DNA of 64,000 nt from Polaribacter gangjinensis (GTDB lineage Bacteria > Bacteroidota > Bacteroidia > Flavobacteriales > Flavobacteriaceae): positions 2,435,501 through 2,499,500 of the forward strand of contig NZ_CP150662.1 of the NCBI RefSeq assembly GCF_038024125.1. The letters are read 5' to 3'. The notes under the pieces are model-generated. The model did no database searches. It was not told the origin of the DNA and saw only the letters and a list, made by a program, of their open reading frames with translations. Made by a program: the position numbers and the translations under genes. Below are positions 1 through 64,000 of the stretch, one piece after another. The stretch's first letter is position 1; every line of letters starts with the position of its first letter.

Positions 1-80
1 GTTTTTAGATTGAGGTGTTAGGTAAACTATTAACAGCATCATACTTAATATAATTTGTTTGTTTCAATGAGTGCATAATA

Positions 81-233
81 ATGGAGGAGAGTAAATATTT
101 TGTTTCTGTACCAGGATATTATGATTATTCTAAAGGGGTTGTCAGTTTCTGGAGAGAGGTTACCTATAAAGAATTTAAAAAATGTGAATTTAATGGAGAA
201 TTGGTGAAAATGGAACCATCAAAAAAAAAATAG
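81..233 (+). CDS. Small hypothetical protein (50 aa)
   Basis: An ATG at 81 opens a 50-codon frame ending with TAG at 231-233; an in-frame stop at 51-53 shows it is not the tail of a longer gene. The product is acidic and aromatic-rich in the middle and ends in a lysine run, without a signal peptide or known motif. Codon use is compatible with a real gene, but nothing else supports it. It could be a short orphan gene or chance. Confidence 0.3.
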   Translation: MEESKYFVSVPGYYDYSKGVVSFWREVTYKEFKKCEFNGELVKMEPSKKK

Positions 234-438
234 TTTTTTAGTTTTCTATTTTTAGATTTTAGTCGGTTTGGTTTAAGTTGTTGTTTAATGTTGGTTTGTT
301 TTTTTATTACTTAAAGTCATAACTTAAATCACAATTTTATCATTTATTCCTTTATTTTACCATTTATTATTCATTTCAATCGATTAATTATTCCTGTACT
401 TGTTTTGTTTGAGTTTTAGCCAATTTTACAAAAAAAAT

Positions 439-621
439 ATGTGCTGTCCTAGTTGTAAAAGTCAAGACCAAAATCAAATAAAGTTAAATAAATCTTTAAA
501 ACAAAAGATGAATCCATTAAGTGAAAAATATCTTTGTTTAAATTGTTTTAATTTATACTTGTACTTGATAAACTTTAAATTTTTCAATAAGAATTTAAAT
601 TTCACTAAAATTCTAAATTAA
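439..621 (+). CDS. Small cysteine-pair (zinc-ribbon-like) hypothetical protein
   Basis: The frame is open from 400, but I place the start at the internal ATG at 439, which gives a 60-residue product beginning MCCPSC. It has one CxxC near the N-terminus (CPSC) and a second CxxC (CLNC) about 30 residues later, the spacing expected of a small zinc ribbon. The second half is Phe/Leu/Asn-rich and may be low-complexity translation of AT-rich DNA. The gene at 1293-1493 has the same two-CxxC plan. A hairpin with a T run follows directly, as expected for the end of a short transcription unit. The function is unknown. Confidence 0.35.
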   Translation: MCCPSCKSQDQNQIKLNKSLKQKMNPLSEKYLCLNCFNLYLYLINFKFFNKNLNFTKILN

Positions 622-625
622 GTTA

Positions 626-689
626 ACATTTCGATAATTATAATTACTATTTTACTAATAATTATAATTATCGAAATGTAATCTTTTTT
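626..689 (+). terminator. Perfect 21-bp inverted repeat with T run
   Basis: Positions 626-646 and 659-679 are exact reverse complements separated by 12 nt, and six T residues follow at 684-689. The repeat starts five bases after the stop codon of the small gene ending at 621. The stem is almost all A/T with one CG step per arm. It most likely acts as an intrinsic terminator; a palindromic operator is the alternative. Confidence 0.45.
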
Positions 690-1292
690 CAATCTTTATC
701 TATTAAGTTTTTATTATAGATAGTTTGTTTATCTTTACTATAATGACTCCTTTACTTCCTTCTTTTATTACCATTTATTCTTGAATCGAATAACTTTTAA
801 AAATAATCATTAGAATTTTGAACTTATCTAAGTGATGAATTTTTTTGATTTCTTTTTTAATCTGAAATTATGATAATTTTAAGTGATTTCAATTTAAGAA
901 ATACTAACGGTTTCTAAAGAAAAAATACCTTGAAATGATGCAATGTAAAAATGGAAACTATTTATTGTAGTTGTTTTGTTGTAGGGAAATTTCATGTTAT
1001 TTTGTAAAGTGCTTTTTATTGATACGCTTTCAAACAGAAAATTTTTGTTTTAGGAACTTCCATTTATTACATTTCACAAATTTAGTAGTTGTTTTATCCC
1101 TACGAATATTTCGCTTTTTTGTATATAAAATATCCTTAATATATATTGATTACTTCATAATTTCAATTTTTCTTCGAATATCCTTCTAAATGCCCATTTA
1201 TTACTTTGTAAACTATTTCACTTTAAACTAGGTCTACTTTTGTCTCATAATAAAATTGCAGAATTAATTGAATTGCAGTAATAAATGAAATT
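690..1292. other. AT-rich stretch without a supportable gene
   Basis: I see no convincing coding region, RNA gene or mobile-element end on either strand. The only longer frame (971-1189) encodes a Phe/Ile/Leu/Cys-rich product typical of translated AT-rich noncoding DNA. Confidence 0.5.
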
Positions 1293-1493
1293 ATGAAGTG
1301 CTTAGTTTGTGATAATCAAAATATATTAGAATCCATAGAAAACAAAAAATACGTTTTTAAAATGTTTCCTTTTAGCTCTGGATTAAAATGTTCTTGTTGC
1401 GATACTAAATACGATATTTTATTTCTTTTAGCTACGCCTCACAAAATAAATTATGTGATTACAAAGAGATCACCTTTGGTATATTCAAATTAG
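1293..1493 (+). CDS. Small cysteine-pair (zinc-ribbon-like) hypothetical protein
   Basis: This 66-residue product starts MKCLVC and carries a second cysteine cluster (CSCC) about 28 residues later, so four cysteines could bind one zinc ion as in small zinc ribbons. There is no signal peptide or membrane segment, so it is probably cytoplasmic. It shares its plan (CxxC close to the N-terminus, CxxC in the middle, basic/aromatic tail) with the 439-621 product. It is transcribed toward the structured region and terminator at 1567-1733, which may end its transcript. I do not recognise a named family. Confidence 0.5.
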   Translation: MKCLVCDNQNILESIENKKYVFKMFPFSSGLKCSCCDTKYDILFLLATPHKINYVITKRSPLVYSN

Positions 1494-1566
1494 TAGTTAC
1501 GTATTTATAATATTTTAAATTTTATTTCAAGTTTCCCCAAAACGATTAACAAGTATTTCATAAATT

Positions 1567-1650
1567 TTTTTTTAGGGGTGTGACTTTAAGTGTATAATTC
1601 CCCCACGAGTTTAAAACAAGTGATTACCTTAAAGTCACCATCTAAAAAAA
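1567..1650 (+). repeat. Long imperfect inverted repeat (structured leader candidate)
   Basis: Two nested pairs of arms are visible: 1567-1575 with 1642-1650 (9 bp) and 1580-1590 with 1628-1638 (11 bp, exact), separated by a small internal loop. They leave a 37-nt apical loop rich in C and A. The element lies in the 312-bp gap before the secreted-protein/adhesin operon and 39 bp before a terminator. It may be part of an untranslated leader or a small RNA. I cannot match it to a known riboswitch. Confidence 0.4.
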
Positions 1651-1688
1651 TAAAATCAGTAGACGGGTATTAAACGTAAAATATTTTC

Positions 1689-1733
1689 AAAAAAAACACT
1701 CTCTGAATGTAACGTTAGAAGGTGTTTTTTTTT
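1689..1733 (+). terminator. Intrinsic terminator or attenuator upstream of adhesin operon
   Basis: An A-rich arm ending CAC (1689-1699) pairs with GTG followed by nine T residues (1722-1733), forming an 11-bp stem with a short loop and a T tail on the + strand. It lies only 73 nt before the start codon of the gene at 1806. It either ends the upstream transcript or acts as an attenuator of the adhesin operon. Confidence 0.6.
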
Positions 1734-1805
1734 GTGAAAAAACAAATTAAAACAATTTCAACAATTAAAAATTATCAATTAAAAACTCTATTTAAACAAC
1801 AACAA

Positions 1806-2210
1806 ATGAAACAAGTATTTACTTTATTATTAGTCTTATCATCATTAATGATTTATTCTCAAGAAAACAATGCAAATGATGAAATTCTGTATCCTCCAGT
1901 TGGATTTGAGCATCCTTCACACTTTGATGTAACAGTTAAAGTTGTTAACTGTAAAGGAACTCCTACTGTATTGGTAACTACATTTAATGAAAATCATGAT
2001 GGAAAAAATTTAGAAATCAGCTTTCAAATTACTATTACCGATAATAATGGAAAATCAGAGGTTTTTAATTTTCCCAAAAAGTCATATGAGTATGGTAAAA
2101 TGCAAATATCTGATTGCTCTAATGTAACATACAATGCTTCATCAATTTTAGATTGGACGAGAGATAATAGTACTAAAACAATTAAATTAAAATTTGATTA
2201 TGAAAATTAA
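1806..2210 (+). CDS. Small secreted protein upstream of T9SS adhesin
   Basis: The start is set at the ATG at 1806 because the product then begins with a standard signal peptide (MKQVFTLLLVLSSLMIYSQ), whereas the longer frame from 1722 begins inside the terminator T run. The mature part is about 115 residues, beta-rich, with two cysteines and no motif I recognise. The last 11 bp overlap the start of the 2200-10602 adhesin gene, which suggests translational coupling. It may be a periplasmic or surface accessory of the adhesin, but that rests only on position. Confidence 0.75.
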   Translation: MKQVFTLLLVLSSLMIYSQENNANDEILYPPVGFEHPSHFDVTVKVVNCKGTPTVLVTTFNENHDGKNLEISFQITITDNNGKSEVFNFPKKSYEYGKMQISDCSNVTYNASSILDWTRDNSTKTIKLKFDYEN

Positions 2211-5200
2211 AATACATTCGAATACAGTTGGCAAAAAAATATTTTTTATAGCTATACATTTCATGTTTTTATCCATACTAGGTCAAACGAGTAGACCTAG
2301 TATTAATGATTTTAATCCTAAAACAACTTTCATAGGTGACATTATTGAAATTACGGGTGCAAATTTCAATCAAAATGCGCAAAAAAATAGTGTCTTTTTT
2401 GGGGCAACTAAAGGAGAAGTTATGACTGCTTCTTTTGGTAAACTTACAGTAAAGGTTCCTGTGGGCGCAACAAACAGTCCTATTTCTATTACAAATTTAG
2501 ACAATAATCTTACTGCATATTCTAAACAAACTTTTAACGGAATTTTCTGTGAAAGTGTTGTAGATGCAACTACTTATCAAGATTCAACTCCGTATACATT
2601 ACCAATTTCTTATGGTGCATATAATATGGAGTATGCCGATTTAAATCTAGATGGAAAAGCAGAGGTTATTAGTATGGGTACTGGAGGTGTTTCTATAGCT
2701 GTGAATAATAGTACCCCTGGCAACTTGAATTTCACCGCTTTAAATATTGCAGGCGGAGGGAGTTCAGTTGCAATAGCTGATATGGATGGTGATGGATTTT
2801 TAGATATTGTAACCAACACTAGGATTTACCCCAATACCACAGCCACCCCTGGAGGTACATTGACTTTTGGGCCAAGTATCACATATACTCAAGTATCTAG
2901 TTATCAAATTACAGTAGCAGATATCAATCAAGATGGTAAAGTTGATATTATTGGTTCATCCAATTATTTAAAAGTTGGATTGAATACATCAACTGGTCCT
3001 GGAAATTTTGGAATTTCAACATCGCAAGTTGGAACAACAGGTTATCAAACAGGAAATGTTACGGGTGCTCGTGCATCTGATATTGATGGTGATGGTAAGG
3101 CCGATTTTTTTGGTTCTGTTGGAAATTCAAATCAAGGAGTTTCTTTTCGTAATATCACACCAGCTGGCTCTTCTACACCACAGTTTGAAACAATGGAGAC
3201 TTGGGGTTCTGACAATCCAAACGAGGCAGGAGTTGGTACTTACCCTTACCGTTTGGTGATGACAGATTTCGATAAAGATGGGAAAATGGATTTTGCTTCT
3301 CCCAATTTTAACGGAAATACTTCTATTGCAGTATGGAGAAACAGTTCGGTTCCAGGAAATGTTTCCTTTGATTTGGTTTATAATAAATTAAGTCCTGCAT
3401 CAAATTATAGAATAGGTTTTGGAGATGCTAATGGTGATGGTTATCCAGATATCATTACTAGATCTTCAGGATCGTCTGCATTTTCTGTCTATATTAATAG
3501 AAGTAAGGATGTTCAAAACTCAGTAAAGTTTGATGATCGAATCGATTATACGGATAATAGAGGTGGAGAAATTTCTGGAATTGTTGTTGGGGATATGGAT
3601 GGGGATTTTATACCAGACATTGCACTTTCAGGAACTTCGTCTCGAAGTATAAGAATTTTTGTGAATAAAAGTGTAGGCACTGATAATACTCCTCCTAATG
3701 CAATTACAAGAGATATCATAGTTGGATTAGGAACTGATGGTACAGTAACTATCACCCCCCAAATGGTAGACAATGGGTCAAGTGATGCTTGTGGTCTAGA
3801 TACGCTAGTTTTAGATAAAACGGTATTTACCTGTAATGATGTGGGTGACAATACCGTTACCTTAACAGTTAGAGACAGAGCAGGCAATATAAGTACCGCT
3901 ACTGCAATAGTAACTATTAAACAGGCGGCTATTATAACCCAAGGTCAATCGACTGTTTGTTCCGGTGGTACTGTTGAATTAAATGCTAATGAAGGGGATA
4001 GTTATCAATGGTTTAAAAACGGTATTGCAATTGATGGTGCTGTTAATAGGGTTTATATTGCTTCAGTTACTGGTGCATATTCTGTTCAGGTTACCAACTC
4101 AGGGGGATGTTCTGGAACTTCGTTAGAAACTCAAGTTACTGTAAATGAAAACCCAAGTATTGAAGTATTGCCAAATGGTACCGCTTATTTGTGTAGTGGT
4201 ACTGTTGAATTGAAAGCTGCAGAGTCTTCGTTGTATCAGTGGATAAAAGATGGTACTGATATACCAGATGCTACACTTAGAACTTTCAAACCAACGACCG
4301 TTGGTAATTATCAAGTTAGAATTACAGATTTATTTGGGTGTAGTGCTATTTCCGATATTATTGTAGTTTCAAATGATACGGCTCCAGAAGTTGGAGTGGT
4401 GCATGAATCCAATAATTTTGTTTCTGGTACCACAAAACAAGTAGGTACTATTTCAAAAAGCTCAACTTCAACCTTTAGTTATACAATATCAAATACAGGT
4501 TTGAATAGCTTAAGAGTTAGTGGAGCTACATTTTCTGGAACTGGCGCGGAATTTTTAAGCATTCCTAATACAACATTTCCAATAGATATTCCTCAAGGGC
4601 AATCAGTAGAAATTACGTTAAATATTATACCAACAAAATCAGGTACATATCAATCATCCATGCAATTGGTAACCAACGATTGTGATGAGCAATACATTGA
4701 TGCGGTTTTTAGCTATCAAGTACCCGATGTTTCTAATCCGACTATTACCACATTAACCCACAATAATTTAACTTCAACTACTGTTAGCTTATCTGCAAAT
4801 GTTACTAGTGATGGTGGAGCTACTGTAACCTCAAGAGGTTTTTATTATGGTACATCGCCCAATCCATCAACCAATTTAACCACAGTTGTTGGGACTACTG
4901 GTATCATGAATGCTAGTATCACCGGTTTGGCTCAAAACACACAATATTATTATAACGCTTTTGCAACCAATTCTAATGGCACGACCCTTACTTCAGATGG
5001 AACATTTACTACTCCGTTTGCACCATTAGTTTGTGCTGAGATTCAAAATAGAAATAACGGGAATAATACAGGTGTTTGTGCGGGTGTAGGAGGAAATCCT
5101 GTTGCACCTAATTTTGTGAATACACCGTATGCAGTAATTCCTACCACACCTAAAACTGGAAATATTACTTTTAAGTGGGCTACAGGTACTGAGCCATTAA

Positions 5201-8200
5201 ACCCACCAGCTATTAGTAATGTTTGGATTGATGGTTTTTCAACAAACACTCAGGTTGGTCCTGCATCACCCTATAGCATTTCTGGTCAAAGTACCTTAGC
5301 AACCTATTGTTTTTATGGTGTAAACTTGCCAAGTAGAGGGAATTATACTCTTGAATTTGTTGATCCTCAAACTGGTACTGTACTAGGTAGATGTACCTTT
5401 ACAGGAAGTAGTAATGTTGGAACTGATGAACCACCATTACAAACAAATGTGGCTCCTGTAATTACAGGCCCATCATCAAATACTGGTGCAACTGCAACTT
5501 TAAGTATGTTTGAAGGTTTAACTTCAGTTCATAATTATACTGCGAATGAAATTGTAACATGGTCAATTACAGGTGGTGCAAATCAAGCATTATTTTCTAT
5601 TGATGCATCTACAGGGGCTTTAACTTTTATTACTGCACCAGTATTTGGAGAGAATAATACATATGAGGTTACTATTACAGCTACTGATGAGCAAGGAGCA
5701 CCAACCTCTCAAACACTTACAATTACCATTTTAAATGATTTAGATCCAACGATAACAGCAATAACAAATATAGTTGCTTGTGCAGATCAGTCTATTTCAA
5801 ACGTGAGTTTTACAATTAGTGATGACATTACTACTGCTGATAATCTAGTTATCACAGCTGTATCTAACAATCAAAATATTGTAACAAATAATTCCATCAA
5901 TATTACAGGAACAGGAGGTACAAAAAATATATCTTTTACACCTGTTACAGGTTCATCCGGAACAGTTACAATTACAATTTCTGTGACAGATGAATTAAAT
6001 CAAACTTCGACTACTACTTTTGAGGTTGTATTTGATATTATAGCTCCGGTAGCATTAGCAAAAGACATTACCATTCAACTTGACGGTAACGGAGTTGCTA
6101 CCATTTTACCCTCACAAATTGATAACGGATCTACTGATAATTGTGAAATTAAGTCAATATCTGTTTCACCTAATACTTTTAATGGTACTAACTTGGCAAA
6201 TGGAGGTTTGAATACTGTGGTGTTAACAGTTGAAGACAAAGGAGGCAACATTGCGACAGCAAATGCAGTTGTTACTATTGAAGATCTTATTTTTCCAGTA
6301 GTTTCGAGTACGGATTCTCCAAACGATCCTTCAGTAGATAATTATGCTTGTGATTCAGTTCATAACTTTATTGCAGGTCCTAGTTCATGTGTGGCACTAG
6401 TTTCGATAGCAAAACCTATTTGGTCAGACAATGTAGGGATTGTAAGTAGAACACAATCTGCAAACAATAATGTAGCACTCACCAATTTAGGAGATATTAT
6501 TCTTGGTAATTTCCCTGTTGGTACTACAGTTGTTACATTTACGGCTACAGATTCTAGTGGAAATACAACTTCTTGTAATGTTACTATTGTAGTAACTGAT
6601 ACACAGTTACCTGTCATTACAAATTGTCCAACTGATATTACAGTTAATAATCAGCCAGGATCTTGCAGTACATTAGTAAATCTTATCACTCCTACTGCTG
6701 GAGATAATTGTACAGTATCTTCTGTAACTTATCAAACATCTGGTGCTACTATTTTGAATGGTAATGATTTTCCAAATGTTTTAACTTTAAATGTAGGAAT
6801 TACAAATATAGTTTATACAGTTTCAGATGCCTCTGGAAATACTATTCAATGTTCCTATAATGTAACTGTAAATGATACAGAGAAGCCTGTAGTTTCAGGT
6901 ACACCGTCGAACATTACCCAAAGTAATGATGCAGGGTTGAATGGAGCTGTAGTAACATGGACTGCACCAACAGTAACGGACAATTGTTCAGTAAGTACAT
7001 TTGTAAGTTCACATCAACCGGGAGATTTCTTCCCAGTAGGTACTACAACAGTAACTTATACAGCAACTGATATTCATGGAAATGTAATTACTAGTAGTTT
7101 TACAGTAACTATCAATGATACAGAGAAGCCAGTTATCTCAGGTATGCCATCGAATATTACCCAAAATAATGATTTGGGAGTATGTGGAGCTACAGTGACA
7201 TGGACGTTACCAACAGCCACAGATAATTCAGGTATAGCAACATTTGTAAGTTCACACCAACCAGGAGACGTTTTCCCAGTAGGTACTACAACAGTAACTT
7301 ACACAGCAACTGATATTCATGGAAATGTAATTACTAGTAGTTTTACAGTAACTATCAATGATACAGAGAAGCCTGTAGTTTCAGGTACACCATCGAATAT
7401 TACCCAAAGTAATGATGCAGGGTTGAATGGAGCTGTAGTAACATGGACTGCACCAACAGTGACAGACAATTGTTCAGTAAGTACATTTGTAAGTTCACAT
7501 CAACCGGGAGATTTCTTCCCAGTAGGTACTACAACAGTAACTTATACAGCAACTGATATTCATGGAAATGTAATTGCTAGTAGTTTTACAGTAACTATCA
7601 ATGATACAGAGAAGCCAGTTATCTCAGGTATGCCATCGAATATTACCCAAAATAATGATTTGGGAGCATGTGGAGCTACAGTGACATGGACGTTACCAAC
7701 AGCCACAGATAATTCAGGTATAGCAACATTTGTAAGTTCACACCAACCAGGAGATGTTTTCCCAGTAGGTACTACAACAGTAACTTACACAGCAACTGAT
7801 ATTCATGGAAATGTAATTACCAGTAGTTTTACAGTAACTATCAATGATACAGAGAAGCCTGTAGTTTCAGGTACACCGTCGAACATTACCCAAAGTAATG
7901 ATGCAGGGTTGAATGGAGCTGTAGTAACATGGACTGCACCAACAGTGACAGATAATTGTTCAGTAAGTACATTTGTAAGTTCACATCAACCGGGAGATTT
8001 CTTCCCAGTAGGTACTACAACAGTAACTTATACAGCAACTGATATTCATGGAAATGTAATTGCTAGTAGTTTTACAGTAACTATCAATGATACAGAGAAG
8101 CCAGTTATCTCAGGTATGCCATCTAATATTACCCAAAATAATGATTTGGGAGTATGTGGAGCTACAGTGACATGGACGTTACCAACAGCCACAGATAATT

Positions 8201-10602
8201 CAGGTATAGCAACATTTGTAAGTTCACACCAACCAGGAGATGTTTTCCCAGTAGGTACTACAACAGTAACTTACACAGCAACTGATATTCATGGAAATGT
8301 AATTACCAGTAGTTTTACAGTAACTATCAATGATACAGAGAAGCCTGTAGTTTCAGGTACACCATCGAACATTACCCAAAGTAATGATGCAGGGTTGAAT
8401 GGAGCTGTAGTAACATGGACTGCACCAACAGTAACAGACAATTGTTCAGTAAGTACATTTGTAAGTTCACATCAACCGGGAGATTTCTTCCCAGTAGGTA
8501 CTACAACAGTAACTTATACAGCAACTGATATTCATGGTAATGTAATTACTAGTAGTTTTACAGTAACTATCAATGATACAGAGAAGCCAGTTATCTCAGG
8601 TATGCCATCTAATATTACCCAAAATAATGATTTGGGAGTATGTGGAGCTACAGTGACATGGACGTTACCAACAGCCACAGATAATTCAGGTATAGCAACA
8701 TTTGTAAGTTCACACCAATCAGGAGACGTTTTCCCAGTAGGTACTACAACAGTAACTTACACAGCAACTGATATTCATGGAAATGTAATTACCAGTAGTT
8801 TTACAGTAACTATCAATGATACAGAGAAGCCTGTAGTTTCAGGTACACCATCGAATATTACCCAAAGTAATGATGCAGGGTTGAATGGAGCTGTAGTAAC
8901 ATGGACTGCACCAACAGTAACAGACAATTGTTCAGTAAGTACATTTGTAAGTTCACATCAACCGGGAGATTTCTTCCCAGTAGGTACTACAACAGTAACT
9001 TATACAGCAACTGATATTCATGGAAATGTAATTACTAGTAGTTTTACAGTAACTATCAATGATACAGAGAAGCCAGTTATCTCAGGTATGCCATCTAATA
9101 TTACCCAAAATAATGATTTGGGAGTATGTGGAGCTACAGTGACATGGACGTTACCAACAGCCACAGATAATTCAGGTATAGCAACATTTGTAAGTTCACA
9201 CCAACCAGGAGATGTTTTCCCAGTAGGTACTACAACAGTAACTTACACAGCAACTGATATTCATGGAAATGTAATTACCAGTAGTTTTACAGTAACTATC
9301 AATGATACAGAGAAGCCTGTAGTTTCAGGTACACCATCGAACATTACCCAAAGTAATGATGCAGGGTTGAATGGAGCTGTAGTAACATGGACTGCACCAA
9401 CAGTAACAGACAATTGTTCAGTAAGTACATTTGTAAGTTCACATCAACCGGGAGATTTCTTCCCAGTAGGTACTACAACAGTAACTTATACAGCAACTGA
9501 TATTCATGGTAATGTAATTACTAGTAGTTTTACAGTAACTATCAATGATACAGAGAAGCCAGTTATCTCAGGTATGCCATCTAATATTACCCAAAATAAT
9601 GATTTGGGAGTATGTGGAGCTACAGTGACATGGACGTTACCAACAGCCACAGATAATTCAGGTATAGCAACATTTGTAAGTTCACACCAATCAGGAGACG
9701 TTTTCCCAGTAGGTACTACAACAGTAACTTACACAGCAACTGATATTCATGGAAATGTAATTACCAGTAGTTTTACAGTAACTATCAATGATACAGAGAA
9801 GCCTGTAGTTGAGAGTATACCTGCAATTAATACTATTAATTATATAAGTAATACAATTCAATGTGGCGCTACTGTATTTTGGAGTGAGCCTGTGGTTTCA
9901 GATAATTGTAGTATTTCGAGTATTACAAAAACTCATGAGAGTGGTGATTTCTTTCAAGAAGGTGAAACCACTGTTACTTATACTTTCACTGATATTCATG
10001 GAAACCAAACAATCATAAATATGTTAGTGATTGTAGATTCAGCTCAATTAGATTGTGATGGAGATGGAGTTACTAATGCTCAAGAAAAGATCGACGGTAC
10101 AAACCCACAAGATTCATGTTCATCAATTCCTACAAGTATAACAATGGATGTTCGTAATGATTATTTAGATGCTGATTGTGATGGAGATGGTTTGAGTAAC
10201 AGAGAGGAAATTGGACCAAATCCAATAAATCCAATTGATTCAGATGGAGATGGCATTGCAGATTATTTAGAATTCAATAATCATTCTAATTCTACAGATG
10301 ATTTAGAAATATTCAATTTGCTTACACCAAATGGAGATGGAGACAATGATGTTTTTGTTATTCGAAACATAGAGTTGTATCCTGAGAATACTTTAGAGAT
10401 TTATAATCGATGGGGAGTAAAAGTTTATGATGTTAACGGATATGGTCAAAGTGGAAGATATTTTATTGGATTATCGGATGGAAGAGTTACAGTAGGAAGA
10501 TCATCATTATTACCTTCAGGTACATACTTTTATATTTTACGATATAAATCAGAATCAGGTGTGTGGAAAGATCGTAAAGGATATTTATACTTAACGAGAT
10601 AA
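2200..10602 (+). CDS. Giant T9SS type B surface adhesin with FG-GAP and HYR repeats
   Basis: The start is the ATG at 2200 rather than the TTG at 2194; it gives a 2800-residue product with a signal peptide. Domains in order: IPT/TIG (about 32-110); FG-GAP/VCBS repeats with calcium-binding DxDGDGxxD motifs (130-490); a HYR-like domain; Ig-like domains; a choice-of-anchor-D-like region (730-845); a fibronectin-III-like region (850-940); a cadherin-like domain (1090-1190); a run of HYR domains including twelve near-identical copies (about 1562-2533); thrombospondin-3-like DxDGDG repeats; and a C-terminal gliding-motility-associated CHU_C domain (LTPNGDGDND, YNRWG). The last is the T9SS type B sorting signal, so the protein should be exported and retained at the surface. 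The PorP/SprF and PorE-like genes downstream are its expected partners. The likely role is adhesion or gliding, like SprB. Confidence 0.95.
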   Translation: MKIKIHSNTVGKKIFFIAIHFMFLSILGQTSRPSINDFNPKTTFIGDIIEITGANFNQNAQKNSVFFGATKGEVMTASFGKLTVKVPVGATNSPISITNLDNNLTAYSKQTFNGIFCESVVDATTYQDSTPYTLPISYGAYNMEYADLNLDGKAEVISMGTGGVSIAVNNSTPGNLNFTALNIAGGGSSVAIADMDGDGFLDIVTNTRIYPNTTATPGGTLTFGPSITYTQVSSYQITVADINQDGKVDIIGSSNYLKVGLNTSTGPGNFGISTSQVGTTGYQTGNVTGARASDIDGDGKADFFGSVGNSNQGVSFRNITPAGSSTPQFETMETWGSDNPNEAGVGTYPYRLVMTDFDKDGKMDFASPNFNGNTSIAVWRNSSVPGNVSFDLVYNKLSPASNYRIGFGDANGDGYPDIITRSSGSSAFSVYINRSKDVQNSVKFDDRIDYTDNRGGEISGIVVGDMDGDFIPDIALSGTSSRSIRIFVNKSVGTDNTPPNAITRDIIVGLGTDGTVTITPQMVDNGSSDACGLDTLVLDKTVFTCNDVGDNTVTLTVRDRAGNISTATAIVTIKQAAIITQGQSTVCSGGTVELNANEGDSYQWFKNGIAIDGAVNRVYIASVTGAYSVQVTNSGGCSGTSLETQVTVNENPSIEVLPNGTAYLCSGTVELKAAESSLYQWIKDGTDIPDATLRTFKPTTVGNYQVRITDLFGCSAISDIIVVSNDTAPEVGVVHESNNFVSGTTKQVGTISKSSTSTFSYTISNTGLNSLRVSGATFSGTGAEFLSIPNTTFPIDIPQGQSVEITLNIIPTKSGTYQSSMQLVTNDCDEQYIDAVFSYQVPDVSNPTITTLTHNNLTSTTVSLSANVTSDGGATVTSRGFYYGTSPNPSTNLTTVVGTTGIMNASITGLAQNTQYYYNAFATNSNGTTLTSDGTFTTPFAPLVCAEIQNRNNGNNTGVCAGVGGNPVAPNFVNTPYAVIPTTPKTGNITFKWATGTEPLNPPAISNVWIDGFSTNTQVGPASPYSISGQSTLATYCFYGVNLPSRGNYTLEFVDPQTGTVLGRCTFTGSSNVGTDEPPLQTNVAPVITGPSSNTGATATLSMFEGLTSVHNYTANEIVTWSITGGANQALFSIDASTGALTFITAPVFGENNTYEVTITATDEQGAPTSQTLTITILNDLDPTITAITNIVACADQSISNVSFTISDDITTADNLVITAVSNNQNIVTNNSINITGTGGTKNISFTPVTGSSGTVTITISVTDELNQTSTTTFEVVFDIIAPVALAKDITIQLDGNGVATILPSQIDNGSTDNCEIKSISVSPNTFNGTNLANGGLNTVVLTVEDKGGNIATANAVVTIEDLIFPVVSSTDSPNDPSVDNYACDSVHNFIAGPSSCVALVSIAKPIWSDNVGIVSRTQSANNNVALTNLGDIILGNFPVGTTVVTFTATDSSGNTTSCNVTIVVTDTQLPVITNCPTDITVNNQPGSCSTLVNLITPTAGDNCTVSSVTYQTSGATILNGNDFPNVLTLNVGITNIVYTVSDASGNTIQCSYNVTVNDTEKPVVSGTPSNITQSNDAGLNGAVVTWTAPTVTDNCSVSTFVSSHQPGDFFPVGTTTVTYTATDIHGNVITSSFTVTINDTEKPVISGMPSNITQNNDLGVCGATVTWTLPTATDNSGIATFVSSHQPGDVFPVGTTTVTYTATDIHGNVITSSFTVTINDTEKPVVSGTPSNITQSNDAGLNGAVVTWTAPTVTDNCSVSTFVSSHQPGDFFPVGTTTVTYTATDIHGNVIASSFTVTINDTEKPVISGMPSNITQNNDLGACGATVTWTLPTATDNSGIATFVSSHQPGDVFPVGTTTVTYTATDIHGNVITSSFTVTINDTEKPVVSGTPSNITQSNDAGLNGAVVTWTAPTVTDNCSVSTFVSSHQPGDFFPVGTTTVTYTATDIHGNVIASSFTVTINDTEKPVISGMPSNITQNNDLGVCGATVTWTLPTATDNSGIATFVSSHQPGDVFPVGTTTVTYTATDIHGNVITSSFTVTINDTEKPVVSGTPSNITQSNDAGLNGAVVTWTAPTVTDNCSVSTFVSSHQPGDFFPVGTTTVTYTATDIHGNVITSSFTVTINDTEKPVISGMPSNITQNNDLGVCGATVTWTLPTATDNSGIATFVSSHQSGDVFPVGTTTVTYTATDIHGNVITSSFTVTINDTEKPVVSGTPSNITQSNDAGLNGAVVTWTAPTVTDNCSVSTFVSSHQPGDFFPVGTTTVTYTATDIHGNVITSSFTVTINDTEKPVISGMPSNITQNNDLGVCGATVTWTLPTATDNSGIATFVSSHQPGDVFPVGTTTVTYTATDIHGNVITSSFTVTINDTEKPVVSGTPSNITQSNDAGLNGAVVTWTAPTVTDNCSVSTFVSSHQPGDFFPVGTTTVTYTATDIHGNVITSSFTVTINDTEKPVISGMPSNITQNNDLGVCGATVTWTLPTATDNSGIATFVSSHQSGDVFPVGTTTVTYTATDIHGNVITSSFTVTINDTEKPVVESIPAINTINYISNTIQCGATVFWSEPVVSDNCSISSITKTHESGDFFQEGETTVTYTFTDIHGNQTIINMLVIVDSAQLDCDGDGVTNAQEKIDGTNPQDSCSSIPTSITMDVRNDYLDADCDGDGLSNREEIGPNPINPIDSDGDGIADYLEFNNHSNSTDDLEIFNLLTPNGDGDNDVFVIRNIELYPENTLEIYNRWGVKVYDVNGYGQSGRYFIGLSDGRVTVGRSSLLPSGTYFYILRYKSESGVWKDRKGYLYLTR
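6885..9800 (+). repeat. Six tandem 486-bp coding repeats (12 HYR domains)
   Basis: Identical anchor sequences (GCCTGTAGTT) start at 6885, 7371, 7857, 8343, 8829, 9315 and 9801, an exact period of 486 bp. Each unit codes for two 81-residue HYR-like domains: an A type (SGTPSN, DNCS) and a B type (SGMPSN, DNSG). The units are nearly identical in DNA. Units 4 and 6 share private variants, including SSHQSGDV and a synonymous change in the HGN codons, which implies recent duplication or gene conversion. The array keeps frame. Confidence 0.97.
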
Positions 10603-10648
10603 TACATCAAATTAGCAATATAAAAGCAATAGTTTAAATTAAAAAGAA

Positions 10649-11572
10649 ATGAAAAAAATATTAATTATTATCATAATTTTTACGTCTATTGGATTGAGTT
10701 ATGGACAACAAGATGCTCAATTTAGTAATTATATGTATAACACGTTGAGTTTTAATCCAGCATATGCCGGTTCAAGAGGTACAAAAAGTATCTATTTGTC
10801 TCAACGTTCACAGTGGGTGGGTTTGGAAGGAGCACCAACCACCAATGCGCTTTCTTATCATTCGCCAATAGGCTCAACAAATTTAGGGTTTGGTTTGAGC
10901 TTTATGAACGATGCTATTGGTCCCGTTGAAGAAAATCTAGTTTCATTAGATATTTCATATAGTATAAATACTTCTTATGATTACAAATTAGCGTTTGGTT
11001 TAAGGGCGAGTGCACATATGCTGAATGTTGATTTTATGAGATTAAATATATTTAACCCTGATGATGTTTTAGCTCAGAATAACATCAATAATCGAGTTTC
11101 GCCTAACATAGGAGTTGGTTTATTTTGGTATTCAGATAAAAGTTATTTAGGTTTATCAATTCCCAACTTATTAGAAACTAGACATATTAATAGAAACTTA
11201 AATTCATCAGTAAGTTCAGTGTCTAAAGAACGTTTACACTATCATTTTATAGCTGGATATTTATTCGACTTAAGCCAAGATATTGTATTTAAACCTGCAT
11301 TATTAACAAAGTTTGTTTCTGGTGCACCCTTACAGATAGATCTTTCTACAAATTTTCAAATTTATGAGAAGTTTACTATTGGTGCTTCTTATCGTTTAGA
11401 TGCAGCAGTTAGCTTTCTTGGAGGTTTGCAATTAAATCCTAGTTGGTTTGTGGGTTATGGATATGATTTAGATACAAATTCTTTATCAAGTTTCAATTCT
11501 GGTTCTCATGAAGTGTTTTTGCGCTATGAAGTATTTAGAACAGATAAACTTAAATCTCCAAGATTTTTTTAA
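10649..11572 (+). CDS. PorP/SprF family T9SS outer-membrane protein
   Basis: This 307-residue protein has a signal peptide (MKKILIIIIIFTSIGLSYG) followed by the family opening QDAQFSNYMYNTLSFNPAYAGS, and alternating beta-strand segments consistent with an outer-membrane barrel. PorP/SprF-like proteins help export and retain proteins with type B C-terminal domains; SprF does this for SprB in Flavobacterium johnsoniae. It lies 46 bp after the adhesin gene with no terminator between them and 22 bp before the OmpA gene, so the three form one operon. I infer that it is the dedicated partner of the adhesin at 2200-10602. Confidence 0.95.
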   Translation: MKKILIIIIIFTSIGLSYGQQDAQFSNYMYNTLSFNPAYAGSRGTKSIYLSQRSQWVGLEGAPTTNALSYHSPIGSTNLGFGLSFMNDAIGPVEENLVSLDISYSINTSYDYKLAFGLRASAHMLNVDFMRLNIFNPDDVLAQNNINNRVSPNIGVGLFWYSDKSYLGLSIPNLLETRHINRNLNSSVSSVSKERLHYHFIAGYLFDLSQDIVFKPALLTKFVSGAPLQIDLSTNFQIYEKFTIGASYRLDAAVSFLGGLQLNPSWFVGYGYDLDTNSLSSFNSGSHEVFLRYEVFRTDKLKSPRFF

Positions 11573-11594
11573 ATATTAAAACTCAATTTAAATC

Positions 11595-13511
11595 ATGAAA
11601 ATACATTTTAATTACATAGCCGTTTGTTTTTTAACAATCAGTAGTTGTTTATACAGTCAAGATGATAAATTAACAAGAGCTAACATTAAATATAATAGTA
11701 TGTCATATGCTGATGCTATTAAACTATATAATGGATTGGTTAATGATGGTCTTGGTTCAGCAGAAATTTTTGAAAACTTAGGCAACTCATATTATTTACA
11801 ATCTAATTATCAGTTAGCGAAAGAAAGCTACGATTCTTTATTTAAGAAAACAGATGCTGTTTCTTTGTCTACATATTATAGATATATCAATGTATTAAGA
11901 AGTACAAAAAAGTATGGAGAAGCTGATATAATGTATTCAAAATTGTTACTAAAATTTCCTCAAGAAAAGATTGAAAATAATGTAAAAAACACTATTTTTT
12001 TAAGCCCTGAGGTGTTGCTTGTTGAATCAATTAATTTAAAAAAATCTAATATTAATTCCCCTTATTCTGATTATAAGGTATCTTATTTAGGAGATGATAA
12101 AATTGTTTTTTCAAGTAGTAAAGAAACTAAAAAGTTTAATTCTATAAAATCAATATGGAATAACGAGGCATACACAAATTTATATGAATCTTCTCTTGTA
12201 TCAGATAGTTTAACTGGGATCTCAACTAAATTGAAAGGAAGTGTAAACAAACTTTACAATGAGTCATCAGCAGTATTTACTAAAGATGGTAGAACAATGT
12301 ATTTTACTCGAAACAATCAATTAAAATCTAAGTTTGAAACAGACTCTTTAAAAAATGTATTACTAAAGATTTATAAAGCCACTTTTGATGGGAAAAGATG
12401 GGGTAAAATTGAGGAATTACCCTTTAACAGTAATCAGTTTAATTGTGCTCATCCCGCATTGAGTGCAGATGAAGATTATTTGTACTTTTCATCAGATATG
12501 CCGGGTTCTTTTGGTGATTCTGATTTGTATAGAGTTTCAATTAAAAACAATACTTATGGAGAACCTGAAAATTTAGGTTCTACTATAAATACCAAAGGGA
12601 GAGATACATTTCCTTTTGTAACCTCTAATAATATATTAATTTTTTCTTCAGATTATAGAAAAGGTTTAGGAGGATTGGATTTGTATTATGTAAATCTAAA
12701 TGATAATTCTAAAAAAGTATATACTTTTAGTAAACCAATAAACAGTTCTTATGATGATTTTGGCTTGATATACAAGCAATCTAATGGTAAAGGCTTTTTA
12801 ACATCTAACCGAATTCAAGACAACGCAAGTTCAGATGATATTTATGAATTTACTGGATTTTCTATACCAACAGTATCAGACTACAATTTAACTATAAAAT
12901 CTAGTAATAATACTGATTTGATTGGTAGTACTGCTGTTTCTGTATTTGATGGTAATAACAACTTAATAGGAACCCTAAAATCTTTGAACAATGTAGTTAC
13001 AATTTCAGGTGTTGATTTATCAAAAAAATATCATCTACAAATTATTAATGACCAGTATCAACCAATTCATCTTCCGCTAAAAATTGATGATTCAGGTACA
13101 TTGTCAATTACCTTACAAGAAAAGGAACCAGAGAATGCTCAATTAGATTTAAGAAATATTTTAAAATTAAATAATATTTATTTTGATTTTGATAAATCAA
13201 ATGTTAGAGAAGATGCCTTGCTAGAACTTCAAAAGGTTGTTGATATTTTAATTAAGTACCCAGAAATTAAAATTGATATTATAGGGCACACAGATAGTAT
13301 AGGAGCATCTTCTTATAACGAAAAATTATCTATTAAAAGAGCCAATGCAACAAAGCAATGGTTGGTAGGTAAAGGAATTTCAGAAGATAGATTAAATGCA
13401 TTAGGATTCGGAGAAGAGAAGCCAATAAATGATTGTTTGCTATCAAAAAAATGCACTAATGTAGATTATGAAAAAAACAGAAGAATTGAATTTTTAATAA
13501 GGTTAAAATAA
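11595..13511 (+). CDS. PorE-like OmpA family protein (TPR, PD40, OmpA)
   Basis: The 638-residue product has an N-terminal signal (possibly a lipoprotein signal at SSC), tetratricopeptide-like helices (about 25-130), WD40/PD40-type beta-propeller blades (about 150-420), a short carboxypeptidase-regulatory-like beta domain (430-510), and a C-terminal OmpA peptidoglycan-binding domain (about 525-638, with FDFDKSNV, GHTDSIG and NRRIEFLI). This order matches PorE, which links the T9SS to peptidoglycan. It is the last gene of the adhesin operon and is followed by a strong terminator. Paralogues of this type often accompany PorP/SprF genes, so it may serve this adhesin rather than the core secretion machine. 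Confidence 0.93.
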   Translation: MKIHFNYIAVCFLTISSCLYSQDDKLTRANIKYNSMSYADAIKLYNGLVNDGLGSAEIFENLGNSYYLQSNYQLAKESYDSLFKKTDAVSLSTYYRYINVLRSTKKYGEADIMYSKLLLKFPQEKIENNVKNTIFLSPEVLLVESINLKKSNINSPYSDYKVSYLGDDKIVFSSSKETKKFNSIKSIWNNEAYTNLYESSLVSDSLTGISTKLKGSVNKLYNESSAVFTKDGRTMYFTRNNQLKSKFETDSLKNVLLKIYKATFDGKRWGKIEELPFNSNQFNCAHPALSADEDYLYFSSDMPGSFGDSDLYRVSIKNNTYGEPENLGSTINTKGRDTFPFVTSNNILIFSSDYRKGLGGLDLYYVNLNDNSKKVYTFSKPINSSYDDFGLIYKQSNGKGFLTSNRIQDNASSDDIYEFTGFSIPTVSDYNLTIKSSNNTDLIGSTAVSVFDGNNNLIGTLKSLNNVVTISGVDLSKKYHLQIINDQYQPIHLPLKIDDSGTLSITLQEKEPENAQLDLRNILKLNNIYFDFDKSNVREDALLELQKVVDILIKYPEIKIDIIGHTDSIGASSYNEKLSIKRANATKQWLVGKGISEDRLNALGFGEEKPINDCLLSKKCTNVDYEKNRRIEFLIRLK

Positions 13512-13545
13512 TTAAACAAATAACCTTATTTTTTAGTTCGTTTTG

Positions 13546-13579
13546 AAAAACTCAAACAATTTTGTTTGAGTTTTTTTTT
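13546..13579. terminator. Bidirectional terminator between porE-like gene and lipB
   Basis: Arms 13546-13557 and 13564-13575 pair over 12 bp around a 6-nt loop, with A residues on one side and nine T residues on the other. It can stop both the + strand adhesin operon and the - strand lipB transcript. It overlaps the final codons of lipB. Confidence 0.85.
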
Positions 13580-14277
13580 GCCACAAACTCCTCCACCTCA
13601 AAAAGGTTTTTAAAATGTTTCAATATTTTTGATTTTACTTGCTCTTGATCAATTTTTTTTCTCAATTCAGCTTCCATAGAAGTAACTGCTTTTCCGCGAA
13701 TTCCACAAGGAATGATATTGTCAAAATAGCCTAAATCTACATTGACATTCAAGGCAAAACCATGCATGGTTACCCAACGTGAAGAACGAATTCCCATGGC
13801 GCAAATTTTTCGAGCAAAAGGCGTACCTACATCCAACCAAACTCCGGTTTCACCCGAACTTCTTTCGCCTTTTAATCCGTATTCAGCGATGGTTAAAATG
13901 ATGGTTTCTTCTAGCAAACGCAAGTATTTATGAATGTCCGTAAAAAAATTTTCTAGATCTAAAATAGGATAGCCTACAATTTGTCCAGGACCATGATACG
14001 TAATATCTCCACCTCTGTTTATTTTGTAAAAAGTAGCTCCTTTTGCTGCCAATTGTTGCTCATTTAACAACAAATTGCTCATATCACCACTTTTTCCAAG
14101 GGTGTACACATGAGGATGCTCTACAAATAAAAAGTGATTTTGAGTACTTTTTTGAAGTTGATTTTTTCGGTTTTCTGTCTTTATGTTTACAATTTCTTGC
14201 AACAACTCTGATTGAAAATCCCACACTTCTTGGTAGTCTTTAAATCCGAGATCAATAAGGTTGATAGTTCTGTTCAT
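13552..14277 (-). CDS. lipB: Lipoyl(octanoyl) transferase LipB
   Basis: LipB moves octanoate from acyl carrier protein to lipoyl domains of 2-oxoacid dehydrogenases and the glycine cleavage H protein in the cytoplasm. The 241-residue product has the family signature INRGGDITYHGPGQ, the RKICAMGI segment with Lys157, and the catalytic Cys191 in IIPCGIRG. The 34-residue spacing between that lysine and cysteine equals the K135/C169 pair of the Escherichia coli enzyme. Length is normal. It is transcribed alone and diverges from the metalloprotease gene, with a -7 box (TACCTTTG, minus strand) at 14290-14297. Confidence 0.97.
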   Translation of the reverse strand: MNRTINLIDLGFKDYQEVWDFQSELLQEIVNIKTENRKNQLQKSTQNHFLFVEHPHVYTLGKSGDMSNLLLNEQQLAAKGATFYKINRGGDITYHGPGQIVGYPILDLENFFTDIHKYLRLLEETIILTIAEYGLKGERSSGETGVWLDVGTPFARKICAMGIRSSRWVTMHGFALNVNVDLGYFDNIIPCGIRGKAVTSMEAELRKKIDQEQVKSKILKHFKNLFEVEEFVAKKNSNKIV

Positions 14278-14279
14278 AA

Positions 14280-14315
14280 TTTGCGACTACAAAGGTAAAG
14301 AATTCCTTATATTTG
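14280..14315 (+). promoter_or_regulatory. Predicted promoter of metalloprotease gene
   Basis: A perfect Bacteroidota -7 box TATATTTG at 14308-14315 has a TTTG at 14280-14283 as a possible -33 element, with 24-nt spacing (slightly long). The start codon follows 30 nt later. It overlaps the divergent lipB promoter. Confidence 0.5.
14290..14297 (-). promoter_or_regulatory. Predicted -7 box of lipB
   Basis: On the minus strand the sequence reads TACCTTTG, matching TAnnTTTG, 12 nt before the lipB start codon. No clear -33 TTTG is seen. Confidence 0.45.
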
Positions 14316-14345
14316 AAATGTTTTACAAAATTTTAATTTGTTTTT

Positions 14346-17300
14346 ATGAGATTTAAGCACTCCTATTTTCCCCTTGCAATTACATTATTTTTTGCACATT
14401 CTATTCATTCCCAAAAATTTTGGAATGCACTTCAAAAACTTGAATATGTTCCCAGTAGTCAACAAGTTTATCAAAAAGATAATTTTCCAAAAGCTTATAA
14501 AATAGTACAATTTGATATTGATTTTTTTAAAAAATCAATTGGTGTAAAAGCTAAATCAGCACAACAAATTATTGAATTACCAGATGCAACTGGAAAAATG
14601 AAACGGTTTTCAATTATAGAAACTTCTAATTTTGAACCTGCATTGCAACAAAAATTTCCAGAAATCAAATCGTTTTCTGCTCAAGGAATTGATGATAAAA
14701 CATCTGTAGCTAAAATCAGCTTAGGAACAGATGGATTTCATGCCGTGATTTTCTCAGCAACACAAGAAACCCTTTATATTGATCCTTATACAAAGGATAA
14801 CAAATCGTATTTGGTTTACAAAAGAAGCAGCTTATCTCCTGAGGATGAAAATTTTACATGTTTGGTAGAAGAAACGGTTTCAAAAACACCATTTTCTTAT
14901 GCTACATCCGCTAAAACTCCTAATGACGGAAAATTACGAACCTATAGATTGGCGTTGGTTTGCAGTGGCGAATATGCTGATTTTCATTTGAGTGCAAGTC
15001 AACAAAATATTCCAAGCACTGCTACAGATCAAGTTAAAAAAGCAGCAGTTTTATCAGCAATGAATACTTCTATGACGAGAGTTAATGGAATTTTTGAAAA
15101 AGATTTATCAGTAAAAATGGTGTTGGTAGCCAATAATGATCAACTTATTTTTTTAGATAAAGACACGGATGGAATCACAGACGGAAATCCAAATACCATG
15201 ATCAATGAAGTACAGACTAAATGCGATAATATCATTGGAAATGCCAATTATGACATAGGACACATTTTTAGTGTTGGAGGAGATGGTTTGGCTGGATTGG
15301 GAGTTGTTTGTAGAACAGGACAAAAAGGAAGAGGAGTTACAGGAAGAGCTTCGCCAGTTGGAGATGCGTATGATATTGATTTTGTAATTCATGAAATGGG
15401 ACATCAATTTGGGGCTAATCATACCCAAAATAACAATTGCAATAGAGTTAATTCCGCTTCTGTAGAACCAGGAAGTGCCTCAACCATTATGGGTTATGCA
15501 GGTATTTGTGCTCCAAACGTACAAAACCAAAGTGATGATTATTTTCATGCAGTAAGCATTGCAGAAATGTGGAATATCATTTCGACCACTGGTAATTGTG
15601 CAGTTTTAACCAATACCAATAATGCTGCACCCACAGCAAATGCAGGAGCTGATTATTCCATTCCAAAATCAACCCCATTTAAATTGACAGGAATTGCAAC
15701 GGATGCAAACGGACTGCAATCGCTAACTTATAATTGGGAGCAATTAGACAATGAAGTTGGTTTTATGCCACCATCAGATACAAATGCTGTTGGGCCTATG
15801 TTTCGATCTTTGCCATCGAAAACTTCACCTATCAGATTTTTCCCAGACATATCAACCGTAATTGCAGGAAATGGAAGCACAGGAAGCACTTGGGAACGAA
15901 TTCCCTCTGTAGCAAGAGAATTGAATTTTTCATTTACAGTGAGAGATAATAATGCAGGTGGAGCTGGTTTGGCAAGAGATGATGTAAAAGTTACGGTTGT
16001 AGATGCCACTCCTTTTTCTGTAACTTCTCAAAATGCATTTGTGTCTTATAACACCGGAACAAATCAAACAATTACTTGGAATAAAGGAACTACTGATGGA
16101 CCAAGTATCAATTGTCAAACTGTAAATATCAAGTTATCTACTGATGGTGGTTTGACTTTCCCTATTGTTTTAAAATCAAACACTCCTAATGATGGATCAG
16201 AAATAATTACAATCCCAGACAATGCAACAAGATCCGCCAGAATTATGGTTGAGGCAGCAGATAATATTTTTTATAATATAAATACTACAAATTTCGAGAT
16301 CATATCTACAGTTCCCACTTTTGTAATGACAGCTGGTAATGGAACCCAATCAGCTTGTAATACTGGAAATCCATCTGTGAATTTTACCCTAAATATTGAT
16401 TTTGTAAATGGATTTTCTGAAACAGTTTCGCTTTCGGCTACAGGTCAACCTTCAGGTTCTACCGTAAGTTTTAATCCAACTACTATCAATGCAGATGGCA
16501 ATTTGGTGATGACCGTTACTAATTTAAATGGAGTTCCTGCACAAGATTATACGATTACAATTTCAGGAAATAGTAATACCATCAATAAAACCTTAGAAGT
16601 AACTCTTAAAATTACTTCCGCTATTTTTGGAAAAACTACCTTAAGTGTTCCACAAAATAATGCTACTGAAGTTCCATTGAGTCAACAATTGCAGTGGGTT
16701 GCAGATACAAACGCAACTTCTTATGACGTACAAATTGCTACGGATGTTACTTTTACTAATATTGTTTCTTCAGGAAATGTGACAACAAATTCGTATACAT
16801 CCACAAATTTGTCAGGAATAACAACTTATTTTTGGAGAATTAAACCAAAAAATAGTTGCGGAGAAGGAACTTTTTCGAATTCATTTTCTTTTACTACCAT
16901 CAATCCAGCGTATTGCACTTCTACTTTTACGGATGAAGTTGGAGGAAAAGAATTTATTTCTAATGTAACTTTCAATACCATCAACAACAATTCAGGTAAT
17001 AATACTTCTGGTGGTTATGAAAATTTTACGGCAATTTCTACTAATGTAAAAAGAGGAGATACACATCCAATTTCAGTAACCTTAGATCCTGATGGATTTC
17101 AAGACCATGTGTATGTTTTTATAGATTGGAATCAAGACTTTGTGTTTGACAACGCCACAGAAAGGTATTCTTTAGGTACGATTGTTGGTGCAATTGGTAC
17201 AGCAACAGGATCTATTACAGTGCCAAATGATGCTCGTTTTGGAGCAACAAGAATGCGTGTAATCATTGAGTATGATGATCCAGATGATGGTCATGGAGAA

Positions 17301-17645
17301 GGCGCTTGTGATGCTGATCATTTAACAGAATGGGGAGAAACTGAGGATTATACCGTGGTTGTTGACAATACAGCTTCTATTCAAGTTGTGGCATTTTCGA
17401 ATTTCAATTTATATCCAAATCCTACAAAAGGCGCATTTCAAGTTCAGTTTGATGCTTTAGCATCGAACAAAGTATTTATTCAATTATTTGATATTAGAGG
17501 ACGATTTATAGGGGAAAAGAGTTTTGAAAATGCTAGCAGCTATTTTTCAAAAAATATTCAGTTTGAGAATCTTTCCTCAGGATTGTATTTGGTGATAATT
17601 AAAAATGGCACTAAGCAAACTACTAAAAAGTTGATGGTGGAATAG
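14346..17645 (+). CDS. Secreted reprolysin-like zinc metalloprotease, T9SS type A
   Basis: The 1099-residue product has a signal peptide ending near HSIHSQ and a long N-terminal propeptide-like region. The peptidase domain carries the extended zinc site HEMGHQFGANH at residues 349-359 (HExxHxxGxxH, as in reprolysin/M12B-type peptidases). Beta-sandwich and fibronectin-III-like domains follow (about 430-870), then a GEVED-type domain (about 900-1010) and a T9SS type A sorting domain (about 1025-1099, with NLYPNPTKG and the ending SGLYLVIIKNGTKQTTKKLMVE region). It should be exported through the T9SS and anchored to or released from the surface, where it degrades proteins. It is a single-gene unit with its own promoter and terminator. 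Confidence 0.93.
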   Translation: MRFKHSYFPLAITLFFAHSIHSQKFWNALQKLEYVPSSQQVYQKDNFPKAYKIVQFDIDFFKKSIGVKAKSAQQIIELPDATGKMKRFSIIETSNFEPALQQKFPEIKSFSAQGIDDKTSVAKISLGTDGFHAVIFSATQETLYIDPYTKDNKSYLVYKRSSLSPEDENFTCLVEETVSKTPFSYATSAKTPNDGKLRTYRLALVCSGEYADFHLSASQQNIPSTATDQVKKAAVLSAMNTSMTRVNGIFEKDLSVKMVLVANNDQLIFLDKDTDGITDGNPNTMINEVQTKCDNIIGNANYDIGHIFSVGGDGLAGLGVVCRTGQKGRGVTGRASPVGDAYDIDFVIHEMGHQFGANHTQNNNCNRVNSASVEPGSASTIMGYAGICAPNVQNQSDDYFHAVSIAEMWNIISTTGNCAVLTNTNNAAPTANAGADYSIPKSTPFKLTGIATDANGLQSLTYNWEQLDNEVGFMPPSDTNAVGPMFRSLPSKTSPIRFFPDISTVIAGNGSTGSTWERIPSVARELNFSFTVRDNNAGGAGLARDDVKVTVVDATPFSVTSQNAFVSYNTGTNQTITWNKGTTDGPSINCQTVNIKLSTDGGLTFPIVLKSNTPNDGSEIITIPDNATRSARIMVEAADNIFYNINTTNFEIISTVPTFVMTAGNGTQSACNTGNPSVNFTLNIDFVNGFSETVSLSATGQPSGSTVSFNPTTINADGNLVMTVTNLNGVPAQDYTITISGNSNTINKTLEVTLKITSAIFGKTTLSVPQNNATEVPLSQQLQWVADTNATSYDVQIATDVTFTNIVSSGNVTTNSYTSTNLSGITTYFWRIKPKNSCGEGTFSNSFSFTTINPAYCTSTFTDEVGGKEFISNVTFNTINNNSGNNTSGGYENFTAISTNVKRGDTHPISVTLDPDGFQDHVYVFIDWNQDFVFDNATERYSLGTIVGAIGTATGSITVPNDARFGATRMRVIIEYDDPDDGHGEGACDADHLTEWGETEDYTVVVDNTASIQVVAFSNFNLYPNPTKGAFQVQFDALASNKVFIQLFDIRGRFIGEKSFENASSYFSKNIQFENLSSGLYLVIIKNGTKQTTKKLMVE

Positions 17646-17659
17646 TGTCAAAATCAAAC

Positions 17660-17700
17660 ATAAAAAAAGCCTTATAAATTATTTATCAGGCTTTTTTTAT
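17660..17700. terminator. Bidirectional terminator between metalloprotease gene and pruA
   Basis: Arms 17660-17672 and 17688-17700 form a 13-bp stem (AGCCT/AGGCT core flanked by seven A and seven T residues) with a 15-nt loop. It serves both convergent genes. Confidence 0.88.
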
Positions 17701-17711
17701 GTTCATTTCAA

Positions 17712-19337
17712 TTATCCCAAAAATGGATATTTATAATCTTCGGGCGTTACAAAGGTTTCTTTGATCAATCTAACAGACGTCCAACGTAATAAGTTTTGTG
17801 CTGAACCAGCTTTGTCATTGGTTCCTGAAGCTCTTGCGCCACCAAAAGGTTGTTGGCCTACAACAGCACCTGTTGGTTTGTCATTGATGTAAAAATTCCC
17901 AGCAGCATTTTCTAATGCTTTGGATGCTTTTTCAACAATGTATCTGTCTGTTGAAAAAATGGCTCCTGTTAAGGCATATTCTGTAGATTCATCTACCAAT
18001 TTTAAAGAATGCTCCCATTCCGCATCTTCATATATATAAACAGTCATTACAGGTCCAAAAAGTTCGGTTGTCATGGTTGGATATGTGGGAGATTTTGCAA
18101 CAATTACAGTAGGTTGAATAAAATACCCTTTTGATTTGTCGTAATTTCCACCAATGATAATTTCAGCATCAGAAGCTGTTTTAGCTGCGTCAATATAACT
18201 TGCAATTTTATCAAAAGAACCTTCGTGAATTACCGCATTTACAAAGTTTGATGGATCTTCAGGAGAACCCATTTTTAATTCGTTGGTTTGCGCTATCAAG
18301 TGTTTTTTTACATCACTCCAAAGAGAACTTGGAATGTAGGCTCTTGATGCAGCAGAACATTTTTGACCTTGGTATTCAAAAGCACCTCTTGTAATGGCAG
18401 TTGCCACTTGCAATGGATTTGCAGAATTATGCGCCCAAATAAAATCTTTTCCTCCAGTTTCGCCCACAATTCTTGGATAGGTTTTATAAGTATGAATGTT
18501 GTTTCCTATTTGTTTCCATAAGTTTTTGAAAACTGTTGTAGAACCTGTAAAATGCAATCCTGCAAAATCTGGAGAAGCCAAAATAGTATCTGTAATCATC
18601 TCAGGATCACCATAAATCACATTGATAACGCCATCAGGCAAACCAGCTTCTTTGAATAAATCTACAATTACTTGCGCTGAATATGCTTGATGATCAGAAG
18701 GTTTCCAAACAACCACATTTCCCATCAAGGCTGCTGATGCTGGTAAATTTGCAGCAATAGACGTAAAGTTAAAAGGTGTAATTGCATATACAAAACCTTC
18801 TAAAGGTCTGTATTCAACTCGGTTCCAAATTCCTGGTGCAGAAGCTGGTTGATCTTTGAAAATATCAATCATATATTCTACATTGAAACGGAAAAAGTCA
18901 ATCATTTCGCAAGCTGCATCAATTTCTGCTTGATGTACATTTTTAGATTGCGCAATCATAGTTGCCGCATTCATTTTGTTTCTATAAGGTCCTGCTAACA
19001 ATTCAGCGGCTTTTAAGAAAATAGCAGCGCGCTCCATCCAAGAAACTGATGACCAAGCTTGTCTTGCAGCCAAAGCTGTTGCAATAGCTTCATCAACATG
19101 GCTTTTTTCAGCCAAATGAAATTGTCCTACAACATGCTGATGATCATGAGGAGGTCTTATTTTTTTTGTATTTCCTGTTCTTACTTCTTTTCCATTGATA
19201 TGCATAGGCACATCAATCGTGGTTGCAAACATTTTTTTGTAAGTAGCTAGTAAATCTTCTCTTTCTTTTGAACCAGGAGCATAGCTTTTTACAGGTTCGT
19301 TTACAGCTTTTGGAACATTAAAAAATCCTCTTGTCAT
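17712..19337 (-). CDS. pruA: L-glutamate gamma-semialdehyde dehydrogenase (P5C dehydrogenase)
   Basis: This NAD+-dependent aldehyde dehydrogenase oxidises glutamate semialdehyde (from proline via pyrroline-5-carboxylate) to glutamate. The 541-residue product is a stand-alone P5CDH of the eukaryote-like type, not fused to proline dehydrogenase. Visible motifs are the glutamate base segment GETGGKDFIW, the nucleophile Cys327 in GQKCSAASR, and the C-terminal TGAVVGQQPFGGARASGTNDKAGS loop region that recognises the substrate. It has no signal peptide and is cytoplasmic. The matching prodh gene is not in this window. It is a single-gene unit bounded by terminator 17660-17700. Confidence 0.97.
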   Translation of the reverse strand: MTRGFFNVPKAVNEPVKSYAPGSKEREDLLATYKKMFATTIDVPMHINGKEVRTGNTKKIRPPHDHQHVVGQFHLAEKSHVDEAIATALAARQAWSSVSWMERAAIFLKAAELLAGPYRNKMNAATMIAQSKNVHQAEIDAACEMIDFFRFNVEYMIDIFKDQPASAPGIWNRVEYRPLEGFVYAITPFNFTSIAANLPASAALMGNVVVWKPSDHQAYSAQVIVDLFKEAGLPDGVINVIYGDPEMITDTILASPDFAGLHFTGSTTVFKNLWKQIGNNIHTYKTYPRIVGETGGKDFIWAHNSANPLQVATAITRGAFEYQGQKCSAASRAYIPSSLWSDVKKHLIAQTNELKMGSPEDPSNFVNAVIHEGSFDKIASYIDAAKTASDAEIIIGGNYDKSKGYFIQPTVIVAKSPTYPTMTTELFGPVMTVYIYEDAEWEHSLKLVDESTEYALTGAIFSTDRYIVEKASKALENAAGNFYINDKPTGAVVGQQPFGGARASGTNDKAGSAQNLLRWTSVRLIKETFVTPEDYKYPFLG

Positions 19338-19438
19338 TTTGTATGTTTTTAAGTTTTATTCGACAAATATTGATGTGGTAAAGGTACAATTTTTATCAAG
19401 CATTTTTGTACTTTTCCAAGCCAAATTATATTGATTTT

Positions 19439-20158
19439 ATGTGCACAGTAAGTTTTTTGCCTTTGGATACTAACGATTTTATTTTGACATCCAATCGTGA
19501 TGAAACACCGTTGCGAAAAACAATTGCTCCTGATTTTTATATAGAAAATAATGCAACTTTATTATATCCAAAAGATGCTTTTGCAGGTGGAACTTGGATT
19601 GGTGCAAGCAATCAAAAAAGATTGATTTGCCTTTTGAATGGTGCTTTTGAAAAACACCAACGAAAAGCATTTTATAGAAAAAGTAGGGGAATTATTGTTA
19701 CAGAATTGTTGGCTGTTGAAGATGCAGTTTCAGAAATTCAGCAAACTAATTTTATAGATATTGAGCCTTTTACATTAGTTTTAATTGACTTTAAAAATGG
19801 ATTAAAAATATATGAATTGGTTTGGGATGGTGAAGAAAAACATTTTCAGCAATTAGAAAATACACCTAAAATTTGGTCTTCAGCTACTTTGTATAATGAA
19901 GATATGAAACTAGAAAGGCAGTCTTGGTTTGCAGATTGGTTACAAGAAAACAAGGTTTTTTCGCAAGATAAAATTTTGGCATTTCATAAAGATGCATCTA
20001 AAGGAACTAAAGAAACTGCCATAAAAATGAAACGAACTTTTGTGGAAACTGTGAGTATTACTTCCATCAAAAAAACAACCGAAAATGTTGAGATTTTATA
20101 TGAAGATTTTTTGCAAAATACAGTTACGCTAAAGCAAATGACACTATTGACAAAATAA
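19439..20158 (+). CDS. NRDE (TANGO2) family protein
   Basis: The start is placed at the ATG at 19439, not the upstream 19406 codon, because family members begin Met-Cys (here MCTVSF) and carry the NRDE motif soon after (TSNRDE). The product is 239 residues, the usual length. The N-terminal cysteine is typical of the family and recalls Ntn-type hydrolases; animal TANGO2 is linked to lipid or haem metabolism, but no bacterial reaction is established. It has no signal peptide. Its 3' end overlaps the 3' end of the opposite-strand DUF3667 gene by 35 bp. Confidence 0.9.
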   Translation: MCTVSFLPLDTNDFILTSNRDETPLRKTIAPDFYIENNATLLYPKDAFAGGTWIGASNQKRLICLLNGAFEKHQRKAFYRKSRGIIVTELLAVEDAVSEIQQTNFIDIEPFTLVLIDFKNGLKIYELVWDGEEKHFQQLENTPKIWSSATLYNEDMKLERQSWFADWLQENKVFSQDKILAFHKDASKGTKETAIKMKRTFVETVSITSIKKTTENVEILYEDFLQNTVTLKQMTLLTK

Positions 20159-21257
20159 CCATTCCTATAGAGGCTACCACTGAAAATGAAAGATTTACCA
20201 ATAAAAATTTAAGAAAAGTTTTGGAATTGCTTTGCTGGTAAAATTTTTTCATTGCAATTAACAAATAGATTAAAAAGAGGACTAAAAAAATCCATACTTG
20301 AGGTTGAAAATTGAATAGTTTCAATATAAAAACAATAGAAAAAATCATGAAGAAAACTGTTTGTGAATGAAAGACAAATATTAAATGATCAACATAGGTA
20401 AATCTTCTTCGGATGTAAAAAAACTTCAAGAATAATGTGAAAAATGGTAACATGATAAACAAAGCAATGGAACCATAAGATAATAATTGACTTACAAATT
20501 GCCTTTGACTATCCTTGTTTTTACTTATTTTTAGTAAGGTTTCTGCACGAGTATATAAAAATCTATTTGTGAAATTTTTTTCTAATTTCAAGGAATCTAA
20601 AGCAGCATCCATTTTGATATCTGGATGTTTTTCTAAAAATAAATTGATCCTTTCAATTTTTTCAATTCCGTTAAGATTTAATCTAATCGCAGCTTCATTT
20701 GTTGGTTTATTCTTGTTTTTTTCTATTTCATTTAAAACTTCTTTTTTAGTGTTTTCGGGAATTGGAATTATTGCTTTGTCCATTTTATCAGACACTATTT
20801 TTTTAACAGAATCAATTTCTTTTTTTGAAAGATTTTCATTGGTGTTTTTTTCATCATCAATAGTTAAATCAACAATTTCAGTTGAAGTTCCTTTTGATAA
20901 TTCCTCATATTTTGCTTTGGTCATAGACAATCCAACCAACAAGAAAAAGATAATGGAGACCGCTAAATAAAAACGAAAAGGATTTGTGTAACGCTGTCTT
21001 TTTCCATCAATATAATCTCTTGATACTTTTCCAGGGCTTGTTAAAAGCGGAATGAGTGTTCTCCAAAAAGTAGCATCAAAATTGAAAAATCCATTGAAAA
21101 TTTCATGAATGAAACTTTTAAAAGTAATTCGTGTTCCTTTATTCGCCTGTCCACATTCAGGGCAAAAATTTTCGTGTCCACTAAATGGATGTCCACAATT
21201 TAAACAAGCAGCATCATGAATTTTTACTGCCGTATTTTTTCTTTTTACTAGTTTGAT
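20124..21257 (-). CDS. DUF3667 membrane protein, non-canonical start
   Basis: The frame encodes an N-terminal zinc ribbon (CLNCGHPFSGHENFCPECGQ) and the DUF3667 core (GKVSRDYIDGKRQRYTNPFRFY), then one membrane segment, a charged loop of about 120 residues and two to three more membrane helices. The function of DUF3667 is unknown. No ATG, GTG or TTG lies in frame between an upstream stop and the zinc ribbon; the first canonical candidate is a TTG at 20942, which would delete the zinc ribbon and core. I tentatively start at the ATC at 21257, which overlaps the apaG stop codon by 10 bp. A rare start codon, an error in the A-rich stretch at 21236-21247, or frameshifting from apaG could explain this. 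The 5' end is therefore uncertain. Confidence 0.75.
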   Translation of the reverse strand: MKLVKRKNTAVKIHDAACLNCGHPFSGHENFCPECGQANKGTRITFKSFIHEIFNGFFNFDATFWRTLIPLLTSPGKVSRDYIDGKRQRYTNPFRFYLAVSIIFFLLVGLSMTKAKYEELSKGTSTEIVDLTIDDEKNTNENLSKKEIDSVKKIVSDKMDKAIIPIPENTKKEVLNEIEKNKNKPTNEAAIRLNLNGIEKIERINLFLEKHPDIKMDAALDSLKLEKNFTNRFLYTRAETLLKISKNKDSQRQFVSQLLSYGSIALFIMLPFFTLFLKFFYIRRRFTYVDHLIFVFHSQTVFFMIFSIVFILKLFNFQPQVWIFLVLFLIYLLIAMKKFYQQSNSKTFLKFLLVNLSFSVVASIGMVILSIVSFALA

Positions 21258-21634
21258 AACGTTGGAATTATAAGTTGAAATGTTGGAATATACACTTTAA
21301 ACAATTCTAGTGTATGTAAATCAATCATGGTATAGTAACCATTCATTGCCCCAATTGTTGATTCTAAAAAACAACCCGAACTGTATGCATAAGACTCACC
21401 TGGATTTAGAATTGGTGTTTGACCAATTACGCCCTCGCCAGTTACAATTTCAATTTTTTGTAAAGAATCATAAATGTTCCAATAGCGTTCTTTGAGTTGA
21501 ACAGTTTGAGTAGAATTATTTTGAATGGTTATATGATAAGCAAAAATGTAATACAAGCGGTTATTTCTGTAACTAGCACCATTGTAATCGGTACTTACAG
21601 AAATTTTAATTCCTTTTGTAATTTGCTCTACCAT
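21248..21634 (-). CDS. apaG: ApaG family protein
   Basis: The 128-residue product matches ApaG throughout: an opening TKGIKISVSTDY, the central segment QLKERYWNIYD, and VTGEGVIGQTPILNPGESYAYSSGC followed by GAMNGYYTM. ApaG is a single fibronectin-III-like beta-sandwich; Salmonella CorD is linked to Co2+/Mg2+ efflux resistance, and similar domains occur in F-box proteins. It is cytoplasmic. It lies directly upstream of, and slightly overlaps, the DUF3667 frame on the same strand, so the two are probably cotranscribed. A possible -7 box TATATTTA lies just before its start. Confidence 0.95.
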   Translation of the reverse strand: MVEQITKGIKISVSTDYNGASYRNNRLYYIFAYHITIQNNSTQTVQLKERYWNIYDSLQKIEIVTGEGVIGQTPILNPGESYAYSSGCFLESTIGAMNGYYTMIDLHTLELFKVYIPTFQLIIPTLSN

Positions 21635-21680
21635 AACAGTAAATATAGTTTTTTTATCGCAAAAAACAAGTTTTTTTTCG

Positions 21681-22898
21681 TTACCTGTTTTGACTGAAAC
21701 TACTCATGCCCACACCAACAACTCTGTCATACAATGCCCCAAAAGCTTTGAAATAAAACAACACTTTGTATTCATTTTCAGTTTCAAAAAACGATCCCAT
21801 AATTTCATTTTTATCAATGACATTATTTTTGTCAACCGTTACAAAAGAGTAATTGTAAAACCCTTGTTTTAGAAGGATATTGCCAACATAACTATTGGTA
21901 TTCGGATTGTAAAATAATTTGTTTTCTTCTTCTATTTCAAAATTATTAAACGCACCATAAACATAGATGTCTTTATCTGCAAATGGTTCTTCGGACAGTA
22001 ATGTAAAGTGCATCATGGCATAATCTGCCTCAGTTGCTGCATCACTACCTTCTAGAGTTCTAATCGCAAATTGACCATTGATATCAGGATTGTACCTGTA
22101 GGTTTTAAAAGTTTTTACATCATTTGGATATAAATAATGATGAAAAATATCTTTTCTTTCAACTTTCACCACATTCAAACTATTATTTCGGATGATTTTA
22201 GTGTCGAAATTTAAATATTCATTTCCGCCCCAAAAATTCGTATTGTTATTATAGGAATAGCGCAATACATTTTGTTGAAAAAAAGTAGGTTGCAAACCAG
22301 TAATTGTTTCGTTCCAATTTTCGTTTTTTAGGATGACCACATGTACTTCTTGAGAAGGATTGTTGATGCGTAACTTTGGATGACTTACCACAAATTCAAC
22401 TGTTTGCTGCGTTTGCAATGCTTTTGCATTTCTACTTCTTGATACATTTACACCAACCGTAACTTCATTTTCATACAACACAAATCGTCTTGTAAAAACA
22501 ACTTCATCATCATCATTTAAAACCGATAACAAATAATTGCCGCTTTTGGTAATGATTGAATTTCTATTCGGAATTTGTACTGCATAATGCGTGTAATTTT
22601 GAAACGTATTAAAAGAATTGGTAATTGTATTGATGTTATTTTGATCAAAGCCATCAATATATTGACTAGAAAGCAATCTGCTTGGTTGCCAATCATGAGT
22701 CATGTGTTGAATTTTATATTGATACTCTTTGTTGTCGTTATCTAAATCATCAAATGACAATTCTAATACAGTACCTAAAGGAACAATTGCCGAAAAATTG
22801 TTTTCACCCAAAGGCCTTAATTGAATGGATTTGATATTTTGTGAAAAAAATGTTCCGCAAAATGCCAATAAAAAACTTGCAATGATTGTATGTTTCAT
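21681..22898 (-). CDS. T9SS plug protein (DUF5103 family)
   Basis: The start is set at the ATG at 22898, since it begins a signal peptide (MKHTIIASFLLAFCGTFFSQ); the frame extends 16 codons further upstream but through the promoter. The 405-residue product is beta-rich throughout and matches the DUF5103 family: LRPLGENNFSAIVPLG near the N-terminus and ADKDIYVYGAFNNF with FYNPNTNSYVGNILLKQGFYNYSF-type segments later. In F. johnsoniae a member of this family plugs the periplasmic side of the SprA translocon. It is a single gene with a strong promoter (22903-22935) almost adjoining its start. Confidence 0.88.
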   Translation of the reverse strand: MKHTIIASFLLAFCGTFFSQNIKSIQLRPLGENNFSAIVPLGTVLELSFDDLDNDNKEYQYKIQHMTHDWQPSRLLSSQYIDGFDQNNINTITNSFNTFQNYTHYAVQIPNRNSIITKSGNYLLSVLNDDDEVVFTRRFVLYENEVTVGVNVSRSRNAKALQTQQTVEFVVSHPKLRINNPSQEVHVVILKNENWNETITGLQPTFFQQNVLRYSYNNNTNFWGGNEYLNFDTKIIRNNSLNVVKVERKDIFHHYLYPNDVKTFKTYRYNPDINGQFAIRTLEGSDAATEADYAMMHFTLLSEEPFADKDIYVYGAFNNFEIEEENKLFYNPNTNSYVGNILLKQGFYNYSFVTVDKNNVIDKNEIMGSFFETENEYKVLFYFKAFGALYDRVVGVGMSSFSQNR

Positions 22899-22902
22899 AG
22901 CA

Positions 22903-22935
22903 CAAATATAAGATTCATAAGTTATTGATATCAAA
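22903..22935 (-). promoter_or_regulatory. Predicted promoter of T9SS plug gene
   Basis: On the minus strand a TTTG (22932-22935) is followed after 21 nt by TATATTTG (22903-22910), an excellent match to the Bacteroidota -33/-7 consensus. The -7 box lies 4 nt before the start codon, so the mRNA would be leaderless or nearly so. Confidence 0.65.
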
Positions 22936-23055
22936 TTTTGAACCAAAATTGTTACAATTAAAAAAACACAAAAGACTCTAATTTAGATTTATTATAAATA
23001 ATAATTTTAAGAAAATTTATGCAATAAATTATTTAAAATATGATGTGTAAAGCCT

Positions 23056-23063
23056 TAAATTTG
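23056..23063 (+). promoter_or_regulatory. Predicted -7 box of nqr operon
   Basis: TAAATTTG matches TAnnTTTG exactly and lies 36 nt before the nqrA start codon. No clear TTTG is seen at the -33 distance. Confidence 0.5.
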
Positions 23064-23099
23064 CATGATTTTTTTAGATAACTAAAATTCCAATTTACT

Positions 23100-24449
23100 A
23101 TGTCAAAAGACATTCGTATTAAAAAAGGCTTAGACATTAAGCTTGTTGGTGTTGCAGAAAAGACAACTACTCAATCTTCTTTAAGTAGTGTTTATGCAAT
23201 AAAACCAGAAGATTTTCACGGAATTACACCCAAATTAATTGCCAGAGAAGGCGCAAAAGTAAAAGCTGGAGAAGCACTTTTTCATTCAAAAAGTGATGAA
23301 CGCATTTTATTTCCAAGTCCTGTTTCTGGAACAATAACTGAGGTAATTCGCGGAGAAAGAAGAAAAGTATTGACAGTTAAAATTGCTGCAGATACACAAC
23401 AAGATTATAAAGATTTTGGTGTAAAAGATGCCTCAAAAATGTCTGGAGAAGAAGTGAAAAACCATCTTTTTACAGCGGGTTGTTGGCCATTTATCAAACA
23501 GCGTCCTTATGATGTTGTGGCAAATCCAAATCAAGCTCCGAAAGCGATTTTTATTTCTGCATACGCAAGTGCGCCTTTAGCTGCTGATTTAGATTATACT
23601 TTAGCAGGAAAAGAAGTGGAATTGCAAGCAGCAATTACAGCAATATCAAAATTAACTTCTGGAAAAGTACACATCTCTGTTGGGGCTAAAAGTAATTCAC
23701 CTTTTGAAAAATTATCAGGAATTGAATTACACAAAGTTTCAGGACCACATCCTTCAGGAAATGTAGGAACTCAAATCGCTAAAATTGATCCAATTAATAA
23801 AGGAGAAGTTGTTTGGGTAGTAACTCCGCAAGATTTGGTGATTATGGGTGAGTTGTTATTGACAGGTAAATTCAATGCAACAAGAGTAGTTGCCTTAACA
23901 GGATCAAGGTTTGAGAAACCTCAATACGTTACTGCAATTATTGGTGCTCAGGTGAGTCAGTTTACTTCGGGTAATTTGAATACTGACAACACAAGAATCA
24001 TCTCTGGAAATGTTTTATCAGGAACAAAAATAAAAGAAACGGGTTTTTTAAGATATTATGACAATCAAATCACTGCCATTCCAGAAGGAGATGATTATGA
24101 GTTTTTTGGTTGGAATAAACCAGTCTTTGACAAGGTTTCAACTACAAGAGCATTTACGTTTTCATGGTTAAATCCAAATAAAAAATACGATTTAACTACC
24201 AATACCAATGGAGAGCACAGAGCCTTCGTGGTTACGGGTGCTTATGAAGCCGTTTTTCCTTTAGATATATATCCAATGCAATTATTAAAAGCATTTATGT
24301 ATAAAGATTTAGATGAAATGGAAGCTTTAGGCGGTTATGAAGTGGCTCCTGAAGATTTTGCATTGACCGAATTTATTTGTGTGTCTAAACAGCCGCATCA
24401 AAAAATAATTCGTGAAGGTTTAGATTTAATGAGACAAGAATTAGGATAA
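23100..24449 (+). CDS. nqrA: Na+-translocating NADH:quinone reductase subunit A
   Basis: This is the first gene of a complete six-gene operon for the sodium pump that couples NADH oxidation and quinone reduction to Na+ export. NqrA is the peripheral, membrane-helix-free subunit on the cytoplasmic side and is involved in quinone binding. The 449-residue length is normal for the family. Family features seen are the N-terminal KKGLDIKLVG, the barrel-sandwich segment around HSKSDERILFPSPVSGTI, and GPHPSGNVGTQI. nqrB follows after 4 nt. Confidence 0.97.
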   Translation: MSKDIRIKKGLDIKLVGVAEKTTTQSSLSSVYAIKPEDFHGITPKLIAREGAKVKAGEALFHSKSDERILFPSPVSGTITEVIRGERRKVLTVKIAADTQQDYKDFGVKDASKMSGEEVKNHLFTAGCWPFIKQRPYDVVANPNQAPKAIFISAYASAPLAADLDYTLAGKEVELQAAITAISKLTSGKVHISVGAKSNSPFEKLSGIELHKVSGPHPSGNVGTQIAKIDPINKGEVVWVVTPQDLVIMGELLLTGKFNATRVVALTGSRFEKPQYVTAIIGAQVSQFTSGNLNTDNTRIISGNVLSGTKIKETGFLRYYDNQITAIPEGDDYEFFGWNKPVFDKVSTTRAFTFSWLNPNKKYDLTTNTNGEHRAFVVTGAYEAVFPLDIYPMQLLKAFMYKDLDEMEALGGYEVAPEDFALTEFICVSKQPHQKIIREGLDLMRQELG

Positions 24450-24453
24450 GATT

Positions 24454-25653
24454 ATGAGCTTAAAACAAAATTTACACAATTTAAAAGAAAAGTATAAGGG
24501 CACAAAAATGGCCCCTGCTTTTAACGCCATTCACACGTTTTTATACATGCCGAATGAAGTTACTCACGGAGGAACTCATATAAAAGCTGCAGATGATTTA
24601 AAACGTACCATGAATATGGTGATTATTTCATTGATTCCGTGTTTGTTATTTGGTATGTTCAATGCAGGATACCAACATTATGCAGCCATAGATCCATCAT
24701 TAAGAGATAATGTATTGGCAAACTTTTTTACGTTTGACAATCTTTGGATTGGAATTATCAAAGTATTGCCATTAGTTATTGTTTCTTACGGAGTTGGATT
24801 GGGAGTGGAATTTATTTTCGCTATCATTAAAGGACATGAAGTTGAAGAAGGATACTTGGTAACAGGAATGTTAGTGCCATTAATTGTACCTGTTGATACA
24901 CCACTTTGGATGTTAGCAGTAGCAGTAGTATTTGGAGTTGTAATTGGAAAAGAAGTTTTTGGAGGAACAGGAATGAACATTTTAAATCCTGCCTTAACCA
25001 TTAGAGCCTTTTTGTTTTTTGCGTATCCAACTTGGATGTCAGGAGATAAAGTTTGGGTTTATGATGCTGTAAATAGAGCAGGAACTGCAGATGCTATTTC
25101 AGGAGAAACTATCTTGGGTAGTTATGCTCAAAATCAAGAAGTTATCTACTCTAATTGGGATAAATTCATGGGATTCATTCCTGGTTCTGTTGGAGAAACA
25201 TCAACTTTTTTAATCCTTTTAGGAGCCGCGTTCTTAATTTTCACAAAAATTGGAAGTTGGAGAATTATTGTATCTACCTTTTTAGGAGCTGCAGTAATGG
25301 GTATGATTTTTAATCAAGTAGTTGCAGCAGATATCATTACTTCTTCTAGTAAATTTTACGGATTGATGAGCACTGCTTGGTGGGAACATTTAATGATAGG
25401 TGGTTTGGCTTTTGGAGCCGTTTATATGGCAACTGATCCAGTAACTGCCTCACAAACAAACAAAGGAAAATGGATTTATGGATTTTTAATCGGATTTATT
25501 TCAATAATGATTCGTGTATTTAACCCAGCTTATCCAGAAGGAGTATTCTTAGCCATTTTATTAATGAACGTTTTTGCTCCGACAATCGATCATTATGTAG
25601 TGCAAGGAAACGTAAAAAACAGATTGAAACGTGCTAAAGTTAAAACTGCCTAA
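24454..25653 (+). CDS. nqrB: Na+-translocating NADH:quinone reductase subunit B
   Basis: NqrB is the main membrane subunit with about ten helices, carrying covalent FMN and part of the Na+ path. The 399-residue product has the expected helix-rich profile and the flavinylation motif SVGETST, where Thr249 is the predicted FMN attachment residue. The conserved GGTGMNILNPAL and ATDPVTAS segments are present. It begins 4 nt after nqrA and ends 2 nt before nqrC, so translation is probably coupled. The ApbE flavin transferase needed for FMN attachment is not in this window. Confidence 0.97.
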   Translation: MSLKQNLHNLKEKYKGTKMAPAFNAIHTFLYMPNEVTHGGTHIKAADDLKRTMNMVIISLIPCLLFGMFNAGYQHYAAIDPSLRDNVLANFFTFDNLWIGIIKVLPLVIVSYGVGLGVEFIFAIIKGHEVEEGYLVTGMLVPLIVPVDTPLWMLAVAVVFGVVIGKEVFGGTGMNILNPALTIRAFLFFAYPTWMSGDKVWVYDAVNRAGTADAISGETILGSYAQNQEVIYSNWDKFMGFIPGSVGETSTFLILLGAAFLIFTKIGSWRIIVSTFLGAAVMGMIFNQVVAADIITSSSKFYGLMSTAWWEHLMIGGLAFGAVYMATDPVTASQTNKGKWIYGFLIGFISIMIRVFNPAYPEGVFLAILLMNVFAPTIDHYVVQGNVKNRLKRAKVKTA

Positions 25654-25655
25654 TC

Positions 25656-26402
25656 ATGAGTAAGAGAACAGATAGTAATTTATATACCATAATTTTCGCT
25701 GTAATAATGGTGGTCATTGTGGGATCAGTATTGGCTTATTTTGCTACGTCTTTAAAACCAAATATCGACGAAAACAAGCGAATTGAAAAACAACAAAACA
25801 TCTTATATGCAATGGGTGTTAATGAAAATGATGACACTAATGCCAATTTTGTTTCTACAGCCGTTGCAGGACAAGAGTTTAACAAGTACATCAAAAAACA
25901 ATTGGTCATCCAAGGAGATAATATTACCGAAGATGAAAATGCATACTTGATTGATGTAAAACAACAACAATCTTTGGCAAAAGAAGGAAAACAACGCAAA
26001 TTGCCATTATTTGTAGGAGAAAAAGACGGTAAAACGTTTTATGTTGCTCCTATTTACGGAAAAGGATTGTGGGATGCCATTTGGGGATATGTAGCTATGG
26101 ATGAAAATATGGTTATTCAAGGTGCGTATTTTGATCACAAAGGTGAAACTCCAGGTTTGGGAGCAAACATCAAACAACGGTTTTTTATGGATGATTTTAT
26201 TGGAGAACATTTACTTACTGATTCAGGAGAATTTAAAGGAGTTACTGTTGCCAAAGGAAATAATGATCCAAAAAACGAAGAAAAATCAGATTATGAAGTA
26301 GACGCAATAGCTGGAGCAACCATTACAGGAGATGGAGTTTCTGCGATGATTAAATCGGATTTAAAATTGTATGTACCTTACTTTCAATCACTAAAAAATT
26401 AA
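25656..26402 (+). CDS. nqrC: Na+-translocating NADH:quinone reductase subunit C
   Basis: NqrC has one N-terminal membrane helix (residues about 10-30) and a periplasmic FMN-binding domain. The motif DAIAGATITGDG near the C-terminus is the ApbE-type flavinylation site, with Thr222 as the predicted attachment residue. The segment GETPGLGANI is also conserved. At 248 residues it has the normal length. It sits between nqrB and nqrD with 2- to 3-nt gaps. Confidence 0.97.
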   Translation: MSKRTDSNLYTIIFAVIMVVIVGSVLAYFATSLKPNIDENKRIEKQQNILYAMGVNENDDTNANFVSTAVAGQEFNKYIKKQLVIQGDNITEDENAYLIDVKQQQSLAKEGKQRKLPLFVGEKDGKTFYVAPIYGKGLWDAIWGYVAMDENMVIQGAYFDHKGETPGLGANIKQRFFMDDFIGEHLLTDSGEFKGVTVAKGNNDPKNEEKSDYEVDAIAGATITGDGVSAMIKSDLKLYVPYFQSLKN

Positions 26403-26405
26403 CTT

Positions 26406-27053
26406 ATGGGACTTTTATCAAAAAAAGACGCAGCTTTACTAACAGATCCATTAGCAGATAACAACCCAATTACCATTCAGGTTTTAGGAATTTGTTCGGC
26501 GTTGGCAATTACAGCAGAACTAAAAGCATCTATTGTAATGGCGGTTTCTGTAATGTTTGTATTAGCTCTAGGAAACGTAGTGATTTCTTTAATGAGAAAC
26601 ATCATTCCATCAAAAATCAGAATTATTGTACAATTAGTTGTAGTAGCTGCTTTGGTAATTATAGTGGATTTGGTGCTAAAAGCATTCGCATACGAATTGA
26701 GTAAAACACTTTCTGTATTTGTTGGTTTGATCATTACAAACTGTATCATTATGGGACGTTTTGAAGCTTTTGCTTTAGGAAACAGTCCTTGGAGATCTTT
26801 TTTAGACGGAATTGGAAATGCAGCAGGTTATGGAGTTATCCTTATAATTGTTGGATTTTTTAGAGAATTATTAGGCTCTGGAACGTTGTTAGGTTTTAAA
26901 GTTTTAGGAGATCCTATCGAAAAAACAGGATTGTATGCAATTGGTTATGAAAACAACGGATTTATGTTGCTATCACCAATGGCATTAATTGTTTTAGGAG
27001 TAATTATCTGGATTCAACGTTCAAGAAACAAAGCATTAATTGAAGAACATTAA
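26406..27053 (+). CDS. nqrD: Na+-translocating NADH:quinone reductase subunit D
   Basis: NqrD is a six-helix membrane subunit related to NqrE by inverted pseudo-symmetry; together they hold a membrane-embedded 2Fe-2S site. The 215-residue product is helix-rich and has the conserved VGLIITNCIIMGRFEAFA segment with its cysteine, and GFFRELLGSGTL. The next gene, nqrE, is separated by an unusual 79-bp spacer containing an inverted repeat, whereas the other junctions of the operon are only 2 to 4 bp. Confidence 0.97.
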   Translation: MGLLSKKDAALLTDPLADNNPITIQVLGICSALAITAELKASIVMAVSVMFVLALGNVVISLMRNIIPSKIRIIVQLVVVAALVIIVDLVLKAFAYELSKTLSVFVGLIITNCIIMGRFEAFALGNSPWRSFLDGIGNAAGYGVILIIVGFFRELLGSGTLLGFKVLGDPIEKTGLYAIGYENNGFMLLSPMALIVLGVIIWIQRSRNKALIEEH

Positions 27054-27070
27054 ATAATACATACAGTAAT

Positions 27071-27126
27071 CAGTTTCAGTTTACAGTCCATTTTACTGAA
27101 AACTGAAAACCGAAAACTGAAAACTA
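27071..27126 (+). repeat. Inverted/tandem ACTGAAA repeat in nqrD-nqrE spacer
   Basis: The spacer holds a left arm of CAGTTT units (27071-27087) and a right arm of tandem ACTGAAA/CCGAAA units (27095-27126) that can pair with it around a short loop. This looks like a small repetitive extragenic element inserted in the operon. It might affect the relative expression of nqrEF, but no T run follows, so it should not terminate transcription. Confidence 0.55.
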
Positions 27127-27132
27127 AAAATT

Positions 27133-27861
27133 ATGGAACACGTAGAATTATTTTTTAAATCGATATTTATAGACAACATGGTTTTTGCCACGTTCTTAGG
27201 AATGTGTTCATACCTAGCTGTTTCTAAAAAGGTATCTACAGCTGTAGGATTAGGAGCTGCTGTAATTTTCGTATTAGCAGTAACAGTTCCTTTAAACTGG
27301 TTGTTAGATCAGTACATTTTAAAAGAAGGAGCTTTGGTTTGGTTAGGACCTGAGTTTGCTAGCTATGATTTGAGTTTCTTGTCATTTATCATGTTTATTG
27401 CAACCATTGCAACCATGGTTCAATTGGTAGAAATTATTGTAGAGAAATTTTCACCAGCATTATACAATTCATTAGGTATTTTCTTACCGTTAATTGCAGT
27501 AAACTGTGCCATTTTAGGAGGAAGTTTATTCATGCAATCTCGTGAAATTCCTACTTTAGGATTGGCGTTGACGTATGGAGTTGGTTCAGGAATTGGTTGG
27601 TTTTTAGCCATTTTAGCGATTGCAGCTATTCGTGAAAAAATAAGATATTCAAGTGTTCCACCTGCTTTGCGAGGATTAGGAATTACATTTATCATAACTG
27701 GATTAATGGCTATCGGTTTTATGAGTTTTGGAGGAATGTTGACAGGAGGTGATGAAAAACCAGCAGAAAAACCAGCTGTAGAAGCAGTTATTAAAAAGCA
27801 AGAAATTAAAAAAGAAGACACGAAAGAAATCGTAGCTAAAAACACAACTTTAAACGAATAG
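27133..27861 (+). CDS. nqrE: Na+-translocating NADH:quinone reductase subunit E
   Basis: NqrE is the six-helix partner of NqrD. The 242-residue product begins [35 protein letters not shown] and contains [16 protein letters not shown], both typical, each with a conserved cysteine. Family members usually end near residue 200; here the last 40 residues form a Lys/Glu/Ala-rich soluble tail ([13 protein letters not shown] onward), probably a disordered cytoplasmic extension. It follows the repeat-bearing spacer and ends 4 nt before nqrF. Confidence 0.96.
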
Positions 27862-27865
27862 TAGC

Positions 27866-29173
27866 ATGATATTAGCAACAGGCATCACAGGAACTATTTT
27901 TGCGACAGTAGCAGCTTTTTTAATCATATCATTGATTTTAATTGCATTGTTATTGTTTGTAAAACAAAAATTATCACCTTCAGGTCCAGTAACGATAACC
28001 ATTAATGGTGAGAAAAAAATTGAAGTTGCATCAGGAAGTACTCTTTTAACAACTTTAGGAAACGAAAAAATATTTTTACCATCTGCTTGTGGTGGAGGTG
28101 GATCTTGCATTCAATGTGAGTGCCACGTTTTAGAAGGTGGAGGTGAAGCTCTGCCTACTGAGATTCCGCATTTTACCAAAAAAGAATTGAAAGCAGGAGC
28201 ACGTTTGGCATGTCAAGTAAAAGTAAAACAAGACATGAACATTTCAATTCCGGAAGAAGTATTTGGAATTAAAAAATGGGAAGGAACTGTTGTTAGAAAT
28301 TATAACGTAGCTTCATTCATCAAAGAATTTGTGGTAGAAATTCCTGAAGATATGGGGTACAAAGCAGGAGGTTACATTCAAATTGAAATTCCACAATGTG
28401 AAATAAAATATTCAGATATTGATATTACTGCACACCCAGAAGAGCATGAAACTCCTGATAAATTCCAAGCAGAATGGGATAAATTTGGTTTGTGGTCATT
28501 AGTTATGAAAAATAATGAAACTGTAGAACGTGCTTATTCTATGGCTTCTTTCCCTGCTGAAGGAAGAGAAATCATGTTGAATGTTCGTATTGCAACTCCG
28601 CCTTGGGATAGAGCTAAAAACGGTTGGATGGATGTAAATCCAGGAGTAGCATCATCATACATTTTTTCAAGAAAGAAAGGCGATAAAGTTACGATCTCAG
28701 GACCTTATGGAGAGTTTTTCATTAATGAATCAGATGCTGAAATGTTATACGTTGGTGGTGGTGCAGGTATGGCTCCAATGCGTTCTCATTTATATCATTT
28801 ATTTAAAACCTTAAAAACAGGTAGAAAAGTAACTTATTGGTATGGAGGTCGTTCTAAAAGAGAATTGTTTTATATAGACCATTTTAAATCTTTAGAAAGA
28901 GATTTTCCAAATTTCAAATTCTATTTAGCGTTGTCTGAGCCTTTACCAGAAGATAATTGGAAAGTTAAAAAAGACATTAATGATGAAGGAGATGGATTTG
29001 TTGGATTTATTCATAATTGTGTAATTGACAATTATTTGAGTAAACACGATTCTCCAGAAGATATTGAATTGTATTTCTGTGGTCCACCATTGATGAACAA
29101 AGCTGTTCAAAAAATGGGTGAAGACTTTGGAATTCCAGATGAAAATATTCGTTTCGACGATTTTGGAGGATAA
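27866..29173 (+). CDS. nqrF: Na+-translocating NADH:quinone reductase subunit F
   Basis: NqrF is the NADH-oxidising entry subunit. The 435-residue product has an N-terminal membrane helix (residues about 8-33) and a ferredoxin domain with 2Fe-2S ligands Cys75, Cys81, Cys84 and Cys116 (CGGGGSCIQC then ACQ). An FAD-binding domain (RAYSMASFP) and an NADH-binding domain (GGGAGMAPMRSH and the C-terminal YFCGPPLMNKAV) follow. It is the last gene of the operon and is followed by the strong terminator at 29195-29233. Confidence 0.97.
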   Translation: MILATGITGTIFATVAAFLIISLILIALLLFVKQKLSPSGPVTITINGEKKIEVASGSTLLTTLGNEKIFLPSACGGGGSCIQCECHVLEGGGEALPTEIPHFTKKELKAGARLACQVKVKQDMNISIPEEVFGIKKWEGTVVRNYNVASFIKEFVVEIPEDMGYKAGGYIQIEIPQCEIKYSDIDITAHPEEHETPDKFQAEWDKFGLWSLVMKNNETVERAYSMASFPAEGREIMLNVRIATPPWDRAKNGWMDVNPGVASSYIFSRKKGDKVTISGPYGEFFINESDAEMLYVGGGAGMAPMRSHLYHLFKTLKTGRKVTYWYGGRSKRELFYIDHFKSLERDFPNFKFYLALSEPLPEDNWKVKKDINDEGDGFVGFIHNCVIDNYLSKHDSPEDIELYFCGPPLMNKAVQKMGEDFGIPDENIRFDDFGG

Positions 29174-29194
29174 TAATGTATCCAAAATATATTT

Positions 29195-29233
29195 AAAAAA
29201 AGCGGTTTAAGAATTTCTTAAACCGCTTTTTTT
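29195..29233. terminator. Bidirectional terminator after nqrF
   Basis: A near-perfect palindrome, with seven A residues, AGCGGTTTAAGAA, its complement and seven T residues, forms a very stable hairpin. It serves the nqr operon on the + strand and the convergent small gene ending at 29232 on the - strand. Confidence 0.9.
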
Positions 29234-29693
29234 ATGCTAAAAATGTATCTAAATGATACACAGGTTGCCCGTTTTCTTGTTCAAAAAGTTTTGAATAATC
29301 CATAACATTATCAATATTATCAAGTTTACAAAGCAAGGCAACTACTGCCACTAATCCATCAAACAAAACCTCTTTTGAAGTAGGGTTAGAAGGTCTTTTA
29401 TTGTAATGACACAAAGGCGTTTTAAACCCGCAAGCTTCTAAGAAAACCTTTTCAATCTGTAAGATTTCAGAAGGAGCATAGCCATTAAATTTTCTTCCTA
29501 GATTTTCATGAACTCTACCAACATAACTCAATTGTAAGGAACCATGCCCATTTGTAAGATGTTTCCAACTGTCATGATTGTCTAAAATATTGCCAACAGC
29601 ACACGCTTTACAATCCTCAGGATTCAATAAATTTTGATGATATGCATTGTATAATTTCATAAGTGCTTGCTCTAATCTTTTCGTTGTTTTCAT
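29232..29693 (-). CDS. Conserved hypothetical protein next to nqrF
   Basis: The 153-residue product is cytoplasmic (no signal or membrane segment), mostly helical, and has conserved-looking cysteines in NPEDCKACAVGNIL and ACGFKTPLCHYNKRP. From memory, close relatives are common in Flavobacteriia, often next to the nqr operon, and are sometimes labelled as an NqrF subunit. This protein has none of the NqrF domains, so that label is probably transferred from the neighbour. Its function is unknown. It converges on nqrF and shares its terminator. Confidence 0.8.
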   Translation of the reverse strand: MKTTKRLEQALMKLYNAYHQNLLNPEDCKACAVGNILDNHDSWKHLTNGHGSLQLSYVGRVHENLGRKFNGYAPSEILQIEKVFLEACGFKTPLCHYNKRPSNPTSKEVLFDGLVAVVALLCKLDNIDNVMDYSKLFEQENGQPVYHLDTFLA

Positions 29694-29800
29694 CTCCTAT
29701 ATATTTTTCTCTAAATTACTAAAAACGATTCAAAAATCAAATCTTGAAATTGGAATCATCATATTTAGAATTATATTAAATTAAGAGTTCACTACATTTT

Positions 29801-29828
29801 TTTGTGAATTGATTAAATTGTATTTTTG
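29801..29828 (+). promoter_or_regulatory. Predicted promoter of retropepsin-like gene
   Basis: TTTG at 29801-29804 and TATTTTTG at 29821-29828 fit the -33/-7 consensus with a 16-nt spacing (slightly short). The start codon lies 18 nt downstream. Confidence 0.45.
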
Positions 29829-29846
29829 AAACTCGAAATCATCAGA

Positions 29847-30314
29847 ATGAAGAAGATTCAAAAAATATTAGAGAAGCAAAAATATATCAAAGTAAAATTG
29901 AAGAATATCGCTACCAATCATCTAGAATTGAAGGCGAAAATCAATGATATTAAAGGACGATTTATTTTAGATACGGGTGCTTCAAACTCTTGTGTAGGAG
30001 TTAATTTTATTGAATTCTTTAAATTGGATGCTACTCAAAGTGATACCAAAGCTGCTGGAGCAGGAGCTATTGATATGGAAACACAAGAATCAAAAAATAA
30101 TTTCCTAAAAATTGGTGATTGGAAAACCAATAACTGTCATTTGGTATTGTTCAATTTATCGCATGTAAATACGGCACTTGTACAACACAATGCGAATGAA
30201 GTTCACGGAATTATTGGGGCAGATATTTTACGCCAAGGAAAAGCATTTATAGACTATAACAAAAATATGTTGTATCTAAAAAAAATAAAAAAAAATAAAC
30301 ATAAAAACGATTGA
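29847..30314 (+). CDS. Retropepsin-like aspartic protease family protein
   Basis: The start is the ATG at 29847; the frame extends to a TTG at 29826, but that codon is inside the predicted -7 box. The 155-residue product has a single aspartic-protease half with the active-site motif FILDTGASNSCVG (Asp-Thr-Gly) and the later hydrophobic-hydrophobic-Gly motif in IIGADILRQGKAFIDY. Clan AA proteins of this size act as homodimers. There is no signal peptide, so it is probably cytoplasmic; the substrate is unknown. It ends 2 nt before the YqeY-like gene and is probably cotranscribed. Confidence 0.85.
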   Translation: MKKIQKILEKQKYIKVKLKNIATNHLELKAKINDIKGRFILDTGASNSCVGVNFIEFFKLDATQSDTKAAGAGAIDMETQESKNNFLKIGDWKTNNCHLVLFNLSHVNTALVQHNANEVHGIIGADILRQGKAFIDYNKNMLYLKKIKKNKHKND

Positions 30315-30316
30315 AT

Positions 30317-30766
30317 ATGAGTTTGCAAGTACAAGTTATGGACAAAATGAAAGAAGCAATGAAAGCAAAAGACACTGTTGCTTTACAAGCTTTAAGAGCG
30401 GTAAAATCGGCATTTTTATTGGCGAAAACAGAGGCAGGAGCTCAATCAGATTTGACAGAAGAACAAGAAATAAAAATCATCCAAAAACAAGTAAAACAAC
30501 GTAAAGATAGTGTTGCCATTTTTTTACAACAAGGAAGAGAGGATTTAGCTACTCCTGAATTACAAGAAATAGCCATTTTAGAGCAATTTTTACCAAAAGC
30601 ACTTTCAGAAGATGAAGTAGCAGCTGTTGTCATAGAAACAATTACAAGTCTTGGAGCCTCAGGAATGCAAGATATGGGTAAAGTGATGGGTGTAGTATCC
30701 AAAAAATTAGCAGGGCAGGCAGATGGAAAAATGATTGCTGATTTGGTTAAAAAGCACTTATTGTAA
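30317..30766 (+). CDS. GatB/YqeY domain-containing protein
   Basis: The start is the ATG at 30317 rather than the upstream TTG at 30311, which overlaps the previous stop. The 149-residue product is the stand-alone YqeY form: KDTVALQALRAVKSAF near the N-terminus, KQVKQRKDSVAIFLQQGREDLA in the middle and a C-terminal tail-like helical domain (MGKVMGVVSKKLAGQADGKMIADLVKK). The fold is shared with the tail domain of the GatB amidotransferase subunit, which contacts tRNA. The precise role is not established. It lies just upstream of a tRNA gene. Confidence 0.93.
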   Translation: MSLQVQVMDKMKEAMKAKDTVALQALRAVKSAFLLAKTEAGAQSDLTEEQEIKIIQKQVKQRKDSVAIFLQQGREDLATPELQEIAILEQFLPKALSEDEVAAVVIETITSLGASGMQDMGKVMGVVSKKLAGQADGKMIADLVKKHLL

Positions 30767-30777
30767 TCATTAATTTT

Positions 30778-30851
30778 GGCCCCATAGTTCAACTGGATAG
30801 AATATCAGATTTCGGCTCTGACTGTTGAAGGTTCGAATCCTTCTGGGGTCA
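30778..30851 (+). tRNA. tRNA-Arg (anticodon TCG)
   Basis: A 74-nt cloverleaf is complete: acceptor GGCCCCA pairs with TGGGGTC (one G-T pair), the anticodon stem TCAGA/TCTGA encloses loop TTTCGGC with anticodon TCG at 30812-30814, and the T arm is GAAGG/CCTTC around TTCGAAT. The 3' CCA is not encoded. It would read CGA codons. A terminator follows immediately. Confidence 0.95.
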
Positions 30852-30852
30852 C

Positions 30853-30887
30853 AAAAAAGCCCGCAATTTAAAAAGTTGCGGGCTTTT
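30853..30887 (+). terminator. Intrinsic terminator after tRNA-Arg
   Basis: An A-rich arm with AGCCCGCAA pairs with TTGCGGGCTTTT around a 9-nt loop, giving a GC-rich stem with A/T flanks right after the tRNA. Confidence 0.88.
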
Positions 30888-30930
30888 ATTTTAAAAGAGG
30901 ATATTGTATTGTAATTTTTTTTAAGTATTA

Positions 30931-33900
30931 TCAATGAATTAGAAACTTCTTTGAAAAATATTTACCTGATGATTTTTCAATTAAGATATATAAACCATGA
31001 GAAAGATGATCAACATTTATTGAATTACCATTAAGAAAGTTTTTTAAATTTATAACTTTAGTTCCTAGTATATTATAAATTTCAATATTTAGATTTTCAA
31101 AATCAGAAAAATCTATCTTTAATTTTTTATTGGCTTTGTCGTAAAAAATTTTAAAATCTTTGGTATTCATTTCTTGAATATTTAATGTATATTCTGAGTC
31201 CCAAGAGCCTGCGTCATTTCCGTCTGAGCCAAAATCAATAGGACTATCAACACCTGTTTCGACAACATCATAAATTACTTTTCCTATTGAACTATCGAAA
31301 CGTAAATTAGAAGCATTTAAATCTGCTTCAATTTTTGATGTAGAGAAAGTATCATTTGAACCTAGTAAAGGCACAATTTTTCTTGTCAATGAATTTACTA
31401 AATTTAATTCAACACTTGCAGATAACCCTATATCAGAATTTGCAGTAGTAGCAGTATTGCCATAAATTAAACAATTCTCAATTGTTAATGGCCTTGTTCC
31501 CTCAATTAAAATACCACCACCTTTTGATTGATTAACTCCTCCTGTAAAACTATTTTTAAAAAAAGTTGAATTTGTAATGCTACTTTCTGCATTATTACCA
31601 AGCAAACATAAAGCACCACCTTTTGATGTTGCAGAATTTTCTACAAAAGTTGATTGGCTTAGTGTGATTTTTCTTCCATTTGTAGTTGTGAAAATAGCGC
31701 CACCTTCAGTGGCCTTGTTTCCTTTAAACAAGGAATTTATAATGGTTAAATCTCCTGTACCAGAAGCATAAATTGCACCGCCATTATTAGAAGTTGTATT
31801 GTTTAAAAAGCTGCATTTATCAAAAAATAAATTAGCATCAACAGTTACGTTTACAATAGCTCCTTGAATATCAGACACTATATCTTTAAATGTAATATTG
31901 GTAAATGTAATTGTTTTTCCACTAGTTGAAATGTTATACATTCTTTTAATACCAACTGGCTTTAGAACAGCATCAGCTCTTCCTTCTATCGAAAGTGATT
32001 TGTCTAAAATAACTTCATTATATTGATTAACGGATCCAATAATTACAATTTTATCACCTTCTGATGCAGCACTTACTGCATGACTAATTGTGAAAAAAGC
32101 ATTGTCTTCACTTAATCCACTATTGGTATTTAATCCAGTAGCTTTAACAAAATATGTTGTTTGTAATTTGAAATCGCTTGTTTGAACAGTATTTGATGCA
32201 GGAGAGGTACCAATTGAATTTTTAGCTTTTACTCTGTAATAATAGTTGCCTTGTTGCAAATTTGTATCTGTGTACGTTTCAGTATTTGCTGGCAGTGTTG
32301 CTATTGTTTGAAAATTAACTCCATCTAATGATCGTTCTAAAATGTAATTGGTTTCTTCAATAGAAATATCATGCCAAGTAAGCTCTACAAATTTTTCTGT
32401 TTCGGAAAATTTATAATTATTTACAACTAATTTCCCAGGAGAATCAGGCAGTATGCCAAATGTTTTTCTATCGTTTAATTGAGCCTTGTAGAGAGAGGTT
32501 ATTTTTAAATTTCTTCCAGTTCCTTCAATATAGCCTGCAGGTTTTAAAAAAGGACCATTTGCATTTACATAAGCAGCTATACAGCCAATAGCATAATTCT
32601 GTCCAATCGGTGGTTTTTGAACTACAATTTTATTTGCAGGTGCATCAATATTCCAAGCAACACCATTAGTTAATGTCCAGCCATGACCAGTTCCATAATC
32701 ACCTCTATTGTGTAAACCTAAAATAAAACCGGCTCTTGTGTTTCTCCAAGAAATATTATCAAAAAGCATTCCTTGACCCCATCGTCTATGAGACTCAGAA
32801 CTAGTATAGTCTCCTGTAGAAGAACAATTTGTAAAAACGATGCCATTTACATCACTTGCTCCATTCGCCACAAATGAATGTCTGCCATCTGATGCTGTAC
32901 AATTATCAAAAAGAATATTATTACAGTGATCTTCAACATTAAAATTATATCTCCACCCTCCAGAAATTGGGCCATGCACTTCTAAAACTTTCGTATTTAC
33001 TACTGAACAACGAGTTGCCTCATCAAATTTAACTCCAGAAAAACTCATTCTTAGCGCAGTAACATTTTTTACCCAAGAATTATCTACACCTACCATATTA
33101 ATGCATATTTTAATATGATTTCTACTTGTAACTCCTGATGATTCGACAAAAATTCGTAAGTTTTCTATTCCACATTCTTTAATTTGACTAGTTCCTTGAA
33201 ATTTATAAACATAAGATTGAGATAGCGATCTATCTAATACGTCATAAATTGGAGTTGCTACTTGAATTTTATTTCCATCAATTTTTGTGATATGCCTATT
33301 AAAAACCAAATCTATTTCACCAGGCATCCAAGGACTGTCTGAACCAACTCCCCCATTTTCAATTACTTCTAACCATTTTGTTGTGCTTGGGTGTTTAATT
33401 ATGATATTGTCTCCAACATTGAATACAGATGCGTCAGTAACTTCAAAAGTTCTACTTCCTGCAGGTATGTATGGGCTTGTAATATCTTTTCTAGTTCCAG
33501 CAACTTCTGCTCTAAAACCACTTTTATTATTAGTTCCTATGGTTATTAATGTTCTTTCAGAAGGTGTATTTCCAACGCCAATAAGAATTGTGTTTGATGA
33601 TGGGTCTTGCCCATCTCCAGAACCACGAAGAACCACTCCACTTTTATTTATGGTTAATACTCCATTAATCCTATATTCTCCGGGTAATAAAAGCAAAGTA
33701 CCTCTATGTCCGTTAGCATTTAATGGCAATGCTCCTACCTCATTAATTGCAGCCTGAATATGCGCTGTATTATCGCCAGCAATTGGGCTTATTTGTTTAA
33801 CAACTGCTACATTGGGTAATGCTGCTTCCCCATTTTTATAGCCTGCAAAACTAAAGTCAGGAATATGGTTGCCGTCTTTGTCAGAGACATATACCAATTG

Positions 33901-34011
33901 ATTCGCATTGTTGTGAAATAGAATTGAAGACTCATATTGAGCCTGTATTAAATTAGAAACTAACAAAAGTAAATAAATTGAAAAAGTATTTACATAATTC
34001 ACTCTTTTCAT
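30931..34011 (-). CDS. T9SS-exported two-beta-helix protein (pectate-lyase-like), FN3 linker
   Basis: The 1026-residue product has a signal peptide ending LIQAQ and a large right-handed beta-helix of pectate-lyase-like type (about 55-520, opening with DGNHIPDFSFAGY and GDNTAHIQAAINEV). A fibronectin-III domain (about 530-620) and a second, smaller beta-helix (about 625-945) follow, then a T9SS type A sorting domain. The second helix begins YFVKATGLNTNSG and ends SPIDFGSDGNDAGSWDS, a module shared with the genes at 38545, 41500 and 42972. The first helix may be a polysaccharide lyase or hydrolase, but I see no family-specific catalytic set. It diverges from the SARP-like regulator, and operator-like repeats lie 81 bp upstream. 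It probably forms the left end of the PUL. Confidence 0.85.
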   Translation of the reverse strand: MKRVNYVNTFSIYLLLLVSNLIQAQYESSILFHNNANQLVYVSDKDGNHIPDFSFAGYKNGEAALPNVAVVKQISPIAGDNTAHIQAAINEVGALPLNANGHRGTLLLLPGEYRINGVLTINKSGVVLRGSGDGQDPSSNTILIGVGNTPSERTLITIGTNNKSGFRAEVAGTRKDITSPYIPAGSRTFEVTDASVFNVGDNIIIKHPSTTKWLEVIENGGVGSDSPWMPGEIDLVFNRHITKIDGNKIQVATPIYDVLDRSLSQSYVYKFQGTSQIKECGIENLRIFVESSGVTSRNHIKICINMVGVDNSWVKNVTALRMSFSGVKFDEATRCSVVNTKVLEVHGPISGGWRYNFNVEDHCNNILFDNCTASDGRHSFVANGASDVNGIVFTNCSSTGDYTSSESHRRWGQGMLFDNISWRNTRAGFILGLHNRGDYGTGHGWTLTNGVAWNIDAPANKIVVQKPPIGQNYAIGCIAAYVNANGPFLKPAGYIEGTGRNLKITSLYKAQLNDRKTFGILPDSPGKLVVNNYKFSETEKFVELTWHDISIEETNYILERSLDGVNFQTIATLPANTETYTDTNLQQGNYYYRVKAKNSIGTSPASNTVQTSDFKLQTTYFVKATGLNTNSGLSEDNAFFTISHAVSAASEGDKIVIIGSVNQYNEVILDKSLSIEGRADAVLKPVGIKRMYNISTSGKTITFTNITFKDIVSDIQGAIVNVTVDANLFFDKCSFLNNTTSNNGGAIYASGTGDLTIINSLFKGNKATEGGAIFTTTNGRKITLSQSTFVENSATSKGGALCLLGNNAESSITNSTFFKNSFTGGVNQSKGGGILIEGTRPLTIENCLIYGNTATTANSDIGLSASVELNLVNSLTRKIVPLLGSNDTFSTSKIEADLNASNLRFDSSIGKVIYDVVETGVDSPIDFGSDGNDAGSWDSEYTLNIQEMNTKDFKIFYDKANKKLKIDFSDFENLNIEIYNILGTKVINLKNFLNGNSINVDHLSHGLYILIEKSSGKYFSKKFLIH

Positions 34012-34473
34012 AAATTACAAATTATAATATAATTAAACTTTATTGGTTTAGTAATTCTTTTAACCTTTCAAATAGCAAATAAATACTCAATTATTAATTT
34101 TACCTTAATTAATAATTAATATCAAAAAATTAAAACCATTTAGTCTTTAAATTATCTTATTTCAATTAAGGTCTAAAACTCAAAACAGATAATATAAAAT
34201 ACGTATGTAATTTCTTATTTAAGGCGTAAATTATCCTTTAAAAGCATAATTAATAAAACATATAAATTTCAAAAATTAAAAGAAGCAACAAAACAAAAAA
34301 TATATTTACTCTTGAATATTGAATAAATACTTTTTTTAAAAGTTCTCTTTAGTTTTCAAAATTTAAATATTTTATGCTACCCTATTTCTTTATATATTTG
34401 CTAAAATTATCTTAAAATAGCTATTTGAAAATTTAAAAAGTTATTTAATAATTATGCTTAATTTTCATTTAAA
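34012..34473. other. Divergent intergenic control region of the PUL
   Basis: This 462-bp, very AT-rich gap separates the beta-helix gene (leftward) from the regulator gene (rightward). It contains the operator-like repeats at 34092-34120 and a -7-like TATATTTG at 34393-34400 about 74 nt before the regulator start. No gene is seen in it. Confidence 0.6.
34092..34120. promoter_or_regulatory. Candidate SARP-type operator, site 1 (3 heptamers, 11-bp period)
   Basis: TATTAAT (34092-34098), CCTTAAT (34103-34109) and AATTAAT (34114-34120) are spaced exactly 11 bp apart with 4-nt gaps. The core is nearly palindromic, so orientation is ambiguous; it lies 81 bp upstream of the leftward beta-helix gene. 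This could be chance in AT-rich DNA, but the same layout recurs at four other PUL promoters. Confidence 0.45.
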
Positions 34474-37026
34474 TTGAATAAAAAATACTTTAGTTTATTA
34501 ATTCTTTTCTTTTTTTTTCAACTTCCTTTTTTTGCTCAAGAATATGGGCTAAAATTTAAGGGGCAATCCTTTTTATTAGACGAAAGAACAGAACTAAATT
34601 TAACACCAAACGATTTTTTTACACCAAACACTAATTTTAAAATTTCATTTGAAATTAAAATTGATAACAGTAAAAATATTGGATCTTTTGGTTATGTGTT
34701 TAGAATTATAAGTAAAGACAATAAAAATATTGATCTTCTATTAAGTAATTTTCCTTTTAAAAAAGAATTTACACTTTTAGTTGACAATATAAAGACACTC
34801 ATTTCTCTTGATAAATCAAAACTTACCAATGATAGTTGGGCTAAGATAGAGATTAGTTTTTTGTTTTCTGAAAATAAAATAATTTTTAAGTTAGATGATT
34901 TAGCCCCTATTCAAAAGAAACTTTCTTTTAAAAAAACGGATCAGTTTAAATTATTTTTTGGTGCTAATACCTATAAAGAATTTGCAAATAAGGACGTTCC
35001 AGAAATGCAAATTAGAGATATTAAAATTTATAAAAACAACAAACTAAACAATCATTTTCCTCTAAAACAATGTGGTAGTAAAACTACTATTGATATTGTA
35101 GGTAATGGAGAGGCTCAAGTTATCAATCCAGAATGGTTATTATGTAAACATCAAAAATGGAATTTAGATTTTTCTTCAGAAACTGATGGTACACAATTAG
35201 TTACTGCCAATGAAAAAGAAGAATTACTATATTTAGTTAATAATACTTCCTTATTAATATATTCCATAGAAAACCAGACAATTAAAAAAATACTCTTTAA
35301 AAAACCAATAAATTTAACTTCGGATTATCGATTAGTTTACAATACCAATGACCAAAAAATATATTGTTACCTGAGTGAAAAACAACTTTTGGCAGTTTTA
35401 GACCCAATTTCTGGAGAATGGACTAATGATGGTATTTTTGATATTGGACCTAGTAAAAAAATTTATACCATGCACAATAGCATTTTTACTAAAGATGAAA
35501 ATGCCATTTATATGATCGGTGGTTATGGTCAGTTTAAATATTTTGATGATGTATTTAAACTCGATTTACATACACAAAAATGGGAAAAACGCATATTAAA
35601 AGATAGTACTTTTAAACCAAGATATTTAGCAGGAAGTGATATATTAGGTGATACTATTTACATATTAGGTGGATATGGCAGTCCAACAGGTAGTCAATTA
35701 ATGAGCCCTAAAAGTTATTTTGATTTTGTAGCATATAATATAAAAACCAATGCTTTCAAGATAAAGTTTGAAATAAAAAAACATGTTCATGACATGGTAG
35801 TTGCCAATAGAATTTGGATCAATAAAAACAATAAAGACTACTACGCACTAACTTACGATAAAATAAAATTTGAAGGCTACTTAAAATTATTGAAAGGAAA
35901 TTTAAATTCTAAAGAATCATCCTATGTTGGTGATTCTATCCCATACAAATTCTTAGATATTAAGTCTTTTTCAAATATGTATTATATGCCAAAATCAAAA
36001 AAATTGGTAGTTTATAATTCTTATTTCAATAAAAAGGAAATATCAGAATTTACTATTTATTCGATTTCTTTCCCTGTAATTCCAATAACAAAAAACAACA
36101 CAAAACCCGTAAATTTATTATTTTGGTATGTGTCAATTTTTGGAATCATTGGAATTCTTGGAATAGGATCATTTATATATTTCAAAATAATTAGAAAAAC
36201 TAAAAGTCAAAACTCAAATAGTCCATTTATCGAAACAAAAACCAATGATGTTGAGGAAGAAGAAGAGGAGGTTATTGAATTCAATACTTCTACTAAAAAG
36301 CCAAATTATCAAATTATTTTCTTTGGAGGATTTCAAGTTTTTGATTCAAATCAGGTCGATATAACCAGTAAGTTTTCACCACTATTAAAAGAAATGTTTC
36401 TGTTAATATGGTTGTACACTTTTAAAAATAATAAAGGAATTTCATCAGAAAAATTAATTGAAATTTTATGGTTTGATAAATCATCAAGAAGAGCACAAAA
36501 CAATAGATCCGTAAACTTAACTAAATTAAAAGGGTTACTTAATCAGATAGGTGGTTGTAGTCTTAGTAAAGAAACTGGTTACTGGAAAATTGAACATGAT
36601 CATGAGTTATTAAAAACCGATTATTTTGAGTTTTACAAAATCACTGAAAATAAAAAAGAAATCAATTATAAGCGCATAAAAAGATTGATTGAAATAGCAA
36701 CAAAAGGACAATTTTTATTGAATGTAAATGTTGATTGGTTAGAACCATTTAAAGAAGCAACTACAGATAAAATTATAAATACATTAGTGACTTTTGCTGA
36801 ATCTTTTGATATCAAAAGCGACCCTGATTTTATTTTAAATTTAGCAGATTGTGTATTGAATTTTGATACTATCAATGAAGAGGCTGTTAAATTTAAATGC
36901 AAAGCATATAGTTATAAAGGCAATCATAGTTTGGCTTTGAGTACCTTTAAAAAATTTCAGAAAGAATATAAATATTTATACGCTCAAGACTATCCACTAG
37001 GGTTTAATAAAATATTAGAAAGCTAA
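34474..37026 (+). CDS. Membrane-spanning LamG/kelch sensor with SARP-like DNA-binding region
   Basis: Translation probably starts at the TTG at 34474, which begins a signal peptide (MNKKYFSLLILFFFFQLPFFAQ). The 850-residue product has a LamG/concanavalin-like beta-sandwich (about 23-215), a kelch-type propeller (about 220-530, with MIGGYGQFKYFDDVFKLD and ILGGYGSP), one membrane helix (about 547-570) and a charged linker. A winged-helix domain of OmpR/SARP type (about 610-705, FGGFQVF...SPLLKEMFLLIWLYT) and a TPR-like BTAD region (about 720-850) follow. The topology puts the sensor in the periplasm and the DNA-binding part in the cytoplasm, making a one-component PUL regulator. It is probably activated by a glycan fragment and is the best candidate to bind the 11-bp-period repeats found here. 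It could be mislabelled as a galactose oxidase because of the kelch repeats. Confidence 0.88.
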   Translation: MNKKYFSLLILFFFFQLPFFAQEYGLKFKGQSFLLDERTELNLTPNDFFTPNTNFKISFEIKIDNSKNIGSFGYVFRIISKDNKNIDLLLSNFPFKKEFTLLVDNIKTLISLDKSKLTNDSWAKIEISFLFSENKIIFKLDDLAPIQKKLSFKKTDQFKLFFGANTYKEFANKDVPEMQIRDIKIYKNNKLNNHFPLKQCGSKTTIDIVGNGEAQVINPEWLLCKHQKWNLDFSSETDGTQLVTANEKEELLYLVNNTSLLIYSIENQTIKKILFKKPINLTSDYRLVYNTNDQKIYCYLSEKQLLAVLDPISGEWTNDGIFDIGPSKKIYTMHNSIFTKDENAIYMIGGYGQFKYFDDVFKLDLHTQKWEKRILKDSTFKPRYLAGSDILGDTIYILGGYGSPTGSQLMSPKSYFDFVAYNIKTNAFKIKFEIKKHVHDMVVANRIWINKNNKDYYALTYDKIKFEGYLKLLKGNLNSKESSYVGDSIPYKFLDIKSFSNMYYMPKSKKLVVYNSYFNKKEISEFTIYSISFPVIPITKNNTKPVNLLFWYVSIFGIIGILGIGSFIYFKIIRKTKSQNSNSPFIETKTNDVEEEEEEVIEFNTSTKKPNYQIIFFGGFQVFDSNQVDITSKFSPLLKEMFLLIWLYTFKNNKGISSEKLIEILWFDKSSRRAQNNRSVNLTKLKGLLNQIGGCSLSKETGYWKIEHDHELLKTDYFEFYKITENKKEINYKRIKRLIEIATKGQFLLNVNVDWLEPFKEATTDKIINTLVTFAESFDIKSDPDFILNLADCVLNFDTINEEAVKFKCKAYSYKGNHSLALSTFKKFQKEYKYLYAQDYPLGFNKILES

Positions 37027-37046
37027 TTTTATATATTTTAAATTTC

Positions 37047-37075
37047 CATTAATCTTTTTTTAAGTTTAAATTAAT
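37047..37075 (+). promoter_or_regulatory. Candidate SARP-type operator, site 2
   Basis: CATTAAT (37047-37053), TTTTAAG (37058-37064) and AATTAAT (37069-37075) repeat at 11 bp. A -7-like TACTTTTT follows at 37079-37086 and the GH99-like start codon at 37113. Confidence 0.5.
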
Positions 37076-37112
37076 AGTTACTTTTTTCTTTGTTTTCTCA
37101 AAAATAAATATC

Positions 37113-38420
37113 ATGAGAAAACAATTTTATCTATTAATACTAGTCTTTTGTACTCATATCAATCTCCAAGCACAATCAAAGCATGGAAAATCAAGTAACT
37201 TTTCTAGTTATAAAGGATTGGTTATGGCAGGTTATCAAGGTTGGTTTAGAACTCCAGATGATGGGGCAAAGAAAGGCTGGGGGCATTATGGCGTGGGTCA
37301 AAAATTCGATTATGAAAACAATACCATCGATTTTTGGCCTGATGTAACTGAATATAAAAAGACCTATAAAACATCATTCAAATACCCAAATGGTGAGTAT
37401 GCAGCAGTTTTTAGCTCACTAGATAAAAGCACTACTGAACTCCATTTTTCTTGGATGAAACAATATGGCGTAGATGGTGTTTTTATGCAGCGCTTTTTCG
37501 GAGTAGCTAGGAATCACATAGAGACAAATAAACCACAAGATATCATTTTAAAAAATGCATTACAAGCGGCCAAAGAAAATAACAGAGCTATTGCTGTAAT
37601 GTATGATTTGTCTGGTTTAAAAGCAACTGATGAAGATTGTTCGGCGATTATCGAAGATTGGAAAATGCTTGTCAACCAATTAAAAATAACTAATCAAGGA
37701 GAAAACCAACCGTATTTATATCATAACAACAAACCCTTAATAGCTATATGGGGAGTTGGTTTTCCTGACAGGCCCTATGATACTCGAAAAATAGGAATTA
37801 ATCGCCTTATAGATTTTTTAAAAAACGATCCTGAATATGGAGGATGTTCCATTATGTTAGGCGTACCAACTTATTTTAGAGAATTAGATAAGGATTGTTT
37901 ACCCGATCCATATTTACACGAAATTATAAAATCCGTAGATATTTTAATGCCTTGGATGGTGCAACGTTTTACACCTTTAGTGCACAATATTGGTTCACAT
38001 TTGCGAGATCACATCATAGCAGATATCGCTTGGACAAAAACTAACAACCTAGACTATGTACCTGTGGTAACCCCAGGTTTTAGTTGGAGAAATCTGTCTA
38101 TGAGTACTAAAAAAACAGATAGATATACTGCTTATGGAGCCATACCCAGATTGGGGGGTAAATTTTACTGGGAGCAAATGTCAAATGCCATACTTGCAGG
38201 AAGTGAAATGATATATGTTGCCATGTTTGATGAAATAGATGAAGGTACAGCTATTATGAAAGTATCTGATAATCCACCTAATAGCGATAAAGCTTTTTTT
38301 GTTAATAATGATGGTGTGCCTTCAGACCATTATTTATGGTTAACTGGCTTGGGTGCAAAAATGCTTCGTAAAGAAATTCCTCTCCAAATTTTAATGCCCC
38401 AAAAAGTGAATGGTAATTAG
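37113..38420 (+). CDS. Secreted GH99-like (GH71/99-like) endo-alpha-mannosidase candidate
   Basis: The 435-residue product has a signal peptide (to NLQAQ) and a single GH99-like TIM-barrel domain: VMAGYQGWFRTPDDGAKKGW near the N-terminus, IDFWPDVTEY, and WMKQYGVDGVFMQRF. The likely catalytic pair is Glu374 and Glu377 in MFDEIDEGT, which has the ExxEGT pattern of the GH99 active site. Known GH99 enzymes cleave internal alpha-1,2-mannosidic bonds in yeast mannan or N-glycans. There is no T9SS domain or lipobox, so it is probably periplasmic. It stands alone downstream of operator site 2. It resembles the 54690 product and the middle domain of the 42972 product. Confidence 0.85.
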   Translation: MRKQFYLLILVFCTHINLQAQSKHGKSSNFSSYKGLVMAGYQGWFRTPDDGAKKGWGHYGVGQKFDYENNTIDFWPDVTEYKKTYKTSFKYPNGEYAAVFSSLDKSTTELHFSWMKQYGVDGVFMQRFFGVARNHIETNKPQDIILKNALQAAKENNRAIAVMYDLSGLKATDEDCSAIIEDWKMLVNQLKITNQGENQPYLYHNNKPLIAIWGVGFPDRPYDTRKIGINRLIDFLKNDPEYGGCSIMLGVPTYFRELDKDCLPDPYLHEIIKSVDILMPWMVQRFTPLVHNIGSHLRDHIIADIAWTKTNNLDYVPVVTPGFSWRNLSMSTKKTDRYTAYGAIPRLGGKFYWEQMSNAILAGSEMIYVAMFDEIDEGTAIMKVSDNPPNSDKAFFVNNDGVPSDHYLWLTGLGAKMLRKEIPLQILMPQKVNGN

Positions 38421-38461
38421 TTTAAAAATAAAATTTTAATTTTTTTTTCGAAAATTCATTC

Positions 38462-38490
38462 TGTTAAGATATTATTAAGAATTTATTAAG
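38462..38490 (+). promoter_or_regulatory. Candidate SARP-type operator, site 3
   Basis: TGTTAAG (38462-38468), TATTAAG (38473-38479) and TATTAAG (38484-38490) repeat at 11 bp; this is the most regular of the five sites and is not palindromic. A -7-like TAATTTAT lies at 38514-38521 and the start codon at 38545. Confidence 0.55.
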
Positions 38491-38544
38491 CATTGAAATG
38501 CAGATTTATGGCATAATTTATAAAACTAACAAAAACAATTAATT

Positions 38545-41121
38545 ATGAAAAAAAATACTTTTTTTACATTATGCTTTTCCTTTATATTGGGGAGCATATT
38601 TGCCCAACAAACAGTTTGGGTTAATGCAAGTGCTACAGGTGCTAATGATGGTACAAGTGAAGCGGATGCTTACACTACTTTTACAGCTGCTTTAGCTGAT
38701 ATCAACTCTAATGGTGATGTTTTGAGGGTTGTAGGTACCATAGCTGCTGGATCTCAAAATTTAAGTGCCAAAAATTTTCAATATACTATAGAAGGTGATA
38801 CCAACGGGTCTACACTTACAGGAACGGATGCAGCTACTAGAATGTTTACAATTAGCTCTACATCTGTTGGTCAAAACGTAACTTTTAAAAACATTACTTT
38901 TACAGGTTCAATAAATTCCACAGGAGCTGGTGGTGGTGTTTTCTATAGTAATCAGCCAAGTGTTACTTTAAATTTTGAAAATTGTAGATTTAATGGAAAT
39001 TCTTTAGCATTAGCTACTACAGCGGGGGGTGGCGCTCTTTGGGTTACTAATTCTACGTTAAATATTACTGATTGTCTTTTTAAAGAAAACACTGCCCTTC
39101 GAAGTGGTGGTGCTATTTATATTGGTATTAAAACTACTGCAACAATTACCAGATGTACTTTTTATAAAAATAAAACAACAGATACAAATACTGCATTTGG
39201 TGGAGCTGCTTTGTATGTTACTGGTGCTAGTCCTAATGGTCCTACTGTAAATGCCTATAATTGCACATTTTTTCAAAATACTATAGGACACACAAACCAA
39301 GCTTATTCAACAATTAGAACAGAAGGTGGAATAACAAAAGTATACAATTCGTTATTCAATGAAAATAAAGTGAATAATGGTACTGGTGGGCCTGGCGACT
39401 GGGGTTCTGCGGCTAGTTTAAGCTCTACTATTACTAATTGTGTTGGTCAATGGATTAATGGTAATGTGACTAATACAAGTTCAAATATAAATATTCTTAA
39501 TACACTTTTCTCGTCTAGCTTGATTTATGAAGATTTAGATGGTAAGGTTAATTACATTAATCCAAGTTCAATAACAGATGTAACCCCAATCGATTTTGGT
39601 AATGATAATAATGACGTAGGTTCATGGGATTCAAAAATCAATTTATTCAAAGGAACAACAGATTCAGATTGGGCAACAGGAAGCAACTGGTCATCAACAG
39701 CTGCACCAACTTCTTTAGAAAATGTAACCTTATTGTCTGATTCTCCTGCATTAGTAATAGGTGGCTCTACAAATGCAACTATTAACAATTTATCTGTAGA
39801 TGCTTCAAGTTCATTGACCATCAATTCAGGAGGTGTGTTAATTGTAAATGGAACTTCAACAGGAAATGTAACTTACAACAGAAATTTACCATCTACAAAC
39901 TGGTATTTGGTTTCTGCTCCATTAAATGGTGAAGACATGACAGACATGAGAGCAAATAATAGTTTTGCAACTGGAACAGGTTCAAATATTGGTTTTGCAT
40001 CATATACGCCAACTACAAATCAATGGAGTTATTTTACTACTGCATCAACAGATGCATTGGCAGCAGGAAAAGGTTTTTCAGCTAAACTAGGAAGCACAGG
40101 AAACCTTTCTTTTACAGGAACAATCAACACAGCTGATGTTTCTGTAGCTGTTTCAAATGCAGGAACAGGTTTTAACTTGATTGGAAATCCATTTACTTCA
40201 CATGTAAATAGTGCTTCTTTATTAGGCGATAATTCAGCTAACTTGGTATCACAAACTCTTTGGGTTTGGAATCAAGCAACTAGCAGTTATGATACTTATG
40301 TAACTCGAGATTCTTTTGTTTTAGCTCCAGCTCAAGGATTTTTTGTAAGATCATCAAACGGAACAAACATCAACATTGCTGAATCTTATCAAGCTTTAAC
40401 AGGTGGAACTTTCCAAAAATCATCAACTACAAGAACAGAAGTAAAATTGATGATGAACGATGGCTCAAATAATAGATTTGTAAAAATGTATTACTTAGAC
40501 AACGCAACCAAAGATTTTGACAATGGTTTTGACGGAGAAACGTTTGGAGGTATAGAAAATTCAGTGGATGTATTTACAAACTTAGTAGAAAACAACGAAG
40601 GTAAAAAATTCCAAGTACAATCATTACCAATTGCAGAAATGGAAACTATGATTGTTCCTGTTGGTGTAAAAGCTGCTGCTGGTAAAGAAATCACCTTTAC
40701 TGCTGATGCTATGAATTTACCTGGAGATACCAAAGTATTTTTAGAAGACAGATTGACAAATACCATTACTCGTTTAGATGAAGCAAATTCATCATATAAA
40801 GTAACTTTAAACGATGCTTTAAACGGAACAGGACGTTTCTATTTACACACAAAATCATCTGGAGTATTAAGTACTGATGAGGTTGTTTTACAAAACACAA
40901 GTATCTATGCAATCAACAACAATACTTTGAGAGTGGTTGGTTTACCATCAGGAAATGCGAATGTAAAAATGTACAACATTCTTGGAAAACAAGTGATGCA
41001 AACTTCTTTTAGTTCAACAGGAGTGAAAGAAATTTCATTGCCAAAATTAGCAACAGGAATGTACATTGTTCAATTAGAAACTGCTGCTGGTAAATTGAAT
41101 AAAAAAATCGTTTTAGAATAA
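38545..41121 (+). CDS. T9SS-exported beta-helix surface protein
   Basis: The 858-residue product has a signal peptide (to SIFAQQ) and a right-handed beta-helix of choice-of-anchor-Q type (about 20-365, with repeated GGGA/NCTFFQN-like turns, ending TPIDFGNDNNDVGSWDS). A long beta-rich region (about 370-780, with NWYLVSAPLNGEDM and GFNLIGNPFTS) follows, and then a T9SS type A sorting domain ending in a KLNKKIVLE tail. The beta-helix is the same module found at 30931, 41500 and 42972. No catalytic residues are recognisable; it may bind or cleave the PUL glycan at the surface. Operator site 3 lies 54 bp upstream. The tiny membrane protein at 41149 follows and may be cotranscribed. Confidence 0.85.
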   Translation: MKKNTFFTLCFSFILGSIFAQQTVWVNASATGANDGTSEADAYTTFTAALADINSNGDVLRVVGTIAAGSQNLSAKNFQYTIEGDTNGSTLTGTDAATRMFTISSTSVGQNVTFKNITFTGSINSTGAGGGVFYSNQPSVTLNFENCRFNGNSLALATTAGGGALWVTNSTLNITDCLFKENTALRSGGAIYIGIKTTATITRCTFYKNKTTDTNTAFGGAALYVTGASPNGPTVNAYNCTFFQNTIGHTNQAYSTIRTEGGITKVYNSLFNENKVNNGTGGPGDWGSAASLSSTITNCVGQWINGNVTNTSSNINILNTLFSSSLIYEDLDGKVNYINPSSITDVTPIDFGNDNNDVGSWDSKINLFKGTTDSDWATGSNWSSTAAPTSLENVTLLSDSPALVIGGSTNATINNLSVDASSSLTINSGGVLIVNGTSTGNVTYNRNLPSTNWYLVSAPLNGEDMTDMRANNSFATGTGSNIGFASYTPTTNQWSYFTTASTDALAAGKGFSAKLGSTGNLSFTGTINTADVSVAVSNAGTGFNLIGNPFTSHVNSASLLGDNSANLVSQTLWVWNQATSSYDTYVTRDSFVLAPAQGFFVRSSNGTNINIAESYQALTGGTFQKSSTTRTEVKLMMNDGSNNRFVKMYYLDNATKDFDNGFDGETFGGIENSVDVFTNLVENNEGKKFQVQSLPIAEMETMIVPVGVKAAAGKEITFTADAMNLPGDTKVFLEDRLTNTITRLDEANSSYKVTLNDALNGTGRFYLHTKSSGVLSTDEVVLQNTSIYAINNNTLRVVGLPSGNANVKMYNILGKQVMQTSFSSTGVKEISLPKLATGMYIVQLETAAGKLNKKIVLE

Positions 41122-41148
41122 TTTCAATCACTTAAAAAACTATATCAC

Positions 41149-41316
41149 ATGAAAAATCAAGATAAAAACACAGAAGAAATCACACGTAAAGAGGCCATCA
41201 AAAAAATAGGAACTTATGGCAAATATGCTGCATTAACAGCATTAGGCACCTATTTGATTTTAAATCCTAAAAAGGCACAGGCACAAAGTCCTACTGCGCC
41301 AGGTGATGGCTTTTAG
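41149..41316 (+). CDS. Small single-helix membrane protein (55 aa)
   Basis: An ATG at 41149, 27 nt after the previous stop codon, opens a 55-codon frame. The product has a charged N-terminus (ITRKEAIKKIG), a hydrophobic stretch (YAALTALGTYLIL) and a short Ala/Gln/Pro-rich tail ending PGDGF. It resembles a membrane anchor or a degenerate export signal. Frame, start context and amino-acid pattern look genuine. Its position suggests cotranscription with the T9SS beta-helix protein and perhaps a role in its handling. I do not know its function. Confidence 0.55.
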   Translation: MKNQDKNTEEITRKEAIKKIGTYGKYAALTALGTYLILNPKKAQAQSPTAPGDGF

Positions 41317-41340
41317 ATAATTTTAATAACTTAATTAATA

Positions 41341-41372
41341 TTCCCTTAGTTAGTAACTACTAGCTAAGGGAA
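41341..41372 (+). terminator. Hairpin after small membrane-protein gene
   Basis: TTCCCTTAG (41341-41349) pairs exactly with CTAAGGGAA (41364-41372) around a 14-nt loop. No T run follows, so it may protect the mRNA 3' end or terminate weakly. Confidence 0.5.
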
Positions 41373-41413
41373 ATTACCATAAAAGTTAAAAATTAAAAAA
41401 AACCTTTAATAGT

Positions 41414-41442
41414 TATTAATTAAAAATTAATCAAAAATTAAT
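41414..41442 (+). promoter_or_regulatory. Candidate SARP-type operator, site 4
   Basis: TATTAAT (41414-41420), AATTAAT (41425-41431) and AATTAAT (41436-41442) repeat at 11 bp. A -7-like TATTTTTA follows at 41453-41460, and the beta-helix gene starts at 41500. Confidence 0.5.
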
Positions 41443-41499
41443 GTTGTGTTCCTATTTTTATAACATTAAATTTCAAAATCAACTTAAAATATTTAATAC

Positions 41500-42876
41500 A
41501 TGAAAAAAATTACTTTTCTATTTGTAAGCATTTTAATGCTAATTAATTATCAAATTTTTGCAACTGATTATTATGTAAAGGCTGGTGGTTTAAACACTAA
41601 TTCAGGTTTAGATGAACAGAATGCGCTTTCAACAATCTCTGAAGCAATGAATAAAGCAATTGATGGAGATAGAATTATCATAATAGGTTCAATTAACCAA
41701 TCTGGGCAAGTTGCTATTTCTAAATCTGTTTCTTTTGTTGGTCAAAATAATGCAGTTATTACGGGTATTGATGATGGTGGTATTGCAAAAATGTATGTAG
41801 TAAATGCTGCTGCAATAACCGCATCTTTTTCAAACATAACTTTTACAGGAAGTATTAATAAAAACATAAGTCATGGAGGAGTCTTTTCGGTTACTGGTGA
41901 TTCAGATATTACTTTTACAGAGTGTGTTTTTGATGGAAATTCTATTTCAGGCTATTATTCTGGAGGTGCAATTTCAATTAGCAGTGGTAGAGTAACTATT
42001 GCAAATTCTTTATTTAAAAATAATACTGCAGGTAGAAGTGGAGGTGCTATAAGTGTATTTGCAAGCGTTGCAGTTCAACCTCAAGTTACTATCACAGGAA
42101 CTACTTTTTATAACAACTTAGCACAAGGAACGGGAAATTCTGATGGAGGAGGAGCTATTTTTGCTGAAGGAAATGCCAATGGAACAGTTTCAATTTCAAA
42201 CTGTACTTTTTTTGAAAATAAAATTACAAGAGATAATATAGATTATGCAGGTGCAATTAGATCTACAACCTTTTCTGTAACTGTAACTAATAGTTTGTTT
42301 TATAATAATAAAATTAATGGTGGAGCCGGAGCTTCTAGTGATTTTGGCTCTGCTCCTGCGGGAACACAATCGTTCACTTACTCTATTGGTGAGTGGATAA
42401 GTAACAATGTTGATACAAGATCTAATTTTATTTCTTTTGTAAAAGCAACTGTTGATCCAAGTGAAAAAGCAGCAGATTTAACAGCTTCTAATTTACGTTT
42501 TGAAGCTACTTTGGGTAAGGTTATTTATGATGCAGTAGATTCAGGTATAGATAGCCCAATTGATTTTGGGTCTGATGGCAATGATGCTGGTGCATGGAAT
42601 TCTGGCTATACACTTTCTTTAGAAGATTCAATACTTTTAAATAACCAATTGTCTGTATTTTATGACAGTAACTTAAAAAGTATTCAATTATTCAATTCCT
42701 TTACAGAGCCATTTACAACTGAGGTATATACAATTTTAGGTAGTAAAGTAATTGATATCAAGCCTATTGAAACTCAAAATTCCATTATAAATGTATCAAC
42801 TTTAAGAAATGGAGTCTATATATTGGTTGCAAAATTTAATGGAAAATCTATTTCTAAGAAGTTTGTAATTTATTAA
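41500..42876 (+). CDS. T9SS-exported single beta-helix protein
   Basis: The 458-residue product is the minimal form of the module shared in this PUL. It has a signal peptide (to QIFA), the opening YYVKAGGLNTNSGLDEQNA, right-handed beta-helix turns with GGAISI and NCTFFENK motifs, the closing SPIDFGSDGNDAGAWNS, then a T9SS type A sorting domain (about 385-458). It is closest to the second beta-helix of the 30931 product. With no extra domain, it suggests that the helix itself has the useful activity, either glycan binding or an unrecognised enzymatic one. Operator site 4 lies upstream and a terminator (42906-42935) downstream. Confidence 0.85.
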   Translation: MKKITFLFVSILMLINYQIFATDYYVKAGGLNTNSGLDEQNALSTISEAMNKAIDGDRIIIIGSINQSGQVAISKSVSFVGQNNAVITGIDDGGIAKMYVVNAAAITASFSNITFTGSINKNISHGGVFSVTGDSDITFTECVFDGNSISGYYSGGAISISSGRVTIANSLFKNNTAGRSGGAISVFASVAVQPQVTITGTTFYNNLAQGTGNSDGGGAIFAEGNANGTVSISNCTFFENKITRDNIDYAGAIRSTTFSVTVTNSLFYNNKINGGAGASSDFGSAPAGTQSFTYSIGEWISNNVDTRSNFISFVKATVDPSEKAADLTASNLRFEATLGKVIYDAVDSGIDSPIDFGSDGNDAGAWNSGYTLSLEDSILLNNQLSVFYDSNLKSIQLFNSFTEPFTTEVYTILGSKVIDIKPIETQNSIINVSTLRNGVYILVAKFNGKSISKKFVIY

Positions 42877-42905
42877 TGAAAAAGGAGAGTGAATTGGATA
42901 TGCGT

Positions 42906-42935
42906 AAAAAGGGATTTAATAAAAATCCCTTTTTT
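42906..42935 (+). terminator. Intrinsic terminator between beta-helix gene and sulfatase fusion gene
   Basis: AAAAAGGGAT (42906-42915) pairs with ATCCCTTTTT (42925-42934) around a 9-nt loop and ends in a T run. It lies inside the longest reading frame of the next gene, which argues that translation starts downstream at 42972. Confidence 0.8.
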
Positions 42936-42971
42936 AATAATATATACATATCAAAAACATATAAAACTAAA

Positions 42972-45900
42972 ATGAAGACCATATTACTTTATTTAATTTT
43001 TCTTTTAAATTCAGTTATTTCATTTAGCCAATCTCAACGTCCCAATATTGTATTCATTATAACGGACGATCAGAGTGCAATTACTTTAAGAGAATCAGAT
43101 AATCAAAACCAATCAAGACCTTTTGGTTTTAACGGAGATCCTAAAGTTTATACTCCAATTATCGATAATTTGGCTTCAAAAGGGATTGTTTTTAACAATG
43201 CATTTGTATCGACATCTATTTGTACCCCAAGTAGATATTCAATATTAACAGGAAAGTATGCAGGAAGATCACAAGGAAAAAGCTTTATGAGTAATTTTCC
43301 TTTGGGAAAGTTAAGTAGGGTGGCAAATAATATAGAGTTGGAAGAAAATATTACCAATCTTCCCAAATTATTACAATCTGTGGGTTATAAAACGGCTTTT
43401 ATTGGTAAATCTCATCTTATTGATCATGATATTTTGGAGACATACACTCAAGGTAAAAATGGTTTTATGGCATATTCTAAAACAGCTGATCCCTATAATA
43501 CGTCTGTGTCAAATGCTGTAAAATTTAATCATGAAAAATGGTCAAATCGCATGAAAGAATTTGGGTTTGATTTTGTAAATGCCTTTTATCCTGGAAATTT
43601 AAGAGAATTATTTAATGATGGTTTAAATATTCATAATGTTGAGTATAAGAATAAAGCAGTTTTAGATTTTATAGAAAATACTGGAGATGAACCATTTTTT
43701 ATCTATTACAGTGAAACCATTCCACATGGGCCAGCTCCTTATTGGACAAATAATAATGGATATTATGCAGGTTTAGATTCTGATGTTAATCTTACAGCAG
43801 AAGGGGTTTTGAATCAAGATTATTCGTATTTACCCTCAAGAAACCAAATTAAAAATGAGATAAATGGATTGTCAGGTAAGGATCCAAGGCATGCTTGGTT
43901 ACGTTGGTTTGATCATGCTGTTGGAGCTGTTGTAGAAAAGTTGAAAGCAAAAGGGAAATTAGACAATACAATTATTATAATTACCTCTGATCACGGAGAT
44001 TTTAATCATGCGAAAGCAACTAACTACGAAGGAGGTATAAAAGTTCCTTTGATGGTTTACTGGCCCAATGGAATTAAACATCCTAGAACTTACGGTGAAT
44101 TGGTTCAAAACATCGATTTTACTCCTACTTTTTTAGACTTTGCGGGTGTTACTTCAACTGGTGTTTCTTTAGATGGGAAAAGTTTAAAAAATATAATTAC
44201 AACAAATACTAATGATCCAATTCATGACTACCTTTTCTTTGAAATTGGATATTCTAGAGCAATAAGAACCAAAGACTGGAAATATATTACAGTTCGTTAC
44301 GACGACGCAACAAATACTAAAATTGCCAATGGGGGAACTTTTGCCGGACCAAATGGAACCCTAGTTCCATTGCCGTATTACATTCCAAATGTTTCTCTAG
44401 GAAGCTTAGGAGCGGCATCTTATCCATTGTATCATCAAAAAGATCAGTTATTTGATTTAACAAATGATCCTTTTGAAACCAAAAATTTATTTGACCTGCA
44501 TCCAGTAAAGTCAACAGAGATGAGAAATTTACTGAGAGAAAAGTTGCTTACTTTCACTAATAGGCCTTATCAAGAATTTACAAATACAAGTTTTGATTTG
44601 ACTGTTACTGGAACTGCAAACGAAACTACCTCAATCATAGGGAAGGTATTAGCAGGTTATCAAGGATGGTTTAATACACCCACAGATGGTGGAAATCGAG
44701 GATGGAATCATTACAGAGCAGCTAATGGAAAATTTGAGCCTGGATTTGCTACGATTGATTTTTGGCCAGATATGAGTGAGGCAGCTGCAGACGAAAAATA
44801 TGCAACATCTTTTACAAAAAAAGATGGTACTGTTGCAACTGTATTTTCATCTAGAAATGCAAAAACCATCAATCGTCATTTTAAGTGGATGAATGATTAC
44901 GGAATAGATGGTGTATTTTTTCAGCAATTTGCTTCGAATTTAAGATCAAATACGCCAAATCTTAAAGCCAATGATAAATTGGTATTAGACAATATCATTG
45001 CATCAGCCAAGACAAACAACAATAGATTGGTAAGTGTAATGTTCGATTTGTCTAATTCCAACGCAACAGGCACCATGGTTACTGATATTAAAACTTATTG
45101 GCAACAATTGGTCACAGAGCATGGTTTAAACACCAATACCCAAAGTCATTTATTAACGTACAAAAATAAACCTGTAGTTGCTATTTGGGGAGTAGGATTT
45201 AATAGAACGGACAATTACACTTTGAATGATATTCAAGAACTGATCAACTTTTTTAAAAATGATCCAGTTTACGGAGGTTGTGCTGTATTATTAGGCGTCC
45301 CAACAAGTTGGCGTACCTTAAATAACGATGCAACTTCAAATACACAATTGCATGATGTTATAAAATCAGCGGATATTGTACATCCATGGACAGTTGGAAG
45401 GTATGGCAGTTTATCATCAGCAGATACACATAAAAATATTATCGCATTAGATAAAGCATGGTGTGATGCAGAAAACTTATTATACATGCCTGTGGTTTTC
45501 CCTGGCTTTAGTTGGCAAAATTTAAAAAAGGACCAAGGACAAATATCCGCATTGAATAGTATTCCACGTTTAAAAGGAGAATTTTTATGGCGACAATTTT
45601 ACAATGCTATTTCATCAAATGTATCAACTATTTATGTAGCGATGTTTGATGAAATGGATGAAGGCACGTGTATTTTTAAAGTAGATGATAACCCACCCTC
45701 AAGTTCACTTACTCAGTTTACCAACTACGAGGGGTTACCTAATGATTATTATTTATGGTTGACAGGCAAAGCAGGAGAAACTTTAAGAGGCGAATTACCA
45801 TTGTCGAAAACCAAACCTTCTTATCCAAATTTAGTATTGCCAAATACCTATTATGTATCAGCAGATGGAGATGATAATAATACAGGAACAAATTTAGGAA

Positions 45901-47234
45901 CCTCATTTAAAACCGTTCAAAAAGGATATACTGCAGCCGATTCTGGGAATAAAGTAATTATTTCTGGAGATGTAATTCATAACTCCCAAACACAAATTAC
46001 CAAAAATATACATTTCGAAGGAATTTCAAATGCAACACTTAGACCAAATCAAAACAGACTTGGAACTGCAAGAATGTTTCATATTAGTGCCCCAAATTTA
46101 ACAGTTTCGTTTAAAGATATTTCCTTTTTAAATAATAAAGAAACAACAGTATCTGGAGCAGTTATCAATATGAATGCAAATTCAATATTGAATATTACAA
46201 ATTCAATTTTTGATGGGAATTCCACAATAGGCTCTACAAATAATGGAGGAGCCATACAATTTACAGAAGGAACAGTGACAATAACACAATCAATTTTTAA
46301 AAACAATACATCTAATGGAATTGGAGGAGCTATTTTTGGAACAGGTACAGGGGTTTTTACCCTTTCTGAGTCACTATTTGTTGGAAATTCATCTACAAAA
46401 CTTGATAGTGGAAATGGTGGAGCTATTTCAATTTCTGGAGACGGAAGAACTTCACTAATTACAACTTCAACCTTTTACAATAACAATGCTGTTTTTCAGG
46501 GAGGAGCTCTTTATTTTTCAGGTTTAAATAATGATTCAAAATTAAGAAATGTTACCGTTTTTGAAAATACTATTGAGACTGACAATCTAGATCGAGCAGG
46601 AGGAGTTCGTATTGAAGGAGGAAGAAATTTTGAAATTGAAAATTCTTTAATCTATAATAATAAGATTGATGTTTTGAACAGTAGTACAAAAATTTCTGAT
46701 TTGGGACATGCCAATGGAGCAGAAGTATCTGCAAATGTATCATTAATTTTAAAACATAGTTTATTGAAAGTTGTGTCACCACAAATAAATAACCCTATTC
46801 AAAATGATTTAAATATGAACTCAATTTTAAACGCTAATTTGACATCTTCTAGTTTATTTTTTAATGAATCAACAGGAAAAGTAGCATATATTTTAGTATC
46901 AGAAGGAGATCAATCACCAATAGGTTATGGAAGTGATGGTAATGATGTAGGTGCTTGGAATTCAGGTTTTGTGTTATCTACAGATGACCAAGATTTTTTA
47001 AAAGAAATATTTAAAATAACCTACAATACAAATGATAAAACTATAACTTTAATTAATAATTCTAATGAACAATTAAGTGTTGAAATCTTTAATATTTTGG
47101 GTATGAATTTATTTTCTAATAAAAAATTCACAACCAATTCAGTAATAGATGCTGCTAGTTTTAAAAAAGGGATATATATATGCAGGGTAAAATTTGCGAG
47201 TAAATGGACATCAATAAAATTTGTTATCTACTAA
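42972..47234 (+). CDS. Sulfatase / GH99-like / beta-helix fusion, T9SS-exported
   Basis: The start is the ATG at 42972 (signal peptide MKTILLYLIFLLNSVISFSQ); the frame extends to 42876 but contains a terminator. The 1420-residue product joins three modules. First is a type I sulfatase (about 22-540) with metal-binding TDDQ and the formylglycine motif C-T-P-S-R at Cys84. Second is a GH99-like domain (about 555-960: AGYQGWFNTP, FWPDMSE, likely catalytic Glu894 and Glu897 in MFDEMDEGT). Third is a right-handed beta-helix (about 960-1340) closing SPIGYGSDGNDVGAWNS, before a T9SS type A sorting domain. It would desulfate and cut a sulfated mannan at the cell surface, held to it by the helix. The sulfatase part resembles the partial gene at 63538. 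I do not know of a described enzyme with this exact order. Confidence 0.9.
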   Translation: MKTILLYLIFLLNSVISFSQSQRPNIVFIITDDQSAITLRESDNQNQSRPFGFNGDPKVYTPIIDNLASKGIVFNNAFVSTSICTPSRYSILTGKYAGRSQGKSFMSNFPLGKLSRVANNIELEENITNLPKLLQSVGYKTAFIGKSHLIDHDILETYTQGKNGFMAYSKTADPYNTSVSNAVKFNHEKWSNRMKEFGFDFVNAFYPGNLRELFNDGLNIHNVEYKNKAVLDFIENTGDEPFFIYYSETIPHGPAPYWTNNNGYYAGLDSDVNLTAEGVLNQDYSYLPSRNQIKNEINGLSGKDPRHAWLRWFDHAVGAVVEKLKAKGKLDNTIIIITSDHGDFNHAKATNYEGGIKVPLMVYWPNGIKHPRTYGELVQNIDFTPTFLDFAGVTSTGVSLDGKSLKNIITTNTNDPIHDYLFFEIGYSRAIRTKDWKYITVRYDDATNTKIANGGTFAGPNGTLVPLPYYIPNVSLGSLGAASYPLYHQKDQLFDLTNDPFETKNLFDLHPVKSTEMRNLLREKLLTFTNRPYQEFTNTSFDLTVTGTANETTSIIGKVLAGYQGWFNTPTDGGNRGWNHYRAANGKFEPGFATIDFWPDMSEAAADEKYATSFTKKDGTVATVFSSRNAKTINRHFKWMNDYGIDGVFFQQFASNLRSNTPNLKANDKLVLDNIIASAKTNNNRLVSVMFDLSNSNATGTMVTDIKTYWQQLVTEHGLNTNTQSHLLTYKNKPVVAIWGVGFNRTDNYTLNDIQELINFFKNDPVYGGCAVLLGVPTSWRTLNNDATSNTQLHDVIKSADIVHPWTVGRYGSLSSADTHKNIIALDKAWCDAENLLYMPVVFPGFSWQNLKKDQGQISALNSIPRLKGEFLWRQFYNAISSNVSTIYVAMFDEMDEGTCIFKVDDNPPSSSLTQFTNYEGLPNDYYLWLTGKAGETLRGELPLSKTKPSYPNLVLPNTYYVSADGDDNNTGTNLGTSFKTVQKGYTAADSGNKVIISGDVIHNSQTQITKNIHFEGISNATLRPNQNRLGTARMFHISAPNLTVSFKDISFLNNKETTVSGAVINMNANSILNITNSIFDGNSTIGSTNNGGAIQFTEGTVTITQSIFKNNTSNGIGGAIFGTGTGVFTLSESLFVGNSSTKLDSGNGGAISISGDGRTSLITTSTFYNNNAVFQGGALYFSGLNNDSKLRNVTVFENTIETDNLDRAGGVRIEGGRNFEIENSLIYNNKIDVLNSSTKISDLGHANGAEVSANVSLILKHSLLKVVSPQINNPIQNDLNMNSILNANLTSSSLFFNESTGKVAYILVSEGDQSPIGYGSDGNDVGAWNSGFVLSTDDQDFLKEIFKITYNTNDKTITLINNSNEQLSVEIFNILGMNLFSNKKFTTNSVIDAASFKKGIYICRVKFASKWTSIKFVIY

Positions 47235-47277
47235 AATTACATTTTAAAATCCCTCAATTATTCATTAAATAATAATC

Positions 47278-48453
47278 ATGGAAAACAAATTTCTTTTTTT
47301 CTTTTTCATATTTACAATAAACTTTTTTTCTCAACATTCTAATATTACTCTTAACGGAGTAATAATTGATTCTAATAAGAATACGGTTCCTTATGCTGCA
47401 ATTGGTATTTTATCAAAAGCTATGGGAACATCAAGTAATGATGATGGAGAATTCTTTTTAAAGTTAACTAGAGAAAATCTTTCTGATACTTTAACAGTAT
47501 CAAGTATAGGTTATAAAACTTTTAAAATTAAAGTTCAAGATTTCATAAATCAAACAGAAAAAATAATTGTATTAGAGGAGGAAGTAGTTTCTTTGGGTGA
47601 AATAACACTAATAAAACCGGATTATTATGTAAAAAAAGCGCTTAAAAATATTAAGAATACTACCCTAAGCTCACTACATCAACTTACTATCCTTTACAGA
47701 AGATTCTCTACCGAAAATAATACTCCAAGATTTTTAGTGGAACATTATATGCATGTTTTAGATAGAAGCTTGACTATTAATGAATTTCAAGAAGCATCGG
47801 TTTTAGAAATAAGAAAATCAGTAGATTATAGATATGTGAAGTTTAAACAAAATTTTCATGCAGCTGAGATGATTGCAAAACAAAATCCCCTTAGAGGAGA
47901 TTTTTATGCTAATGATTATAATTGGAAAGTTACTGGAGATTCTTCATATGATGGCGAAGAAATTATAATTGTTCAAGGAAATGAAAAAGTAAAACCAGGA
48001 AATTGGGTAAGGTTATATATTGGAGTAGTAACTTTTGGTATTTACAAACTAGAAAAATCTCATAACAATGCAACTTATATTTATAAAAAAGATAAAGAAG
48101 GTAAATTGTATTTAAGTTATCATAACCGAGAATTTAAATCAAAGGAACCAATTACACCTCATTTAAAAAACCTATTAAAATTAAAATCAAACACCATTGA
48201 CCTCTCATATAGACATGAAGCTATTGTGCTAGGTGTAGAAAAAGATTGGAAAAATATCAATATAAAATCCAATATAAAAGGTAATCAGTTAGATATGGGA
48301 GATTATAATTTGCCTTATAACGAGATGTTTTGGAATCATCTAAGTATGCCACCAGATTCAAAATTTTACATAAAAAATAAAAAAGAACTTGAATCAATTT
48401 TCGGTGTTCCGTTAAATATACAATACAAAGCTGTAAATAGTTCAAAAAATTAA
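47278..48453 (+). CDS. Carboxypeptidase-like regulatory domain protein
   Basis: The 391-residue product has a signal peptide (to FFSQ) and an N-terminal CarboxypepD_reg-like beta-sandwich (about 22-105: LNGVIIDSNKNTVPYAAIGI, SSIGYKTFKI). A C-terminal domain of about 280 residues of unknown function follows, common in Bacteroidota proteins of this layout. The N-terminal domain is the same kind found at the start of SusC proteins. It sits between the fusion enzyme and susC, 43 bp after the former, in the PUL orientation. It may be a periplasmic or outer-membrane accessory of the PUL; the precise role is unknown. Confidence 0.8.
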   Translation: MENKFLFFFFIFTINFFSQHSNITLNGVIIDSNKNTVPYAAIGILSKAMGTSSNDDGEFFLKLTRENLSDTLTVSSIGYKTFKIKVQDFINQTEKIIVLEEEVVSLGEITLIKPDYYVKKALKNIKNTTLSSLHQLTILYRRFSTENNTPRFLVEHYMHVLDRSLTINEFQEASVLEIRKSVDYRYVKFKQNFHAAEMIAKQNPLRGDFYANDYNWKVTGDSSYDGEEIIIVQGNEKVKPGNWVRLYIGVVTFGIYKLEKSHNNATYIYKKDKEGKLYLSYHNREFKSKEPITPHLKNLLKLKSNTIDLSYRHEAIVLGVEKDWKNINIKSNIKGNQLDMGDYNLPYNEMFWNHLSMPPDSKFYIKNKKELESIFGVPLNIQYKAVNSSKN

Positions 48454-48508
48454 AATTAATAATTAAATAGCTAACCTGAAAAGTCTATTTTTTACAATTA
48501 ATTGTATT

Positions 48509-48537
48509 AATTAACATAAAATTAATAATTTATTAAT
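48509..48537 (+). promoter_or_regulatory. Candidate SARP-type operator, site 5 (susC promoter)
   Basis: AATTAAC (48509-48515), AATTAAT (48520-48526) and TATTAAT (48531-48537) repeat at 11 bp. A -7-like TAATTTTC lies at 48542-48549 and susC starts at 48606. Extra out-of-phase ATTAAT copies at 48497 and 48506 show the background is rich in the core. Confidence 0.5.
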
Positions 48538-48605
48538 CACTTAATTTTCTTTTACACAAAATTTAAATCAACTTAAACTTAATTAACCATAATAATCAAA
48601 TAATA

Positions 48606-51600
48606 ATGAAAAAAAAGAAATGGAGTTTATTGTTACTACTCTTTCCTTTTATTGTCTTTTCTCAATCAAGAATCATTAAAGGAAAAGTTACTGATGCTAA
48701 AACAGGAGAAGCAATACCTGTTGCTTCAATAATTTTAAAACAGACTAAAATCGGAATATATACTGATTTTGATGGTAACTTTGAGCTAGATGTAAAAACA
48801 AATCAATCAGGAGTTTTAGTAATTAGTTATTTGGGATACCAAACCAAAGAAATATCATTTACCGAAAAAACTTTAGACTTGAATATAACTCTTGAAACTG
48901 TCTCAGAACAGCTAGATGAGATTGTAATTACAGCACTTGGTGTTAAGCGTGAACAAAAGTCGCTAACCTATTCTACACAAAAGATAGAAACTGACGATTT
49001 TAAAGAAGCGCAAACTTCAAATTTTTTAAATGCACTTTCAGGGAAAGCAGCTGGAGTTCAAATTGTAAACTCATCAACACCAACAGGATCAACTAGAGTT
49101 GTAATTAGAGGCTTAACTTCAATTAGTGGAGATAATCAGCCTCTGTATATCATTGATGGAGTTGCACTTGATAGTGGTCAGGGTGATGGTGGTGTTAGTG
49201 TTTGGAATGAAGGAAATGATGTCGATTATGGAAGTCCATTATCAAATATTAACCCAGAAGATATTGAGTCAATTCAAATTTTAAAAGGGGCTAATGCTGC
49301 AGCGTTGTACGGTTCTAGAGCTTCTAATGGAGTCGTTTTAATTACTACAAAAAAGGGTGTTACAGACGACAGTAAAGTAACTATAAATGTAAACTCAAAT
49401 TATTCTATTATCTCAAATAGAGAGTATCCTGACTACCAATATGCTTATGGAAGTGGTGCTTCTGGTAAAATTGCAATAAATGCGGGGAGTATTGATCCTG
49501 TCACAGGATTGCCTTTTATTGCTTTTCAAACTAGAGCTTATGGAATGCCATTTTTAGGGCAGCAAGTGGTTGGTTATAATGGAGAACCAACTACTTATAA
49601 AGCCTATACAAACAATGTGAAAGAGTTATATAGAGTTGGGTCTGTTAGTACAAATACCATTGCCGTATCAAGGGGAAATGACATGGGTTCAGTTCGTTTT
49701 TCTTTTAACAACACTATTGGAGACCATGTAATGAGTGGTATGGAAAAACAATTGAGAAATAATTTCTCACTAAGAATTTCTCAAAATCTCTCCAAAAAAG
49801 TAAAAACAAATATGACTGTTTTATACACAAATTTAAAAGTAGAAAACAGAATGTATCAAAACGGGAGTGAAAGAAATCCTGCAAATAACTATATGTATAT
49901 GAGACCTGATATGTCTCAAGAAAATTTATTGCCTTATAAAGATTTAAACAATAACGCAATCGTTTTTAATGGGCCTTTTACTAATCCTTACTGGAATTTG
50001 TATGAAAATAGTAATGGAGATGAGTCTAATAATTTAGTTGCCAATGTAAGTGTAAGCTGGGACATTTTAAAAGGATTGAGCCTTTCAACCAAAATTAATG
50101 GAGCTATAAATAATAGACAAGATTTTCAATTTAATAATAAAGGAGCTGCATTTGATCCTGATGGATTGCTTATTAAAACAAATTCTAATAGACAAAATTG
50201 GAATTATGAAGCAATTTTAAATTATAATAAAAAATTTAGAGATTTTTCAATTGTTTCACTAGCAGGAGTAAATAGGTTTGATTTAAGATTTTCGAACCAG
50301 ATAAATCAAGTCAATTCATTAGCTGTTAGAGATGTTATTAGTTTATTTAATACCGAAGATATTCCAATCATAAGAGATGTAGCAGATAATAAAAGAATTA
50401 ATTCTGTTTTTGGATCGTTATCTGTTGGATATAAAGACACCTATTATTTAGATGTTACTGCGAGAAACGATTGGTCTTCAGCACTTCCTTCAGGAAACAA
50501 CTCCTATTTTTATCCTTCTGTTGGTGGGTCAGTTTTATTTTCTGATTTTATTCCAAAAAATAAACTCTTAAATTTTGGAAAAATAAGAGCATCATATGCT
50601 CAAGTAGGTAATGATACAAGATCATTTAGAGTTTTAAATACCTATGAGTTTGGAGGTAATTATAATGGAATTCCTTGGTTTCTAATTCAAACACAAAAAA
50701 ATAATGAAAACTTAAAACCTGAACTAACATCTTCAGCTGAATTTGGATTAGAGACAAAACTATTCAATAATAAAGTTTCGTTGAACATGTCTTATTATCA
50801 ATCAACAACTAATAATCAAATTATTCCAGTACAAGTAACTCCTACCTCTGGTTTTTCATCAAATATTATCAATGCTGGAGAAATATCAAATAAGGGTTGG
50901 GAAATATTTACATCTATAAAATTATTTGATAAAAAATTCAAATGGAATACTGATATCAATTGGTCAAAAAATAGATCAAATGTAGTGTCTTTAGTTAACG
51001 GTGTAGATCGATTTTTATTAAGAAATTGGTTTAATGTTGGAGTATATGCAGAAGTGGGACAACCTTTTGGAACTATAAGAGGAAACGCTCCTGCTAAAGA
51101 TCCTGAATCAGGCGCAACATTACTTTCTCCTAATGGAAGAATAATGTGGGAAACAGATCAATATCTTGGAAATGCGCAAGCAGATTGGATTGGAAGTATC
51201 AGAAACTCTTTTTCATATAAAGGATTTAGTTTGAATTTTTTAATCGATATAAAAATGGGAGGTGATCTATATTCTGGAACAATGTCAAAGGTAGTAAATC
51301 ACGGAATTCATTCAGAATCTATAGCAGGAAGAGAAGATTGGTTGTTATCTAGTGTAATTTTAGGCGAAAATAATAATGAAAGAAGAGGAATTGGCTTGTT
51401 TGGAAATCCTTATATTGATACTGAAAGAGCCAAAGGAAGAGCCTATGAAAATGCTGCATTAGGGGTTCAAGATGCAAACGGAAATTGGATTGCACAGAGA
51501 GATGCAAATGGAGATGTCATTTATCAAACAATTTGGATTGATCCAATGCAATACGGTTTTGATGGTTTGCAAGATCAAACAAGATGGATTTATGATGCCT

Positions 51601-51842
51601 CGTATGTAAAATTAAGAGAAGTAGTTTTTGCTTACACAATACCACCAAAAAGATTGGGCAAAACTCCATTTAAATCTATGAAAATTGCCCTTGTTGGAAG
51701 GGACTTGTGGACAATATATAGAAATACACCTCAAGGAATTGATCCAGAATCAAATACTACTTCAGGAAATGGACAAGGAATTGAATATGGGGCTTTTTTA
51801 CCTACGAGAACAGTTGGTCTTAATTTGAAATTTGATTTTTAA
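48606..51842 (+). CDS. SusC/RagA family TonB-linked outer-membrane transporter
   Basis: The 1078-residue product has a signal peptide (to VFSQ), a CarboxypepD_reg domain (about 22-100), a linker with the usual SusC signature LDEIVITALGVKREQKSLTY, a plug domain (about 120-240, GSRASNGVVLITTKKG) and a 22-strand barrel to the C-terminal phenylalanine. With SusD it forms the outer-membrane importer for large oligosaccharides, energised by TonB. It is the first gene of the main PUL operon (48606 to at least 64000; gaps mostly 10 bp or less). Operator site 5 lies upstream. Confidence 0.97.
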   Translation: MKKKKWSLLLLLFPFIVFSQSRIIKGKVTDAKTGEAIPVASIILKQTKIGIYTDFDGNFELDVKTNQSGVLVISYLGYQTKEISFTEKTLDLNITLETVSEQLDEIVITALGVKREQKSLTYSTQKIETDDFKEAQTSNFLNALSGKAAGVQIVNSSTPTGSTRVVIRGLTSISGDNQPLYIIDGVALDSGQGDGGVSVWNEGNDVDYGSPLSNINPEDIESIQILKGANAAALYGSRASNGVVLITTKKGVTDDSKVTINVNSNYSIISNREYPDYQYAYGSGASGKIAINAGSIDPVTGLPFIAFQTRAYGMPFLGQQVVGYNGEPTTYKAYTNNVKELYRVGSVSTNTIAVSRGNDMGSVRFSFNNTIGDHVMSGMEKQLRNNFSLRISQNLSKKVKTNMTVLYTNLKVENRMYQNGSERNPANNYMYMRPDMSQENLLPYKDLNNNAIVFNGPFTNPYWNLYENSNGDESNNLVANVSVSWDILKGLSLSTKINGAINNRQDFQFNNKGAAFDPDGLLIKTNSNRQNWNYEAILNYNKKFRDFSIVSLAGVNRFDLRFSNQINQVNSLAVRDVISLFNTEDIPIIRDVADNKRINSVFGSLSVGYKDTYYLDVTARNDWSSALPSGNNSYFYPSVGGSVLFSDFIPKNKLLNFGKIRASYAQVGNDTRSFRVLNTYEFGGNYNGIPWFLIQTQKNNENLKPELTSSAEFGLETKLFNNKVSLNMSYYQSTTNNQIIPVQVTPTSGFSSNIINAGEISNKGWEIFTSIKLFDKKFKWNTDINWSKNRSNVVSLVNGVDRFLLRNWFNVGVYAEVGQPFGTIRGNAPAKDPESGATLLSPNGRIMWETDQYLGNAQADWIGSIRNSFSYKGFSLNFLIDIKMGGDLYSGTMSKVVNHGIHSESIAGREDWLLSSVILGENNNERRGIGLFGNPYIDTERAKGRAYENAALGVQDANGNWIAQRDANGDVIYQTIWIDPMQYGFDGLQDQTRWIYDASYVKLREVVFAYTIPPKRLGKTPFKSMKIALVGRDLWTIYRNTPQGIDPESNTTSGNGQGIEYGAFLPTRTVGLNLKFDF

Positions 51843-51853
51843 AAATAAAAAAA

Positions 51854-53590
51854 ATGAATAAAAGTAAATTTATATTAAAAATAATGTACATACTTTTTAC
51901 TATTTCTGTAGTAAGTTCTTGTACGAAACATTTTGAGGATTTAAATACTGATCCAAATGCTTTTAATATCATAGCTCCTGAAAATTTATTTGCAGGATCT
52001 GTAAAAAGTACTCTTGATTTAGTGGGAGGAACTATGAATGATCAAATGTTCATGATGTATGCTAGTTACTACGGTGGTAAAGGAGGTCAGTTTAGTAATT
52101 TCTTTTACACAGAGAATGCATTAGATACTTGGTGGAGACAATTTTATGTTGATTGTATTAAGAATAATCAGGAAATTATTGACAAGTTTGAAGGTAATCC
52201 AGATTATCAAAATAGGGTCTTAATCGCTAAAATATGGAAAAGTTATCAATATTCTATTCTCGTTTCTACCTTTGGAGGTGTGCCTTTCGAAGAAGCTTCA
52301 AAAGGGTTAAATGCAACAAATTATTCTACTGAAGAAGAGATTTATATCGCTATTCTTGATTTGTTAAAAGAAGCTGGAGAAAAATTAAATATCAATGGAG
52401 ATCAACTTTTGCCAGATCCAATTTTTAATGGGAATATTGATTTATGGATAAAATTTGCAAATAGTTTAAGACTAAAAATTGCTTTACGAATTTCAGAGGG
52501 TTTTCCTGCTCTAGCCCAACAACATGGCTCTGATGTCATGAGAAATGAAAATAACTTAATAAACTCAAACTCAGAAAACGCAACCATGAAATGGGGAACT
52601 GAGCAGCAAAACTGGTCATACAACTATAGTAGATATATTTTTGTTGAGCCACAATTGGATGTTTTACCAAACATAAATTTTCATTTTATGTTAAATTTAA
52701 AAACATATAGTGATCCAAGACTTTTTGCAATTGCAGAACCTTCAAATAATCCTATTGATATTGTAGATGAAGTATATAAATCAGGTTCTACTACTGAAAA
52801 AATAAGAGTTAGATACAAATTACCCTACTTTGGAAGATTGCTTGGTGGCAATGGGATTGTTGAAGGCTGGAACCTTGATCAAAATTTAAATATTTTAAAT
52901 GGTGTTGCTAATCAAAGATTTTGCAGACCTAAAAAAGAAATTTTTATGACTCAAGATATGGGTTTTAATATTATTACAAATTCAGAAATGAATTTTATAA
53001 AAGCTGAAGCTAAGCTGAAAGGTTGGGGAGGTACTAAAACCGTAGAACAATATTATTATCAAGGTATTGATGCTTCATTCCAACAATATGGTGTTTCTGG
53101 TTCGAGTCAATACAAACAGCTAGATGGTATTAGATGGGGTAGTTCTAGTATTGGTGATAGAGATTTGTTTGGAATTAAAACAAGTGGTATTTCAGATGAT
53201 CCTATGGATAAAATTGTTAGACAACGTTGGTTAGCTAGTTTCAATCAAGGTCATGATATTTGGTGTTTACAAAAAAGAACTAGATTATTACCTATAATCG
53301 CTCATTTTAATCCAGATGGTTCTACGGGTCTAGATTGGTCAGAAGTTCCAGAAAGAATGGTTTATCCTCCTTTATCTGAAAGTGGATTTAATAATGCTGG
53401 GTTTGTAGCTGCCTCAGCAAGACTTGCAAATGGAAACTCATTAACAAGTCCTTTACAAATGAATAAATCATATATTCCAATAAATTATCCAAGTTTAATT
53501 GTACAATTAAACCAAGATTTTGCAACTAATTTTTATGGTCCTTCAGAAGATAACTTAATTGCAGCAGGAATTCCTTATACTAAACTTTAA
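51854..53590 (+). CDS. SusD/RagB family surface glycan-binding lipoprotein
   Basis: The 578-residue product has a lipoprotein signal with Cys23 (VVSSC) and the family opening FEDLNTDPNAF. The body is helix-rich with TPR-like repeats and the conserved C-terminal segments DKIVRQRWLASFNQGHDIW and YPPLSE. It belongs to the SusD-like group that is often annotated as SusD/RagB homologues. It acts as the lid over the SusC barrel and binds the glycan. It starts 11 nt after susC and is cotranscribed. Confidence 0.96.
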   Translation: MNKSKFILKIMYILFTISVVSSCTKHFEDLNTDPNAFNIIAPENLFAGSVKSTLDLVGGTMNDQMFMMYASYYGGKGGQFSNFFYTENALDTWWRQFYVDCIKNNQEIIDKFEGNPDYQNRVLIAKIWKSYQYSILVSTFGGVPFEEASKGLNATNYSTEEEIYIAILDLLKEAGEKLNINGDQLLPDPIFNGNIDLWIKFANSLRLKIALRISEGFPALAQQHGSDVMRNENNLINSNSENATMKWGTEQQNWSYNYSRYIFVEPQLDVLPNINFHFMLNLKTYSDPRLFAIAEPSNNPIDIVDEVYKSGSTTEKIRVRYKLPYFGRLLGGNGIVEGWNLDQNLNILNGVANQRFCRPKKEIFMTQDMGFNIITNSEMNFIKAEAKLKGWGGTKTVEQYYYQGIDASFQQYGVSGSSQYKQLDGIRWGSSSIGDRDLFGIKTSGISDDPMDKIVRQRWLASFNQGHDIWCLQKRTRLLPIIAHFNPDGSTGLDWSEVPERMVYPPLSESGFNNAGFVAASARLANGNSLTSPLQMNKSYIPINYPSLIVQLNQDFATNFYGPSEDNLIAAGIPYTKL

Positions 53591-53600
53591 ATTGAAAATA

Positions 53601-54680
53601 ATGAAAGCTTTAATAAATAAATTCTTAACATTACTAGTCATATTATCTATTTTTTCATGCACAGAAGATGATATCACAGAGGGTGGAAATACAATATTAG
53701 ATTATGATATTCCTCAGGTTCCTGTTACATCTGATTATATAGTTGGTTCAAGATATCTTCGTTTTGGAAGGTTAGGTACTGTTGTAGAAACACCAACAAT
53801 AGGGGTTTATAATGGAAATTTAGGAGATCCTTTAATTTATGAAGCGCATGTAAAACAAGCGCAGACAGCAGGAATTGATTTCTTTATTTTTGAAATGAGA
53901 TCATCAAATAATATTTCTCAGTACAATCAAGATATTTCATTCATAGATGGATTACTAACAGCTCCAAATGCAAACGACATCAAATTTGCCATTAGCTATA
54001 ATTTTGCAAATATGAACCTAAACAACAATAATAGGATTGAAGCAAGAAATTTAGTTACCAAATTTATAGATGATTTTACAAAAATGATACCTTATTTTCA
54101 AAAATCAAATTATATGAGTATCAATGGTAAAAAAGTAGTTTACATCTTCAATGCATTTAATTTATTTTCAGATGATAATGCAGCCTTATATCAACAAATG
54201 AGAGCTGAACTTAGCAATCAAGGATTTGAATTATTTATTATTGGAGATCAACAAGAATGGACCCCAACTTTAAGGTTTGATTTTAGGTTTATAAATGCAG
54301 TTGATGCAGTAACTCATAAAACCTATGCTTTGATAAATGTAAACCAATACGATGTTTTAAATACTTTTCACAAATTCACAGATATTGCATTTAACTACCA
54401 TAAGAATACTTGGAATAAGTATAACATTGAATATGTGCCAACAATTTCTCCATCAATAAATATTCGTCTTCAAAATCCAGGAAGTCCAACATTTATAATT
54501 GAAAAAAATGCACAATGGTTCAGAGATTTCTGCAATATTGCAAGAAGAGCAACAGGTAATAGTAAATTAATTATTCTAGATTCTTTTAATAATTGGAATA
54601 ATGATACTCAAGTTGAAGCAGCAGAAAGTTATGGAGAAGATTATTTAAAAATTGTCCGTGAAGAATTTAAAACAAATTAA
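53601..54680 (+). CDS. GH99-like surface lipoprotein with catalytic glutamates replaced
   Basis: The start is the ATG at 53601, which begins a lipoprotein signal (IFSC followed by TEDD, an acidic surface-export signal typical of Bacteroidota); the longer frame from 53559 overlaps susD. The 359-residue product has a GH99/WbsX-like barrel: IGVYNGNLGDPLIYEAHVKQAQTAGIDFFIFE-type N-terminus and SFNNWNNDTQ near the C-terminus. In active GH99 enzymes the corresponding segment reads like SFNEWHEGTQ, where both Glu are catalytic; here they align with Asn331 and Asn334. It sits directly after susD, the usual place of SusE-type binding proteins. I infer a non-catalytic surface mannan-binding protein derived from an enzyme. 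Confidence 0.8.
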   Translation: MKALINKFLTLLVILSIFSCTEDDITEGGNTILDYDIPQVPVTSDYIVGSRYLRFGRLGTVVETPTIGVYNGNLGDPLIYEAHVKQAQTAGIDFFIFEMRSSNNISQYNQDISFIDGLLTAPNANDIKFAISYNFANMNLNNNNRIEARNLVTKFIDDFTKMIPYFQKSNYMSINGKKVVYIFNAFNLFSDDNAALYQQMRAELSNQGFELFIIGDQQEWTPTLRFDFRFINAVDAVTHKTYALINVNQYDVLNTFHKFTDIAFNYHKNTWNKYNIEYVPTISPSINIRLQNPGSPTFIIEKNAQWFRDFCNIARRATGNSKLIILDSFNNWNNDTQVEAAESYGEDYLKIVREEFKTN

Positions 54681-54689
54681 ATTTTAAAA

Positions 54690-55976
54690 ATGAGTAAAAT
54701 AAAATTTGTTTTAGTCTTTGTTTTTTCAATAATATCTTCAATAAATGGTCAATCTTCAAAGATTGAAAATACTACTATTGAGATAAAAAAAACAACAATT
54801 ATTGGAAAAGTAATTGCAGGTTATCAGGGATGGTTCAATACAAAAAATGATGGAGCCCAGTTAGATTGGAAACATTATGGTAATAAAGGTTCATTTAAAC
54901 CAGGAAATGTTTCTATTGATTTTTGGCCAGATCTTTCGGAATTTTCTAAAGATGAATTGGAGGCAACAGATTTTGTTCATAAAGACGGATATACAGCATA
55001 TCTTTTCAGTTCTGCCAATCCCAAAACAGTGAATCGTCATTTTAAATGGATGAAAGATTACAGCATTGATGGAGTTTTTGTACAACGCTTTACAGCTAAT
55101 TTTAAAAATCAAAAATTAAAAAATAATCTTAATGTTGTTTTTGATAATTGTTTTAATGGCGCAAAAAATAACGATCGCGTTTTAAGTGTAATGTATGATT
55201 TATCTGGAAGTAAGCAATTAGATGTAGTTGAAAACACCAAAAATGATTGGAAACAATTGGTAGATACTTACAAACTAAATAACCCCAATAACCCAAATAT
55301 ATTAACCTATAAATCAAAAGCAGTTGTTGCAATTTGGGGAGTAGGTTTTAAAAATAGAAACTATACTTTAGATAATGTAATAGCAATTATAAATTTCTTT
55401 AAAAATGATCCAATTTATGGTAATTGTACTGTCCTTTTAGGCGTGCCAACACATTGGAGAGAACTCATAAATGATGCAGTTAGTGATCCTAAATTACATG
55501 AAGTAATTAAAATGGCTGATATTGTACATCCTTGGACTCCAGGAAGATATAAAAATTTAAAGGGAGTGGATAACCATAAAATACAAAAAACTAGTAAAGA
55601 TATTGAGTGGTGTGAAGCACAAAAATTATTGTACATGCCAGTTGTTTTTCCTGGGTTTAGCTGGAGTAATTTAAAACAAGATCCTTCATTAATAGATGAT
55701 ATCCCAAGATTAAAAGGCGACTTTTTATGGCGTCAATATTACAATGCTATTTCATCTAATGCAAAAACTATATATGTAGCTATGTTTGATGAGATGGATG
55801 AAGGAACCTGTATTTTTAAAGTAACTGATAATCCTCCTATAGGAGAAAATAAATTTTTAACCTATGAAGGTCTCCCATCAGATTATTATTTATGGCTCAC
55901 AGGACAAGCCTCAAAAATGTTAAAGAAAGAAATACTTTTAAGAGAAGAAAAACCATTGTATCCTTTTAAAAAATAA
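54690..55976 (+). CDS. GH99-like (GH71/99-like) endo-alpha-mannosidase candidate
   Basis: The 428-residue product has a signal peptide (to SINGQ) and a single GH99-like domain: VIAGYQGWFNTKNDGAQLDW, IDFWPDLSEF, HFKWMKDYSIDGVFVQRF, and the likely catalytic Glu368/Glu371 in MFDEMDEGT. It is closer to the GH99-like domain of the 42972 fusion than to the 37113 protein: both share GTCIFKV and NDPxYG segments. It has no lipobox or T9SS domain, so it is probably periplasmic and processes imported oligosaccharides. It starts 10 nt after the dead GH99-like gene and precedes the two GH92 genes. Confidence 0.85.
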   Translation: MSKIKFVLVFVFSIISSINGQSSKIENTTIEIKKTTIIGKVIAGYQGWFNTKNDGAQLDWKHYGNKGSFKPGNVSIDFWPDLSEFSKDELEATDFVHKDGYTAYLFSSANPKTVNRHFKWMKDYSIDGVFVQRFTANFKNQKLKNNLNVVFDNCFNGAKNNDRVLSVMYDLSGSKQLDVVENTKNDWKQLVDTYKLNNPNNPNILTYKSKAVVAIWGVGFKNRNYTLDNVIAIINFFKNDPIYGNCTVLLGVPTHWRELINDAVSDPKLHEVIKMADIVHPWTPGRYKNLKGVDNHKIQKTSKDIEWCEAQKLLYMPVVFPGFSWSNLKQDPSLIDDIPRLKGDFLWRQYYNAISSNAKTIYVAMFDEMDEGTCIFKVTDNPPIGENKFLTYEGLPSDYYLWLTGQASKMLKKEILLREEKPLYPFKK

Positions 55977-55985
55977 ATCCCCAAA

Positions 55986-58244
55986 ATGAGCTTTATTAAA
56001 TTTATAATGATGAATTCACATTCATCAAAGAGCATTTTTTATGTTTTTTTTCTAATAATTACTGTTTTATCTTGTAAAAAAGAGGCAATTGTTTTAGTTG
56101 ATAATGTAAAATTTGTTGATCCTCAAATTGGTGGAGTAGCACCATTTTTACAACCAACAAGAACACGTATTCATCTTCCTAATTCAATGGTTCGTATGTA
56201 TCCAGAAAGAGATGATTATAGAGACGATCAAATAACATCTTTTCCTTTAACTACAAGGAAACATCGGTCAGATTTACTATTTAATATCATGCCTGTTTCA
56301 GGAGACTTGCCAAAAAATGAAGCGCCAATTTCTGCTTGGGATCAAGAATTGGAAATTGCTCATCCATATTATTATAGTACTTGGCTAGAAGATTATGATA
56401 TTACTGTTGAGTTTACACCTGCAGCTCAAGCCGGTTATTTCAGATTCAATTATCAAAATGATAAATCAAGAAAATTGTATTTAAAAAACTTGAGTGGTGA
56501 AAATTGGACTTTACATATTGATGGATCATTGACAGGATCTGAGGTATTTGAAGGAATGGAAGCTTTTGTCTATGCAAAAATTGATTCTTTAACAGATGCA
56601 ACTAAAGTTTTGATACAGAGAGATTCCTTAAATTCTTGGATTTCATGGAACGATAACAAATCAAAAAAAATAAATTTCAAATACGGATTGTCTTTTATTA
56701 GTGTAGATCAAGCAAAGAAAAATTTACATAGAGAAATTCCTGATTTTGATTTTGAAGGATTAAAAAGTAGAGCACATCAAGCGTGGTCAAAAGTGATGAA
56801 TCAAATTGAGGTAGAAGGAGGGACAGATGCTTATAAAAGAACATTTTATACTGCTTTATATCGATCTTATGAAAGAATGATAAATATTACTGAAGATGGC
56901 AAATACTACAGTAATTACGACCAAAAAATTCACGAAGATGAGCAAGACTTTTATGCAGATGATTGGGTTTGGGATACTTATTTAGCGCTACATCCCTTGC
57001 GATTTATTTTACATCCTGAAATGCAATCAAACATGATGGCTTCCTATGTAAGAATGTATGAACAATCTGGTTGGTTACCTCAGTTTCCTCAAATTCATGG
57101 AGATGCTCCTCCAATGAATGGTTTTCATTCTACAATCATGTTACTAGATGCTTACAAAAAAGGAATTAGAAATTTTGATGCAGAAAAAGCATTTGAAGGC
57201 ATGAAAAAAAATGCATTAGAAGGCACTATGATTCCATGGAAAATGGGTGGTTTAGCACCCTTAGATAAAAAAGCTCATCAATTAGGATATTTTCCTGCTT
57301 TAAGAATAGGTGAAAAAGAAACAGAACTTCAAGTGCATGATTTTGAAAAAAGGCAGGCTGTAGCAGTAACACTTGCACAAAGTTATGACGATTGGGCATT
57401 GGCTCAGTTTGCGAAAGAACTAGGCAAAATGGATGATTATAAATTTTTCTTAGAAAAATCTCAAAACTATAAAAATCTCTATTGGCATGAAAAAGGATTC
57501 TTTATGCCTAAACATGAGGATGGTTCTTGGATTGATATTGATCCGAAATTTGATGGAGGAATGGGAGGAAGAGATTACTATGATGAAAATAATGGATGGA
57601 CTTATTTATGGAATGTACAACAAGATATTTTGGGTTTACAAGAATTAATGGGTGGTAAAAAAAATTTTGAAGAAAGATTAGATCAATTATTTAGAGAAGA
57701 TCTAGGAAGAACTACCTATGAATTAAATGCACGTTTCCCAGATTTCACTGGTATTGTTGGTCAGTTTTCTATGGGTAATGAACCTTCGTTTCACATCCCT
57801 TATTTATACAATTTTACAAACTCTCCATGGAAAACACAGAAAAAAATAAGAATGCTTTTAAATACTTGGTTTAAAGACAATATTTTCGGAATTCCAGGTG
57901 ATGAAGATGGTGGAGGGATGTCAGCCTTTGTCGTGTTTTCAGCAATGGGTTTTTATCCAATTACGCCAGGTATTCCTGCATATACTATAGGAAGTCCCTT
58001 GTTTTCAAAGGTAACTATTAATTTACCTAATGGTAAGAAATTCATTGTAAACGCACCAAATTGTAGTGAAACAAACAAGTATGTTCAAAAAGTATTTATA
58101 AATGGAAAAGAAATTGACAGACTTTGGTTTACACATAATGATATCATAAATGGAGGGATCATAACACTTGAAATGGGAAAATATCCAAATAAACAGTTAG
58201 CAAATAAAGATTCCTCAATTTTTAAAGTTTTCAATATAAAATAA
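55986..58244 (+). CDS. GH92 family alpha-mannosidase, divergent N-terminus, lipoprotein
   Basis: The 752-residue product has an N-terminal lipoprotein signal (VLSC, Cys30 from the first Met; Mets at codons 8 and 9 are alternative starts). The C-terminal catalytic half is clearly GH92: MGNEPSFHIPYLYN, PGDEDGGGMSAF and FYPITPGIPAYTIGSP. GH92 enzymes are Ca2+-dependent, inverting exo-alpha-mannosidases. The N-terminal domain departs from the common GTGGHGHTFPGA type and instead reads GGVAPFLQPTRTRIHLPNSMVRMYPERDDY, the mark of a separate GH92 branch; a Phe replaces the usual second His in GNEPSHH. It may act on a different linkage or on decorated mannose. Confidence 0.92.
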   Translation: MSFIKFIMMNSHSSKSIFYVFFLIITVLSCKKEAIVLVDNVKFVDPQIGGVAPFLQPTRTRIHLPNSMVRMYPERDDYRDDQITSFPLTTRKHRSDLLFNIMPVSGDLPKNEAPISAWDQELEIAHPYYYSTWLEDYDITVEFTPAAQAGYFRFNYQNDKSRKLYLKNLSGENWTLHIDGSLTGSEVFEGMEAFVYAKIDSLTDATKVLIQRDSLNSWISWNDNKSKKINFKYGLSFISVDQAKKNLHREIPDFDFEGLKSRAHQAWSKVMNQIEVEGGTDAYKRTFYTALYRSYERMINITEDGKYYSNYDQKIHEDEQDFYADDWVWDTYLALHPLRFILHPEMQSNMMASYVRMYEQSGWLPQFPQIHGDAPPMNGFHSTIMLLDAYKKGIRNFDAEKAFEGMKKNALEGTMIPWKMGGLAPLDKKAHQLGYFPALRIGEKETELQVHDFEKRQAVAVTLAQSYDDWALAQFAKELGKMDDYKFFLEKSQNYKNLYWHEKGFFMPKHEDGSWIDIDPKFDGGMGGRDYYDENNGWTYLWNVQQDILGLQELMGGKKNFEERLDQLFREDLGRTTYELNARFPDFTGIVGQFSMGNEPSFHIPYLYNFTNSPWKTQKKIRMLLNTWFKDNIFGIPGDEDGGGMSAFVVFSAMGFYPITPGIPAYTIGSPLFSKVTINLPNGKKFIVNAPNCSETNKYVQKVFINGKEIDRLWFTHNDIINGGIITLEMGKYPNKQLANKDSSIFKVFNIK

Positions 58245-58250
58245 AAAGAA

Positions 58251-60533
58251 ATGAAGAATATTAAGGGTTATATCGTTTTAATTGGATTAGGTCTATTGCT
58301 CATTTATTCCTTTGGGTACAAAACCGAAAAGGATCTAAAATCAAGCACTGATAATACTAAATACGTCAATACTTTTATTGGTACTGGAGGTCATGGTCAT
58401 ACTTTTCCTGGAGCAACAACTCCTTATGGAATGGTACAATTAAGTCCAGATACGAGAACTTTGGGTTGGGATGCATGTGGTGGTTATCATTATTCAGATA
58501 ATTCAATTTTAGGATTTTCTCACACACATTTAAGCGGAACAGGAATCAGTGATTTAGGAGATTTTTTATTCATGCCTTTTAAAGGAGAAGCTAAAATCAA
58601 TCCAGGAACACCAGAAAATCCTGATAGTGGTTATCGTTCTAGATTTTATCATAAAGACGAAAAATGCTCCCCAGGTTTTTACAGTGTTTTATTAAAAGAT
58701 TACAATATACAAGCTTCTTTAACAGCCACAACAAGAGCAGGTTTCCATAAGTATGTTTTTAAGGATGGAGGAAAATCGGGAATTATCATCGATCTTTCTC
58801 ACAATATTTATCCAGATAATAAACCAAGACATGAATTTAAATTAATTTCTGATACTGAAATTGCAGGTTACAAAGGTTCAGGTGGATGGGCAACCAATCA
58901 AAATATATTTTTTAATGCAAAATTCAATAAACCATTTTCTTGTAGTTTTTATGAGGATGGAAAAAAAATTGAAAAATTACCAAATTATTACTCAAAAAAA
59001 TTAGTTGCGGTATTAAGTTTTGATACGAAACCAAATGAGGAAGTGTTGGTGAAAGTTGGAATTTCTTCTGTAGATTATCAAGGAGCTAAAAAAAACCTAG
59101 ATGCAGAAATTAAACACTGGAATTTTGATAAAGTTACCACAGAAGCACATGAAAAATGGAAAAAAGAGCTCTCTAAAATCGAAGTAAGTGGTGGTACAGA
59201 AACTGAAAAGAAAATTTTTTACACATCACTATATCACACAAGTATTGCACCAAATATATTCTCTGATGTTGACAATAGGTATAGAGGAATGGATCAAAAA
59301 ATTTATAAATCTACCTCAAAAAACACGTATACTGTTTTTTCACTTTGGGATACATTTAGGGCTTTCAATCCTTTAAAAACAATCACAGATCCTACTAGAA
59401 CTAGTGAGTTCATCAGTACTTTACTCACTAAATATGATCAAGGAGGCGTTTTGCCAATGTGGGAATTACACGCAAATTATACAGGGTGTATGATTGGTTA
59501 CCATTCAGTGCCTGTAATTGTTGACGCTTATCAAAAAGGAATTAGAGGATTTGATATAGAGAAAGCATACCAAGCAATTGTTCATGCAAGTAAATACGAT
59601 ACAATTAATGTAAAATTTCCCTCGAAGCAAGTTCAAAAGTTATTGATGCCAAAAGGAAAATGGTATCATCAAAATCAACCTTACATTCCTGCAGATTTAG
59701 AAAACGAATCAGTTTCAAAAGCATTGGAATATGCTTATAATGATTGGTGTATTGCACAAATGGCAAAACAACTAGATAAAATTGATGATTATAATTATTT
59801 TATGAGTCGATCAAAAAAATATGTTGAATACTATGACTCAGAAACTGGATTTATGCGAGGAAAAAATTCAGATGGAAAATGGAGAGAGCCTTTTGATCCT
59901 CGTTTTTCTAGGCATCGTAAAGATGATTATACAGAAGGAAATGCTTTTCAATGGTCATGGTTTGTGCCTCATGATGTAGATGGTTTAGTAAAGTTGGTTG
60001 GCGGAAAAGATGCATTTATTAAAAAATTAGACGAGTTATTTTCAACTAGTTCTGAATTAGTTGGTGATGAGGTTTCAAATGATATTTCAGGATTAATTGG
60101 CCAATATGCACATGGCAATGAACCAAGCCATCATATAACTCATTTTTACAATTTTGTTGATCAGCCATGGAAAACGCAAGAGTTAGCAGACAAAATTATG
60201 TCTGAATTGTATTTCGATAATCCAAATGGTCTTGCTGGTAATGAAGATTGTGGTCAAATGTCTGCTTGGTACGTTTTAAATGCAATGGGATTTTACTCTT
60301 TTAATCCTGGAGACCCAACTTATTCCATAGGTAGACCAATTTTTGACAAAGTAACCATCAATCTTGAGTCAGGAAAAAAGTTTACAATAAAAGTAATTCA
60401 CAATAGTAAAACAAATAAATACATTCAAAAAATGACCTTAAATAATAAAGTTCTTCAAAAACCATTTTTCAAACATGAAGATATTCTAAATGGAGGCGTT
60501 TTAGAATTTACTATGGGCAATTTACCAAAATAA
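58251..60533 (+). CDS. GH92 family alpha-mannosidase
   Basis: The 760-residue product has an N-terminal hydrophobic segment (IVLIGLGLLLIYSF) and the canonical GH92 motifs: VNTFIGTGGHGHTFPGATTPYGM, GWDACGGYHYSD, SHTHLSGTG, HGNEPSHHITHFYN and GNEDCGQMSAW. It should be a Ca2+-dependent, inverting exo-alpha-mannosidase in the periplasm, releasing mannose from non-reducing ends. It begins 6 nt after the first GH92 gene. Together the two may cover two linkages, as multi-GH92 mannan PULs usually do. Confidence 0.95.
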   Translation: MKNIKGYIVLIGLGLLLIYSFGYKTEKDLKSSTDNTKYVNTFIGTGGHGHTFPGATTPYGMVQLSPDTRTLGWDACGGYHYSDNSILGFSHTHLSGTGISDLGDFLFMPFKGEAKINPGTPENPDSGYRSRFYHKDEKCSPGFYSVLLKDYNIQASLTATTRAGFHKYVFKDGGKSGIIIDLSHNIYPDNKPRHEFKLISDTEIAGYKGSGGWATNQNIFFNAKFNKPFSCSFYEDGKKIEKLPNYYSKKLVAVLSFDTKPNEEVLVKVGISSVDYQGAKKNLDAEIKHWNFDKVTTEAHEKWKKELSKIEVSGGTETEKKIFYTSLYHTSIAPNIFSDVDNRYRGMDQKIYKSTSKNTYTVFSLWDTFRAFNPLKTITDPTRTSEFISTLLTKYDQGGVLPMWELHANYTGCMIGYHSVPVIVDAYQKGIRGFDIEKAYQAIVHASKYDTINVKFPSKQVQKLLMPKGKWYHQNQPYIPADLENESVSKALEYAYNDWCIAQMAKQLDKIDDYNYFMSRSKKYVEYYDSETGFMRGKNSDGKWREPFDPRFSRHRKDDYTEGNAFQWSWFVPHDVDGLVKLVGGKDAFIKKLDELFSTSSELVGDEVSNDISGLIGQYAHGNEPSHHITHFYNFVDQPWKTQELADKIMSELYFDNPNGLAGNEDCGQMSAWYVLNAMGFYSFNPGDPTYSIGRPIFDKVTINLESGKKFTIKVIHNSKTNKYIQKMTLNNKVLQKPFFKHEDILNGGVLEFTMGNLPK

Positions 60534-60584
60534 CAACCATTTCATAGTAACACAAATAACAAAATCAATTTATTCAACTATTTT

Positions 60585-61886
60585 ATGATGAACAATACAA
60601 AAACACCTGTAATTGATAAAAAAGTATTACTTCCTTTTATACTTGTTACGTCTCTTTTTGCATTATGGGGATTTGCAAATGCAGTAACAGATCCTATGGT
60701 ACAAGCTTTTAAAAAAGTCTTAGAGCTTTCTAATTCAGAGGCTGCTTGGGTTCAAATGGCCTTTTATGGAGGTTATTTTTGCATGGCACTTCCTGCTGCA
60801 ATGTTTATGAGAAAATATTCCTATAAAGTAGGAATTTTAATTGGATTAGCTTTGTATGCAACAGGGGCTTTATTATTTTATCCAGCTGCACAATCAGAAA
60901 GTTTTTTATTCTTTTGCCTAGGATTGTATATTTTAACTTTCGGTCTTGCTTTTTTAGAAACAGCGGCAAATCCTTATGCATTGGCACTTGGACCAAAAGA
61001 AACAGCAACACAAAGGTTAAATTTAGCCCAAGCTTTTAATCCTTTAGGTTTAATTGCAGGATTATTTGTTGCACAACAATTTGTGTTAAAAAATCTTAAA
61101 TCTGATGATGTTGAAGATTTTAGTTCATTAGAAGAGGCTTCTAAAATTTTGATGAAAACTTCTGATTTAATGGTCATCAGAGACCCTTATGTAATGTTAG
61201 GTTTATTTATTTCGTTAGTTTTTGTAGTTTTTTTAATTAGTAAAATGCCTCAATCTAAAGCTGATGGTGAAATGCCAGATATTATTGATACATTTAAAGT
61301 ATTAGCATCCAATACAAAATATACGCTGGGTGTGGTAGCACAAATTTTATATGTTGGTGGCCAAATAATGTGTTGGACGTACATTTACCAATATGCTGAA
61401 GCAATAGATATTGATAGTGTTACAGCAGGTTATTATCAAATGGCAGCATTTATCATTTTTACAATAGGAAGAGCAATAGGTACTTATTTACTTCGTTTCA
61501 TGAGCGCAGGAAAAATGTTAATGTATTTTGCTTTATTTGCTGGAGTTTTTGCATTGGGCACAATTTTTATTCAAGGAATTGTTGGTTTGTATTGCCTCGT
61601 AGGAATATCATTCTTTATGTCAGCAATGTTTCCAACAATTTATGGAATTGCCTTGAATGATCTCTCAGAAGAGCAATCAAAAGTAGGTTCAGCAGGACTA
61701 GTTATGGCTATTGTAGGTGGTGCTTTGATGCCAAAGTTGCAAGGTATGATTATTGATGCTGGAGGAAATGGCGTAGCGGACCTCCAGATTTTTGGGGTTT
61801 ATGAGGTCAATTTCTCATTTATATTACCATTTGTTTGTTTTATGTTTATTTCATGGTATGGTCTTTTTGTTTTTAAAAAAATATGA
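60585..61886 (+). CDS. FucP-type sugar:H+ symporter (MFS)
   Basis: The 433-residue product has twelve predicted membrane helices and FucP-family marks: SLFALWGFANAVTDPMVQAF in helix 1, LETAANPYALALG and RLNLAQAFNPLGLIAGLFV. Such inner-membrane symporters import monosaccharides; in mannan PULs the likely substrate is mannose, although the family is named for fucose. Start may be either Met of the ATGATG at 60585. It follows GH92 after 51 bp with no terminator, so it is probably in the susC operon. Confidence 0.93.
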   Translation: MMNNTKTPVIDKKVLLPFILVTSLFALWGFANAVTDPMVQAFKKVLELSNSEAAWVQMAFYGGYFCMALPAAMFMRKYSYKVGILIGLALYATGALLFYPAAQSESFLFFCLGLYILTFGLAFLETAANPYALALGPKETATQRLNLAQAFNPLGLIAGLFVAQQFVLKNLKSDDVEDFSSLEEASKILMKTSDLMVIRDPYVMLGLFISLVFVVFLISKMPQSKADGEMPDIIDTFKVLASNTKYTLGVVAQILYVGGQIMCWTYIYQYAEAIDIDSVTAGYYQMAAFIIFTIGRAIGTYLLRFMSAGKMLMYFALFAGVFALGTIFIQGIVGLYCLVGISFFMSAMFPTIYGIALNDLSEEQSKVGSAGLVMAIVGGALMPKLQGMIIDAGGNGVADLQIFGVYEVNFSFILPFVCFMFISWYGLFVFKKI

Positions 61887-61931
61887 ATCTATTGCTTTTA
61901 ATTAAAATCTTTTATCTTTAAATTATAAATT

Positions 61932-63554
61932 ATGTTTGTATATAATAAACTATTTTATGTTTTTATTATGATGACCTTGTTGGTTTCAACAAATAAAAAT
62001 GAAATACCTAACATTAAAAAGAAACCTAATGTTTTAATTCTTTTTTCTGATCAACATAATAAAAAAACAATGGGTTTTGAAAACCATCCAGATGTTATCA
62101 CTCCAAATTTAGATAAACTATCAAAAGAGTCTATTGTTTTTGATAGAGCTTATGCCACTAGAGGTATTTGTGTACCCTCTAGAATGTCATTAATGACAGG
62201 TTTGTATCCAAGAACATTGGGTTTAATGGATAACAATGAAGAAACTTCTGTTACAGATGAAGCAACTTCTTTAGCAAGTATTTTTCAATACAATGGATAT
62301 AAAACATTTGCTTTTGGCAAGAGACATTTAAAAGGTGGTGGTGATAAAGGTTGGGATATAAGAAAAGAGGTACATGCTGAAGAGGGTGATCATGGGAACT
62401 ATCTTAGTTGGATTACAGAACAAGGGTATCAGAGTGAATTTTCTTATGATTGGGCTGCAGAATTTGGGAGAGGCCCAAAAGGCAGTAAAGATGAAAACGT
62501 TAAAATACCTATAGCCGATTTAGGTACTCGTATTTCTAAATTACCTTTTGGGTATTCAATGGAAGCATATACCGCTCTTGAAACCATTAAAATGATTGAT
62601 CAACAAAAAAATAGTGATCAACCATTCTTCTGCTTTTCTTCCTTTTACAGACCTCATCAACCCTACAATCCAATTAAAAAGTTTATGGATATGTATGATG
62701 TAAGTAAATGGGGTGAAGGAACTAAATTAAAAAGTGCTATTAAAATTCCAGCAAGTTTTTATCAACCAACCAAAGATTTGCCTCCATTACTTCAATTTCA
62801 AAGAAATGGAGGAAACAAAGTATGGAATATGGATAAAGCTTTTAAAAATGAACAACTTTGGAGAGATTTTATTGGAGCATATTATGCATTAATTACAGAG
62901 ATTGATTATTATGTTGGTGAAATTTTAATAGCTTTAGATAAAGCTAACATAAAAGAAGAAACCATCATTATTTATACAACAGATCATGGAGATTTTGCTG
63001 GGAATCATGGAATGGTAGAGAAGGCAGCTGCAGGGCACAATGTTTATGAAGATATATTAAACATCCCTTTAATGATTAGAATTCCTGGAAAAACAGTTCG
63101 AGGCAAACACACTGCAGAGCTAGTGACACTTACAGATATTATGCCAACATTGATTGATATTTTAGATTTAAAGACACCTAAATTAAATAATAAGTTAGAA
63201 GGACTCTCTCTCGAAAAACTTATTCTAAAAGGGAAATCAATAGAGAGGGAGTATATTGTATCTGAAAGTTGGTTTCAATCAACAGTAATTACTAAAAGTA
63301 AAAAATTAGGCATCATGCAAGAAAATCTTGTCAATCCAAAACAAGATTATAGGGATTTTGGGGATATGTTTTTTGATAGAATTACAGATCCGTTAGAAAT
63401 TAAAAATGGTATCAATGATCCAAAAAATAAAAAAGACATCGAAATATTAAAAGGTTATTTTAATGATTTTAAAAATAAAGTTTCAGGTTTGGGATTCAAA
63501 GAAATCAATAATAAACTAAAAAATGGAAATACAAAAAATGAAAATCCTAGGTAA
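61932..63554 (+). CDS. Type I sulfatase (periplasmic)
   Basis: The 540-residue product has an N-terminal hydrophobic signal and a complete alkaline-phosphatase-like sulfatase fold: VLILFSDQH (metal site), the formylglycine motif C-V-P-S-R at Cys80 followed by MSLMTGLYPR, and the later TTDHGDFAGNHGM metal site. The Cys must be converted to formylglycine by a maturase, which is not in this window. It probably removes sulfate esters from mannose residues so that GH92 and GH99 enzymes can act. Its 3' end overlaps the next sulfatase gene by 17 bp. Confidence 0.94.
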   Translation: MFVYNKLFYVFIMMTLLVSTNKNEIPNIKKKPNVLILFSDQHNKKTMGFENHPDVITPNLDKLSKESIVFDRAYATRGICVPSRMSLMTGLYPRTLGLMDNNEETSVTDEATSLASIFQYNGYKTFAFGKRHLKGGGDKGWDIRKEVHAEEGDHGNYLSWITEQGYQSEFSYDWAAEFGRGPKGSKDENVKIPIADLGTRISKLPFGYSMEAYTALETIKMIDQQKNSDQPFFCFSSFYRPHQPYNPIKKFMDMYDVSKWGEGTKLKSAIKIPASFYQPTKDLPPLLQFQRNGGNKVWNMDKAFKNEQLWRDFIGAYYALITEIDYYVGEILIALDKANIKEETIIIYTTDHGDFAGNHGMVEKAAAGHNVYEDILNIPLMIRIPGKTVRGKHTAELVTLTDIMPTLIDILDLKTPKLNNKLEGLSLEKLILKGKSIEREYIVSESWFQSTVITKSKKLGIMQENLVNPKQDYRDFGDMFFDRITDPLEIKNGINDPKNKKDIEILKGYFNDFKNKVSGLGFKEINNKLKNGNTKNENPR

Positions 63555-64000
63555 AATCTTCGTTTTACTTTTTTTTATATATCACAATTTATCAGCTCAA
63601 AACAATTCAAAACCTAATATCATCTTTATAATGACAGATGATCACAGTCCTATTGTACCAAAGCAGAATGATATAAAAAATCAATCACGACCATTTGGTT
63701 TTAATGGTGAAACAAAAGTGCATACACCAATAATTGATGATTTAGCTAAAAACGGTATGATTTTTACAAGAGCTTATGTATCTAGCTCTGTTTGTTCACC
63801 AAGTAGATATACAGCTTTAACTGGACGTTATGCAGGAAGATCAGAAGGGAAAGTATTTTTGAAACAACATCCTATTGGAAGTATGACTCGTGTAGAGAAT
63901 AATGTGGAATTAGAGATGGATAGGGATAATTTACCAAGATTACTTCAAAAAGCTGGGTATAAAACAGGTTTTGTAGGAAAATCTCATGTTATTGAACATG
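63538..64000 (+). CDS. Type I sulfatase, partial (cut by window edge)
   Basis: An ATG at 63538, inside the end of the previous gene, starts a signal peptide (to LSAQ) and a sulfatase N-terminus: IIFIMTDDH, the long insert with QSRPFGFNGETKVHTPIID, and the formylglycine motif C-S-P-S-R at Cys86 with YTALTGRYAGRSEGK. 154 codons are visible. It is closely similar to the sulfatase domain of the fusion protein at 42972 (NQSRPFGFNGD, TGKYAGRSQGK), so both belong to one subfamily. Whether it too carries extra domains cannot be seen here. Confidence 0.93.
   Translation, partial: MKILGKIFVLLFFIYHNLSAQNNSKPNIIFIMTDDHSPIVPKQNDIKNQSRPFGFNGETKVHTPIIDDLAKNGMIFTRAYVSSSVCSPSRYTALTGRYAGRSEGKVFLKQHPIGSMTRVENNVELEMDRDNLPRLLQKAGYKTGFVGKSHVIEH

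Follow-up and report, generated by a model that had tools for sequence, protein, structure and literature searches.

A polysaccharide utilization locus (PUL) of Polaribacter gangjinensis carries seven triplets of TTAA at an exact 11-bp period, the last repeat of each lying 37 to 81 bp before a start codon. Five are in the window, the 64,000-nucleotide stretch of DNA that we analyzed, and two lie to the right of it. We consider it likely that the membrane regulator encoded at 34474 has its operators in these triplets and that it activates the PUL, whose substrate looks to be a sulfated mannan. The site, its conservation, its fixed promoter geometry, its co-occurrence with the regulator, and the SARP fold of the regulator model are directly supported; we infer binding, activation, ligand, and stoichiometry.

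RESULTS

Phased TTAA triplets precede the PUL genes

The original prediction had placed five triplets in the window at exactly 11-bp spacing, and we reproduced their positions, spacing, and distances to the start codons (Table 1). The count held for the window, but the PUL total is seven, with further sites at C1:2508369 and 2509100, ahead of a GH92 gene and a gene for a 199-amino-acid protein. The heptamer first proposed, T/A-A-T-T-A-A-T/G, could be refined to a unit, TTAAK, usually present in exactly three copies at a fixed distance from a -7 box. TTAAK fits 20 of the 21 units in the seven triplets; of the window's 15 units, 14 are TTAAT or TTAAG and one, at 48511, is TTAAC. Operator 2 has an in-phase fourth TTAA at 37038. 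Counting from the first T, all five window sites have TT at offsets 41 and 42, in the -7 position, but only two have TTTG.

We found no exact triple elsewhere in the window; the gaps ahead of 47278, 60585, and 61932, which had been described as unphased, therefore lack one. The same description had placed a gene at 42972; that gene starts at 42876 and overlaps the preceding one. Outside the five sites, the only match of at least 14 to the matrix described below scored 14.0, at 10664. Gene overlap suggests that 41500 to 47234 is one transcript, and gene spacing suggests that 48606 to 63554 is an operon. The susC unit runs on to the right of the window (L015) with sulfatases, an esterase, and mannose-6-phosphate isomerase.

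Table 1. Operators, -7 elements, target genes, and regulator in the window
Feature	Position	Strand	Description	Distance to ATG (bp)	Matrix score
Target gene	30931..34011	-	Secreted, T9SS sorting tail, polymorphic-membrane-protein repeat, 1026 aa; operator 1
-7 element of operator 1	34076..34083	-	TTTATTTG; placed from matrix-set consensus
Operator 1	34093..34119	-	TTAAT-N6-TTAAG-N6-TTAAT, before minus-strand gene 30931..34011	81	30.2
Regulator gene	34474..37026	+	850 aa, TTG start
TM helix, regulator residues 548-574	36115..36195	+	Helix in model, basic residues after it in translation; predicted topology
Cytoplasmic SARP-like domain	36307..37023	+	OmpR-type winged helix, then all-helical BTA/TPR-like part
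Operator 2	37049..37075	+	TTAAT-N6-TTAAG-N6-TTAAT, before 37113	37	32.2
-7 element of operator 2	37085..37092	+	TTTCTTTG
Target gene	37113..38420	+	GH99-like, 435 aa; PF16317 at 27.6 bits, below cutoff of 33; operator 2
Operator 3	38464..38490	+	Three TTAAG, before 38545	54	23.9
-7 region of operator 3	38500..38507	+	GCAGATTT, weak
Target gene	38545..41121	+	T9SS-tailed secreted protein, 858 aa; operator 3
Operator 4	41416..41442	+	Three TTAAT, before 41500	57	27.4
-7 region of operator 4	41452..41459	+	CTATTTTT
Target unit	41500..47234	+	T9SS-tailed protein (41500-42876), then sulfatase + GH99-like fusion (42876-47234); operator 4
Operator 5	48511..48537	+	TTAAC, TTAAT, TTAAT, before susC at 48606	68	24.4
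-7 region of operator 5	48547..48554	+	TTCTTTTA, weak
Target unit	48606..63554	+	SusC, SusD, WbsX/GH99-like, GH99-like, GH92, GH92, MFS, sulfatase; operator 5

The triplets are not a product of base composition

The window is 31.8% GC, with intergenic DNA of about three quarters A+T, and AT richness had been the main caveat. At period 11, TTAA triples have six starts in the window (the five sites), all intergenic and all within the PUL, while every other period from 7 to 16 gives zero or one. A triple is present in 5 of the 21 intergenic gaps. When the gaps were shuffled 5,000 times with dinucleotides preserved, 4,699 shuffles had no gap with a triple, 296 had one, and 5 had two, the maximum. 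The whole genome holds 14 exact triples, 8 of them within this 40 kb; counted as sites, 7 of 13 fall in the 40 kb, where 0.17 would be expected (Poisson P of ~9e-10). In the 3-kb loci around the six exact triples elsewhere, no matrix score exceeds 14.1, and these triples look like chance occurrences. A chance origin in AT-rich DNA is ruled out by the period, AATT, reversed-sequence, and shuffle controls. The caveat is answered by the period and reversed-sequence controls, together with the sites in loci of 40 to 50% GC described next.

The triplet recurs beside regulator relatives across Bacteroidota

Our search gave 419 regulator homologs, of which 120 were listed; the ortholog set comprised P0001 and 47 others, and of 258 confirmed relatives, 80 were kept. 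The 80 named loci around these contain 90 TTAA triples at period 11, spread over 59 loci; the counts for the other periods between 6 and 21 range from 0 to 9. AATT, the control, is frequent at some other periods (24 triples at period 7) but gives 1 triple at period 11, and in an unbiased tetramer scan TTAA at period 11 ranks top. Loci of 40 to 50% GC also carry triplet sites.

We built a matrix from the 54 of the 90 exact sites that have a single unambiguous gene direction (30 are flanked by genes on both sides and 6 on neither). It strongly prefers TTAA, followed by T or G. At a score of at least 18, it found 138 matches, versus 1 in reversed sequence. None of the 138 is inside an open reading frame of at least 90 amino acids, and 132 have a gene start within 400 bp downstream. 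Comparison with related loci, put forward earlier as a check, gave matches in 70 of the 80. The loci scored were those used for training, the window apart; trained without the window, the matrix placed the window's five sites on top. Since 25 of the 80 loci are from Mucilaginibacter and 12 from Dyadobacter, the sites are not independent. Ten loci had no site at a score of at least 18, six of them of Chitinophagaceae type. The loci examined include a record from Ochrovirga pacifica (L073). Operator sites are also carried by contig G180:C16.

The reverse search covered 299 family genomes, and only some of the regulator relatives in these were examined with their gene neighborhood. Seven of the genomes have a close regulator relative, and these seven include all four genomes with at least two matches (4, 5, 3, and 3; Fisher P of 1e-7). 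Ten genomes with no close ortholog had one pattern match each, and the backward control gave single matches in 13 genomes. Five of those ten reach a matrix score of at least 18, two of them strongly (L177, 34.2; L168, 26.1). Genome G256 has a 28%-identical regulator relative with a similar recognition helix, yet no triple in 40 kb.

On these sequence comparisons, the triplet is very probably a real, phylum-wide operator of SARP type, a candidate site of binding and activation. Because it recurs beside the same sensor-regulator across the phylum, it is very probably the switch by which this sensor activates sugar-digesting genes.

The triplet stands at a fixed distance from the -7 box

In 38 of the 54 oriented sites, TTTG, the end of the -7 box, follows the last TTAA by 14 to 15 bp; it is missing from offsets 40 and 41 in 16. 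The sequence TAnnTTTG, with 5 of 6 letters, is at offset 36 or 37 in 42 sites, which puts the end of the heptamer aTTAAKn 8 to 9 bp upstream of the -7 box there. Given two repeats and TTTG, the third position reads TTAA in 53 of 64, 53 of 59, and 53 of 59 cases. A gap scan found TTTG 14 to 15 bp past the last TTAA 53 times and at each of seven other gap pairs 0 to 5 times. Of 54 sites, one has a fourth repeat upstream and one has it downstream.

These promoters have two traits of SARP targets. Their direct repeats fall on one of the two spacings of the family (11 or 22 bp), and the distance from the 3' repeat, measured to the Bacteroidota -7 box, agrees with the 8 bp that SARP promoters leave before the -10 element. 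Repeats two and three would sit where the Bacteroidota -33 element and spacer are expected. With unit 2 in the place of the -33 TTTG, the promoters look activator-dependent.

The regulator is predicted to carry a SARP-type domain on a membrane sensor

The regulator has a hydrophobic N terminus, an exported beta-rich part with a Kelch propeller (residues ~26 to 532), one transmembrane (TM) helix, a linker, and a SARP-like domain (612 to 850). Because Kelch propellers took up the results when the full-length model was used in a fold search, we folded the cytoplasmic domain separately (pLDDT of 93.2). This domain matched AfsR and EmbR (PDB 2fez) over 229 to 232 residues, far above all other rows. 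The predicted structure contains an OmpR-type winged helix and an all-helical BTA domain, a trait of the SARP family. The SARP reading, made earlier from sequence alone, is thus supported at the level of a model, in which the domain resembles the AfsR and EmbR folds. EmbR is not known to be membrane-bound, in contrast to the 34474 protein with its predicted TM helix.

Sequence searches did not recognize this fold. Pfam at an E value of 0.05 found a winged helix (Trans_reg_C) or BTAD in 0 of 48 orthologs, and the cytoplasmic domain alone matched neither at an E value of 1. A sequence search of the domain against PDB chains gave nothing relevant. Among distant homologs, one of two had BTAD at an E value of 0.0015, below the cutoff, and some orthologs are named "DNA-binding SARP family transcriptional activator" in source databases. 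At an E value of 0.001, Pfam found only Kelch families in the regulator, with no kinase, receiver, AraC-type, or sigma domain. We rejected a hybrid two-component system on this result and because the model has no room for histidine kinase, receiver, and AraC-type domains. An OmpR/PhoB response regulator was also rejected, since the winged helix is preceded by a propeller, a TM helix, and a loose linker, not a receiver, and is followed by BTA-type helices. Autoregulation was rejected as well: the regulator is downstream of none of the 138 matrix matches, and the sole triple between 34012 and 34474 is ~354 bp before 34474.

A candidate second repeat class beside distant homologs

The TTAA operator was found at none of 22 loci of distant regulator homologs; these sites are missing where the recognition helix differs from that of the 34474 protein. 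TTACCCC repeats at 12 bp are present in 12 of the 22 loci, the same loci in which the class was found and counted. Three further TTACC pairs at period 12 are inside open reading frames.

We lean, with some reserve, toward a broader proposal: that one-component membrane SARPs form an entire class in Bacteroidota and add another type of PUL regulator. In each subclade the recognition helix would set the heptamer, and each would have a period of its own, equal to one helical turn, giving TTAAK at 11 bp in the Kelch clade and TTACCCC at 12 bp in others. The operators would have three units (the third degenerate in the TTACCCC class) at a fixed distance from the -7 box, and the regulators would act by sigma adaptation, standing in for a -33 element.

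DISCUSSION

We propose that the exported Kelch part responds to a sugar product on the outer side of the inner membrane and that the signal would cross the single TM helix to the cytoplasmic SARP-type domain. Three such domains may bind next to each other on TTAAK-N6-TTAAK-N6-TTAAK, each taking up one 11-bp turn; the -7 box, whose last letters are TTTG or a similar sequence, follows at a fixed distance. Because the second and third repeats lie at the expected -33 and spacer place ahead of this box, the bound protein would make up for the absent -33 contact and bring in RNA polymerase, in the manner of AfsR. The mannan PUL would thereby be switched on, with its GH99-like and GH92 enzymes, its sulfatases, its secreted T9SS proteins, and the SusC/D operon.

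It is unlikely that the triplets, as real operators of one regulon, are bound by another winged-helix regulator from a different locus, such as an OmpR/PhoB-like response regulator. An 11-bp spacing of direct repeats is typical of OmpR/PhoB-type regulators too, binding by the 34474 protein is itself a prediction, and genomes G261 and G014 have strong single sites with no close regulator relative found. However, 70 of the 80 loci around the 34474 ortholog carry the sites, the reverse search points the same way, and the sites are missing where the recognition helix differs. In addition, representatives of the ten most shared neighbor clusters are not DNA binding by Pfam. Proteins encoded downstream of the sites were compared by their first 330 residues, so that domains further along may have escaped.

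Repression of the target genes by the bound protein seems improbable. The repeats would overlap the -33 region, where binding could block polymerase, but the apparent activator dependence of the promoters speaks against this, as does the site position: passages of PMC10936776 put the 3' repeat of SARP activators 8 bp from the -10 element, and here it is 8 to 9 bp from the -7 box. That the repeats are a structural feature of strong PUL promoters (A/T-rich, UP-element-like, or curved DNA) serving no specific regulator fits the low GC content but is very improbable, given the restriction to period 11 (90 TTAA triples versus 1 of AATT), the strong preference for T or G after TTAA, the sites at 40 to 50% GC, their absence from 22 distant-homolog loci that hold promoters too, and the mere 14 exact matches in the genome.

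SusR, hybrid two-component systems, and ECF sigma/anti-sigma pairs also carry an outside sugar signal to PUL transcription in Bacteroidota, as proposed here, but the 34474 protein differs in having no detected kinase, receiver, AraC-type, or sigma domain. As portrayed in parts of PMC10936776 and PMC5930380, the Streptomyces SARPs AfsR and PimR share with it the ODB + BTA fold (predicted here), 11-bp tandem direct repeats, and a last repeat 8 bp from the -10 or -7 element. The main PimR operator has three heptamers with 4-nt spacers, as does the Polaribacter operator. Unlike AfsR and PimR, the 34474 protein has its SARP domain C-terminal on a membrane sensor with an exported Kelch part, and domains of its type escape Pfam sequence recognition. 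Its system also differs in the Bacteroidota -7 TAnnTTTG, in three repeats being usual, and in its polysaccharide utilization targets. EmbR of Mycobacterium tuberculosis differs from it in having an FHA domain, according to passages of PMC10936776. The window PUL, with its sulfatases, GH92, and sulfatase-glycosidase fusion, resembles the C6-sulfated alpha-1,3-mannan PUL of Polaribacter and Ochrovirga pacifica outlined in sections of PMC13063451; the substrate of the window PUL is a predicted one, and the whole word "regulator" is absent from the main text of that paper. Titles and abstract openings in the open-access literature, the scope of our search, yielded no paper linking SARPs to PULs or Bacteroidota.

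The triplet provides a defined operator, spacing rules, and promoter geometry for a class of membrane regulators in sugar utilization loci across Bacteroidota, so that targets can be predicted from sequence alone. It is likely a control element so far lacking for the diatom mannan PUL, a subject of research on marine carbon cycling. It also points to SARP-type activation coupled to a membrane sensor in bacteria other than Actinomycetota, and the two operator classes, TTAAK and TTACCCC, offer a starting point for a recognition code and for inducible Bacteroidota promoters.

Triplet sites in the PUL and in the rest of the genome

The original prediction held that five intergenic regions of a polysaccharide utilization locus (PUL) carry three TTAA-centred units exactly 11 bp apart, and that they are bound by a SARP-like regulator whose gene is at 34474. 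Reading the DNA confirmed the repeats. In the 64-kb window we observed six starts of exact period-11 TTAA triples, all intergenic and all within the PUL, which amount to five sites because one site has four units in phase. Exact triples at each of the other periods from 7 to 16 occurred once or never. Five of the 21 intergenic gaps contained a triple, versus a maximum of two in 5000 dinucleotide shuffles. The PUL extends rightward past the window end, where there are two further sites; a gene for an FGE-sulfatase lies near them. When all seven PUL sites were taken together, 20 of 21 units read TTAAK (K = T or G).

Coordinates of triplet sites, second-class loci and neighbouring features
Feature	Location	Strand	Units toward downstream gene	Last unit to start codon	Remark
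Site 1	34119-34093	minus	TTAAT/TTAAG/TTAAT	81 bp	
Site 2	37049		TTAAT/TTAAG/TTAAT	37 bp	
Site 3	38464		TTAAG x3	54 bp	
Site 4	41416		TTAAT x3	57 bp	
Site 5	48511		TTAAC/TTAAT/TTAAT	68 bp	
GH92-gene site	right of window; gene L015:7088-9319				48 bp upstream of gene
199-aa-gene site	right of window; gene L015:9461-10060				38 bp upstream of gene, which has no Pfam match
FGE-sulfatase gene	L015:12449-13381				
Sulfatase/GH99-like fusion gene	window 42876-47234				
Triple pair outside PUL	L016:10262-10287, 10338-10363 (G000:C1:522263, 522339)				two exact triples, 76 bp apart
Strong single match, genome G261	L177:1501-1546				matrix score 34.2
Strong single match, genome G014	L168:1501-1544				matrix score 26.1
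TTACCCC-class loci	L063, L145-L149, L151-L153, L155, L157, L158				beside distant SARP-like membrane regulators

We then counted the triplet across the whole genome (2.94 Mb). There were 14 exact period-11 triples, eight of them in the PUL at 2469594-2509125. Leaving both gaps free between 5 and 9 bp gave 123 starts over 25 spacing combinations, a mean of about five each; thus, the six triples outside the PUL are at background level. The 3-kb loci around these six scored at most 14.1 in the position matrix described below. Two of the exact triples outside the PUL form a closely spaced pair; this pair, weak in the matrix (14.1), is probably due to chance.

Recurrence of the triplet in related loci

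A 48-protein alignment led to 258 loci, of which we used the best 80, all named and drawn from across Bacteroidota (1,558,046 bases); they are skewed toward Mucilaginibacter and Dyadobacter. Period-11 TTAA triples recurred 90 times in 59 of the 80 loci, while each of the other periods from 6 to 21 gave 0 to 9, and the control tetramer AATT occurred once at period 11. Many of these loci have a GC content of 40-50%. In an unbiased scan of all tetramers, TTAA at period 11 ranked first (59/80 loci), and no tetramer at the remaining periods from 8 to 15 reached more than 11 loci. None of the 90 triples lay inside an open reading frame of at least 100 aa, and for 81 a gene start was within 250 bp.

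Consensus, promoter geometry, and matrix scans

A consensus was built from the 54 of 90 sites with one clear gene direction: aTTAAT-caWTTa-TTAAT-nnTTTA-TTAAG, followed after about 10 bp by a -7 box (offset 36-43). TTTG started at offset 40 in 30 of these sites and at 41 in eight. The box TAnnTTTG, with at least five of six letters matching, was found in 42/54 (offset 36 in 30, offset 37 in 12). This is the -7 consensus derived for Bacteroides fragilis, with confirmation from Flavobacterium johnsoniae (PMC7366714). With two units and TTTG as anchors, the remaining unit was TTAA in 53/64, 53/59, and 53/59 cases. TTTG lay 14-15 bp past the last TTAA 53 times, against 0-5 times for each of seven alternative gap pairs. 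A fourth unit was present upstream in 1/54 sites and downstream in 1/54.

The matrix from these 54 sites gave 138 places scoring at least 18 in 70 of the 80 loci, and one in reversed sequences; 132 of the 138 had a gene start within 400 bp ahead, and in none was the regulator gene the target. With the loci grouped by their record titles, a site was present in all those of Flavobacteriaceae (4), Mucilaginibacter (25), Pedobacter (8), other Sphingobacteriales (3), Dyadobacter (12), and Cyclobacterium (1), and in part of the Bacteroidales-type (8/10), Chitinophagaceae-type (5/11), and unplaced (4/6) loci; ten of the 80 had no site at this score. The window had been kept out of matrix training, and its five sites were its five top scores (32.2, 30.2, 27.4, 24.4, and 23.9). 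Next in rank, at 21.4 to 15.0, were these five sites read in other ways, followed by a match at 10664 that scored 14.0; the reversed window gave none at 14 or above.

Among the 131 genes behind sites, whose proteins were trimmed to 330 residues before the domain search, Pfam matches included GH92 (31), GH3 (19), TonB receptor plug (19), DUF5703 (15), GH65 N (6), sulfatase (4), and beta-helix (4), among others. Besides the regulator, the neighbour clusters most often shared among the 80 loci were, by representative, sulfatase (54 loci), GH92 (47), SusC (36), GH3 (24), SusD (23), and DUF5703/GH95 (18). No DNA-binding Pfam domain was found among the representatives of ten shared clusters, a negative that is not watertight because Pfam also misses the DNA-binding domain of the regulator itself.

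Reverse search and specificity

We searched 299 genomes of the family for TTAAK-N6-TTAAK-N6-TTAAK-N12..15-TTTG. The pattern occurred in 14, with two or more matches in four (five in G123, four in P. gangjinensis itself, and three each in G169 and G180). All four belong to the group of seven genomes in which the regulator has a close relative (Fisher 1e-7), and their matches share its contig, at distances of up to about 55 kb. The other ten genomes had a single match each; a backward control gave single matches in 13 genomes. Five of the ten single matches scored at least 18, which slightly lowers our confidence in assigning the operator to the regulator. Two were strong, in genomes G261 and G014, where the search for a close relative of the regulator gave none. 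In stretches of 8 to 80 kb close to the regulator, we counted four exact triples each in G123 and G180, two each in G170 and G169, and one in G024. G256 is a counter-example: its recognition helix is similar, and 40 kb near its regulator held no exact triple.

In 22 loci of distant homologs matched through the DNA-binding half (446,663 bases), there were no period-11 TTAA triples and no matrix scores of at least 16 (reversed control, 3). The recognition helix of the TTAA clade reads NNRxVNIxKL, and most of the 22 have sequences like NTRGTNIQNLR or NNRSTQIKEIR. Twelve of the 22 carried TTACCCC-N5-TTACCCC at period 12 (first unit TTACCCT in two). Because discovery and counting of this class used one set of loci, and the promoters seem to belong to a single type of gene, the twelve represent a smaller number of independent cases. 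Of the periods from 8 to 23, only two gave TTACCC pairs: period 12 with 12 and period 18 with two. The sites have a weaker, degenerate third unit in phase and TT at a constant offset of 44-45, and they directly precede the gene next after the regulator; both genes examined encode Gfo/Idh/MocA oxidoreductases. The TTACCCC repeats are candidates for a second kind of operator, located next to distant SARP-like membrane regulators.

Proposed mechanism and ligand

We consider it very likely that the triplets are the operators of the regulator encoded at 34474; its binding, activation, and ligand are what we infer. Eight base pairs separate the end of the last heptamer, aTTAAKn, from a -7 box at offset 36, and the expected place of the -33 element and the spacer is taken by units 2 and 3. 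This geometry suggests that three SARP domains would bind side by side and take over the -33 contact. PimR uses three heptamers with 4-nt spacers (PMC5930380).

The window also encodes a T9SS-tailed protein that joins a sulfatase to a GH99-like domain; it perhaps resembles the Sulf1-GH195 fusion reported for Polaribacter. The window PUL resembles the C6-sulfated alpha-1,3-mannan PUL of Polaribacter and Ochrovirga pacifica (PMC13063451), a paper in whose main text the whole word "regulator" is absent; O. pacifica is represented among our 80 loci (L073). Because of this resemblance, and because the PUL encodes GH92 and GH99-like enzymes, sulfatases, and mannose-6-phosphate isomerase, the ligand of the regulator is probably a mannan product.
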